From: Burkholderiales bacterium
GTDB taxonomy: Bacteria; Pseudomonadota; Gammaproteobacteria; Burkholderiales; Casimicrobiaceae
Direction of reading: 5' to 3'
Assembly: GCA_025981645.1 (NCBI GenBank)
Contig: JAICXH010000012.1
Location: 1-42,704, forward strand
DNA length: 42,704 nucleotides
The translations under genes were made by a program, and so were the position numbers. Shown here in pieces: positions 1 to 42,704 of the stretch; positions within the stretch are counted from its first letter, which is position 1, and each line of letters opens with the position of its first letter. Under the pieces are notes generated by a model, which worked only from the letters and a program-made list of their open reading frames with translations, was not told the origin of the DNA and made no database searches.

Positions 1-530
1 GCCGACAGGAACTGGCTCGACACGTCGCCGCGAATCGGCACGCGGCCACCGGCGCGGCCGCCCGCGGGACCGATCGCGAGCGGCGGATAACCCTCGTTGC
101 CGAGATAGCGCACGTCGCAGCCGAGATGGCGCAGCGCGTCGACGAGATCGCCGATCGGCCGCTCGCGCATGCGCGCGACACCGTCGATCGTGTAGTCGCC
201 GCCTTGCATCGCGAGCACCGCGGTGAGCGACCTCACGGCGGTCCCGGCGTTGCCGAGCAGCAGCGCGGCGCGATCGACTGGAAAACGCCCGGCGGCACCG
301 ACAATGGTCCAGGCGCCCGCGCCGGCGTCGGGCTCGGGCCGCACGCCGAGCACGCGGAGCGCCTCGATCATTCGCGCGGGGTCGTCGGCTTCGAGAACCC
401 CGGTGAGCCGCGTCGTGCCGCGCGCAAGCGCAGCGAGCAGGAGCGCGCGATTGCTGATGCTCTTCGAGCCCGGGAGCGCGATCGTGCCGCGCGCGTGCGC
501 GAGCGGCGCGAGCTCGAGCGCGTCCGCCAT
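1..530 (-). CDS. aroA: 3-phosphoshikimate 1-carboxyvinyltransferase (EPSP synthase), partial
   Basis: Cytoplasmic enzyme that joins phosphoenolpyruvate to shikimate-3-phosphate in the shikimate pathway. The ATG lies at 530-528, and about 176 N-terminal residues are present before the window edge cuts the gene, so roughly the C-terminal 60% is missing. Residues 19-28 read LPGSKSISNR, the conserved N-terminal substrate-binding motif, with Lys23 as the PEP/S3P-contacting lysine. Residues 92-101 read LGNAGTAVRS-like, the family's second signature. It starts 2 bp after the tyrA stop, so it is the last visible member of the gyrA-serC-pheA-hisC-tyrA-aroA unit and is probably translated by reinitiation. 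No other family fits these motifs. Confidence 0.95.
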   Translation of the reverse strand, partial: MADALELAPLAHARGTIALPGSKSISNRALLLAALARGTTRLTGVLEADDPARMIEALRVLGVRPEPDAGAGAWTIVGAAGRFPVDRAALLLGNAGTAVRSLTAVLAMQGGDYTIDGVARMRERPIGDLVDALRHLGCDVRYLGNEGYPPLAIGPAGGRAGGRVPIRGDVSSQFLS

Positions 531-532
531 CG

Positions 533-1432
533 CTAGATCGCCGGCACGCCCTCGATCGCGCCGACGCCCGACTCGCCCCAGCTGCGGCGCACGTTCGCCG
601 CTCGCTCGAGCAGCGCTTCGATCGCGACGCCGTCGCCGTGAGCAATCGACAGCGACAGCGCATCGAGCGCCTGCCGGAACACGTCGATCTCCGATTCGAG
701 CGCATCGCGGTTGGCGAGCGCGATGTCGCGCCACATCTCGGGCGAGCTCGCCGCAATGCGGGTGAAATCGCGGAAGCCACCGCCGGCGTTCGCGAGGTAC
801 TCGGTGCTGTCCGGTCGCGAGGCGATCTCGTCGACGAGCAGGAACGCAAGCAGGTGCGGCAAGTGCGACACCGCGGCGAAGATGCGGTCGTGACGCGCGG
901 CATCGAGGCTTGCGACCCGCGCGCCGCACGCTGTCCAGAACTCCCCGGCTAGGCGCAATGCCGCGGGATCGGTCTCCGGCAGAGGCGTGACGATCACCTG
1001 CCTGCCGACATAGAGCGCGGCGCTCGCCGCCTCCGCGCCGGAGCGCTCGCTGCCGGCGATCGGGTGCGACGGAACGAAGCGGGGCAGATGCACGCCGAGC
1101 GTCGCACGCGCAGCGACGATCACGTCCTGCTTCGTACTGCCGGCGTCGACGACGACCGACCGCGGATCGAGCGCCGGTGCGAGTGCGGCGAACACGCTGC
1201 GGTTCTGCGCCATCGGCACCGCGACCAGCACGATGCGCGCGCCGGCGAGCTCGGACGACCAGGGCTCGTCGAACAAATAGCCGCGGTCGATCGCCCCGCG
1301 CGTACGCGCGGCATCTAGATTGGGGCGCGAACGGCCCACGCCGACGATCCGCCCCGTGACGCCCGATGCACGCAGCGCGAGCGCGCAGGAAGTGCCGATC
1401 AGGCCGGCGCCGACGACGACGAGCTCAGCCAT
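533..1432 (-). CDS. tyrA: prephenate dehydrogenase
   Basis: Oxidative decarboxylation of prephenate to 4-hydroxyphenylpyruvate in tyrosine synthesis. The protein is 299 aa. The N-terminal Rossmann fold has GAGLIG at residues 8-13. The prephenate dehydrogenase signature SHPIAGSERSG has His123, and the all-helical C-terminal domain contains HDRIFAAVSHLPHLLAF from residue 181. There is no chorismate mutase or ACT domain, so this is a stand-alone monofunctional enzyme. I chose the ATG at 1432 because it begins directly before the glycine-rich loop and overlaps the hisC stop by 8 bp (ATGGCTGA), as expected for translational coupling. A longer in-frame extension exists upstream but lies inside hisC and is not protein-like. 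Confidence 0.95.
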   Translation of the reverse strand: MAELVVVGAGLIGTSCALALRASGVTGRIVGVGRSRPNLDAARTRGAIDRGYLFDEPWSSELAGARIVLVAVPMAQNRSVFAALAPALDPRSVVVDAGSTKQDVIVAARATLGVHLPRFVPSHPIAGSERSGAEAASAALYVGRQVIVTPLPETDPAALRLAGEFWTACGARVASLDAARHDRIFAAVSHLPHLLAFLLVDEIASRPDSTEYLANAGGGFRDFTRIAASSPEMWRDIALANRDALESEIDVFRQALDALSLSIAHGDGVAIEALLERAANVRRSWGESGVGAIEGVPAI

Positions 1433-2576
1433 CGGCGCACCCGCGCGCCGCGGCCAGCGCCTCGCCCAGTGCGACAAGCAAACGCGCATTCTCCGCCGGG
1501 ATGCCGACGGTGATGCGCAACCATTCTGGCAGGCCGTAGTTGGCGACCGGACGGACGATGACGCCGCGCTCGAGCAGGGCTTGATAGACGTGCATGGCGT
1601 CGCCAACCCGGACCAGCACGAAGTTGCCGCGCGACGGCAGCCATTCGAGTCCGAGGGACGCGAATCCGTCCTCGAACGATCGCAGCCCCTCGCGATTGAT
1701 GCGCCTGCTCTCCTCGACGTACGTGGTGTCGGCGAGCGCGGCGAGCGCAGCGGCCTGTGCGATCGCGCTCACGTTGAACGGCTGCCTGACGCGGTTGAGC
1801 AGTGCTGCCACCTCAGCGTCCATCACGCCGTAGCCGATGCGCAGCCCGGCGAGGCCGAAGGCCTTCGAGAACGTTCGCGTGACGACGAGGTGCGGATGGC
1901 GACCGATCCAGCCGATCGCCGGTGATTGCTGCGCGGGTTCGAGGTAGTCGTCGTACGCCTCGTCGACGACGACGATGACGTCGCGCGGGACCGCCGCGAC
2001 GAAGGCTTCGACCGCCTCGGCGGCGAGCCAGGTGCCGGTGGGATTGTTCGGGTTCGCGATGAACACGATGCGCGTCTTGGGCGTGATCGCGTCGCGTATC
2101 GCAGCGAGGTCGTGACCGTACTGGCGCGCCGGGACCTCGACCCCGCGCGCGCCGCGCGCCTGCGTCGCGAGCGCGTAGACGATGAAGGCATGGCGCGAAT
2201 AAACGGTCTCGTCGCCTGGCCGCAGGAACGCCTGCGCGACGAGCTCGAGCACGTCGTTGCTGCCGTTGCCGAGAACGATTTCGTCGATCGAGTGCGAATG
2301 GCGCCGGGCGAGCGCCTGCTTCAGCGCGTAGCCGTTGCCGTCCGGATAGCGCTGCAGCTCGGCGGCAGCGCGGGCGATCGCCTCGCGCGCCTCGCGGCCC
2401 GGGCCGCGAGGATTCTCGTTCGACGCGAGCTTGACGATCGATGCCGGGTCGAGCCGAAGCTCGCGCGCAAGCTCTTCGATCGGCTTGCCGCCGACGTAGG
2501 GGGCGATCGCGCGGACGTACTCGGGCGCGCGGTGGATCGCGGGAACGTCGTGGTAGTCGCTGGTGATCGAAGACAT
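1425..2576 (-). CDS. hisC: histidinol-phosphate / aromatic aminotransferase
   Basis: Fold-type I PLP aminotransferase of 383 aa. RTFSKAFGLAGLRIGYG carries the PLP lysine at residue 238, VDEAYDDY the cofactor aspartate near 205, and ASNENPRGP (51-59) the substrate-side motif. Sequence places it with HisC. Its position between pheA and tyrA, away from any his operon, suggests a role in phenylalanine and tyrosine transamination, possibly alongside histidine synthesis; that role is inference. It starts 5 bp after the pheA stop and overlaps tyrA by 8 bp. A second copy inside a his operon elsewhere in the genome would support the aromatic assignment. Confidence 0.92.
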   Translation of the reverse strand: MSSITSDYHDVPAIHRAPEYVRAIAPYVGGKPIEELARELRLDPASIVKLASNENPRGPGREAREAIARAAAELQRYPDGNGYALKQALARRHSHSIDEIVLGNGSNDVLELVAQAFLRPGDETVYSRHAFIVYALATQARGARGVEVPARQYGHDLAAIRDAITPKTRIVFIANPNNPTGTWLAAEAVEAFVAAVPRDVIVVVDEAYDDYLEPAQQSPAIGWIGRHPHLVVTRTFSKAFGLAGLRIGYGVMDAEVAALLNRVRQPFNVSAIAQAAALAALADTTYVEESRRINREGLRSFEDGFASLGLEWLPSRGNFVLVRVGDAMHVYQALLERGVIVRPVANYGLPEWLRITVGIPAENARLLVALGEALAAARGCADG

Positions 2577-2581
2577 CGTAA

Positions 2582-3709
2582 TCAGGCCGGCGCCGCCGGG
2601 TACGAGCCCAGCAGGCGCAAAAACGGGGCGGCCGTCGCGAGCTCGCGCAGCGCCGCCGCAACCGGGGGATCGTCGCGATGCCCGGCGAGATCGACGAAGA
2701 ACAGATACTCCCACAGGCCGGTTCGCGCCGGGCGCGATTCGAAGCGCGTCATCGACACGCCGTGGGTGGCGAACGGCGCGAGCAGCGCATGCACCGCACC
2801 GGGCCGGTTCGGCGCCGACATCACGAGCGAGGTCTTGTCGTGGCCCGATGCCGGCACGCTCTGCCGGCCGAGCACCCAGAAGCGCGTCGAATTGTTCGGC
2901 TCGTCCTCGATATGCGAGGCGAGCACCGTGAGGCCGTAGATCGACGCGGCCACTTCGCCGGCGATCGCCGCAGCCCCTTCCTCGCCCGCGGCGACGCGCG
3001 CAGCCTCGGCGTTGCTCGAGACCGGCACGCACTGAGCGGCCGGGAGCCGGCGCGCGAGCCACTGCGAGCATTGCGCGAGTGACTGCGGGTGCGAGTACAC
3101 GCGAAAGACACCGTCGAGCGCGGCGGCGTTCGACAGCAGATTCTGCTGCACCCGCAGCTTGATCTCGCCGCAGATCGAAAGTTCCGTCGTGCACATCAGA
3201 TCGAGCGTACGGCCGACCGCGCCCTCGGTCGAGTTCTCGACGGGCACCACGGCATAATCGGCGCGCCCTCCCTCGCCGACGCGAAAGATCTCGTCGATCG
3301 TCACGCAGGGCAGCGCGTCGACATGCTCGCCGAACTGGCGCAGCACCGCCGCGTGGCTGAATGTTCCGGCCGGACCGAGGTAGGCGATGCGCAGCCTCTG
3401 CTCGAGCGCGAGGCACGCGGACATCACGCGGCGGAACACGCCGACGACCTGCTCGTCCGTCAGCGGGCCCGGGTTGCCGGCGGTGAGCCTCGCGAGCACT
3501 TCGGCCTCGCGCTCGGGGCGCCACGCCGGGCCCCCGCTGTCGGCCTTCAGTCCACCGATCGCGCGCGCGTGGGTCGCGCGCTCGTTCAACCGCGCGAGGA
3601 TCTCGCGGTCGATCGCGTCGATTGCGTCACGGTGCGCGCGCAGCGGCGCCTCTGAGTCGCCGCGCTCCGCCGGCGCGGCGGCAGGGGGGCCGGCCGGCGG
3701 CTCAGCCAT
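2582..3709 (-). CDS. pheA: bifunctional chorismate mutase / prephenate dehydratase (P-protein)
   Basis: Converts chorismate to prephenate and then phenylpyruvate in phenylalanine synthesis. The protein is 375 aa. An AroQ-type chorismate mutase helical domain spans about residues 24-100, preceded by an Ala/Pro-rich leader. The prephenate dehydratase domain starts at [15 protein letters not shown] (107-121) and runs to [10 protein letters not shown] (272-281). A C-terminal ACT domain (about 292-372) contains NRPGAVH and ESRP, the phenylalanine-sensing motifs of feedback-inhibited P-proteins. The gene overlaps the upstream serC by 8 bp with the same ATGGCTGA arrangement seen at hisC/tyrA. Inhibition by phenylalanine is likely from the intact ACT motifs. 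Confidence 0.95.
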
Positions 3710-4787
3710 GCCTGCGCTCGAATTCGCGCATCCAGTCGACGAGCTCGGTCACGCCGGCCAGCGGCATCGCGTTGTAGATCGATGCGCGCATGCCGCCGAC
3801 GGCGCGGTGCCCCTTCAACTGAACCAGGCCGCGCTCGCGTGCGCCGGCGAGGAAGTCGGCGTCGAGTCGCGGGTCGGACAGGAAGAACGGCACATTCATC
3901 CGCGAGCGGTCGGATCGGGCGACCGGGTTGCGGTAGAAACCGCTGCGGTCGATCTCATTGTAGAGGGCGGCCGCCTTGGCGGTGTTCAGGCGCTCGATTG
4001 CCGCGAGCCCGCCCCCTTCGAGCAGCCATTCGAACGTTAGGCCAGCGAGGTAGATGCCGAAGGTCGGCGGCGTGTTGAACATCGAACCGGCCCCCGCCTG
4101 CACCGTGTAATCGAGCACCGACGGGCACGCGGTACGCGCGTGTCCGAGCAGATCTTCGCGGACGATCACCAGCGTGAGCCCCGCCGGGCCGATGTTCTTC
4201 TGCGCTCCGGCATAGATCAGGCCGAAGCGCGCGACGTCGAGCGGCCGCGACAGCAGGTGCGACGATGCATCAGCGACGAGTGGCGTGCTCCCGGTGTCGG
4301 GGAAGTCGAACCACTCGACGCCTGCAATCGTCTCGTTGCTCGTGATGTGCAGGTAGCTGGCGCCGGGCGAGCGCCGCCACGACGAAACCGCAGGGACCGA
4401 CGTGTAGCCTTCGGCGGCAGACGATCCGGCGACGTTGACGGTGCCGTACTTGCGCGCTTCGGCGATCGATTTCTGCGCCCAGTGTCCGCTGTCGATGTAA
4501 TCGGCAACGCCGCCTTCGCGGAGGAGATTCAGCGGTATGGCCGCGTTCTGCGCGAGCGCACCGCCCTGCAGGAACAGCACGCGGTAGCCGTCGGGAATGG
4601 CGAGCAGCGTACGCAGATCGCGCTCGGCCTTGTCGACGATCGCGCCGAAATCTTCGCTGCGATGGCTCATCTCCATCGCCGACATCCCGCGCCCGTGCCA
4701 GTCGAGGAGCTCCGCCTGTGCGCGAAGCAGTACCGGTTCCGGCAGCATCGCCGGTCCGGCGCTGAAGTTCCACACGCGGCGGGTCAA
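3702..4787 (-). CDS. serC: phosphoserine aminotransferase
   Basis: PLP enzyme converting 3-phosphohydroxypyruvate to phosphoserine; in many bacteria it also serves pyridoxal phosphate synthesis. The protein is 361 aa, typical for the family. It begins with the family's [11 protein letters not shown] motif. [10 protein letters not shown] carries the PLP lysine at residue 197, and [15 protein letters not shown] carries the aspartate. The start codon is TTG (4787-4785), preceded by GGAG four bases upstream; no ATG or GTG precedes the conserved N-terminus, so this non-ATG start is well supported. It lies 13 bp downstream of gyrA and overlaps pheA by 8 bp. Confidence 0.94.
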
Positions 4788-4800
4788 GGTGCTCCGGCGC

Positions 4801-7353
<2,553 letters not shown>

Positions 7354-7403
7354 GGATCGGGATGATTCCTTGCGTACGCGGGCGGGTGGAACGCAACTTC
7401 GGC

Positions 7404-7429
7404 AAAAGTGTGCCCGGGGGCGCACTTTT
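7404..7429. terminator. bidirectional terminator-like hairpin in the gyrA leader
   Basis: The arms AAAAGTGTGC (7404-7413) and GCGCACTTTT (7420-7429) are complementary over 10 bp with one T/G mismatch, around a six-base loop. Each strand ends in four T residues, giving an intrinsic-terminator shape in both directions. It lies 50 bp upstream of the gyrA start. It could be an attenuator, a terminator for stray transcription, or a protein site; the sequence alone does not decide. Confidence 0.45.
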
Positions 7430-7510
7430 CACCGCGGACGGCGCCCGGCCGGCCGGTATCCGGTGCGGGGATCGTCGCGAGAAGCGTCGGGAAGACGTTG
7501 AAAATACGCA

Positions 7511-7539
7511 ATTTTAGCACGCCGTTGTATCGCTGCTAC
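7511..7539 (-). promoter_or_regulatory. candidate gyrA promoter
   Basis: Read on the minus strand, TAAAAT at 7516-7511 matches five of six bases of a sigma-70 -10 element. GTAGCA lies 17 bases upstream as a weak -35. The leader would be about 150 bases and would include the hairpin at 7404-7429. Confidence 0.35.
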
Positions 7540-7576
7540 AGTCGGAACCGGCGCTGTCGGCGCGGGGGGGATTTCT

Positions 7577-7606
7577 TTGCTGGGGCCAAATCCAGCGTGG
7601 TATAGT
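7577..7606 (+). promoter_or_regulatory. candidate ompA promoter
   Basis: TATAGT at 7601-7606 matches five of six bases of the -10 consensus. TTGCTG at 7577-7582 is a partial -35 with an 18-base spacer. Transcription would start near 7613, leaving a leader of about 100 bases before the ATG at 7712, which is preceded by AAAGGGG at a spacing of eight. Confidence 0.5.
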
Positions 7607-7711
7607 CAAGCGCAGCAGAAAGGATTCGGCGCGTCAGCTAGTTAGCGCTGCACGCCAAGTCGTTGCCTCCGTAAGAAACCGGTTCAAAACCAAGTCAAAG
7701 GGGTGGAACAA

Positions 7712-8455
7712 ATGACTCGACGTCTTATCTCCGGGGTTGCCGCGGGGGTGCTCGCTGCGGCGCTTCTCGGCAGCGTTGCCACGCAAGCAAACGCCGCGTC
7801 CAGGGGTTTCGTGCCGGGCACCGCGGGTTGCGACGCGAAGGACTGCGCCTACGTCATCGACAGCTGGGGCAACAAGGACAATAACGTCGTGAAGAGCGGC
7901 ACCTACGGCGACGAGGGCAACCTGTGCTGGAGGACCGGATATTGGACGCCGAAGATGGCGATCGCCGCGTGCGATCCCGATCTCGTTCCCAAGCCCGCGC
8001 CCGTCGCCGCTGCTGCCCCGGCTCCCGCGCCCGCAGCCCCGGCGCCCGCCGCCGCCGCGCCCAAGGTGCAGAAGATCACGCTGGCGTCGAAGGCGCTGTT
8101 CGACTTCGACAAGGCGGTGCTGAAGCCCGAAGGCAAGGCCGCGATCGACAGCGAGATTCTCTCGAAGCTGGCTAGCGTCGAGAAGCTCGAGCTCGTGCTC
8201 GTGACCGGTCACACCGACCCGATCGGCACGCAGAAGTACAACCAGAAGCTGTCCGAGCGCCGCGCCGATGCCGTGCGCGACTACCTCGTCAGCAAGGGCG
8301 TGGCGAAGGACAAGATCGAAACGCTCGGCATGGGTAAGACGCAACCGCTGCCGAACGTGATCTGCCACCAGAAGAACTTCAAGGAGCGGGTCGCGTGCTA
8401 CGCGCCGGATCGTCGCGTCGAGATCGAAGTCAAGGGCGAAGCGGTCATGCACTGA
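7712..8455 (+). CDS. ompA: OmpA family peptidoglycan-associated protein
   Basis: Envelope protein of 247 aa. Residues 1-28 form a Sec signal peptide ending near QANA. A small domain of about 65 residues with four cysteines (GCDAKDC, LCW, AACDP) follows, then an Ala/Pro linker, then a C-terminal OmpA domain. That domain has LFDFDKAVLKPEGK, the conserved VTGHTDPIGTQKYNQKLSERR peptidoglycan-binding region, and RVEIEV. There is no eight-stranded barrel, so it is the short betaproteobacterial OmpA-like type rather than classical E. coli OmpA. I used the ATG at 7712 rather than the in-frame GTG nine bases earlier because of its Shine-Dalgarno spacing. A strong terminator follows at 8478. Confidence 0.9.
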   Translation: MTRRLISGVAAGVLAAALLGSVATQANAASRGFVPGTAGCDAKDCAYVIDSWGNKDNNVVKSGTYGDEGNLCWRTGYWTPKMAIAACDPDLVPKPAPVAAAAPAPAPAAPAPAAAAPKVQKITLASKALFDFDKAVLKPEGKAAIDSEILSKLASVEKLELVLVTGHTDPIGTQKYNQKLSERRADAVRDYLVSKGVAKDKIETLGMGKTQPLPNVICHQKNFKERVACYAPDRRVEIEVKGEAVMH

Positions 8456-8477
8456 ACGCCGCAGCCCGCCGTACATC

Positions 8478-8503
8478 AAGCCCCGCCTCGTGCGGGGCTT
8501 TTT
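8478..8503 (+). terminator. intrinsic terminator of ompA
   Basis: AAGCCCCGC (8478-8486) and GCGGGGCTT (8492-8500) form a perfect 9-bp GC-rich stem with a 5-base loop, continued by a T run to 8503. It lies 23 bp after the ompA stop and separates ompA from the mtaD unit. Confidence 0.9.
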
Positions 8504-8577
8504 GTTGTGTTGCCTGCTAAACTCGGTCGGCGCGGTCGCGTACTGCGGCGAAGCGCCACGATCCGATCGACCCTGCG

Positions 8578-9897
8578 ATGAACCGCCCTCCACGCGAGAT
8601 CGACCTGCGCATCGACGCGCGCTGGGTGATCGCCGTCGAGCCGGGCGGCGTTCTCGAGCGTCACGCGCTCATCGTCGACGATGGTCGCATCGTCGCGCTC
8701 TGCCCCCAGCACGACGCGGACGCCGCGTTCGCAGCCGCTGCGCGCGTCGCCTGCGACGAGCATGTGCTGATCCCGGGGCTCGTCAACGCGCATACGCATG
8801 CGGCAATGACGCTGCTGCGCGGTGTCGCCGACGACCTGCCGCTCGACACCTGGCTCGAGCGCTACATCTGGCCGCTCGAGGCGCGCTACGTCAGCGCCGA
8901 GTTCGTCCGTGACGGCGTCGAGCTCGCAGTGGCCGAGATGCTGTGCGGCGGCGTGACCTGCTTCAACGACATGTATTTCTTTCCCGACGCGACGGCCGCC
9001 GCGTGCGACGCCGCCGGAATGCGCGCGATGCTCGGATTGCCGGTGCTCGACTTCGCCACCGCATGGGCGCCAGACGCCGAAGGCTGCCTGCAACGCGGCT
9101 TCGAGGCGCGCGATCGATGGAAGCATTCGGCGCTCCTCGTCTTTGCGCTTGCGCCGCACGCGCCGTACACGGTCGGCGACCGGACCTGGGGAACGATCGT
9201 CACCTATGCGCGCCAGCTCGACCTGCCGATTCAGACGCACGTCGACGAGACGAGGCTCGAGGTCGAAAAATCGCTCGTGGCGACCGGCGAGACGCCGCTC
9301 GCGCGACTCGATCGCCTCGGTGCCACCGGTCCCGGCTTCATCGGGATCCACTGCGTTCACGTCGATTCCGCGGGGATCGAACTGCTCGCCAGACAGGGCT
9401 GTCATGTCGTTCACTGCCCGGCATCGAACATGAAGCTCGCGAGCGGCGTCGCTCCGGTCGCGGCGATGCTCGATCGCGGTGTGAACGTCGCGCTCGGCAC
9501 CGACGGCGCGGCGTCGAACAACCGCCTCGACCTCTTTTCGGAGATGCGTCTGGCCGGCCTGCTCGCGAAGGTCGTGTCGGGCGACGCGGCTGCGCTGCCC
9601 GCGGCGACGCTCCTGCACATGGCCACGCTCGGCGGCGCTCGCGCGCTCGGACTCGACCGCTCGATCGGATCGCTCGAAGTCGGCAAGGCGGCCGACGTCG
9701 TCGCCGTGCGCTTCGGCGACCCGGAAACGCTACCCGTGTTCGACCCGCGCGCCCATCTCGTTCACGCTGCGGGGCGCGAGCACGTCTCCGACGTCTGGGT
9801 CGCCGGTCGTCACCTGGTCAATCGCGGCGTCCTCACCACCGTCGATCGCGGCGCGGTTGCGGCGCGTGCGCGAAGCTGGCAGTCTCGGCTGCGCTGA
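8578..9897 (+). CDS. mtaD: 5-methylthioadenosine / S-adenosylhomocysteine deaminase
   Basis: Amidohydrolase of the TRZ/ATZ family, 439 aa, removing the 6-amino group of methylthioadenosine or related adenosines. Metal ligands are visible: NAHTH with His72 and His74, QTHVDE with His221, and LGTDGAASNN with Asp309. Its position directly before ubiG and gph matches the Pseudomonas arrangement in which the deaminase was characterised (established knowledge). A phosphorylase with a 6-oxopurine pocket at 18868 would use its product methylthioinosine, which strengthens the call. Deamination of guanine, chlorohydroxy-triazine or other adenosines cannot be excluded. ubiG starts 30 bp downstream, so they are probably co-transcribed. 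Confidence 0.85.
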   Translation: MNRPPREIDLRIDARWVIAVEPGGVLERHALIVDDGRIVALCPQHDADAAFAAAARVACDEHVLIPGLVNAHTHAAMTLLRGVADDLPLDTWLERYIWPLEARYVSAEFVRDGVELAVAEMLCGGVTCFNDMYFFPDATAAACDAAGMRAMLGLPVLDFATAWAPDAEGCLQRGFEARDRWKHSALLVFALAPHAPYTVGDRTWGTIVTYARQLDLPIQTHVDETRLEVEKSLVATGETPLARLDRLGATGPGFIGIHCVHVDSAGIELLARQGCHVVHCPASNMKLASGVAPVAAMLDRGVNVALGTDGAASNNRLDLFSEMRLAGLLAKVVSGDAAALPAATLLHMATLGGARALGLDRSIGSLEVGKAADVVAVRFGDPETLPVFDPRAHLVHAAGREHVSDVWVAGRHLVNRGVLTTVDRGAVAARARSWQSRLR

Positions 9898-9927
9898 TCG
9901 AACGTCCGACGCAACAACCCACTCGAC

Positions 9928-10692
9928 GTGAATCGACCATCTCCCGCTCCTGCCCACGTCGCTCCGGCTGCCACCCCCCCCGGCAACGCCGACCCCGCCG
10001 AGCTCGCCAAGTTTTCCGCACTCGCGCATCGCTGGTGGGATCCCGAGAGCGAGTTCAAGCCGCTGCACGACATCAATCCGCTGCGCGTCGCGTGGATCGA
10101 CGGCATCGCAGGCGGCCTGGCCGGGCGGCGCGCGCTCGACGTCGGCTGCGGCGGCGGTCTGCTGACCGAAGCGATGGCAGCGCGCGGCGCCGAGGCGACC
10201 GGCATCGACCTCGCGGAGAAGGCAATCGGCGTTGCGCGGTTGCACCAGCTCGAATCGGGCGCGCGAGTCGACTATCGATGCGTCGGCGCCGAGGAGCTCG
10301 CACGAGAGCTCCCGCAGGCATTCGACGTCGTGACCTGCCTCGAGCTCCTCGAACACGTGCCCGACCCCGCCTCGACGATCGACGCCTGCGCGAGGCTCGC
10401 GCGACCGGGTGGCTGCGTCGTGTTCTCGACGATCAACCGCAATCCGAAGTCGTACGCGTTCGCAATCCTCGGCGCCGAATACCTGCTGCGGCTGCTGCCG
10501 CGCGGGACACACGACTGGTCTCGCTTCCTGCGTCCGTCCGAGCTCGCCGCGCATGCGCGCCGCGCCGCCCTCGACCCGATCGCAATGACGGGTCTTGTGT
10601 ACAACCTGGTCTCGCGGCGCTACCGGCTCGATTCCGACGCATCGGTCAACTATCTCGCTGCGTTTCGGCGGGCGGGCGGCGATGACGCCTAG
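9928..10692 (+). CDS. ubiG: ubiquinone biosynthesis O-methyltransferase
   Basis: SAM-dependent enzyme performing both O-methylations in ubiquinone synthesis. The protein is 254 aa. It has LDVGCGGGLLTEAMA (69 onward), the glycine-rich SAM motif, and the UbiG signature KFSALAHRWWDPESEFKPLH near the N-terminus. VVFSTINRNPKSY and the HDWSRFLRPSEL region are also typical. The start is GTG at 9928, giving a short Ala/Pro-rich leader before the conserved region; no ATG is available at the right place. It overlaps gph by 11 bp (10682-10692), indicating translational coupling. The presence of ubiG shows a ubiquinone-based respiratory chain, the likely electron acceptor for the flavoprotein at 29683. 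Confidence 0.95.
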   Translation: MNRPSPAPAHVAPAATPPGNADPAELAKFSALAHRWWDPESEFKPLHDINPLRVAWIDGIAGGLAGRRALDVGCGGGLLTEAMAARGAEATGIDLAEKAIGVARLHQLESGARVDYRCVGAEELARELPQAFDVVTCLELLEHVPDPASTIDACARLARPGGCVVFSTINRNPKSYAFAILGAEYLLRLLPRGTHDWSRFLRPSELAAHARRAALDPIAMTGLVYNLVSRRYRLDSDASVNYLAAFRRAGGDDA

Positions 10693-11365
10693 CACGCAGC
10701 GGCTCGCAGTGTCGGCCGTGCTGTTCGACCTCGACGGAACGCTCGCGGATTCCGCGGGCGATCTCGCGTTCGCCGTCAACACGATGCGCGAGCGCCGCGG
10801 CCTCGCGCCGGTCGCCGTCGAGTCGCTGCGCCCGCATGCCTCGGCCGGCGCGCGCGGCCTGCTGGGATCGGGCATGGGGGTCGCTCCCGACGACCCGGAC
10901 TACCCGCTGCTTCGCGACGAGTTCCTCGCCAACTACGCGATCGGGCTCGCGCGGTGCACGCGGCTTTTCGAAGGCGTGCCCGAGCTTCTCGCAGCGCTCG
11001 ATGCGCGCCGATTGCCTTGGGGCATCGTCACCAACAAGGCGACGCGCTTCACGACGCCGGTGGTCGCCGCGCTCGGACTCTCCGCGCGCGCGGCGACCGT
11101 CGTGTCGGGGGATACCGCTTCGCACCCGAAGCCGCATCCGGAGCCGCTGCTGCACGCTGCCGCGGCGCTCGGCGTGCCGGCCGGGCTGTGCGTCTACGTC
11201 GGCGACGATCTGCGCGACGTCACCGCCGGCAACGCCGCCGGGATGGCGACGATCGTCGCCGGCTACGGGTACCTCGGCGGCGGCACCGATCCGGCGAGTT
11301 GGCCCGCAACGGGCTCGATCGACCACCCGCTCGATCTGCTCGACTGGCTGCCCGGTACCCCTTGA
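10682..11365 (+). CDS. gph: phosphoglycolate phosphatase
   Basis: HAD-superfamily hydrolase of 227 aa that removes phosphate from 2-phosphoglycolate, a product of DNA repair and of Rubisco oxygenation. FDLDGTLADS places the nucleophile at Asp16 and the acid/base at Asp18. GIVTNKATRF is motif II and VYVGDDLRDVTAGNAAG is the C-terminal Mg-binding motif. The ATG at 10682 overlaps the end of ubiG by 11 bp; longer in-frame extensions would run inside ubiG. Order and overlap with ubiG are conserved across beta- and gammaproteobacteria, supporting gph over other HAD phosphatases. Confidence 0.92.
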   Translation: MTPSTQRLAVSAVLFDLDGTLADSAGDLAFAVNTMRERRGLAPVAVESLRPHASAGARGLLGSGMGVAPDDPDYPLLRDEFLANYAIGLARCTRLFEGVPELLAALDARRLPWGIVTNKATRFTTPVVAALGLSARAATVVSGDTASHPKPHPEPLLHAAAALGVPAGLCVYVGDDLRDVTAGNAAGMATIVAGYGYLGGGTDPASWPATGSIDHPLDLLDWLPGTP

Positions 11366-11370
11366 CGCGG

Positions 11371-11388
11371 AGCGCGCGGGGTCGCGCT
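11371..11388. terminator. possible terminator hairpin between gph and gspC-like gene
   Basis: AGCGCG (11371-11376) and CGCGCT (11383-11388) pair perfectly around a six-base loop in the 45-bp gap between two convergent genes. There is no T run, so intrinsic termination is uncertain. Confidence 0.35.
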
Positions 11389-11410
11389 TCGTCTCGCCCG
11401 GCGTCGGCGC

Positions 11411-12271
11411 TCAGCCGGCGCAGTTCGCGCTGGCGATCCACAGCTCGCGCTCTTTGCCGTCGTGCTCGCCGCGCAAGCGCACGCCCTGGTTCTCGGTGAG
11501 CGGGCGCAGCACGGCGCTCGCGACGTCGTCGGGCGAATGCAGCGCGATGCCGTTCGCCTGCTCGATGCGATCGCCCGCGGTGAGTCCGAGCATCGCGGCA
11601 TAGCCGCCATTCGCGCGCACGACGAGCCCATCGGGCGAGCCGGCGAGCAACGTGCTCCACGCGGCGGGCTGCCCGGCGAGGCCCCCGAGGAGCTCGGCGT
11701 TGAGGCGGATCACCGGCCCGGTGAAGCCCGGAGGCGGCGCGCACGCCAACGTCGGCGCCGCTGCAGCGCTCGTCACCTGCTGCGCGTTTCGCGTCGCCGA
11801 TGAATTGCCCTGCACGGCCGGCCGTGTGCGCGGCCACAGCGGCACGCTGCGTTCGCGCCCATCCTCGCGGACGGTGACCGACTGCGGCGTCAGCGAGACG
11901 AGGGTCGCCGAACCGGCGATCGCATCGCCGACCCCGACGAGCTTCGTCGTCGAGCCCACGCGAAAGAGCGCGTAGCCGCGGCCGTCGTCGCCGGCGACGA
12001 TTCCGAGCAACTGCGCGTCGCCTGCGGGTGCCGCCGGCGAAGCGTCGGTCGCGGCGTCGCCGCCGGTGTTGCCGCCGAAGATGCCCGATGCGAGCAGCGT
12101 CGCGACCGGATCGGCGGGCGCACGCGATGCGATCTGCATGGGCTTCGGTCCGAACAACTGCCACACCCACCACGCGATGACCGCCGCGAGCAACGCTCCG
12201 GCGAAAAGCGTCGCCACGGCGCCTGCGGCCCGCAGGCCCGGCCGATCGCTATAATCGCGCGCCTCTGCCAT
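11411..12271 (-). CDS. gspC: type II secretion system protein C (GspC/PulC-like), orphan
   Basis: Inner-membrane-anchored periplasmic protein of 286 aa. One transmembrane helix lies at about residues 16-36 (VATLFAGALLAAVIAWW). A GspC homology region follows (about 85-150; QLLGIVAGDDGRGYALF, VGVGDAI). Then comes an Ala-rich linker and a C-terminal PDZ-like domain (LRANGGYAAMLGLTAGDRIEQANG-type motif, two halves seen). GspC connects the inner-membrane platform to the secretin GspD. No other gsp gene lies in the window; in several betaproteobacteria gspC is detached from the main cluster, so this may be normal. The start ATG at 12271 is only 19 bp from the divergent dapC start. Confidence 0.8.
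   Translation of the reverse strand: MAEARDYSDRPGLRAAGAVATLFAGALLAAVIAWWVWQLFGPKPMQIASRAPADPVATLLASGIFGGNTGGDAATDASPAAPAGDAQLLGIVAGDDGRGYALFRVGSTTKLVGVGDAIAGSATLVSLTPQSVTVREDGRERSVPLWPRTRPAVQGNSSATRNAQQVTSAAAAPTLACAPPPGFTGPVIRLNAELLGGLAGQPAAWSTLLAGSPDGLVVRANGGYAAMLGLTAGDRIEQANGIALHSPDDVASAVLRPLTENQGVRLRGEHDGKERELWIASANCAG
12250..12255 (+). promoter_or_regulatory. candidate -10 element for dapC inside gspC-like 5' end
   Basis: A perfect TATAAT lies at 12250-12255 in otherwise GC-rich sequence. It is inside the first codons of the divergent gspC-like gene and about 35 bases before the dapC GTG. I see no good -35 at the expected distance, so activity would need an activator or another context. 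Confidence 0.45.
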
Positions 12272-12290
12272 TGCGTATCCCGACCCCGAC

Positions 12291-13490
12291 GTGAATCCGC
12301 TGCTGCAGCGATTGCAACCCTACCCGTTCGAGCGCCTGCGCGCGCTCCATGCGGGCGTTGCGCCCGCCGCCGGGAAGACGCCGATCAACCTGTCGATCGG
12401 CGAGCCGCGGCATCCGACGCCTCCGTTCATCATCGAGGCGCTCGCGCGCGGCGCGGCGACCGGACTGGCGAATTATCCCACGACGCGTGGTGCGTCGCGC
12501 CTTCGCGAGACCATCGCCGGGTGGCTCGTGCGCCGGCACCCTCCGGCGCGGATCGACGCCGAGACCGAGGTGCTGCCGGTGCTGGGCAGCCGCGAGGCGC
12601 TGTTCGCGTTCGCCCAGGTCGTCGCCGATCCGAGCCGGCCGGGCTCAGTCGTCGTCGTGCCGAATCCGTTCTACCAGATCTACGAAGGCGCGGCGCTCCT
12701 CGCGGGTGTCGAGGCGCATTGCGTGAACGCCGATCCCGCGGCACGCTTTCGCCATCGGTGGGACGCAGTCACCGACGACGTCTGGCGACGGACCCAGCTC
12801 CTGTACGTGTGCTCGCCCGACAATCCGACCGGAAACGTGCTCGGCCTCGACGACTGGCGTCGCCTGTTCGAGCTCTCCGACCGCCACGGCTTCGCGATCG
12901 CCTCCGACGAGTGCTATTCGGAGATCTATGTCGACGAGAGCGGCCCGCCGCTCGGCGCGCTCGGCGCGTCAGCCGTGCTGGGGCGCGCCGGCCATCCTCG
13001 GCTCGTCGTGTTCGGCAGCCTCTCGAAGCGCTCGAACGCACCGGGACTGCGATCGGGGTTCGTCGCCGGCGACGCGAAGCTGATCGACGCATTCCTGCGC
13101 TACCGTACCTACCACGGCTCGGCGATGTCGGCGGCGGTCGCGGAGGCGAGCATCGCCGCGTGGTCTGACGAGGCGCACGTCGTCGCCAATCGAGCACTCT
13201 ACGTCGCGAAGTTCGCGCAGCTCGCTCCGCGTCTCGCAGCCGCGCTGCCCTGCTCGGTGCCCGATGCCGGCTTCTATCTGTGGGCGGCGACCCCCGGAGA
13301 CGACGCGAAGTTCGCGCGCAGGCTGTACGCCGACGAGAATGTACTCGTGCTTCCGGGGAGCTTTCTCGGTCGCGAGGCCGCCGGCGTCAATCCCGGCATC
13401 GGACGCATCCGCATCGCACTCGTCGCGTCACTCGCCGACTGCGCGGAGGCGGTCGAGCGCATCGTCGCCTGCGCCGCCCGTGTAGAATAA
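12291..13490 (+). CDS. dapC: succinyldiaminopimelate aminotransferase
   Basis: PLP enzyme for the transaminase step of lysine and meso-diaminopimelate synthesis. The protein is 399 aa. The PLP lysine is Lys246 in GSLSKRSNAPGLRSG, and CSPDNPTGN and ASDECYSE give the cofactor-binding Asn and Asp. The N-terminal INLSIGEPRHPTP motif fits DapC rather than ArgD-type enzymes. It starts with GTG at 12291. dapD follows 24 bp downstream, making a dapC-dapD pair for consecutive steps of the succinylase pathway, with dapE at 21037 completing the local set. Confidence 0.9.
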   Translation: MNPLLQRLQPYPFERLRALHAGVAPAAGKTPINLSIGEPRHPTPPFIIEALARGAATGLANYPTTRGASRLRETIAGWLVRRHPPARIDAETEVLPVLGSREALFAFAQVVADPSRPGSVVVVPNPFYQIYEGAALLAGVEAHCVNADPAARFRHRWDAVTDDVWRRTQLLYVCSPDNPTGNVLGLDDWRRLFELSDRHGFAIASDECYSEIYVDESGPPLGALGASAVLGRAGHPRLVVFGSLSKRSNAPGLRSGFVAGDAKLIDAFLRYRTYHGSAMSAAVAEASIAAWSDEAHVVANRALYVAKFAQLAPRLAAALPCSVPDAGFYLWAATPGDDAKFARRLYADENVLVLPGSFLGREAAGVNPGIGRIRIALVASLADCAEAVERIVACAARVE

Positions 13491-13514
13491 ATCGTCCGCT
13501 TTACCGATAACTCG

Positions 13515-14345
13515 ATGCACGAACTCGAACAGGTCATCGACGCCGCGTGGGAGTCCCGCACGGAGCTCACGCCCGCCGCGGCGCCGGCCGCGCTGCGCGA
13601 AGCCGTCGAAGCAGTCGTGGCCGGCCTCGATGCCGGACGCCTGCGCGTCGCGGAGAAGATCGACGGTGCGTGGGTCACCCACGAGTGGATCAAGAAGGCG
13701 GTGCTGCTGTCATTTCGACTCGCCGACAGCGCTCCGATCGGGCTCGCCGGTCCGCAGGTTCCGTTCCGCTTCTACGACAAGCTGCCGACCAAGTTCGCCC
13801 GCTGGGACGACGCCGCGTTCGCGCAGGCGGGCGTTCGCGTCGTGCCGCCCGCGGTTGCGCGCCGCGGAGCGTTCATCGCGAAGAACGTCGTGCTGATGCC
13901 GTCGTACGTCAACGTTGGCGCCTGGGTGGGCGAAGGGACGATGGTCGACACATGGGCGACCGTCGGGTCGTGCGCGCAGATCGGCCGCAACGTCCACCTG
14001 TCGGGAGGGGTGGGCATCGGCGGAGTGCTGGAGCCGGTCCAGGCCACGCCGACGATCATCGAGGACAACTGCTTCATCGGCGCGCGCTCGGAAATCGTCG
14101 AAGGCGTCATCGTCGAGGAGAATTCGGTGCTGGGCATGGGCGTCTTCATCGGCCAGAGCACACGCATCTACGATCGCGCGACGAAGAGCGTCACCTACGG
14201 GCGCGTTCCGTCGGGCTCGGTCGTCGTGGCCGGCAGCCTCCCTTCCGCCGACGCCAGCCACGGCCTCTACTGCGCGGTGATCGTGAAGCGTGTCGACGCG
14301 AAGACGCGCGCGAAGACCGGCATCAACGAGCTCCTGCGGGACTGA
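13515..14345 (+). CDS. dapD: tetrahydrodipicolinate N-succinyltransferase
   Basis: Transfers succinyl from succinyl-CoA to tetrahydrodipicolinate in lysine and peptidoglycan precursor synthesis. The protein is 276 aa, the usual length for trimeric proteobacterial DapD. The left-handed beta-helix region spans about residues 110-230, with hexapeptide repeats such as [20 protein letters not shown] and the catalytic-loop motif VGIGGVLEP. The N-terminal helical domain contains [17 protein letters not shown]. The ATG at 13515 follows dapC closely, and map starts 5 bp after its stop, so dapC-dapD-map-glnD may be one transcript. Confidence 0.96.
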
Positions 14346-14350
14346 GGCCG

Positions 14351-15151
14351 ATGTCCGTCGATCTCAAGTCACCGGCCGATGTCGAGGGTATGCGCGTCGC
14401 CGGGCGCCTCGGCAGCGAGCTCCTCGACTTTCTCGCGCCGATGATCACCGCAGGCGTCACCACCGGCGACATCGACCGCGCGGCGCACGACTACATGGTC
14501 AACGTGCAGAAGACCATCCCGGCCACGCTGAACTACGCCCCGCCGGGGTACTCGCCGTACCCGGCGTCGCTTTGCACGTCGGTCAACCACGTCGTCTGCC
14601 ACGGCATTCCGGGCGATCGCAAGCTCAAGGACGGCGACATCATCAACGTCGACGTGACGGTGATCAAGGACGGCTATCACGGCGACACCAGCCGGATGTT
14701 TTTCGTCGGCAAACCGTCGATCCAGGCGCGCCGGCTGGTCGAGATCACTTACGATGCGATGTGGCGCGGCATTCGCGCCGTGCGCCCGGGAGCGCACCTC
14801 GGCGACATCGGCGCCGCGATCCAGCGCTTCGCCGAGGGACACGGCTTCTCGGTCGTACGCGAGTTCTGCGGTCACGGCATCGGCCGGAACTTCCACGAGG
14901 AGCCGCAGGTGCTGCACTACGGGCGCCCGGGCACTGGCCTCGAGCTGAAGTCGGGAATGGTGTTCACCGTCGAGCCGATGATCAACGCCGGCAAGGCAGC
15001 GATCCGCGCACTTGCGGACGGCTGGACGATCGTGACGGCCGATCACTCGCTGTCGGCGCAGTGGGAGCACACGGTGCTCGTCACCGGCGACGGCGTCGAG
15101 GTCCTCACGCTGTCGGCCGGCAGTCCAGCCCCGCCTCCCGCGCCAGCCTGA
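14351..15151 (+). CDS. map: methionine aminopeptidase, type I
   Basis: Removes the initiator methionine from nascent proteins. The protein is 266 aa. Metal-ligand motifs are in place: INVDVTVIKDGYHGDTSRMF supplies the two Asp ligands, GHGIGRNFHEEP the His, MVFTVEPM the first Glu, and SAQWEHTVLVT the second Glu. Cys-Thr-Ser-Val-Asn-His-Val is the usual type I substrate-pocket loop. It starts 5 bp after dapD and glnD starts 13 bp after it. The map-glnD neighbourhood is common in betaproteobacteria, though there it is often beside rpsB-tsf, which is absent here. Confidence 0.96.
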   Translation: MSVDLKSPADVEGMRVAGRLGSELLDFLAPMITAGVTTGDIDRAAHDYMVNVQKTIPATLNYAPPGYSPYPASLCTSVNHVVCHGIPGDRKLKDGDIINVDVTVIKDGYHGDTSRMFFVGKPSIQARRLVEITYDAMWRGIRAVRPGAHLGDIGAAIQRFAEGHGFSVVREFCGHGIGRNFHEEPQVLHYGRPGTGLELKSGMVFTVEPMINAGKAAIRALADGWTIVTADHSLSAQWEHTVLVTGDGVEVLTLSAGSPAPPPAPA

Positions 15152-15164
15152 GCGGGTACGCGTC

Positions 15165-17780
15165 GTGAGCTCGGTTTCGGCGACAGCGGCCATGGCGCCG
15201 ATGCCGGAGTCGGCGCCGCACATCGAACACTGGAAAGAGGTTCTGCGCGCAGGGCGCGAGAACGCGCGCGCAGCGTTCTTCGCACGCGCCGATACCGGGG
15301 CGCTGCTGCGGCAGCTCGCGAAACTCACCGACGCCGTCGTCGCCGGCATGTGGTCCGAATGCGGCGTCGATCCACTCTGCGCGCTGGTCGCAGTGGGCGG
15401 CTACGGGCGCGGCGAGCTCTATCCGCACTCGGACGTCGACGTCCTCGTTCTCGTACCACCCGCGACCGCGGCGATCCACCCGTTGGCGCCGGCGATCGAG
15501 CGGCTGCTCGCCGCGCTGTGGGATGTCGGTCTCGAGCTCGCTCACGCCGTGCGCACGGTTGCCGAGTGCGCGACCGAGACGGCCGCCGACATCACCGTGC
15601 GCACGAGCCTCCTCGAGCGCCGCCTCGTCGCCGGCTCGCGTCGCCTGTACGGTGAGTTCGTGCAGAGCTTCGACGCGTCGCTCGACGTGCGTGCGTTCTA
15701 CGCGGCCAAGGCGCTCGAGCAGCAGCAGCGACATCTGCGCTATGACGACGCGGCGTACAACCTCGAGCCGAACGTCAAGGAGAGCCCCGGTGGGCTGCGC
15801 GACCTGCAGACCGTGCTCTGGATCGCGCGTGCGGCGGGTCTCGGCCACACCTGGCGCGAGCTCGCCAGGCATGGCCTCATCACGCCTGCCGAGGCGCGCG
15901 CGGTCGCGCGACAGGAGCGCGAGATCGGCGCGCTGCGTGTGCGGCTGCATTACCTCGCGGAGCGCCGCGAGGATCGGCTCGTTTTCGACGTCCAGTCAGC
16001 GCTCGCGCACGAGCTCGGTCTCGGTGACCGTGCCGGGCGCCGCGCGAGCGAGCTCCTGATGCAGCGCTACTACCGCGCGACGAAGGTCGTCCGCCAGGTC
16101 AACACGCTGCTGATGCAGAATCTGCATGCGCATCTGTATCCGGATTCGACCGCACCGGTGGCGATCGATCGCGACTTCCAGCGCGTCGACGAGCTCCTGG
16201 ACTTGCGCGACGAGGCGCTGTTCGAGACACGGCCGGGCGCAATGTTCGAGGCCGCACTCGCGGTCCAGCGTCACCCTGGCCTGCGTGGGATGACCGCGCG
16301 CACGTTGCGTGCACTGTGGCGCAATCGCAGACGCATCGACGCGGCGTTCAGGCGCGACCCAGTGAACCGGGCGCGCTTCCTGCAGATGTTCCAGACCGGT
16401 AACGGGCTCACCCACGGCCTGCGGCGGATGAATCTGTACGGGATTCTCGGCCAGTATCTGCCGGCGTTCGGACGGATCGTCGGACAGATGCAGCACGACC
16501 TGTTCCACGTCTACACGGTCGACGAGCACATCCTGATGGTGATCCGCAATTTGCGCCGGTTCACCGAGGCGCAGCACGCGCACGAGTACCCGCTCTGCTC
16601 GCGGCTCATCACCGACTTCGAGCGGCCCGAGGTGCTCTACCTCGCGGGGCTGTTCCACGACATCGCGAAGGGCCGCGGTGGCGACCACTCGTCGCTCGGC
16701 GCACGCGAGGCGAAGCGCTTCTGTGCGCAGCATCGATTGCACGCCGACGACACCGCGCTAGTCGTGTGGCTGGTTGCCGAGCACCTGGCGATGTCGGGGA
16801 CTGCGCAGAAGCAGGACATCACCGACTCCGAGGTAATCGAGCGCTTCGCGCGCGTCGTCGGCACCGAGCGGCGGCTCGTCGCACTCTATCTGCTCACCGT
16901 CGCCGACATCCGCGGGACGAGCCCCATCGTATGGAACGCGTGGAAGGGAAGGCTCCTCGAGGAGCTCTTCCGCGCGACACGCGCGCGGCTTTCCGACACC
17001 GTAGGCGCACCGCCGACGCTTGCCGACAGTATCGAGCTGCGCCAGCGCGAGGCGCGCCGGCTCTTGCGTCTCTACGCGGTTCCCGAACGCGCCGAGGATC
17101 GTCTCTGGCGAGAGCTCGACATCACCTATTTCCAGCGGCACGCGGCGGACGAGATCGCCTGGCACGCGCGCCATCTGTGGTGGCGCGTCGAGCGGCGCGA
17201 TCCGGTCGTCAAGGCGCGCCTCTACGGTGACGGCGCCGCCCTGCAGGCGTTGATCTACCTCCCCGACGAAAAGGCGCTCTTCGCGCGCGCCTGTGCCTTC
17301 TTCGGCCGCGCCGGCCTGTCGATTCTCGACGCGAGGATCCACACGACGCGGCACGGCTTCGTGCTCGACAGCTTCACCGTACACGACCCAGCCAATCCCG
17401 CCGCGTCGTATCGCGAAACGATCCAGTATGTCGAGTACGAGCTCGCTCGCGCCCTCGCGCCGGCCGCAGCTTTCGGACCCCCGGAGACCGGGCGCGTGTC
17501 GCGCCAGCTCCGCCATTTCCCGCTGACGCCCGAGGTGCAGATCTTCCCCGACGACAAGGGAACTCACTTCATCCTCGAGATCGTCGCCGGTGACCGCCCG
17601 GGACTGCTCGCGCGGATCGCGTGGATCCTCGCGCAAGCCAATGTCGACGTGGTGAGCGCGCGAATCAACACGCTCGGCGAGCGTGCCGAGGACGTGTTTC
17701 TGATCGGCGGCGCGCGCCTGCACGACGAGCAGGCGCTGCTACGTCTGGAGACCGCGCTCTTCGAGGAACTCAGGATCTAG
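15165..17780 (+). CDS. glnD: bifunctional [PII] uridylyltransferase / uridylyl-removing enzyme
   Basis: Nitrogen sensor that uridylylates PII proteins when glutamine is low and deuridylylates them when it is high. The protein is 871 aa. The N-terminal nucleotidyltransferase motif VGGYGRGELYPHSDVDVL (77-94) has catalytic Asp90 and Asp92. The HD domain has FHDIAKGRGGDHS with His498-Asp499. Two ACT domains lie at the C-terminus, the second near residue 800 onward (FILEIVAGDRPGLLARIAW), and bind glutamine. All catalytic motifs are intact. The start is taken as GTG 15165; an ATG at 15192 is an alternative that removes nine non-conserved residues. Ammonia made by thiocyanate hydrolysis would feed the pathway this enzyme senses (inference). 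Confidence 0.96.
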   Translation: MSSVSATAAMAPMPESAPHIEHWKEVLRAGRENARAAFFARADTGALLRQLAKLTDAVVAGMWSECGVDPLCALVAVGGYGRGELYPHSDVDVLVLVPPATAAIHPLAPAIERLLAALWDVGLELAHAVRTVAECATETAADITVRTSLLERRLVAGSRRLYGEFVQSFDASLDVRAFYAAKALEQQQRHLRYDDAAYNLEPNVKESPGGLRDLQTVLWIARAAGLGHTWRELARHGLITPAEARAVARQEREIGALRVRLHYLAERREDRLVFDVQSALAHELGLGDRAGRRASELLMQRYYRATKVVRQVNTLLMQNLHAHLYPDSTAPVAIDRDFQRVDELLDLRDEALFETRPGAMFEAALAVQRHPGLRGMTARTLRALWRNRRRIDAAFRRDPVNRARFLQMFQTGNGLTHGLRRMNLYGILGQYLPAFGRIVGQMQHDLFHVYTVDEHILMVIRNLRRFTEAQHAHEYPLCSRLITDFERPEVLYLAGLFHDIAKGRGGDHSSLGAREAKRFCAQHRLHADDTALVVWLVAEHLAMSGTAQKQDITDSEVIERFARVVGTERRLVALYLLTVADIRGTSPIVWNAWKGRLLEELFRATRARLSDTVGAPPTLADSIELRQREARRLLRLYAVPERAEDRLWRELDITYFQRHAADEIAWHARHLWWRVERRDPVVKARLYGDGAALQALIYLPDEKALFARACAFFGRAGLSILDARIHTTRHGFVLDSFTVHDPANPAASYRETIQYVEYELARALAPAAAFGPPETGRVSRQLRHFPLTPEVQIFPDDKGTHFILEIVAGDRPGLLARIAWILAQANVDVVSARINTLGERAEDVFLIGGARLHDEQALLRLETALFEELRI

Positions 17781-17791
17781 GCGCGCGTATG

Positions 17792-17831
17792 GCCGCCGGA
17801 TCGGCGTTGCCGATATCGGGGTCCCGGCGGC
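17792..17831. terminator. nested hairpin between convergent glnD and thioesterase gene
   Basis: GCCGCCGG (17792-17799) pairs with CCGGCGGC (17824-17831). Inside it, ATCGGC (17800-17805) pairs with GCCGAT (17809-17814) over a three-base loop. It fills the gap between convergent genes and ends one base before the thioesterase stop codon, so a bidirectional transcription-stop role is likely although there is no T run. Confidence 0.45.
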
Positions 17832-18245
17832 TCACCGCTCACCCGCAGCGGGCGCGGACTTTGCGGCGAGGTGCCCGGAGAACCGCGCGAGATCGATGAC
17901 GACGCGCCCGTGCGTGCCGCGGCCGATCACCTCGTCGCCGTCCGCCGCGTGCACGTCGAACTCGATCTCGCGACCCCGGCTTGCGGTGACCTCGGCGGTT
18001 GCGACGACACGTCGTCCCACCGGCGTCGCCGCGAGATGGCGAACATCGACTCGCGTGCCCACCGCGCTCTCGCCGGCGTCGAGGTACGGCTTGATCGCGT
18101 TGAGCGCGGCGTTCTCCATCGCCATGATCATCACCGGAGTCGCCAGCACCGGAGGCAGCGAGGTGTCCTTGAAGCGGTTGGCGAGGTGCTCGGGCAGCAC
18201 GGCCAGCGTGTACGAGCCCCGCGCCCCGACCGGGATCGCGCTCAT
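17832..18245 (-). CDS. FlK-like hotdog thioesterase
   Basis: Small hotdog-fold protein of 137 aa resembling fluoroacetyl-CoA thioesterase FlK. Candidate catalytic residues are Thr36 and Glu44 in LATPVMIMAMENAA and His70 in DVRHLAATP. The Thr-Glu and Glu-His spacings (8 and 26) equal those of the FlK triad Thr42-Glu50-His76 as I know it. Most bacterial homologues are of unknown substrate, so a general acyl-CoA thioesterase role is more likely than fluoroacetate defence. A minus-strand TATACT at 18290-18285 could be its -10. It follows the mtnP-def pair with an 82-bp gap. Confidence 0.7.
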   Translation of the reverse strand: MSAIPVGARGSYTLAVLPEHLANRFKDTSLPPVLATPVMIMAMENAALNAIKPYLDAGESAVGTRVDVRHLAATPVGRRVVATAEVTASRGREIEFDVHAADGDEVIGRGTHGRVVIDLARFSGHLAAKSAPAAGER

Positions 18246-18327
18246 CGATGGGCACCTTTCACTCCGCGACGCGGATATGTGGCAAGTATAGACGGGCGCG
18301 GCCGCGCCGGTTCCGCTTCATCGGCGC

Positions 18328-18858
18328 CTACTCGTCGATGACGGCGCTGTCGGGGAACAGGACGTCGGTGAATCCGAGGCGCGCGAGGTCGCGCATGCGC
18401 ATCGGGTAGAGGATGCCGTCGAGATGATCGCATTCGTGCTGCACGACGCGTGCGTGGAATCCGCTCGCCTCGCGCTCGATCACCCTTCCCTGCGGATCGA
18501 GTCCGCGATAGCGGATATGCGCATGGCGTGGCACGACGCCGCGCAGCCCGGGTACCGAGAGACAGCCCTCCCAGCCTTCTTCCATCGCCGTGTCGAGCGG
18601 CGTGATCACCGGGTTGACGAGCTCGGTCCACGGAACCGGCTCCGCGTCGGGGTAGCGCGCGTTGCGTTCGACGCCGAAGATCACAACGCGCAGGCGGACG
18701 TCGATCTGCGGTGCCGCCAGGCCCGCTCCATCCCGTGCGCGCATCGTCTCGCGCATGTCGGCGAGCAGCGTCGCGAGTGCCGGCCAGTCGCCGGGCATCA
18801 CCTCGCGCGAGCGCTCGAGGAGCCGCGGATCGCCCATGCGCAGGATGTCGCGAACCAT
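18328..18858 (-). CDS. def: peptide deformylase
   Basis: Removes the formyl group from the N-terminal methionine of new proteins, the step before Map acts. The protein is 176 aa. All three motifs are present: GAGLAAPQ (44-51), EGCLS with metal ligand Cys99, and HECDH (141-145) with two His ligands and the catalytic Glu. It is separate from any fmt gene, so it may be a second deformylase in the genome. It starts 9 bp after the mtnP stop and is probably co-transcribed with it. Confidence 0.94.
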
Positions 18859-18867
18859 CAGACGGAC

Positions 18868-19620
18868 TTACGGGGCGGCATGCGCGATGCCCGCGATCGC
18901 GTGCTCGATCAGCGAGCGTACGCGATCCATTCCGGTTTCGAGGACGCGCGCGATGCCTTCGAGCGAGATGCGCGTCGCACTGTCGCCGCGGCCCGCGGCA
19001 TGGTTGACCACCACGCAGACCACCGCATAGCGGAGCCCGATCTCGCGCGCGAGTCCGGCCTCGGGCATCCCGGTCATGCCGACGACGGTGGCGCCGTCGC
19101 GCTCCATCCGGTCGATCTCGGCCGCAGTCTCGAGGCGCGGTCCGTTGACTGCCGCGTAGACGCCGCCGTCGGCGAGCGCGATCCCCGCCTGGTTCGCCGC
19201 GGCGAGGCAGGCAGCGCGCAGATCCGCGTCGTACGGATGCGTGAAGTCGGTGTGGACGACCTGGGCGCCGTTGCCGTCGAAGAATGTCTGCACCCGACCC
19301 CACGTGTAGTCGATGATCTGGTGGGGCAGCACGAGATCACCCGGGCCGGCACCGCGGATCGCGCCAACCGATGCGACAGCGAGGACTGCGGTCGCGCCCG
19401 CCTGCTTCAATGCCCACAGATTGGCGCGGTAGTTGACGCGGTGCGGCGGGATCGTGTGCCCGTGGCCGTGGCGCGCGAGGAAGATCGCATCGTGCCCGGC
19501 GAGCTTGCCCAGCACGAGCGCCGCGGATGGTTCGCCGTAGGGTGTACGCACGACCTCGCGATGGGCGACGGCAAGGCTGGAGAGCCTGGTCAGCCCGGTG
19601 CCACCGATGATCGCGAGCAT
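18868..19620 (-). CDS. mtnP: S-methyl-5'-thioinosine phosphorylase (MTAP/PNP family)
   Basis: Nucleoside phosphorylase of 250 aa. It has IIGGTGL (phosphate loop), RHGHGHTIPPHRVNYRAN, and GMTGMPEAGLAREIGL. The base-recognition segment reads VVNHAAGRG with Asn206 where 6-aminopurine-specific MTA phosphorylases have aspartates; Asn there indicates a 6-oxopurine such as methylthioinosine. With the deaminase at 8578 this gives methylthioadenosine to methylthioinosine to hypoxanthine plus methylthioribose-1-phosphate, the route known in Pseudomonas aeruginosa. The gene symbol is by family; the specificity is inferred from the pocket. No convincing promoter or Shine-Dalgarno stands out before the ATG at 19620. 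Confidence 0.82.
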   Translation of the reverse strand: MLAIIGGTGLTRLSSLAVAHREVVRTPYGEPSAALVLGKLAGHDAIFLARHGHGHTIPPHRVNYRANLWALKQAGATAVLAVASVGAIRGAGPGDLVLPHQIIDYTWGRVQTFFDGNGAQVVHTDFTHPYDADLRAACLAAANQAGIALADGGVYAAVNGPRLETAAEIDRMERDGATVVGMTGMPEAGLAREIGLRYAVVCVVVNHAAGRGDSATRISLEGIARVLETGMDRVRSLIEHAIAGIAHAAP

Positions 19621-19679
19621 GAAATTTGCTTCATAGCGTGATTGGTTTGCAGCAACGATGCGTGGCGAGGTAGCGCGAC

Positions 19680-19716
19680 AGCCGCCGGACGCTCCGTGAT
19701 CGACCGACCGGCGGCT
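19680..19716. other. inverted repeat between mtnP and pilU
   Basis: AGCCGCCGG (19680-19688) and CCGGCGGCT (19708-19716) form a perfect 9-bp stem with a 19-base loop in the divergent mtnP/pilU gap. The outer stem repeats that of the hairpin at 17792-17831. It could be a protein site or chance in GC-rich DNA. Confidence 0.3.
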
Positions 19717-19812
19717 CGGGATGCGGCTGGCGGCAGGCGGGGTGCCATGACATCATCATGGGCGGCGCAGCCGCTGCGCGACGAGGCGTGATTCTAGCCC
19801 GGAAAGGACGGC

Positions 19813-20982
19813 ATGTATCTCGACCGATTGTTCAAGCTGATGCACGACCGGGAGGCGTCCGACCTCTACCTTTCGTGCGGGGCGCCGATCAGCCTGAAGG
19901 TCAACGGCGTGGTCAGCGCGGTCTCGACTCAGAAGATGGACGTCGAGACCGTGCGGCGCATCGCCTACGACCTGATGACGAAGGAGCAGACGCGCGAGTT
20001 CGAGAACGAGCGCGAGATGAACATCTCGCACCTCGACCGCGCAGTCGGCAACTTCCGGATCAACATCTTCAGGCAGCGCGGCTCGATCTCGCTGGTCATT
20101 CGCTACGTGCGCAGCAGCATCCCGCCTTTCGAGGCGCTGCACCTGCCCCCGGTCCTGCTCGATCTCGTGATGGCCAAGCGCGGGCTGGTGCTGGTCGCCG
20201 GCGCGACCGGCTCGGGCAAGTCGACGACGCTCGCGGCGATGATCGATCACCGCAACACCAACCGCACCGGGCACATCCTCACGATCGAGGACCCGATCGA
20301 GTACCTGTTCGAGCACCGGCAGAGCATCGTCAACCAGCGCGAGATCGGCATCGACACGCTCGGCTACCAGAGGGCGCTGGAGAACGCGCTGCGCGAGGCA
20401 CCCGATCTCATCATGATCGGCGAGATCCGCGACAAGGAGACGATGCAGTCGGCGCTTCTTCACACGCTGACCGGGCACCTCTGCCTGTCGACGATTCACG
20501 CCAACAACAGCTACCACGCGCTGTCGCGGATCATCAACATGTTCTCCCACGACGCGCGGGCGGCCGTGCTGTCCGACCTGTCGATCGGGCTGCGCGCGAT
20601 CGTGTCGCAGCGGCTCCTGCGCAACGTCGACGGCCTGCAGCAACCCGCCGTCGAGATTCTGCTCAATACGTCGCTGATCGCCGAGCTCATCAAGAACGGC
20701 GAGTTCACGCAGATCAAGGAGGCGATGGAGCAGTCGCTCTACCCCGGCTCGCAGACCTTCGAGCAGGCGCTCTCACGCCTCTATCTCGATGGGCGCATCA
20801 GCTACGACGAGGCGATGACCGCGTCGGACTCGCCGACCAACCTCGCGTGGCTGATCAACCAGAACACGCCAGGCGCGCGCGTACAGAGCGAAGCGCCTCA
20901 GCCCGCGTCCGAAAGTCGCCGCTCGGGGGCCGATTTCGCGCAGGTTGCGATCAATCCCGAGTACCTCGGTCACGCCGACTGA
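19813..20982 (+). CDS. pilU: type IV pilus retraction ATPase PilU
   Basis: Hexameric ATPase of 389 aa assisting PilT in pilus retraction and twitching. Walker A is GATGSGKST (130-138). Walker B is LIMIGEIRD with Glu204. The Asp box ILTIEDPIEYLFEH and His box HTLTGHLCLSTIHANNS are intact. The C-terminal DSPTNLAWLINQN is typical of PilU and not PilT. No pilT or other pil gene lies in the window, although the two are usually adjacent. It begins with ATG at 19813 after a 192-bp gap and is followed by dapE after 54 bp. Confidence 0.93.
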   Translation: MYLDRLFKLMHDREASDLYLSCGAPISLKVNGVVSAVSTQKMDVETVRRIAYDLMTKEQTREFENEREMNISHLDRAVGNFRINIFRQRGSISLVIRYVRSSIPPFEALHLPPVLLDLVMAKRGLVLVAGATGSGKSTTLAAMIDHRNTNRTGHILTIEDPIEYLFEHRQSIVNQREIGIDTLGYQRALENALREAPDLIMIGEIRDKETMQSALLHTLTGHLCLSTIHANNSYHALSRIINMFSHDARAAVLSDLSIGLRAIVSQRLLRNVDGLQQPAVEILLNTSLIAELIKNGEFTQIKEAMEQSLYPGSQTFEQALSRLYLDGRISYDEAMTASDSPTNLAWLINQNTPGARVQSEAPQPASESRRSGADFAQVAINPEYLGHAD

Positions 20983-21036
20983 CGTTCGTCGTGGCCGCCG
21001 CGGCTGCGGAGCGGACCCCTCTGCTACCATGATCGG

Positions 21037-22185
21037 ATGCACTCCGATCGCGCGCCGACGCTCGATCTCGCCGTCGCGCTGATCGCGCGTCGGTCGGTCA
21101 CTCCCGACGATGCCGGCTGCCAGGCGCTGATCCGTGAGCGGCTCGCTCCGCTCGGCTTTTCGTTCGACCCGCACGTCGACCAGGGCGTCACCAACCTGTG
21201 GGCGCGGCGCGGCAGTTCACGGCCACTCGTCTGCCTCGCCGGTCACACCGACGTAGTGCCGCCGGGTCCGCGCGATGCGTGGTCGAGCGACCCATTCGCC
21301 CCGGTCGTGCGCGACGGATACCTCTACGGGCGCGGCGCTGCCGACATGAAGGGGTCGGTCGCGGCGTTCGTCACCGCGGTCGAGGGCCTCGTCGCCGCAC
21401 ATCCGGCGCATCGCGGGTCGATCGCGCTCGCAATCACATCCGACGAGGAAGGCTCGTCGGTCGACGGGACCTTGCGCATCGTCGAGCGTCTGCAGGCCGC
21501 AGGCACCGTGATCGACTACTGCATCGTCGGTGAGCCGTCGTCCGAAGCGACGCTGGGCGACGTCGTCAAGAACGGGCGGCGCGGGACGCTATCGGGAACG
21601 CTCGCCGTCAACGGCGTGCAGGGGCACGTCGCCTATCCGCAGCTCGCGAGGAATCCAATCCACGAAGTCGCCCCGGCGCTGGCCGAGCTCGCCGCAATGC
21701 GCTGGGACGACGGCAACGAGCATTTCCCGCCGACGACGTTCCAGGTGTCCAACCTGCACGCGGGTACCGGAGCCGGCAACGTGATCCCCGGACGGCTCGA
21801 GGCGATGTTCAATTTCCGCTACGCGCCGGTGTCGACGCGCGACGGGCTCGCGTCGCGGCTCGCTGCGGTCCTCGACCGGCACGGCCTCGACTACGAGATC
21901 GCGTGGACCGCGCACGGTGAGCCTTTCCATACGCGCCGGGGCCGGCTCGTCGAGCTTGCCTCCACGACGATTCGCGAGCTCGTCGGTGTCACTCCCGTGC
22001 TGTCGTGCGCGGGCGGGACCTCCGACGGGCGCTACCTCGCGCGGATCTGCCCGGAGGTGCTCGAGATCGGGCCGGTGAATGCGACGATTCACAAAATCGA
22101 CGAGCGGGTGAAGGCTGCCGATCTCGAGACCCTCGCGGCGATCTATCGGCGCCTGCTCGAGCGCCTGCTGGGACCGGAACACTGA
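21037..22185 (+). CDS. dapE: succinyl-diaminopimelate desuccinylase
   Basis: Zinc-dependent M20 hydrolase of 382 aa making LL-diaminopimelate. The metal ligands and catalytic residues are GHTDVVPPG with His70 and Asp72, [10 protein letters not shown] with Asp103, and TSDEEGSS with Glu137/Glu138. [13 protein letters not shown] and [11 protein letters not shown] are DapE-specific C-terminal motifs. With dapC and dapD in the window it completes the succinylase branch. Its stop overlaps the prmB start by one base (TGATG), so the two are translationally coupled. Confidence 0.95.
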
Positions 22186-23084
22186 TGCCCGCAGCCGCGC
22201 CCGAGCTCGAAACGCTTCGCGACTGGCTGCGCTACGCGGTATCGCGCTTCAGCCGCGCGGGCCTCGCGTTCGGGCACGGTTTCGCGACGGCGTGGGATGA
22301 GGCGATGTACCTGCTCCTCCACACGCTGCAGCTGCCGCACGACCGTCTCGACGCATTCCTCGACGCGCGCCTGACGGCCGGCGAGCGCGCCGAGGTCGGT
22401 GCGGTACTCGCGAGGCGCGTCGACGAACGCATCCCGGCGGCCTACCTCACAGGCGAAGCCTGGCTGGGCGCGTTCCGCTTTCACGTCGATCCGCGGGTGA
22501 TCGTGCCGCGCTCGTTCGTCGCCGAGCTCCTTCCGGACGGGCTCGCGCCGTACGTCCCGGACCCCGACGCCGTGCAGAACGTGCTCGATTTGTGCACCGG
22601 ATCGGGTTGCCTCGCGATCCTGCTCGCGCACGCGTTTCCAAAGGCCGACATCGACGCGGCCGATCTCTCGTCGGACGCGCTCGCGGTCGCGCAGCGCAAC
22701 GTCGCCGACTACGGTCTCGACGGGCGCGTCAATCTCATCCGCTCGGATCTCTTCGCCAATCTACCGGCGAAGTCCTACGACCTCATCGTCAGCAATCCGC
22801 CCTACGTGTCGGCGCTCGCGATGGCGTCGCTTCCTCCCGAGTACCGGCACGAACCCCAGTTGGCGCTCGCCGGCGGCGACGATGGCCTCGACGCCGTGCG
22901 CACGATCGTCGCGCAGGCACCGCGCTTCCTCAATCAGGGAGGCGTGTTGCTGGTCGAGATCGGGCATCACCGGAACGCGCTCGAAGCGGCGTTCCCGCGG
23001 ATGGCGTTTGTCTGGCTCGAGACCGCATCGTCAGACGAGAGCGTGTTTCTGCTGACGCGCGAGAGCCTGATCCACGGTCGTTGA
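22185..23084 (+). CDS. prmB: ribosomal protein L3 N5-glutamine methyltransferase
   Basis: SAM-dependent methyltransferase of 299 aa modifying a glutamine of ribosomal protein L3. It has DLCTGSGCLAILLA as the SAM-binding loop and VSNPPYV with the catalytic NPPY at 204-207. The N-terminal helical domain has the PrmB-type RVDERIPAAYLTGEAWLG, distinct from the release-factor enzyme PrmC. The ATG overlaps the dapE TGA; a longer extension would run within dapE. It is convergent with the PQQ-type gene across 62 bp. Confidence 0.92.
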   Translation: MPAAAPELETLRDWLRYAVSRFSRAGLAFGHGFATAWDEAMYLLLHTLQLPHDRLDAFLDARLTAGERAEVGAVLARRVDERIPAAYLTGEAWLGAFRFHVDPRVIVPRSFVAELLPDGLAPYVPDPDAVQNVLDLCTGSGCLAILLAHAFPKADIDAADLSSDALAVAQRNVADYGLDGRVNLIRSDLFANLPAKSYDLIVSNPPYVSALAMASLPPEYRHEPQLALAGGDDGLDAVRTIVAQAPRFLNQGGVLLVEIGHHRNALEAAFPRMAFVWLETASSDESVFLLTRESLIHGR

Positions 23085-23092
23085 CCGGGTAG

Positions 23093-23121
23093 GCAGGCGC
23101 ACCGACGGCAGCATCGCCTGC
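23093..23121. terminator. possible terminator hairpin between prmB and propeller gene
   Basis: GCAGGCG (23093-23099) and CGCCTGC (23115-23121) pair perfectly around a 15-base loop in the gap between convergent genes. No T run follows, so this is a weak candidate. Confidence 0.3.
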
Positions 23122-23146
23122 GCGGCGACCACGGAAGCGCGACTGC

Positions 23147-24556
23147 TCAGCGCGCGGATTTCGCAGTGATCAGGTCGCTGGTCGGAATCGCGTATACCCA
23201 TCCGTAATTCGTCCCGATGTACATCGTGTGATTGACGATGACGCCGTTCTGCGGGCCGAAGCCCCCGTTGCCCGACTGGTAGGCATTGACGATTTCGCCT
23301 GACTTGCGATCGAGCGCATAGATGGTGCCGTTGGCGACCGGGAAGAAGACGTGGTCGCCATCGACAGTCGGTGCCGCCTTCATTCGCGACAACTTCCGCC
23401 TCCACAGGATGGCGCCGGTCTTCACGTCGAGCGCGTAGGCGGTGTTGGTGACCGGGCTACCCGTGTAGACGACGCCGTCCCTGATCATCGGCACCGCGTC
23501 CTTGTTCCGGGGCGGGACCTTGCCTTCGCCCAGCATCGTTCTCCACACGAACTTGCCGGTCGCGCCGTCGACCGCGATCTCCTCGCTTCCGGCGATGCCG
23601 GGTTTCCCGCTCGTGGTCTCGATCTGCGTGACGACGATTCCGTCGGCGGCCGCGGGGGCGCAATCGCCCATGCTGCTCGAATACACGTTCCCCGGTTCGG
23701 CCCTCCATGCGAGCGCCCCGGTCCCGGCGTCGACCGCATAGATCGCATCCGGGTGCGTGCCGGCGACGATGACTCGGTTGCCGGTGAGCGTCGCAGACGA
23801 CATGCTGACGAAGGACTTGATCTCTGTCTTCCACAACAGCGTCCCCGCCGCAGCATCGAGCGCGTAGACATGCCCGTCGCCATTGGCGAAGATAATCCTG
23901 CCGTCGTGATAGACCGGTGTCGGCATGTCCTGGCCCTCGGTCCGATAGGACCATGCGAGATCGCCCGTCTTCGCCTGCAGCGCGTAGATCCCGTTGATGC
24001 CGGTGCCGCGAACCACCGACGCGCCGGACGTACCGAACTTGATCGCCTCGGAGTAGGAGAAATCGGCGTTGCCGCCGCCGACATACACGAGCGTTCCTTT
24101 GGCCGTCCTGGCCACGACGGGAGTGGTCATGATCTGGTTCAGTGCGTCGAACTGCCACACAAGCTTGCCGTTGGTGGCGCCCAGCGCGTAGACGTGACCA
24201 TTGTCGCTGGGGACGTACACGGTGCCATCGACGACCGATACCCCCACCGGTATGCCGACGAGGTCGCGGACCGCGGTGATGTTGACGTATCGTTTCTTGA
24301 CGTCCTCCGGCGTAGTCGAGCGCGCAACCGCCCCGGGGACGGCGAACTGCCAGGCGACCGGCTTTGCGTCGGATCCCGACGCACCCCAGGCCGCGTCGTG
24401 CGCGGGGTTCATGCCGTACATCGGCCACGACTGCGGCCATGCAGGGTCCGCCTCGGTGGGCAATCCGCCGGCGTCGGCGGCCGCGACCGCCGGAACGATG
24501 CCCCCGGCGAACGATACGGTGCACAAAAGCGCTGCGGCGATGCGTGAAAGGCTCAT
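23147..24556 (-). CDS. secreted PQQ-like beta-propeller protein
   Basis: Exported protein of 469 aa. A signal peptide occupies about residues 1-26 (SRIAAALLCTVSFAGGIVPA). Repeated blades follow, of the form VYALDAATGxLLWK (for example HVYALGATNGKLVWQF, HVYALDAAAGTLLWK, IYALDRKSGEIV), at least six. This is the quinoprotein/BamB-like propeller pattern. I see no heme motif and no clear PQQ catalytic Asp or disulfide pair, so enzyme activity is doubtful; a binding or scaffold role is as likely. Its ATG overlaps the stop of the upstream channel gene by 4 bp (ATGA), so the two are translated together and probably work in the same envelope process. Confidence 0.75.
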   Translation of the reverse strand: MSLSRIAAALLCTVSFAGGIVPAVAAADAGGLPTEADPAWPQSWPMYGMNPAHDAAWGASGSDAKPVAWQFAVPGAVARSTTPEDVKKRYVNITAVRDLVGIPVGVSVVDGTVYVPSDNGHVYALGATNGKLVWQFDALNQIMTTPVVARTAKGTLVYVGGGNADFSYSEAIKFGTSGASVVRGTGINGIYALQAKTGDLAWSYRTEGQDMPTPVYHDGRIIFANGDGHVYALDAAAGTLLWKTEIKSFVSMSSATLTGNRVIVAGTHPDAIYAVDAGTGALAWRAEPGNVYSSSMGDCAPAAADGIVVTQIETTSGKPGIAGSEEIAVDGATGKFVWRTMLGEGKVPPRNKDAVPMIRDGVVYTGSPVTNTAYALDVKTGAILWRRKLSRMKAAPTVDGDHVFFPVANGTIYALDRKSGEIVNAYQSGNGGFGPQNGVIVNHTMYIGTNYGWVYAIPTSDLITAKSAR

Positions 24557-26052
24557 AGGCCGAAGAACTGCTGCATCCGCCGCATGAAGTCGGCGGTACG
24601 CCCGGCGGCGCGCGCCTTGCGCGCGTCGGCGTCGAGCGCCTGCAGCGTCGCGTCGTTTTCCGCCTGGCGCTCGGTGAGGACCGCCGCGAGCTTTTCCACC
24701 AGCGCTGGCCGCGCCCGGACGATGCGGTCGAAGTCGGCCTTGTCGAGGCGATAACAACAGGCTTCGCCGCTCGCGATCACCGTCGCGCCGCGCGGCTGGC
24801 CGAGGAGAAGCCCGCCTTCGCCGAAGTACGCAGGTGCCGCGAGCGTCGCGAAGCGGTGTGGCGCTCCACCGGGATCGGCGCCGACGATGTCGACGCGTCC
24901 CGACGCGAGCAGATAGAGCGAGTCGCCGGGCTCACCGGTCAGGAACACGGTGTCGCCTCCTGCGTAAAGCTCGGTGGTCAGCGCCCGCGCCAGCGTCGCA
25001 CGCTCGTCGTCGGTGAGCGAAGCGAACAGATTCATCGTCGCGAGCGCCCCCCGGCGGTGCTCGATCTCGCGCTCGGCGTTTTCGATCCGCTCGTCCTGGC
25101 GCATCTCGACGACGCGGTGCGGGAACGGGATCGTAAAGCCCGCGCGCGCAAGCGCCGCGTAGACATGGACGCGGATGTACGAATCGGCGCTCCAGTAGCG
25201 CGAGACGTCGGTCAGTTCGTACACGACCGCGTACTGGATGCCGTTGTCGCGATAATCCTGGCAGACGACCTCGGGCAAGCGGTCGCGGCCGACGAAGGGG
25301 ATGTCGGCCTTGGCGAGTGCCTTCTCGATCACCGCGACGACGCTCTCCGGCGAGTGCGCGAACACGACCTGGAACTCGACGAAGCGCAGCCAGCCTGTCC
25401 GCTCTTCGCCGTGGCGGGCGACGACCGTGACGCGGTTGTTCATCAGCATTTGGTTCGGGATCACGATCGTCTCGTGCGTCGGCGTCGCGATCGCCATCGA
25501 TCGCCAGCGGATGCTGACCACCTGCCCGGTGAGGTTCTCGATGCGCACCCAGTCACCGACGCGGCACGTCTTCTCGAGTTGCAGCGCGATGCCTCCCCAC
25601 AGGTTGCCGAGCGTCGACTGTGCCGAGAACGCGAGCGCGCCGGTCAGCACCGCCGACGTCGTGATGAGCCCGGCGAGGTTGACGCCGACGGCGTTCAGCC
25701 GGTAGATCGCATAGCCGATCAGCGCGAGCGCAATGACGAACTCGTCGAGGATGCGCGGAATGCCCCGCCGCGCGAGCACCGTCTGAAACGTGAAGCGCAC
25801 GACGATCTGGATCACGCCGATGGCGACCAGCGCGAGCGCCGCTTCGCGCACGATTGCCGGCAGCGTCGCCGCATGGATCAAGTGCCCGTAGCGGTCGATC
25901 GTCCAAAGTCCGGCGACGCCGATTGCGACGACGACCAGCATCGGCACCAGTCCGCGACGGCGGTGCGACGTGAAGAACATCGATACCAGCACCAGCACCA
26001 GCGCGCCGGCGGCGAACAGCAATGCGTCGTCGAGAAGCCCGTCGAGGGGCAT
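24553..26052 (-). CDS. MscS-type mechanosensitive channel with cyclic-nucleotide-binding domain
   Basis: Inner-membrane protein of 499 aa. Four hydrophobic segments lie at about residues 10-28, 35-52, 65-88 and 104-130. The MscS pore and beta domain follow (ITTSAVLTGALAFSAQSTLGNL, then ENLTGQVVSIRWRSM and VIPNQMLMNN). A C-terminal cNMP domain spans about 345-460, with YFGEGGLLLGQPRGATVIA as the phosphate-binding cassette. This order matches the bCNG branch of the MscS superfamily, in which ligand binding rather than tension gates the pore (family knowledge). It is translationally coupled to the secreted propeller protein. Whether the ligand is cAMP or another nucleotide cannot be read from the sequence. 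Confidence 0.85.
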   Translation of the reverse strand: MPLDGLLDDALLFAAGALVLVLVSMFFTSHRRRGLVPMLVVVAIGVAGLWTIDRYGHLIHAATLPAIVREAALALVAIGVIQIVVRFTFQTVLARRGIPRILDEFVIALALIGYAIYRLNAVGVNLAGLITTSAVLTGALAFSAQSTLGNLWGGIALQLEKTCRVGDWVRIENLTGQVVSIRWRSMAIATPTHETIVIPNQMLMNNRVTVVARHGEERTGWLRFVEFQVVFAHSPESVVAVIEKALAKADIPFVGRDRLPEVVCQDYRDNGIQYAVVYELTDVSRYWSADSYIRVHVYAALARAGFTIPFPHRVVEMRQDERIENAEREIEHRRGALATMNLFASLTDDERATLARALTTELYAGGDTVFLTGEPGDSLYLLASGRVDIVGADPGGAPHRFATLAAPAYFGEGGLLLGQPRGATVIASGEACCYRLDKADFDRIVRARPALVEKLAAVLTERQAENDATLQALDADARKARAAGRTADFMRRMQQFFGL

Positions 26053-26144
26053 CGTTCAGCGTCCGGGGGTCACGGGTCGCCGCGATTATAGGGCCTCGGC
26101 ACGCGGTCACGTAGAATCACTGCAGGATCTTGCATGGAGTGGTG

Positions 26145-27821
26145 ATGGCCATTCGGACCGGCGGAGAGCTCGTCGTCGCGAGCCTTGTCGCGCAGCGCGC
26201 GACGCACGTCTTCGGGGTGCCAGGCGAGAGCTACCTCGCCGCGCTCGACGCACTCTACGATGCGGCGCCGCGTCTCACGTTCGTGATCTGCCGCCACGAA
26301 GGTGGCGCGTCGTACATGGCCGAGGCGTTTGGCAAGCTCACCGGCCGCCCAGGTCTCGCCTTCGTCACCCGTGGCCCAGGCGCCTCCAACGCCGCCATCG
26401 GCATCCATACGGCCAGCCAGGACGCGACGCCGATGATCGTCCTGGTCGGTCACGTCGGCATCGGCGAGACCGACCGCGAGGCGTTCCAGGAGATCGACTA
26501 CCGGCGCATGTACGGGGCGAGCGCCAAATGGGCCGCACACATCGATCGCGTCGAGAGGATCCCCGAGTACATCGCCCACGCCTATCGTGTCGCGATGTCC
26601 GGCCGGCCCGGGCCGGTCGTGCTGGCGCTTCCGGAGGACGTGCTCGCAGCCACTGCAGAGTGCGCCGATCCGCCTTACGTCGAGAGCGTCGCGGTGACGC
26701 CGGCGCGTGAGGACCTTGCCGAGGCCGCGCGGTTGCTGCGGGGGGCGAAGCGACCGCTGGTGCTCGTCGGTGGAAGCGGCTGGAACGCTGCGGCCTGCGC
26801 GGCGCTGGCCCGCTTTGCCGAGACGGCGGACCTTCCCGTCGCCTGCGCGTTCAGGCACCAGGACCTCTTCGACAACCGGCATCCGAACTACGCGGGCGAT
26901 GTCGGCGTTGGCATCAATCCGCGCCTCGCTACGCGGGTGCGAGACGCCGACGTTCTTCTGGCACTCGGCGAGAAGCTCGGCGAGACGGTGACCGCCGGTT
27001 ATACGCTGCTCGACGTCCCGGTGCCGAAGCAGGCGCTGATCCACGTTCACCCCGGCAGCGACGAGCTCGGCCGCGTCTACCAGCCGCGCCTCGCGATCCT
27101 CGCGACGCCCGGCGCCTTTCTTTCGGCGATCGACGCGAAGTCCGCACGGCCAGTCGAACCGGACGCGTCTGCGTCGGCCGCGGCGGCCCATACCGAGTAT
27201 GAGGCGTGGCGCTCCCCGCGCCCCGTCGCCGGAGACGTCGACCTGTGGCGGATCGTTCGCTGGCTCGACGAACGGCTCGACGACGACGTGATCGTCGCCA
27301 GCGGCGCGGGCAACTTCGCAACGTGGATGCACCGCGTGTTCCGCTATCGCGGCTATCGCGGCCAGCTCGCGCCGTACTCGGGCTCGATGGGCTACGGTGT
27401 CCCGGCTGCCGTCGCAGCCAAACTCGCCCATCCGCAGCGCCAGGTCATATCGTGGAGCGGCGACGGCTGCTTCCTGATGAACGGCCAGGAGCTTGCGACG
27501 GCAGTCCAGTACGCGCTGCCGATCGTATTCGTCGTCATCGACAATGGAATGTACGGAACGATACGCATGCACCAGGAGCGCAGCTATCCGGGCCGCGTGT
27601 CGGGAACCAGCCTGCGCAACCCCGATTTCGCCGCCCTGGCGCGCGCGTACGGCGCGCACGGCGAGACCGTCCTTCGCACCGACGACTTCGCGCCCGCCTT
27701 CGAGCGCGCGTTGGCAGCCGGCACGGCGGCACTGGTCCACGTGCGGCTCGATCCGCAGGCACTGACGATGGACGCGACGCTCGACGAGATCCGCGCCCGC
27801 GCCGAGGCGCGTCTTGCGTAG
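26145..27821 (+). CDS. thiamine diphosphate-dependent enzyme, acetolactate-synthase-like
   Basis: Three-domain ThDP enzyme of 558 aa. The N-terminal domain has the cofactor-activating Glu52 in RHEGGASYMAEAFG, and RGPGASNAAIGI follows. The C-terminal domain has the metal/ThDP motif GDGCFLMNG (439 onward) ending at VVIDNGMYG. The fold fits the acetolactate synthase, benzoylformate decarboxylase and oxalyl-CoA decarboxylase group, but no regulatory subunit gene is adjacent and I do not recognise the substrate. I chose ATG 26145, with GGAG five bases upstream, over an in-frame TTG at 26130. It is monocistronic by context, between a minus-strand channel gene and the repeat array at 27864. Confidence 0.8.
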   Translation: MAIRTGGELVVASLVAQRATHVFGVPGESYLAALDALYDAAPRLTFVICRHEGGASYMAEAFGKLTGRPGLAFVTRGPGASNAAIGIHTASQDATPMIVLVGHVGIGETDREAFQEIDYRRMYGASAKWAAHIDRVERIPEYIAHAYRVAMSGRPGPVVLALPEDVLAATAECADPPYVESVAVTPAREDLAEAARLLRGAKRPLVLVGGSGWNAAACAALARFAETADLPVACAFRHQDLFDNRHPNYAGDVGVGINPRLATRVRDADVLLALGEKLGETVTAGYTLLDVPVPKQALIHVHPGSDELGRVYQPRLAILATPGAFLSAIDAKSARPVEPDASASAAAAHTEYEAWRSPRPVAGDVDLWRIVRWLDERLDDDVIVASGAGNFATWMHRVFRYRGYRGQLAPYSGSMGYGVPAAVAAKLAHPQRQVISWSGDGCFLMNGQELATAVQYALPIVFVVIDNGMYGTIRMHQERSYPGRVSGTSLRNPDFAALARAYGAHGETVLRTDDFAPAFERALAAGTAALVHVRLDPQALTMDATLDEIRARAEARLA

Positions 27822-27863
27822 CGCCGGGTCCGATTTTGACGATGCGCCGCGCGGGTTCTGGCA

Positions 27864-28022
27864 GTGGGGATGCACCGTCGCGCTCTACACCGATCGTGGA
27901 GGCAGGGAGTGGGGAACGGTGACGCGCGAGTTCGGCTGCGGAACTCAGCCGGTGTAGAGCGCGTCACCGTTCCCCACTCGCTCGGCCGCCACGGTCGAAC
28001 TCGCGCGCCGCCGCATCCCCAC
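27864..28022. repeat. four-unit inverted repeat array (REP/BIME-like)
   Basis: Four copies of a unit of about 30 bases share a GTGGGGA head and a CGCGC core. Two units are forward (27864-27892 and 27909-27938) and two are reversed (27946-27977 and 27996-28022). The tail is TCTACACCG in the first forward and inner reversed units and GAGTTCG in the other two. Perfect pairings result: 27907-27927 with 27959-27979 (21 bp), 27879-27892 with 27950-27963 (14 bp), 27923-27934 with 27996-28007 (12 bp), and 27864-27873 with 28013-28022 (10 bp). It sits in the 290-bp gap between the ThDP gene and the patatin gene, and I see no coding sequence there. Confidence 0.85.
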
Positions 28023-28111
28023 CGCTCCCCGACGCAGCGTTGTGACGATACTGCGTCGCGCGGAGCGCGGCCGTGCTGCAGGCGAGGCGGTAGAATTAGC
28101 GCGAAACAGTC

Positions 28112-29239
28112 ATGGCCCGCCGCACGCACACCCACGTTCCGAAGCGCCGTCACACCGTCCTCGTCCTGCAGGGAGGGGGTGCACTCGGCGCGTATCAGGC
28201 GGGGGTCTACGAGGAGCTCCACACGCGCGGACTGGCGCCGGACTGGGTGACCGGGGTGTCGATCGGCGCGATCAACGCGGCGTTGATCGCCGGCAACCGG
28301 CCTGAGCACCGCATCGAGCGCCTGCACTCTTTCTGGGAGCTCGTGTCCTCGGGCATCACCTACTTCCCGCCGCACGAATTCGATCCGCTGCGGGTCGCAT
28401 TCAGCCGCCTCAGCACGACGGCGATCGCGACCTTTGGCGTGCCCGGCTTCTTCGTCCCGCGCATTCCGCCGCCGATGCTGATGCCGCACGGCGAGGTCGC
28501 GGCCCTGTCGGTCTACGATACGTCGCCGCTCGCCAAGACGCTCGGCGAACTGATCGATTTCGATCTAATCAACTCGGGTGCGACGCGGCTTTCGATCGGC
28601 GCCGCCGACATCGAGACGGGCAATTCAGTCTACTTCGACAACGCTCAGGGCGACGTCGAGTTCAGCCCACAGCACATCATGGCGAGCGGGGCGCTGCCGC
28701 CCGGGTTTCCCCCGATCAGGATCGGCGATGCGTGGTACTGGGACGGCGGCCTCACGTCGAACATCCCGCTGTGGTACGTCCTCGACGATCGCAGCGACCT
28801 CGATGCGCTGGTGTTCCAGATCGATCTGTTCAGCGCACGGGGGGCGATGCCGCAGACGCTCGACGAAGTGCTCGAGCGCTCGAAGGACATTCAGTACTCG
28901 AGCCGGACGCGCTTCGGAACGAGCCGCGGCAAGGAAGACAACGTTCAGCGCGAGGCGCTGCGCCGGTTGCTCGCCAAGCTCCCCGCGCGACTCGCCGCCG
29001 ACGACGACGCGAAGCTCCTCGCGCAGCGCACGCAACGCCGCAAGGTGTCGATCGTGCATCTGATCAACCGGCGCACGGCGTTCTCGACGGTCGCCAAGGA
29101 TTACGATTTCTCGCGCGCCACCGTCCAGGCGCTGTGGGAGGCCGGTCGCGAGGATCTGCGCCAAACGCTCGCCCACCCGCACTGGCGGCGCGCGAGCGTC
29201 GCCCGCAACGGGCTTCGCACCTACGACCTGCTCCCCTGA
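28112..29239 (+). CDS. patatin-like phospholipase
   Basis: Serine hydrolase of the patatin family, 375 aa. The oxyanion motif is LQGGGALGAYQAG (19-31), the nucleophile elbow is GVSIG with Ser50, and the Asp of the Ser-Asp dyad is Asp211 in WDGGLTSN. The long C-terminal region after residue 230 matches the patatins with a DUF3734-type extension common in proteobacteria. There is no signal peptide, so it is probably cytoplasmic or peripheral, acting on membrane lipids or storage-granule surfaces (inference). Its stop is one base from the stop of the convergent DUF1641 gene, which marks the left edge of the lower-GC region. Confidence 0.85.
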   Translation: MARRTHTHVPKRRHTVLVLQGGGALGAYQAGVYEELHTRGLAPDWVTGVSIGAINAALIAGNRPEHRIERLHSFWELVSSGITYFPPHEFDPLRVAFSRLSTTAIATFGVPGFFVPRIPPPMLMPHGEVAALSVYDTSPLAKTLGELIDFDLINSGATRLSIGAADIETGNSVYFDNAQGDVEFSPQHIMASGALPPGFPPIRIGDAWYWDGGLTSNIPLWYVLDDRSDLDALVFQIDLFSARGAMPQTLDEVLERSKDIQYSSRTRFGTSRGKEDNVQREALRRLLAKLPARLAADDDAKLLAQRTQRRKVSIVHLINRRTAFSTVAKDYDFSRATVQALWEAGREDLRQTLAHPHWRRASVARNGLRTYDLLP

Positions 29240-29240
29240 T

Positions 29241-29672
29241 TCAGCGAGCGTCGCGCATGCTCTCAACCCAGCATTGACTGACGATCGAAAGCAATCGGAT
29301 GGCGTCTTGCGCCCCCGGCTCGCGCGCGAGCTTCCAGAGACCAGCAATGCCGCCACTGGATGGCGGTGCCGCCGCGACTTGTCGGTCCATCAGGCCGAGC
29401 GCCTTGGATAATCCGATCAGCAGATGCTGACCCTCCGGACGCTCGAGCACGCGGAGAAGCTGCAGCAGCCCCTCGTTGCGCGTCAATCGATCAAGCAGCG
29501 TGGCGCCTTCACTGATGGCCCTGGCGAGCCGGGTGACCATTTCGTCCGACATCGCGTCGCGTGCGGAACCGATGAGCGTTGCTATCTCGGCGAGCTGCTC
29601 GAGTCCGGGTGGGGCAATGCCCTCGCGCTCACCCGCAACCGAAGCCGGCGCCAATTCCGTGTCGGTGCTCAT
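29241..29672 (-). CDS. DUF1641 family protein
   Basis: Protein of 143 aa, mostly helical, with the DUF1641 pattern of repeated Leu-rich helices (LIGSARDAMSDEMVTRLAR, then LLQLLRVLERPEGQHLLIGL). No signal peptide or transmembrane segment. DUF1641 proteins are typically encoded beside sulfide:quinone-reductase-like flavoproteins, as here, where it starts 10 bp after that gene. A structural or electron-transfer partner role is plausible but unproven. It is the last gene of the minus-strand scn unit. Confidence 0.8.
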   Translation of the reverse strand: MSTDTELAPASVAGEREGIAPPGLEQLAEIATLIGSARDAMSDEMVTRLARAISEGATLLDRLTRNEGLLQLLRVLERPEGQHLLIGLSKALGLMDRQVAAAPPSSGGIAGLWKLAREPGAQDAIRLLSIVSQCWVESMRDAR

Positions 29673-29682
29673 GGCGTCGCCC

Positions 29683-30816
29683 TTAAAGTAGACCGCGCAC
29701 GGTAGACCAGTACATCTGGTTGTACGCGACCTTGAACCAATGGACCGACTTTGTAGGAGGTTTCAGTTCCGGCAGGTTGATGTAATCGAAGGCGTTGTGC
29801 GTGGCACGATCAAAACCGGCCTCGATGAAGCAATACACTCTGCCGTCATATTCCCTGACTGGAACCCCGGTCTTGATCACCGAAACGATGTTGTCCGACG
29901 CGACCTCGGCCTCGAAATGCGCGGCCGAGCCCGTCTTGCTGACGGGAATATTGGTTGCATCGCCGATCACATAGACGTTGTCGTGATCGTTCATGGTCAG
30001 CTTGAAGCGATCGGTAGGAATCCAGCCGCCCAGCCCGAGATTGTTCGTCTCCACCATTTCCATTCCGCGGTGGGGCGGGATCGCGATCAGCAAATCGTAC
30101 TTGCACTCCGTACCCTCTTCGCTGTAGACGATCTTTTTGACGGGATCGACTTCCCTCACGTTGAACAGCGTCTCGTACTCGATCCCTGCCTTGTCGAATT
30201 CTGGCTTGGCCCATCGAGCGACGTTGGCGGTAGCGTGCACATGGTTGACCGGATAGTTGTATTGCAGCTTGACCTTGTCGCGGATATTGCGCGCCTTGAA
30301 AAAGTCGTGCAGCAGAAACATCGCCTCGATCGGGGCAACCGGGCACTTGTGTGGTAGCGAAACCACCATCGCGACGGTGCCGCCGCGGAACTCCATCAGG
30401 CGCTTGTGCAGACGGAGCGCACCCTCCTCCGTATAGAAATTCTCAGAGCCTTCTGCCATGCCGGGTACTTCCTGCGGGACGATTCGCGCCCCGGTCGCAA
30501 TCACAAGCAGGTCGTACGCATAAGTCTTGCCACTGCCGGTTTTGACCTCGTTTCGATCGAGGTGGAATTCCGTTACCGGATCTACGTGAAAATCGATGCT
30601 CGACTCCAGCAGGCTCGCCTCGTCGCGATAGAGCTGATCCGGAGTCATCTGCCCGAACGCCACGTACAGCAGCCCAGGCTGGTACATGTGCTTGTCGGAG
30701 GCTGAGAGCAAGGTAATTCGAACCTTACCAGCACGGATCTCGTTCGCAAGCCGGCGCGCGAGGCTGTTACCAAGAATTGTGCCGCCTGTTCCACCGCCGA
30801 CGATCAGGATTTGCAT
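29683..30816 (-). CDS. sulfide:quinone oxidoreductase-like FAD protein
   Basis: Flavoprotein of 377 aa. It has an N-terminal FAD loop (ILIVGGGTGGTILGNSLA), LLVIATGARIVP, and NVYVIGDATNIPVSKTG near residue 280. Three cysteines are present: Cys158 in SLPHKCPVAP, Cys238, and Cys329 in VYCFIEAG. Cys158 and Cys329 are at the positions expected for the polysulfide-carrying pair of SQR; Cys238 is less clear. The expected reaction is sulfide oxidation to persulfide with electrons passed to ubiquinone. The ATG at 30816 has GAGG eight bases upstream. It stands between tusA and a DUF1641 gene; a non-SQR role such as persulfide transfer is an alternative. Confidence 0.8.
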   Translation of the reverse strand: MQILIVGGGTGGTILGNSLARRLANEIRAGKVRITLLSASDKHMYQPGLLYVAFGQMTPDQLYRDEASLLESSIDFHVDPVTEFHLDRNEVKTGSGKTYAYDLLVIATGARIVPQEVPGMAEGSENFYTEEGALRLHKRLMEFRGGTVAMVVSLPHKCPVAPIEAMFLLHDFFKARNIRDKVKLQYNYPVNHVHATANVARWAKPEFDKAGIEYETLFNVREVDPVKKIVYSEEGTECKYDLLIAIPPHRGMEMVETNNLGLGGWIPTDRFKLTMNDHDNVYVIGDATNIPVSKTGSAAHFEAEVASDNIVSVIKTGVPVREYDGRVYCFIEAGFDRATHNAFDYINLPELKPPTKSVHWFKVAYNQMYWSTVRGLL

Positions 30817-30850
30817 CGATTTACCTCGTGCCGCTATCGGAGCGGCGGAA

Positions 30851-31081
30851 TCACTTCGCTTTACGTACCACGATGTGCCACACGCCATTTACCTCAGTGG
30901 TGCCCACCATCTGGTGACCAACTTTCTTGATCCATTCCGGAACGTCATCTGCAGATCCCTTGTCCGTCGAGAGCACTTCGAGTTCATCGCCGACCCCGAT
31001 GAGTTTCATGTTGGCAATGAGTTCCATCAGCGGGCCGGGGCAGAACGTGTTGCGCGCATCCAGTACCTTCCTTTGTGGCAT
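30851..31081 (-). CDS. tusA: TusA/SirA-like sulfur carrier protein
   Basis: Protein of 76 aa with the TusA fold. The conserved CPxP motif is CPGPL with the sulfur-carrying Cys14 near the N-terminus, followed by GVGDELEVLSTDKGSADDVPEW and a C-terminal strand. Length and motif match the family closely. TusA proteins carry persulfide sulfur between enzymes, in thiouridine synthesis or in dissimilatory sulfur oxidation; beside DsrE-like and SQR-like genes the second role fits. It is separated from the flavoprotein gene by 34 bp. Confidence 0.92.
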   Translation of the reverse strand: MPQRKVLDARNTFCPGPLMELIANMKLIGVGDELEVLSTDKGSADDVPEWIKKVGHQMVGTTEVNGVWHIVVRKAK

Positions 31082-31111
31082 AAGACAGGTTCTCCGATTC
31101 GGGAGCCGGCG

Positions 31112-31504
31112 TCAAAACGTCCACGCCTGGCTGCCGGCCGCGTCGCTCAGAAACTTGGTGAGCCCGAGCGGCTCATCCAGATACGACTCGAGTTGCTCAC
31201 GCGACGCACCGAGGACATCCATTGCCATCGAACATGGATAGATCCGGGCGTCCCCCAGTTCGACAGCTTGCCGAAACAGCTCCTTGAAGGGCGGAACGTT
31301 CACCTGTTGCATGGACTCGCCGAATGCACCCTCCGTCGGGGCCTGTGCGCGGTTCTCCGAGAGAAAGCAAGGGAGTGCGTTCATCGATAGAAACACCGCC
31401 ACCTCGCTGCCGCTCACGGCAGCCACCGAGGCGACCATGGCGGCCATTTGCAGTCGCTCGAGCGAACCGGACACGACAATGATGCTCATCCTTGTCGGAT
31501 TCAT
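31112..31504 (-). CDS. DsrE/DsrE2-like sulfur transfer protein
   Basis: Protein of 130 aa. An N-terminal strand-helix segment ([18 protein letters not shown]) leads to a hydrophobic helix and a conserved [11 protein letters not shown] motif with Cys91; Cys46 is in ALPCFLS. The CSMxMD motif is typical of the DsrE2 branch, whose members receive and donate sulfane sulfur with TusA. I used the ATG at 31504, with AAGG nine bases upstream; an ATG 15 bases later is possible. It lies between cbtA and tusA in the same orientation. Confidence 0.82.
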
Positions 31505-31650
31505 ACCTGATGCCTTTTTCTACAGACGATTGTGTCGGTCCCCCGCCATGACACGGGTTGCCGAAGCGGACCCGGGCAATTGGGGCGCGGTACCGCGTGG
31601 CGATTGCATGTCAGTGAATCGAGCCCGGCGCGCACCACCGTTCGCCCCGG

Positions 31651-32469
31651 TTACATGCGCGCAGCCGCTTGCCCGCCTCCCTCCGGCTCGGCGATTACCA
31701 TCTTGAGGTAGCGTCGCGCGACCCAACCCGAGGCGCTCCCCAACATCAGCCAAAGACAGACGTTCGTTAGCGCCGTCGCCCAGACGAAACGTTGGGACAG
31801 GTGCTCCAACGCGGCAGCATCCAAAGCCGAGTGCTCGGCAAACGGGTGCGGCGGCAGAGCAGGCGCGCCGATCAAGTACGGTACCGCCAGCAGCGCCAGC
31901 GCCATCCACCGCCACGGGGATTTGCCGAACGACGCGCCGGCCAGCGCGATGGCCGCGCAGGCGGCGGTCAGCACCCACCAGAGCTGCCGCGCAACCAGCG
32001 GGGCTACGATGCCGCCAGGTATCTCCGGCGGCAAACCGAGGGCCGGCGCCACAAAGAACACAGCGTATCCCGCGACACCCCAGAGAAGCCCGTAATTCCA
32101 GCCCAGTTTGGACGCAAAACCAAAGTGAAGCGCCGCCCCCATCGCCGCGAGCAAGACCAGCGCGAACCCCATGGCGGTCAGTGCATTGGCCAAAACGGTG
32201 AAGCCGGTCCGCTCGACGCCGTCAGCGGGGCTCCACGCTTCGACTTCGTGCTCATGGATCGCCGCCGCGCGTGGGGTGTCGGCACTATCGTCGTGCGCGG
32301 GCGTCTCCACACCGGCCGATGCTCCGGGTTGTGGAACCTCGGCCTTCTGCTCGAACACTTCGGCGGCGAGAATGATCGGGATCGTCAGCCAGTGCTGGAG
32401 GAGGCTAACTCCGGCGCCCGATACAAGGCCGATCAGAAGTGCCCAAAGCACAACCCGGCGAAACAGCAT
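31651..32469 (-). CDS. cbtA: CbtA predicted cobalt transporter subunit
   Basis: Integral membrane protein of 272 aa with about six hydrophobic helices: one near the N-terminus (FRRVVLWALLIGLVSGAGVS), then from about 93 to 250. A His/Asp/Glu-rich loop around residues 58-80 (HDD, HEHEVEAW) is a likely metal-binding region. CbtA with CbtB was predicted as a cobalt uptake system from its link to cobalamin regulation (family knowledge). Here it sits directly after thiocyanate hydrolase and importer genes, so cobalt delivery to the hydrolase is the natural inference. No cobalamin riboswitch is visible upstream. Confidence 0.85.
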   Translation of the reverse strand: MLFRRVVLWALLIGLVSGAGVSLLQHWLTIPIILAAEVFEQKAEVPQPGASAGVETPAHDDSADTPRAAAIHEHEVEAWSPADGVERTGFTVLANALTAMGFALVLLAAMGAALHFGFASKLGWNYGLLWGVAGYAVFFVAPALGLPPEIPGGIVAPLVARQLWWVLTAACAAIALAGASFGKSPWRWMALALLAVPYLIGAPALPPHPFAEHSALDAAALEHLSQRFVWATALTNVCLWLMLGSASGWVARRYLKMVIAEPEGGGQAAARM

Positions 32470-32484
32470 GTCGACTTTCTGCTG

Positions 32485-32667
32485 TCAGTGGCACGGAAAG
32501 TCTGCTGAGTGCCGTACGTCATGTGCGGCGTTGTGCACGGCGGGGATATGCGAGAACCCGGCGCCGTAGATCAGCGCGCTACCCAGCAGGAACGCGGCGA
32601 AGAGCTGAAGCCCCTTGGAAATCGCGATAGTGCGCGGGTACGTCGCAGTGATGGCTTGGCTATGCAT
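32485..32667 (-). CDS. cbtB: CbtB predicted cobalt transporter subunit
   Basis: Protein of 60 aa with one transmembrane helix (LQLFAAFLLGSALIYGAGF) and a His-rich C-terminal tail (HIPAVHNAAHDVRHSADFPCH, with five His and one Cys), the pattern that defines CbtB. It starts with ATG at 32667, preceded by GAGGAGC, overlaps the 35-codon frame upstream by 8 bp, and is followed by cbtA after 15 bp. The tail probably captures the metal ion for CbtA. Confidence 0.88.
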   Translation of the reverse strand: MHSQAITATYPRTIAISKGLQLFAAFLLGSALIYGAGFSHIPAVHNAAHDVRHSADFPCH

Positions 32668-32767
32668 TTTGATTGCTCCTCATTGAACGGATAAGACGGG
32701 CTGCTGCAAACACCTCCGGATGGGACAACTGGTTACCACCGTCGATCGTGCACGTTTCATAGGACAT
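32660..32767 (-). CDS. 35-aa reading frame between permease and cbtB
   Basis: ATG at 32767 to TAG at 32660, 35 codons, starting MSYETCTIDGGNQLSHPEV and ending MRSNQNA. It fits between the permease stop (11 bp upstream) and cbtB (8-bp overlap), with GGAA five bases before the ATG. That packing is what a translated operon gene would show. One Cys, no membrane segment, no family I recognise. Chance in a 108-base gap is possible, so its reality rests on position rather than homology. Confidence 0.45.
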   Translation of the reverse strand: MSYETCTIDGGNQLSHPEVFAAARLIRSMRSNQNA

Positions 32768-32778
32768 CGGCGTTCCGG

Positions 32779-33633
32779 TCAGGAATGCCGCTGCCAGCCG
32801 TACCGTCTGATCAGTTGCACAATACAACCGTCCAGCAGGTAACCGATGGCTCCGACCACGAGAACCATTGCCATGAGCTGATCGTAATTGATGCTTTCGC
32901 GTGCATTCTCGATCGAGTAGCCGAGACCTGAGGTCACCCCGAAGAACTCTGCGGGGACAAGAACGATCCATGCGACGCCGAGAGCAAGTCGAAGGCCGGT
33001 GAGCACGTCGAAAGTGATCGCCCGTACGATGATCTGCGTCAGGATCTGCCATCGACTGGCGCCGAGATTCCGCGCTACCTTGAACCAGTTCGGATCCACT
33101 TTGGCCAGACCCGCCGCAGTGGAAAATATCACCGGCCAGACCGCGGCAATCGTGATCAGAAAGATAATTGCCGAGTCCCAGCCGATGAACACGATCACTG
33201 CGATCGGTTCCCAAGACAGCGGGCTGATCATGCGCAGTAATTGGAACGGGGCATTGCTCAATTCGCGAAAGATCCGGACGCGGCCAATCAGAACGCCGAT
33301 CGGAGCCCCGACGGCGATTGCGATAAGCAGCCCCGTCGCCAACCGCCACCCGCTCGACCAGACCGCGCTCTGGATCTGTCCGCTGCGCCACATGCCGCCC
33401 ATTGCCCGGAGCGCCGGGAGAGGCCCGAAGCTGGCGAAATAGGCCGTTGACGAACTGCGCGCGAGAAGCTCGATGCCCAGCCACCAGAGGGCGAAGAGAA
33501 TCGCGAGACCCGCGACGAAATTGAACGCCGCCTGCCGCGTGGTCTTGCCGAGCCCAAGCGGTGCGTCGATCACTGCGGTGGCGGCGGTGTCGGCGCCGGC
33601 GAGCTCCGTCGCAATGATATTCGGCCCCGGCAT
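32779..33633 (-). CDS. ABC transporter permease B, NrtB/SsuC family
   Basis: Inner-membrane permease of 284 aa with about six helices and a BPD-type cytoplasmic coupling loop (ARNLGASRWQILTQI). It is closely similar to the permease encoded just upstream: ISPLSW, AAVWPVIF, AGLAKVDPNWFKVARNLGA and LALGVAWIVLVPAE are shared. The pair therefore looks like an old duplication forming a heterodimeric channel. I chose the ATG at 33633, two bases after the upstream stop; an ATG at 33687 would overlap the other permease by 52 bp and adds residues unlike the family. Confidence 0.88.
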   Translation of the reverse strand: MPGPNIIATELAGADTAATAVIDAPLGLGKTTRQAAFNFVAGLAILFALWWLGIELLARSSSTAYFASFGPLPALRAMGGMWRSGQIQSAVWSSGWRLATGLLIAIAVGAPIGVLIGRVRIFRELSNAPFQLLRMISPLSWEPIAVIVFIGWDSAIIFLITIAAVWPVIFSTAAGLAKVDPNWFKVARNLGASRWQILTQIIVRAITFDVLTGLRLALGVAWIVLVPAEFFGVTSGLGYSIENARESINYDQLMAMVLVVGAIGYLLDGCIVQLIRRYGWQRHS

Positions 33634-33635
33634 CT

Positions 33636-34460
33636 CTAGCCCGCCACTCGGTGGCGCCAGCTGTAGCGCGTGATCAGTGCGACACAAATGCCATCCAGGA
33701 ACCAGCCGATGATCCCGATGACGAGCACCATCACTGTGAGGTGGTTATACGAAAGCGTGTCCCGCGCATCCCTGATCGCGTAGCCGAGCCCCGAGGTGAC
33801 CCCCAGAAGCTCCGCGGGTACGAGTACGATCCACGCGACGCCCAGCGCCAGGCGGATGCCGGTGAAGACGTCGAACGCGATCGCCGGCAAAATCACCAGA
33901 GAGATCATGTGAACGGGATTTGCGCCGAGATTGCGGGCGACCTTGAACCAGTTCGGGTCCACCTTGGCCAATCCCGCAGCGGTAGCGAAGATCACCGGCC
34001 AAACTGCCGCAATCGCGATCAGGAAGATAATCGCCTGGTTCCAGTCCGGATACATGATTACTGCGAGCGGCATCCAGGAGAGCGGGCTGATCATGCGCAG
34101 GAACTGAAACCCTGAATTGCTCAGCTCGCGAAACCGCTTGCTGAGGCCCATGAGGATCCCGATCGGCACGCCGAAGATAACGGCGAGAAGCATGCCCATG
34201 CCGATGCGATACCCGCTGGCAACGACGGCGTCCTGAATCCTGTCGGTTTGCCAGAGGAAGGGAACCGACTTGAAGGTCGGAATCGGACCGAAGGTCACAA
34301 ATGTTCGCGTTGCCGGGTTGAGCCCCAGCAGCATTGTTCCTAGCTCCCAGAGCGCAGCAAACGCAAGCAGACCGAGAATCCCGCAAGTCAGGCGCCGCAC
34401 CCCGAAGACCCGTTGACACAGGGAGGTCAGTGATCCCGCGGGTGCGGCGACTCCGATCAT
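33636..34460 (-). CDS. ABC transporter permease A, NrtB/SsuC family
   Basis: Inner-membrane permease of 274 aa with about six helices and the coupling loop ARNLGANPVHMISLV. Family resemblance is to nitrate, taurine and sulfonate importers (NrtB, TauC, SsuC). The ATG at 34460 overlaps the stop of the substrate-binding gene by 4 bp (ATGA). It precedes a second similar permease by 2 bp, unlike the single-permease layout usual for this family. Within the scn unit, thiocyanate or a related small anion is the likely substrate (inference from context only). Confidence 0.88.
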   Translation of the reverse strand: MIGVAAPAGSLTSLCQRVFGVRRLTCGILGLLAFAALWELGTMLLGLNPATRTFVTFGPIPTFKSVPFLWQTDRIQDAVVASGYRIGMGMLLAVIFGVPIGILMGLSKRFRELSNSGFQFLRMISPLSWMPLAVIMYPDWNQAIIFLIAIAAVWPVIFATAAGLAKVDPNWFKVARNLGANPVHMISLVILPAIAFDVFTGIRLALGVAWIVLVPAELLGVTSGLGYAIRDARDTLSYNHLTVMVLVIGIIGWFLDGICVALITRYSWRHRVAG

Positions 34461-35785
34461 ACTTCGATGACTTCCGTGCGGACAAACGGATCACCCGTTT
34501 GCGGCACGCTCAAATCGTCTTTCCACTTGGGATGATTTTCGAGCGATTTCTTGATGTAGCTGTAATTCAGAAGGTCCTTTACCACGAAGTCGGTGGACAG
34601 TTTATCCATGAACGACTTGTCGCCGGTCACGACAAGCTTCCGCAGCTGATCCGTAACGACTTCGGTGGCCGATGGATAGGGCCACGCCTGGAAGTTGATG
34701 CGGCTCTGGTGCCAGTCCACATGCTTGATCGCCTGCGGATTCTTGTAATAGGCGGGGTCGTAGAAATTCATTGCCCGGTCGACTACCTCGAATGAGAACG
34801 GGATGTAGTTCTTGCCGTCCTTCGACAGCATGTGCGCGGTCTCCTTTCGGTTCTCCGCCATATAGAGCTGCGCCTCCACGACCGCATTGTGAATGCTCTG
34901 CGCCCAACCCGCACGTGCCGGATCCATGACGTCGGCCTCGTGCATCGACACCACGCAGCATGGATGCCCCTTCCAGACGTCGCCGGTGAAGCGCAGCATC
35001 TTGGCGCCGGCCTTGAGCTCACCGAGAGCGTTGAACGGCTCGGCACAAAAATATCCGTCGACTTTTCTGGCCGCGAGCGCCGGAGGCATGTCCGGCGGCG
35101 CCAGCACGAGCAGATTGCACTCGTTGGGTGCGAGCTTCGCGTCCTGCGGACGGATCACCGGAGTGATACCCGCCTGCCGCAGGCAGATTTGCGCGATGAT
35201 GTTGTGATTCGAGTACCAGTACGGCACCGCAAGTTGCTTACCACCAAGTTCCTTGAAACTCGTTATGCCCGTGTGCCCGCCGACCACGACGGCCGAGCCG
35301 TTGGTGTGGTCCCAGGCGGTGATCTTCACTGGGAATTTGTTGTTGTAGCGCATCCACAGGGGGATCGGATTGAGCAGGTGCACGAGGTTGAATTTGTGTG
35401 CCTGGAACGCCTCGACGATCTCCGACCAGCCGCGTACGAGCGTCGGGCGTACGGAATCCAGCCCCTCCTTCTTGTAGAAGCCCATCTCGTGCGCGATCAG
35501 CAGGGCGGCGGCGTCGGTGATCGGCAGATACCCGACACGGACGACCGGGTCGAACTTCTTGTCAGCCCAACCTTTCTTCGCCGCCAGCGCAGCGGCGCCG
35601 CCGAACGCGGCGAGCGCACCCACTTTAAGCACCGATCGCCGCGTAAGCTCCGTGCCGAGCGCCCCATCGAAGAGCGGTCGCTCGAGTGCAAGCTTGGGAT
35701 CGACGATTCCGTCGCCGCATTGTTCACCTCCAGCCGGCAGCCCCGCGGAAGGATCTTCACGCTTGTTGCTTCGCCACTTCGTCAT
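34457..35785 (-). CDS. ABC transporter substrate-binding protein, NrtA/SsuA-like, Tat signal
   Basis: Binding protein of 442 aa. A twin-arginine signal TRRSVLKVGALAAFGG has Arg49-Arg50, preceded by an unusually long 48-residue polar N-region. The mature part begins near VRVGYLPITDAAALLIAHEMGFYKKEG, the NMT1/NrtA-type fold that also binds nitrate, bicarbonate and sulfonates. A Tat signal implies export after folding. The ATG at 35785 has GGGAGG upstream, so the long leader seems real. It lies 50 bp after the ATPase gene and is translationally coupled to the first permease. Thiocyanate binding is inferred from its neighbours. Confidence 0.88.
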   Translation of the reverse strand: MTKWRSNKREDPSAGLPAGGEQCGDGIVDPKLALERPLFDGALGTELTRRSVLKVGALAAFGGAAALAAKKGWADKKFDPVVRVGYLPITDAAALLIAHEMGFYKKEGLDSVRPTLVRGWSEIVEAFQAHKFNLVHLLNPIPLWMRYNNKFPVKITAWDHTNGSAVVVGGHTGITSFKELGGKQLAVPYWYSNHNIIAQICLRQAGITPVIRPQDAKLAPNECNLLVLAPPDMPPALAARKVDGYFCAEPFNALGELKAGAKMLRFTGDVWKGHPCCVVSMHEADVMDPARAGWAQSIHNAVVEAQLYMAENRKETAHMLSKDGKNYIPFSFEVVDRAMNFYDPAYYKNPQAIKHVDWHQSRINFQAWPYPSATEVVTDQLRKLVVTGDKSFMDKLSTDFVVKDLLNYSYIKKSLENHPKWKDDLSVPQTGDPFVRTEVIEV

Positions 35786-35835
35786 CTTCTGACCCTCCCG
35801 TCTGGGTTGAGATCGGATCGGCTTGCTGCGCCGGC

Positions 35836-36708
35836 TTACGCCCGTGTGGGACCGAGATTCCCGGTTGCGACCACAGTCTTTGCGATGTTCCCCGGCCGGG
35901 ACTCGGCGCCGGTTCGAACCGGCGCCTCGTCATCGGAATCGCCCGGTTGCAATCTGGTCGCCTCCTCGAACGCCTTCATCAGGCGGGCGCGCATGTCCTG
36001 CACTGCCGGATCCTGTCGCTCGCGTGGACCGTTCAAGTCGATTGGAATGTCGTGAAAGATCTTGCCCGGTCGTCCCGCCATGATCAGGGCGCGCTCGCTC
36101 ATCAGGACCGCTTCGTCTATATCGTGCGTAACGATCACCATATTGATACCGAGGCGTTTGACGATTGATCGGACGTCGCGCTGCAATGCCGCACGGGTAA
36201 ACGCGTCCAGGGCGGAGAAAGGCTCATCCAGCAGGAGCAGCTCAGGCTCCATCACCAACGAACGCGCAAGTGCGACGCGCTGCTGCTGGCCGCCGGAGAG
36301 GTCCTGCACGTTGGCATCCGCAAACTCCTGAAGCTCCACCAGACGGATCGCATCGGCGACCCGTCTTCGAATCTCGTCCTTGGGCCGGTGAGCGAACCGC
36401 AGTCCGATTCCGACGTTTTGTGCGACCTGCATCCAGGGGAACAGGTGGGGCGCCTGGAACATCATGACCCACCGTGGCGACGGACCCTCCACCAGAGTGT
36501 CGTCCAGGCGTACGGATCCGTGGGTCGGCCGCAACAGACCCGCGACAATGTGAAGTAGCGTCGACTTGCCGCATCCGGAGCGCCCGATGATGGCCAGCGC
36601 CTCGCCCGCCTGCGCCTCTACCTCGACCCGTTCGAACGTGAGCGCGCTGCGCGCGCTATAACGGTGCGTTAAGCCCTGAATTCTTATTCGGACGCCGCGC
36701 TTTGCCAT
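35836..36708 (-). CDS. ABC transporter ATP-binding protein, NrtC/SsuB-like
   Basis: ATPase of 290 aa. Walker A is GRSGCGKST (42-50), the signature is LSGGQQQR (137-144), Walker B is LLLLDEP (157-163), and VIVTHDIDEAV holds the switch His. The family powers nitrate, taurine and sulfonate import. A C-terminal tail of about 45 residues after the core (GDSDDEAPVRTGAES onward) is polar and longer than in SsuB. GGAG lies 10 bases before the ATG at 36708. It opens the four-gene transporter block. Confidence 0.92.
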   Translation of the reverse strand: MAKRGVRIRIQGLTHRYSARSALTFERVEVEAQAGEALAIIGRSGCGKSTLLHIVAGLLRPTHGSVRLDDTLVEGPSPRWVMMFQAPHLFPWMQVAQNVGIGLRFAHRPKDEIRRRVADAIRLVELQEFADANVQDLSGGQQQRVALARSLVMEPELLLLDEPFSALDAFTRAALQRDVRSIVKRLGINMVIVTHDIDEAVLMSERALIMAGRPGKIFHDIPIDLNGPRERQDPAVQDMRARLMKAFEEATRLQPGDSDDEAPVRTGAESRPGNIAKTVVATGNLGPTRA

Positions 36709-36748
36709 CTCCCTGACTCTCCACCACTGGGCTTCGACGAAGTAGCTC

Positions 36749-36981
36749 CTACTGCAAGCTGCCGGATTGCAGCTGTGCGGCGACCCCGGGCACCATCGAT
36801 CGGGCCCATTCCATCGGATCGACGGACGCGACGGCGGCTAACGTCGAAGAGTATGCCGACCCTCGCTGTAGCGCCATCGATTCGTCGACGGGCCGGGAGA
36901 ACCTGCTGACCTCCGGAATCGGCACGTCACGACCAGGCCGCCGTGGGCGCCGCGCGAGCCAGTCCTGGCGGTTTGCCTCAT
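36749..36981 (-). CDS. unrecognised small reading frame after P15K, possibly frameshifted at its start
   Basis: A frame ending in TAG at 36749 is open up to 37009. Read from 36979 it has protein-like composition and high third-position GC (ANRQDWLARRPRRPGRD, then VPIPEVSRFSRPVDESMALQ, ending AAQLQSGSLQ). It has no ATG or TTG start; the first GTG is at 36925 (58 codons, no Shine-Dalgarno). An ATG at 36981-36979 directly follows the P15K stop but is out of frame by one base; a single base missing after that ATG would give a 77-aa protein. It could be a real operon gene with a sequencing error, a broken gene, or a frame using the GTG. No family recognised. Without it the gap holds nothing. Confidence 0.45.
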
Positions 36982-37374
36982 CTACGCGCCCGTGAGCCGT
37001 TCGCGTACTTCACGCATCCGGCGGGCAAGCTCTTCCTCGTTGAAGAGATCCCGGGTGAGCATCGAGTGCGCCAGCGCCAGGAGTTGTCGCTCCGGGAAGG
37101 GGACGTTGCGGTAACACGATGCCGACAGTTCGTCTTCTTCCGCGCGGCGTTCGAGCAGAGGCAGCGCACACGCTTCAGCGGAGAGCGCATCGCATGTCGC
37201 GTCAAGCGAAACCTTCCAGGGAGGGTCGGGATTCGTGACCCCGTACTGTGCTGCAAGGTCGCCCCAGACTCTTCCGCTCCTCCCGATTGCCTCCAGCAGC
37301 GGTATCTCGGCCGTGCCGATGCCGACTTCGGAGTCTGCTGCGACAGAAACGTCGGTTTCCTTGGAGGCGCTCAT
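36982..37374 (-). CDS. thiocyanate hydrolase assembly protein (P15K / nitrile hydratase activator-like)
   Basis: Protein of 130 aa with the nitrile hydratase accessory pattern: PLLEAIGRSGRVWGDLAAQYG, LDATCDALSAEACALPLLERR, FPERQLLALAHSMLTRDLFNEEELARRM. In Thiobacillus thioparus a protein of this kind (P15K) follows the three scn genes and is needed for cobalt insertion and cysteine oxidation of the hydrolase. It begins 12 bp after scnC. ATG 37374 is preferred; an in-frame GTG lies 6 bases earlier. Its stop is followed immediately by an ATG. Confidence 0.85.
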   Translation of the reverse strand: MSASKETDVSVAADSEVGIGTAEIPLLEAIGRSGRVWGDLAAQYGVTNPDPPWKVSLDATCDALSAEACALPLLERRAEEDELSASCYRNVPFPERQLLALAHSMLTRDLFNEEELARRMREVRERLTGA

Positions 37375-37386
37375 GGTCACGATGCT

Positions 37387-38088
37387 TCAATGGCCCGTAT
37401 GTATCGGGTGAACCGCAGGATGAACGGGACGCTTTGCATTCGACGTCACACCAGGCTGTGGCATCGCCACGCCGATGAGGCAGTCGCGCGTCACAATCTC
37501 GGTCAGTTGCTGCTCGGACCATCCCTCGGTCCCGATGGGTCTCAGGGGCAGGACCATGTAACGGGTCTTCTGATTGGAATCGACCACCCTGATCTCCACG
37601 TCGGCGGCGAGTTGCAGGCCGAACTCGGCGAGCACCTGCCGCGGCCACCGTACCAGGCGGCGACGATAGTTCGGAGTTCGATACCATTCCGGCGACTGGC
37701 CGAGAATGGTCCGCGGATAGCACGAACACAACGTGCACACCACGACATGCTTCACCTTGGGCGTGTCTTCGAGAACGCGGAAGCTGCAGTAGTCGCTTGG
37801 TGTGCCGAACTTCGTCGGTGGGCCGTTGATCCAGTCGATCCCAACGGCCAGACTCGCCTTGACCCCGTCGGCCACCGCCAACTTCTTGAAGTCAGGATCC
37901 AGCCACGCCTTCGCCGCGAGCCGCGCCGCAGGCAGCGGACCGAGCGTATGAACATACTCGATCCAGCGTCGATGGTCCTCGGCGCTGAAGAGCCCCTTCT
38001 CGATGGCAAGCTCCCGGACCGCCATTTCGAGAATCTCGAAATCGCTCACCTCATCGACCATCGGTGCGGCTTTGTGTGTATCCGACAT
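37387..38088 (-). CDS. scnC: thiocyanate hydrolase gamma subunit
   Basis: Catalytic subunit, homologous to the nitrile hydratase alpha chain, 233 aa. The metal claw is VVCTLCSCYPR with Cys118, Cys121, Ser122 and Cys123. Thr after the first Cys is the cobalt-type signature (iron enzymes have Ser). Surrounding stretches (SDFEILEMAVRELAIEKGLF, GQSPEWYRTPNYRRRLVRWP) match the Thiobacillus thioparus enzyme as I remember it. The reaction is SCN- plus water to carbonyl sulfide and ammonia in the cytoplasm. The C-terminus is His-rich (His223, 227, 230, 233). I chose ATG 38088, with GAGG nine bases upstream; an upstream ATG at 38115 would add nine residues. Confidence 0.94.
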   Translation of the reverse strand: MSDTHKAAPMVDEVSDFEILEMAVRELAIEKGLFSAEDHRRWIEYVHTLGPLPAARLAAKAWLDPDFKKLAVADGVKASLAVGIDWINGPPTKFGTPSDYCSFRVLEDTPKVKHVVVCTLCSCYPRTILGQSPEWYRTPNYRRRLVRWPRQVLAEFGLQLAADVEIRVVDSNQKTRYMVLPLRPIGTEGWSEQQLTEIVTRDCLIGVAMPQPGVTSNAKRPVHPAVHPIHTGH

Positions 38089-38127
38089 CTGTCCGTCCTC
38101 TCCGCGATTCGGCACGCCCGGATCAGC

Positions 38128-38496
38128 TCACGCCTGCTCCAGCCAGCGCTCGGAAAACTCGGTTTCCAGCGTATCGTTCTTGTAGCTCGCCGGATAGTCC
38201 GGCCAAAGTTCGTGCTGACGGAACACGACGCTGTAGAACCATTCAGGGTGATCCGTGTTGTCCCACGCTTCGTCTTCGGCGGCGGGGCTCTCGTAGACGA
38301 CTTTCGTGATGCGGCCCACCGCGCCTCGCGTGTACACCTGACAGCGGGTGTAAAAGATATCGGGCAAATCCCTGATACGTACCTTGTCTCCGTTCTTGAA
38401 TTTCGCCTGGCCCGCTTCACCCCGGAAACATTGCGGGTCGCCGACGCCGCTGGCTTTCTTGGCGTGATGAGCTCTATCGTGCTGATTTTTGCTCAT
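38128..38496 (-). CDS. scnA: thiocyanate hydrolase alpha subunit
   Basis: Structural subunit of 122 aa corresponding to the C-terminal half of the nitrile hydratase beta chain, close to the 126 aa of the Thiobacillus protein. It has KFKNGDKVRIRDLPD, the SH3-like barrel start, and a core with HPEWFYSVVFRQHELWPDY. The N-terminus is His/Lys-rich. It overlaps the end of scnB by 23 bp, so it depends on scnB translation. Separate alpha and beta subunits, rather than one beta chain, distinguish thiocyanate hydrolase from nitrile hydratase. Confidence 0.92.
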   Translation of the reverse strand: MSKNQHDRAHHAKKASGVGDPQCFRGEAGQAKFKNGDKVRIRDLPDIFYTRCQVYTRGAVGRITKVVYESPAAEDEAWDNTDHPEWFYSVVFRQHELWPDYPASYKNDTLETEFSERWLEQA

Positions 38497-38920
38497 AGCG
38501 GCTTTTTACCTCATCGATCTTGTTGACCAGTTCGGTAAGCGTCACGTATTGCTTGTCGACGATGATCCGCGCGGCACTCAGCAGCCAGCGCCCGTAATAC
38601 GGCAGAGCAAGGTATTGCGTCTCGCCGACATCGACATTCTGCCGCCGCCGTCGCTCTTCGGCACTCCAGACGCCACGCCACGCAAGGCACTCGCAGGTTG
38701 CAAAGGTGTTCGCTTCCCACTGTTCCTCTTCCTTTTCCTCCCACTCGATCGGCACATCAGGCTCGCCACCGACGTCGTGTGACGACCGCAGCAGAGCGCG
38801 GTACTTTGCGTGATCGATCGCGTCAGGGTATGGTGCATGCTGCGGCTGGTGGTATGCCGGTTGCAGTTGGCCGACAAGGTCGAAATGGCGCATCAGTGCG
38901 GATCGGGAAGGTGACGGCAT
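38474..38920 (-). CDS. scnB: thiocyanate hydrolase beta subunit
   Basis: Structural subunit of 148 aa (157 in Thiobacillus thioparus) matching the N-terminal half of the nitrile hydratase beta chain. Diagnostic stretches are HDVGGEPDVPIEWEEKEEE, ANTFATCECLAWRGVWSAEE and YYGRWLLSAARIIVDKQYV. It is first in the order scnB-scnA-scnC, as in Thiobacillus. The ATG at 38920 has GGAG ten bases upstream; an ATG at 38893 is less well placed. It opens the long minus-strand unit and is divergent from the LysR gene by 158 bp. Confidence 0.93.
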   Translation of the reverse strand: MPSPSRSALMRHFDLVGQLQPAYHQPQHAPYPDAIDHAKYRALLRSSHDVGGEPDVPIEWEEKEEEQWEANTFATCECLAWRGVWSAEERRRRQNVDVGETQYLALPYYGRWLLSAARIIVDKQYVTLTELVNKIDEVKSRYEQKSAR

Positions 38921-38980
38921 GCGCGAAGACTCCTACTTGTCCGAGGGGGCCGGGGATCGGCACCTGTTCGCCGCCACGGG

Positions 38981-38998
38981 GCCACAAAAACGTGGCCA
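38981..38998 (-). promoter_or_regulatory. leader hairpin upstream of scnB
   Basis: GGCCAC (38981-38986) and GTGGCC (38993-38998) form a perfect 6-bp stem. On the minus strand the loop is GTTTTT. If the promoter at 39017-39044 is right, it lies in the scnB leader about 60 bases before the ATG. It could be an RNA element or an operator; no known riboswitch is recognised. Confidence 0.35.
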
Positions 38999-39016
38999 TC
39001 CGCGGTAGTTGTCCCT

Positions 39017-39044
39017 ATCATCCGGGTGCACGCATGCAAGTCAA
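39017..39044 (-). promoter_or_regulatory. candidate scn operon promoter
   Basis: On the minus strand TTGACT (39044-39039) and GATGAT (39022-39017) are separated by 16 bases and match sigma-70 consensus at five and four of six positions. Transcription would start near 39010, leaving a leader of about 90 bases. The palindrome ATTCGAAT at 39051-39058, just upstream of the -35, is a reasonable place for the divergent LysR protein to bind. Confidence 0.4.
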
Positions 39045-39078
39045 GTCGTTATTCGAATGAGTCCGATAGGAACTTGCT

Positions 39079-40104
39079 ATGGATCGCAATACGGCAACTC
39101 CCGATCGAGACACCGTGTCCCCGCGGTCTATACGCTACTTCCTGGCAGTTGCGGAATATTGCAGCTTCACTCGCGCGGCAGAAGTGTTGTGCATTTCGCA
39201 ACCAAGCCTGTCGCAGCAGGTCAAGCAACTCGAGGAATCCCTCGGCGTTCAGCTGCTTGACCGAACGAGTCGCACGGTACGATTGACCGCAGCGGGTGAA
39301 GTCTATGTACGCTACGCCCGACGCGCGCTCGTTGAGCTGACGGCCGGGAGGCGCGCCCTGCACCAGTTTCAGGATCTCGGTCGCGGCGTGCTGGAGGTCG
39401 GCATGACCCCCATTACCCAATATCTGGTTGCCCCGCTGCTCGAGAGCTTCAGCTCTCACTATCCGGGAATCGAGTTGCATGCCCTCGAGATGCCGCAGGG
39501 CGACATAGAGATCGCGGTGGGCGAGGATCAGATCGATCTCGGCATCGCGTTCACGAACAGCCTGCTGTCGAATGACGCCCGGTCTTCCGAGATCGACACA
39601 CATGTTCTATTCACCGAGGCGCTGGAGCTTGCCGTCGGCAACGATCATGCTCGTGCGGAGCAGCAAACGCCGATGAGCGGGCAGACGTTGGGCCAACTCC
39701 CTCTTGTACTGCTCGGTGGAAAGTTTGCGCTAAGACGCCACGTCGATCTCTATTGCGGGGAGCACCAGATTACGCCGCACGTCGTAATGGAAACCAATTC
39801 GCTGAGCATAATCCTCGAGATGGTCCGGCTCGGCCGGCTGGCTACCGTGCTGCCGAGTGCCATTGTCTGCGCGCAAAGCGAACTTCGCGCGGTAAAGCTA
39901 ATTCCGGAGCTGCCCCAGCACGCGATCACCCTGATTTGCCGAAGGGGCGCCTCCAGGAGCCCGGCGTGCATTGCGTTCGCGGAACTCGCATCGGAATGGA
40001 GCTCGCACCGATGCACGGCAAAGTCGCAGGAGCGGCTGCGCCCCTGCCCGCTCGCGGAAAGCTGCGACAGGAGCAGGGAAGGCGCTACGGTAGTGAGGCA
40101 GTAG
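39079..40104 (+). CDS. LysR-family regulator, CynR-like
   Basis: Transcription regulator of 341 aa. The N-terminal winged helix-turn-helix (about 18-76) reads YFLAVAEYCSFTRAAEVL and SQPSLSQQVKQLEESLGVQL. The effector domain includes ETNSLSIILEMVRLGRLATVLPSAIV (shown in parts: METNSLSIILEMV, ATVLPSAIV) and DLYCGEHQITPHVV. These resemble E. coli CynR, the cyanate-responsive activator. It is divergent from scnB, the classic layout for a LysR controlling its neighbour. About 35 residues at the C-terminus exceed the usual length and are Arg/Ser/Cys-rich, perhaps because the original stop was lost. AGGA lies eight bases before the ATG. Confidence 0.88.
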   Translation: MDRNTATPDRDTVSPRSIRYFLAVAEYCSFTRAAEVLCISQPSLSQQVKQLEESLGVQLLDRTSRTVRLTAAGEVYVRYARRALVELTAGRRALHQFQDLGRGVLEVGMTPITQYLVAPLLESFSSHYPGIELHALEMPQGDIEIAVGEDQIDLGIAFTNSLLSNDARSSEIDTHVLFTEALELAVGNDHARAEQQTPMSGQTLGQLPLVLLGGKFALRRHVDLYCGEHQITPHVVMETNSLSIILEMVRLGRLATVLPSAIVCAQSELRAVKLIPELPQHAITLICRRGASRSPACIAFAELASEWSSHRCTAKSQERLRPCPLAESCDRSREGATVVRQ

Positions 40105-40132
40105 TTCGCTGAACCGCTAGTGCTCCGTCGCG

Positions 40133-40168
40133 TGCGCCGGGCCGGCACATTGCACCGATGCCGGCGCA
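40133..40168. terminator. possible terminator hairpin between lysR and dioxygenase gene
   Basis: TGCGCCGG (40133-40140) pairs with CCGGCGCA (40161-40168), or alternatively GCCGGCA (40141-40147) pairs with TGCCGGC (40159-40165). It lies in the 78-bp gap between convergent genes. No T run follows. Confidence 0.35.
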
Positions 40169-40182
40169 GTGATGGCTCCCGA

Positions 40183-40773
40183 TCAAGGCTGATCGCGTCG
40201 GCGATCCGGCAGCACCGCGTTGTCGTATCCGGAGACGAACTCGGTCGTCATTCCTGTCGCCTGTTCGAACAGGTGGCGCCGAACCGCTCCAATATTCGAG
40301 CCATAAACATGGATGCTGATCGCTGCACCGACGGTCCCGCCATGTGATACTGCGTGGATGTCCCCGATGCGCGGCGAGACTCGATCAATGTCCCCGCGGC
40401 GCATCCGGTGTACATTCTTCGGGACCTTCGGCACGCCGGGCCCGGTCACGTCGTACTCCTCGCACAATTCTTCACCACGCAACTGTCCGATCAGCCCCCA
40501 CGTCAGATGATCGTGGATGGGCGTCCGCTGCGTTGGCAGCCACACGAAACTCACAACCGAAAAGCGTTCTTGTGGGTCACCGTACAGCAAATACTGACGG
40601 TATCGATCGCGGCTGGGCACCGCGAACTCGTCTGGCAGCCACTGATTCGAGCACACCAGATCGTGCAGCAGCCCGGCCCCGACCTCGAGTATCTTCGCTT
40701 CATTCTCGCGATGTTCCTCGACAAGACGCGTCATCGCTGCAACAAACGTACGCATCGGCTTGAGCTCGCTCAC
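40183..40773 (-). CDS. thiol dioxygenase, cysteine dioxygenase family (Gln-type)
   Basis: Cupin iron enzyme of 196 aa adding O2 to a small thiol to give a sulfinate. The iron ligands are His87 and His89 in TPIHDHLTWG and His140 in GDIHAVSH. A Ser-His-Tyr set is present in SIHVYGSN (Ser153, His155, Tyr157). Gln60 in RYRQYLLYGD stands where cysteine dioxygenases have Arg, and the crosslinking Cys is replaced by Gly. These traits mark the 3-mercaptopropionate dioxygenase branch (family knowledge). It shares the composition of the scn region but is separated from it by the regulator, so its part in thiocyanate metabolism is open. Confidence 0.82.
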   Translation of the reverse strand: MSELKPMRTFVAAMTRLVEEHRENEAKILEVGAGLLHDLVCSNQWLPDEFAVPSRDRYRQYLLYGDPQERFSVVSFVWLPTQRTPIHDHLTWGLIGQLRGEELCEEYDVTGPGVPKVPKNVHRMRRGDIDRVSPRIGDIHAVSHGGTVGAAISIHVYGSNIGAVRRHLFEQATGMTTEFVSGYDNAVLPDRRRDQP

Positions 40774-40837
40774 AGATTGATCTCCACGAGACTTCCATCT
40801 CTCGGTCGACCTGACATCGACGCAGTCACGCCGAAAA

Positions 40838-41821
40838 TCACGCCACGATGGGCCCGCCCGGCGCGACCCCCTCGTCCCTGCTCGCCTCGTCGAGCTCGCG
40901 CAGCGCGTCGTCGTCGAGACTGAGGCGCGTTGACGCGACGATCTCGTCGAGCTGGTCGGTCGACGTCGCGCTGACGATCGGCGCGGTCACAGCCGGACGC
41001 GACAGCAGCCACGCAAGCGACACTTGCGCAGGCGTCGCGCCGAAGCGCTGCGAGACCCGGTCGAGGGCCGCCAGGATGCGCATCCCGCGCGCGTCGAGGA
41101 ATTTCTTTACTCCGGCACCGCGCGGGCTCTTGGCGAGATCGGCGTCCGACCGGTACTTGCCGGTGAGAAACCCTGCAGCGAGCGCGAAGTAGGAGATCAC
41201 GCCGAGCCCTTCGCGGATGCAAAGCTCGGCGAGCGGCCCTTCGAATTCGTTGCGCACGCAGAGGTTGTACTGCGGCTGGAGCGTCGCATAGGTCGGCAGC
41301 CCCGCACGTCTGCCGGCGTCGAGGGCCTCCTGGAGCCGTGGAGCGGTGAGATTCGATGCCCCGATTGCGCGCGCCTTGCCCTGCTCGATCAGCCGCGCGT
41401 ACGCGTCGAGGGTCTCCTCGAACGGCGTCTTGTCGTCGTCCCAGTGCGACTGATAGAGGTCGATCGCCTCGACCTTGAGCCGCCGCAGCGACGCCTCGGC
41501 CTCGCGCATGATGCAGTCGCGACGCAGACAGCGGTAGCCGAGACCGACGTCAGATCCAACCTTGGTGGCGACGATGACGTCGTCGTGGCGCCCGCGGCGC
41601 GCGATCCAGTTGCCGATCACCGTTTCCGATTCGCCGCCCGCGTGGCCGGGTACCCAGCGTGAATACGAGTTCGCCGTGTCGATCAGGTTGAAGCCAGCGC
41701 CGACGAATGCGTCGAGCAGGCGGAACGACGCCGGCTCGTCGGCGGTCCACCCGAACACATTGCCGCCGAAGGCGAGCGGCGCGACATCGAACCCGGTACT
41801 GCCGAGCTTGCGTCGCTGCAT
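40838..41821 (-). CDS. aldo/keto reductase
   Basis: NADPH-dependent oxidoreductase of 327 aa, (beta/alpha)8 barrel. The catalytic tetrad is Asp48 and Tyr53 in LIDTANSYSRW, Lys87 in IVATKVGS and His126 in LYQSHWDDD. It falls in the YajO/Tas-like group acting on aldehydes; the substrate is unknown. The ATG at 41821 has GAGGGGGG upstream. It follows the metallo-beta-lactamase-fold gene by 20 bp, so they are probably co-transcribed. High GC like the left part of the window. Confidence 0.9.
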   Translation of the reverse strand: MQRRKLGSTGFDVAPLAFGGNVFGWTADEPASFRLLDAFVGAGFNLIDTANSYSRWVPGHAGGESETVIGNWIARRGRHDDVIVATKVGSDVGLGYRCLRRDCIMREAEASLRRLKVEAIDLYQSHWDDDKTPFEETLDAYARLIEQGKARAIGASNLTAPRLQEALDAGRRAGLPTYATLQPQYNLCVRNEFEGPLAELCIREGLGVISYFALAAGFLTGKYRSDADLAKSPRGAGVKKFLDARGMRILAALDRVSQRFGATPAQVSLAWLLSRPAVTAPIVSATSTDQLDEIVASTRLSLDDDALRELDEASRDEGVAPGGPIVA

Positions 41822-41841
41822 ATCCCCCCCTCGTTCCCGCC

Positions 41842-42447
41842 CTACGGAGTCGCGAACGTCGCGACCAACGCCTTCAGCGCCGCCGCAGCGCCGGTCGGAA
41901 TCGACGTTCCGTCGCCGACCAGGAGCGTGTCGAAATCGAGCGTGGCGAGCCTGGTTACCGCCCGGCGCAGTCGGGGTGGATCGTCGACGACGCTGTCGCG
42001 AAGCAGCGAGCACGCCCCCGGCGGATTGCCGATGACCACGTCGCCGACGACGAGGATCTCTCGCGCAGGCCAGTGGAGCGCGATCTCTCCCGGCGACTTG
42101 CCTGCCGCGTCGACGATGGTGAACGGGCCGATCGACGCGCCGACCTCGATGTCGCCGTCGATGACGGCGCCCTGCCCGCGTGCGCGCTCGGCGTCCGCCG
42201 GATGGATCAGCGTCCTCCCGCCGGTGCGCGCGCGCACGACGTTGGCGGCGCGCGAGTGGTTGCGGTTGGTGAGGACGATCGACGCGACACCGAGGCCGGC
42301 GAGTTTTCCGAGCGTTTCAGCGTCGGTTTCCACCGGATCGATGCAGAGATTGCCCTGCGGATGAACGATCAGGTGACCGTTGAAGTCATAGCCGTGCGGT
42401 TCGGAGCGACGGCTCCAGGTGAAAATGCCGGGAAGAATCTCGTGCAT
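41842..42447 (-). CDS. metallo-beta-lactamase-fold protein without the usual metal ligands
   Basis: Protein of 201 aa with the alpha-beta-beta-alpha fold pattern: FNGHLIVHPQGNLCIDPV at the N-terminus, KSPGEIALHWP, and ILVVGDVVIGNPPG with Asp136. The HxHxDH signature is replaced by NRNHSR (61-66), the usual His in the SPG loop is Lys117, and the last His is absent from GDGTSIP. Little of the two-metal site remains. It may bind one ion, act as a non-hydrolytic binding protein, or be a divergent branch with other ligands. The ATG at 42447 follows no good Shine-Dalgarno; a long upstream extension overlaps the divergent nicotinamidase and is rejected. Confidence 0.78.
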   Translation of the reverse strand: MHEILPGIFTWSRRSEPHGYDFNGHLIVHPQGNLCIDPVETDAETLGKLAGLGVASIVLTNRNHSRAANVVRARTGGRTLIHPADAERARGQGAVIDGDIEVGASIGPFTIVDAAGKSPGEIALHWPAREILVVGDVVIGNPPGACSLLRDSVVDDPPRLRRAVTRLATLDFDTLLVGDGTSIPTGAAAALKALVATFATP

Positions 42448-42498
42448 GAAGTGACGATCGTTTCGGATTGACCTCAACGATACGGTAATCGGCGTCCG

Positions 42499-42704
42499 AT
42501 GCCCAGTCGTACAAGCGATCGTTCGATGCGCGCGATGCTCGTCGTCGTCGACATCCAGAACGACTTCCTGCCCGGAGGCGCGCTCGCCGTGCCGGGAGGC
42601 GACGCCGTCGTCCCGGTCGTCAATCGCGTCGCCGCGCGCTTCGAGCACGTCGTGCTCACCCAGGACTGGCATCCGCCGCAGCATCGGTCGTTCGCGTCGT
42701 CGCA
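42499..42704 (+). CDS. pncA: nicotinamidase, partial
   Basis: Start of an isochorismatase-fold amidase converting nicotinamide to nicotinate for NAD salvage. About 68 residues are present before the window ends. VVVDIQNDFLPGGALAVPGGD holds the catalytic Asp of the Asp-Lys-Cys triad, and TQDWHPPQHRSFAS holds the metal-binding DWH motif typical of PncA. Start choice is uncertain: ATG 42499 is used, but ATGs at 42526 and 42535 are nearer the conserved region and none has a clear Shine-Dalgarno. Confidence 0.88.
   Translation, partial: MPSRTSDRSMRAMLVVVDIQNDFLPGGALAVPGGDAVVPVVNRVAARFEHVVLTQDWHPPQHRSFASS

Follow-up and report, generated by a model that had tools for sequence, protein, structure and literature searches.

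A thiocyanate hydrolase gene cluster with anion import, cobalt uptake and sulfur oxidation genes: a probable catabolic island in a Burkholderiales bacterium

The window analyzed here is a 42,704-nucleotide stretch of contig JAICXH010000012.1 from a Burkholderiales bacterium (assembly GCA_025981645.1). Fourteen genes, all in the same orientation, occupy positions 38920 to 29241 of its minus strand, and a LysR-type regulator gene diverges from the first of them (Table 1). The original prediction had described this single-strand run from scnB to a DUF1641 gene and had named its products (ScnABC, P15K, an ABC importer, CbtB/CbtA, DsrE, TusA, an SQR-like protein, and DUF1641). The run was confirmed by the open reading frame translations and by Pfam and NCBIfam, and the identities were upheld by profile and homology matches. 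Two starts were revised: the genes of permease 2 and of the SQR-like protein stand, with starts at 33633 (probable from the translation) and 30816 (most likely) in place of 33687 and 30888.

Table 1. Genes of the cluster and its divergent regulator in the order of the minus-strand run.
Feature	Position	Strand	Evidence
LysR-type regulator, divergent from scnB	39079..40104	+	Pfam HTH_1, LysR_substrate; GC 0.612
ScnB, thiocyanate hydrolase beta	38474..38920	-	2DD4_B E 2.4e-61; NHase_beta_N
ScnA, thiocyanate hydrolase alpha	38128..38496	-	2DD4_A E 4.6e-52; NHase_beta_C
ScnC, catalytic cobalt subunit (gamma), claw CTLCSC	37387..38115	-	TIGR03887; 2DD4_C
P15K-type activator (putative maturation role)	36982..37380	-	DSM 505 homologue
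ABC importer ATPase	35836..36708	-	ABC_tran
Periplasmic anion-binding protein, Tat-like signal TRRSVLK	34457..35785	-	NMT1_2; Tat motif from translation
ABC permease 1	33636..34460	-	BPD_transp_1
ABC permease 2	32779..33687, likely start 33633	-	BPD_transp_1; start from translation
CbtB, small subunit of proposed cobalt transporter	32485..32667	-	PF09489; TIGR02459 above cut-off
CbtA, proposed cobalt permease	31651..32469	-	PF09490; TIGR02458 above cut-off
DsrE-family sulfur carrier	31112..31504	-	PF13686/PF02635; alignment
TusA sulfurtransferase, CPGP motif, Cys14	30851..31081	-	PF01206
SQR-like flavoprotein, two redox Cys	29683..30816	-	Pyr_redox_2; human SQR alignment
DUF1641-related protein, last gene of sulfur module	29241..29672	-	relatives match PF07849

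Neighboring genes overlap or lie at most 146 bp apart, with the exception of a 273-bp gap between the P15K and ATPase genes. This gap contained no Rfam match and no listed terminator-like site; it is variable elsewhere, with a median of 156 bp in 61 loci (measured to the stop-to-stop frame). No Rfam match to a known RNA element was found within the cluster at E values up to 1. Promoter-like sites (3 versus a shuffled expectation of 1.9) and terminator-like sites (11 versus 8.0) were both near expectation; therefore, operon boundaries could not be drawn from them. A single promoter-like site lies 5' of scnB at 39044-39017. All 14 genes may be carried on one transcript.

Because ScnB matches 2DD4_B and ScnA matches 2DD4_A, the alpha and beta subunits are encoded by separate genes. 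ScnC scored 374.1 bits against TIGR03887, the NCBIfam equivalog for thiocyanate hydrolase gamma (cut-off, 291.45), and 195 bits against the nitrile hydratase alpha model (cut-off, 250). Its residues 9-242 align with 2DD4_C of Thiobacillus thioparus (E 3.1e-127), and it is 80% identical to the protein of T. thioparus DSM 505 (locus L032). The claw consists of Cys127, Cys130, and Cys132; with Thr in second place, we take it to be of the cobalt type. The protein encoded next to ScnC is presumably the activator P15K, judging by its position. It has 59% identity to its positional counterpart in DSM 505 and no Pfam match above cut-off, with a weak match to NHase_beta_N (E 0.16). The thiocyanate hydrolase of Thiobacillus yields carbonyl sulfide (COS) and ammonia. 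By homology, ScnABC is predicted to be a three-subunit thiocyanate hydrolase (EC 3.5.5.8) that converts SCN- to COS and NH3.

The importer is related to carriers of nitrate, bicarbonate, or sulfonate. Its ATPase matched many NCBIfam ABC ATPase models, with ntrCD among the best three and all listed ones below cut-off. The top solved match of the binding protein was 3un6, an unspecified binding protein, followed by Nrt and Cmp nitrate/bicarbonate proteins. The NCBIfam models matched by CbtA and CbtB carry the name "proposed" cobalt transporter.

In the sulfur module, Cys91 of DsrE is invariant in 17 aligned sequences, as are C182 and C353 of the SQR-like protein in 19 (numbered in the 401-aa frame that extends to 30888). 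The SQR-like protein scored 318 bits against NF049943, a type III SQR model of a selenoprotein subtype (cut-off, 525). As a related flavoprotein with two conserved redox cysteines, it is a sulfide:quinone oxidoreductase in the broad sense. The DUF1641 label of the last protein is indirect because PF07849 was matched by aligned relatives (5 of 17 sequences) and not by the window protein, one of the 17, which had no Pfam match.

A ScnC relative was found in 348 stretches, some of which may be nitrile hydratases, and the counts below refer to the best 80 of these 348. Twelve of the 80 loci are cut at the 3' end and were excluded where uncut loci are counted, leaving 68. Among these 68, scnB and P15K were each present in 67, the binding protein in 58, and the ATPase in 54. 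The combination of scn, P15K, ABC genes, and the sulfur module occurred in 46/68, and 11 of those also carried CbtAB. Conservation of the neighbors with scn, which the original prediction had set as a check, was thus borne out. The genes dsrE, tusA, sqr, and duf1641 were all-or-none, with four in 56/68 loci and none in 12/68; of the latter, L040 and L067 have only 1.3-1.5 kb of contig left. The duf1641 gene accompanied sqr in every uncut sqr-bearing locus (56/56). A supposed absence of scnA in Actinobacteria was rejected: the scnB-matched frame spans 275-294 residues in three of five loci inspected (L077, L079, and L081) and continues into ScnA-like sequence in L077.

The cobalt transporter varied. 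CbtA was found in 26, CbiM in 25, and HupE in 6 of the best 80 loci, never together (counted over the whole fetched stretch, up to 10 kb per side, and uncorrected for relatedness); none of the three was found in 13 of 55 amply flanked loci. Because these unrelated cobalt/nickel transporter families substitute for each other near scn, the cobalt supply proposed in the original prediction is supported beyond adjacency.

The four-gene sulfur module also stands without scn, in six of six relatives examined and as a second copy in this genome. The gene order of the free-standing module is identical to that in the window; in the six relatives, no scn, cobalt, or binding-protein match was found within the surrounding 4.1 to 14 kb. 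Because of these scn-free copies, the idea of a thiocyanate-specific invention was rejected. The sulfur half of the cluster was probably recruited as a copy of a putative sulfide-oxidation module of general occurrence.

The whole combination had been thought undescribed. This claim fails because essentially the same layout, differing cobalt uptake included, appears in an earlier study (Berben et al., 2017, PMC5328954). According to that study, T. thioparus carries scn, a hypothetical gene, NitT/TauT ABC genes, DsrE, TusA, SQR, and a hypothetical gene, and Thioalkalivibrio thiocyanodenitrificans ARhD 1 is described as having a similar layout with other cobalt uptake. In T. thioparus DSM 505, scnBAC, the P15K-position protein, the ABC genes, DsrE, TusA, SQR, and the terminal protein are ordered as in the window; according to the same study (PMC5328954), the genes upstream encode a cobalt transporter subunit (here assigned to the CbiM family by elimination), a cyanase, and a methylase. 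The window follows the published order and likewise has cobalt uptake genes associated with scn, here those of the proposed transporter CbtB/CbtA. It differs from DSM 505 in that the CbtBA genes sit between those of permease 2 and DsrE and that a divergent LysR gene is adjacent. The cyanase directly upstream, a trait of the Thiobacillus variant, is lacking; no cyanase (PF02560) match was found in the genome of the window, which is 87% complete. In a Thioalkalivibrio MAG (L021), CbtB/CbtA follows the permeases as in the window. The Gammaproteobacteria MAG FW104_bin.7 (L002) has the same order from LysR to DUF1641, CbtBA included, and a ScnC of 86% identity. The arrangement is real, widespread, and already described from other sulfur bacteria. 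Five "conserved unknown" ORFs upstream in comparison loci had no Pfam match; three are probably shadow frames overlying cyanase, CbiM, or methyltransferase genes.

The cluster and the LysR gene have a GC content of 0.613, against 0.687 and 0.659 in the flanks, and the LysR gene alone (0.612) is like the cluster. Within the genus, just two of the 22 genomes had a ScnC of at least 70% identity; the ScnC tree places the second of these apart from the first, and both are flagged for long branches. The cluster and LysR are probably a horizontally acquired island. Since the genes differ in nearest neighbors (SQR is nearer to L003 and DUF1641 to L027 than to L002), the cluster may be a mosaic of origins instead of a single transferred block. 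An adjacent divergent LysR above 200 bits was found in 30 of the best 80 loci, and LysR is perhaps a thiocyanate-responsive regulator. A common LysR box was dropped as a candidate: the 30 aligned upstream regions (window included) were mostly LysR coding sequence and had no shared box.

Elsewhere in the genome, SoxB is present, and contig C12 encodes, in order, DsrE, HdrB-like, HdrA-like, no-family, HdrC-like, and HdrB-like proteins; hdrC1 and LbpA were not identified there. The sHdr gene set is hdrC1-B1-A-hyp-hdrC2-B2 with LbpA and DsrE (PMC6382920). DsrA was not found in this 87% complete genome.

The original prediction had the cluster trap sulfide released from thiocyanate. The overall pathway stands; direct sulfide release does not, because the enzyme product is COS and no recognized COS hydrolase was found within the cluster, so that a step had been skipped. 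A Thiobacillus-type COS hydrolase was not found in the genome either, at 87% completeness. The best match (E 1.3e-5, 21% identity) was the only beta-carbonic anhydrase detected there, and its closest relatives are ordinary carbonic anhydrases: among solved proteins it matched 2a5v best (E 5.6e-25) and COS hydrolase 3vqj only at E 1.3e-4. In 52 genomes (this one, one sister, and 50 of the best 80 loci, many of them incomplete MAGs), a close Thiobacillus-type COS hydrolase was found in five, the source genome of the query hydrolase among them, and no beta-carbonic anhydrase was detected in 16 of the 52, for example in Betaproteobacteria strain SCN1 and Halochromatium roseum DSM 18859. Conceivably, most bacteria with thiocyanate hydrolase, this one included, handle COS by an activity other than the Thiobacillus enzyme, be it a carbonic anhydrase, whether ordinary or of a different class, or a module protein acting through a thiol; we regard this as quite improbable. 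In the most radical form, a DsrE-TusA-SQR-DUF1641 thiol may take the COS sulfur directly, with no free sulfide. This form is disfavored because the module also stands alone without scn.

We consider it likely that the locus as a whole is a COS-type thiocyanate-catabolism island, probably horizontally acquired. Thiocyanate would enter through the NitT/TauT-like ABC importer, cobalt would be delivered by CbtAB, and ScnC maturation would be aided by P15K. Hydrolysis by ScnABC would follow, and the COS would be converted to H2S by a putative carbonic-anhydrase-type or other activity encoded outside the cluster. SQR would oxidize H2S and place the sulfur on a thiol, from which TusA/DsrE would pass it to a cytoplasmic sulfur-oxidation machinery, here most likely the sHdr-like complex encoded on the other contig, with SoxB. 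Thiocyanate or a product is probably sensed by the divergent LysR.

It is rather unlikely that thiocyanate serves mainly as an ammonia source or is merely removed, with the sulfur module disposing of toxic sulfide for no energy gain. The 12/68 loci that carry scn without the sulfur module, five of them actinobacterial, fit such nitrogen scavenging or detoxification, but scn occurs with the full module in 56/68. SoxB and the sHdr-like genes are a sulfur oxidizer's kit, and one RuBisCO-family match above the Pfam cut-off, a partial one, also argues against that role (46 bits versus 30, positions 3-147 of 299).

Two other alternatives concern the substrates. That the ABC transporter carries another substrate, such as cyanate, bicarbonate, nitrate, or sulfonate, and thiocyanate enters otherwise, is unlikely. 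The nearest solved relatives of the binding protein, after the unspecified one, are nitrate/bicarbonate proteins, and in 9 of the 56 loci with the sulfur module the cluster lacks an ATPase gene on its own strand (L012 has its ABC genes on the opposite one); against this, the binding protein is retained in the scn cluster in 58/68 loci. That nitriles are the substrate of the cluster is extremely improbable. In its favor is the membership of ScnABC in the nitrile hydratase superfamily, yet the nitrile hydratase reading was rejected on the ScnC score, below the nitrile hydratase alpha cut-off and above that of the thiocyanate hydrolase equivalog. The separate ScnA and ScnB and the close identity of ScnC to that of DSM 505 also speak for thiocyanate, and nitriles would leave the sulfur module purposeless.

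Thiocyanate is a mining pollutant, and its removal uses bacteria with this enzyme. Most of the genus lacks the locus, which has the look of a portable catabolic island. Beyond the published layout, the comparison adds the all-or-none occurrence of the sulfur genes, the generality of their module, and the mutually exclusive cobalt transporters. It sorts the parts into a nearly constant enzyme and activator, a block of four sulfur genes, and an exchangeable cobalt transporter, and it brings out the conversion of COS to sulfide as the least understood step.

The scn cluster comprises 14 same-strand genes, as the original prediction had it, and their identities are backed by family and structure searches (see the table below). 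ScnC, the catalytic cobalt subunit of thiocyanate hydrolase (ScnABC), scored 374 bits against the thiocyanate hydrolase model (cut-off 291); nitrile hydratase was rejected because the score under that model was below its cut-off. The homologue of the activator-type protein P15K had no Pfam match over the cut-off and is 59% identical to the protein at the same position in Thiobacillus thioparus DSM 505. The DUF1641 label was assigned via orthologues: PF07849 was matched by 5 of 17 aligned sequences and not by the window's own protein. The SQR gene probably starts at 30816. A 196-aa protein encoded at 40183-40773 on the minus strand has relatives in 2 of 81 loci and no Pfam match over the cut-off; it looks like a cysteine dioxygenase-type cupin.

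Features of the scn cluster region and of sulfur-related stretches elsewhere in the same genome
Feature	Location	Coordinates	Strand or orientation	Content
scn cluster	window	38920-29241	minus	scnB, scnA, scnC, P15K homologue, ABC ATPase, binding protein, two permeases, cbtB, cbtA, dsrE, tusA, SQR-like, DUF1641 relative
LysR gene	window	39079-40104	divergent from scnB	
Patatin gene	window		convergent with the cluster, at the end opposite scnB	
Second sulfur module	contig C10 (L123), contig end	3-1501		dsrE, tusA, sqr residues 1-247; without scn
Second sulfur module	contig C119 (L124), contig end	5589-6744		sqr residues 202-377, duf1641; without scn
sHdr-like genes	contig C12 (L107)	3369-9564		headed by another DsrE-family gene

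The combination had been thought not to be described as one system, a claim that does not hold: the layout is given for Thiobacillus as scnABC, a hypothetical gene, a NitT/TauT ABC transporter (four subunits with a hypothetical protein in between), DsrE/F-like, TusA, SQR, and a hypothetical gene, preceded upstream by cyanase, methylase, and a subunit of a cobalt transporter (Berben et al., 2017; PMC5328954). The window cluster is therefore another example of a known system. The same authors described a similar layout with a different cobalt system in Tv. thiocyanodenitrificans, and had already remarked on this difference between the two species. One bioreactor study mentions a conserved operon, credited to Kantor 2015 (PMC5458468), and another describes a Thiobacillus that has thiocyanate hydrolase and transporters along with cyanase and carbonic anhydrase (PMC8061750). 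The cluster is real and was well interpreted at the outset, yet the system was already known.

A scan of the genome collection yielded 348 stretches encoding a ScnC relative, of which the best 80 were fetched; 12 were cut off at the 3' end and excluded, and genes were counted over the remaining 68. Among these 68 uncut loci (from the best 80 of 348), scnB was present in 67, scnA in 63, P15K in 67, the importer ATPase, binding protein, and permease in 54, 58, and 54, cbtB in 21, and cbtA in 15. The sulfur module (dsrE-tusA-sqr-duf1641) was all-or-none, with all four genes in 56 loci and none in 12, two of which (L040 and L067) are unsure absences because only 1.3-1.5 kb of contig remained. The predicted retention of neighbors with scn was confirmed, since scn, P15K, ABC, and sulfur module genes occurred together in 46/68 loci, 11 of them also with CbtAB inside. 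In nine loci with the sulfur module, the cluster contained no ATPase gene on its own strand; one of them, L012, carries its ABC genes on the opposite strand. No separate scnA was seen in the actinobacterial loci L077-L081; the three inspected (L077, at 9106-9987, L079, and L081) have one long frame in which scnB and scnA appear to be fused, with ScnC and P15K next in order and no match to the importer or sulfur module within the cluster. Pairwise distances of cluster proteins correlated with those of ScnC (0.41 to 0.77) and SQR (0.47 to 0.84), most strongly for DUF1641 with SQR; shared species history alone could be the source of these correlations. A further DsrE-family gene lies near P15K, about 1.1-1.4 kb past the scnC frame start, in nine loci (e.g., L063, 11159-11524).

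Cobalt transporters were counted anywhere in the fetched stretch, up to 10 kb on each side. Of the 80 fetched loci, 26 had CbtA, 25 had CbiM, and 6 had a HupE-type permease; some type was present in 57, and two types never shared a locus. Of the 55 loci with an intact 3' end and 5 kb or more of upstream sequence, 42 had one of the three and 13 had none. At the sequence level, this mutual replacement of unrelated transporters is good evidence that cobalt supply would be part of the function. Neither the three-way exchange nor the all-or-none sulfur module was mentioned in the surveyed portions of the open-licence literature.

Because the sulfur module also stands free, without scn, in relatives and again in the window's own genome, it is a general unit for sulfide oxidation that scn has recruited. 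It was free-standing in 6/6 relatives, five from the genus and one from the order, over examined stretches 4.1 to 14 kb long, and 10 of 21 sister genomes encode an SQR 61-65% identical without a ScnC of thiocyanate-hydrolase grade. The C10 and C119 pieces could be either one broken copy or two. Both redox cysteines of the SQR-like protein are kept in 19/19 aligned sequences, the window's TusA retains the CPGP cysteine, and one DsrE cysteine is invariant across 17 aligned sequences. For the steps after this module, the window's genome has SoxB and the sHdr-like genes on C12, and DsrA was not found there. In Metallosphaera, sulfur is reported to pass between DsrE3A and TusA, both encoded next to an Hdr-like complex (PMC4175335), and in Hyphomicrobium sHdr is reported to oxidise sulfane sulfur to sulfite (PMC10451225). 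A RuBisCO-family match over the cut-off, covering half of the profile, lies on contig C142 of this genome (L083, 1298-1723).

The cluster has a GC content of 0.613 and the LysR gene one of 0.612, versus 0.687 in 1-28111 (range 0.678-0.699 across 37 sliding windows of cluster size); the flanks gave 0.676 (patatin gene) and 0.659 (2.6 kb beyond LysR). Among 22 genomes of the genus, including the window's, ScnC of at least 70% identity occurred only in the window's genome and its sister G004; matches of 40-49% in six other sisters were taken as nitrile hydratases. G004 has the same cluster without CbtAB, with a HupE-type permease gene just past its LysR gene, and its ScnC is placed elsewhere in the tree, both ScnC being flagged as long branches. 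The simplest explanation, albeit not proven, is that the cluster was acquired from an outside source. scnC with 62-63% identity is carried on plasmids NZ_CP061099.1 and NZ_CP029832.1 (Roseomonas, Azospirillum), a possible vehicle for spread.

The product of ScnABC would be COS. A cyanase gene lies near scn in 50 of the 80 fetched loci (e.g., L049, 6888-7553), though the enzyme makes COS, not cyanate; no cyanase was found in the window's genome. The known COS hydrolase occurs in T. thioparus DSM 505 (L110; 3vqj, E 1.3e-114), where, as read by eye, its gene has a DsrE-like gene next to it (L110, 2529-3119). Across 52 genomes, many incomplete (those carrying 50 of the 80 loci, plus G004 and the window's), a close COS hydrolase relative (E < 1e-100) was found in 5, including the query's own genome, and 29 gave a match of some kind with E no higher than 1e-3. 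Some beta-carbonic anhydrase was found in 36 and none in the other 16, among them Betaproteobacteria SCN1 and Halochromatium roseum. The window's genome has one, which is closest to ordinary carbonic anhydrases. COS hydrolysis is given as one of the functions of carbonic anhydrases (PMC13098186). With this listed function, with a search that covered the beta class, and with many genomes incomplete, a missing COS hydrolase is not proof of a new enzyme. The scn cluster is of modest interest, mainly for its COS step.
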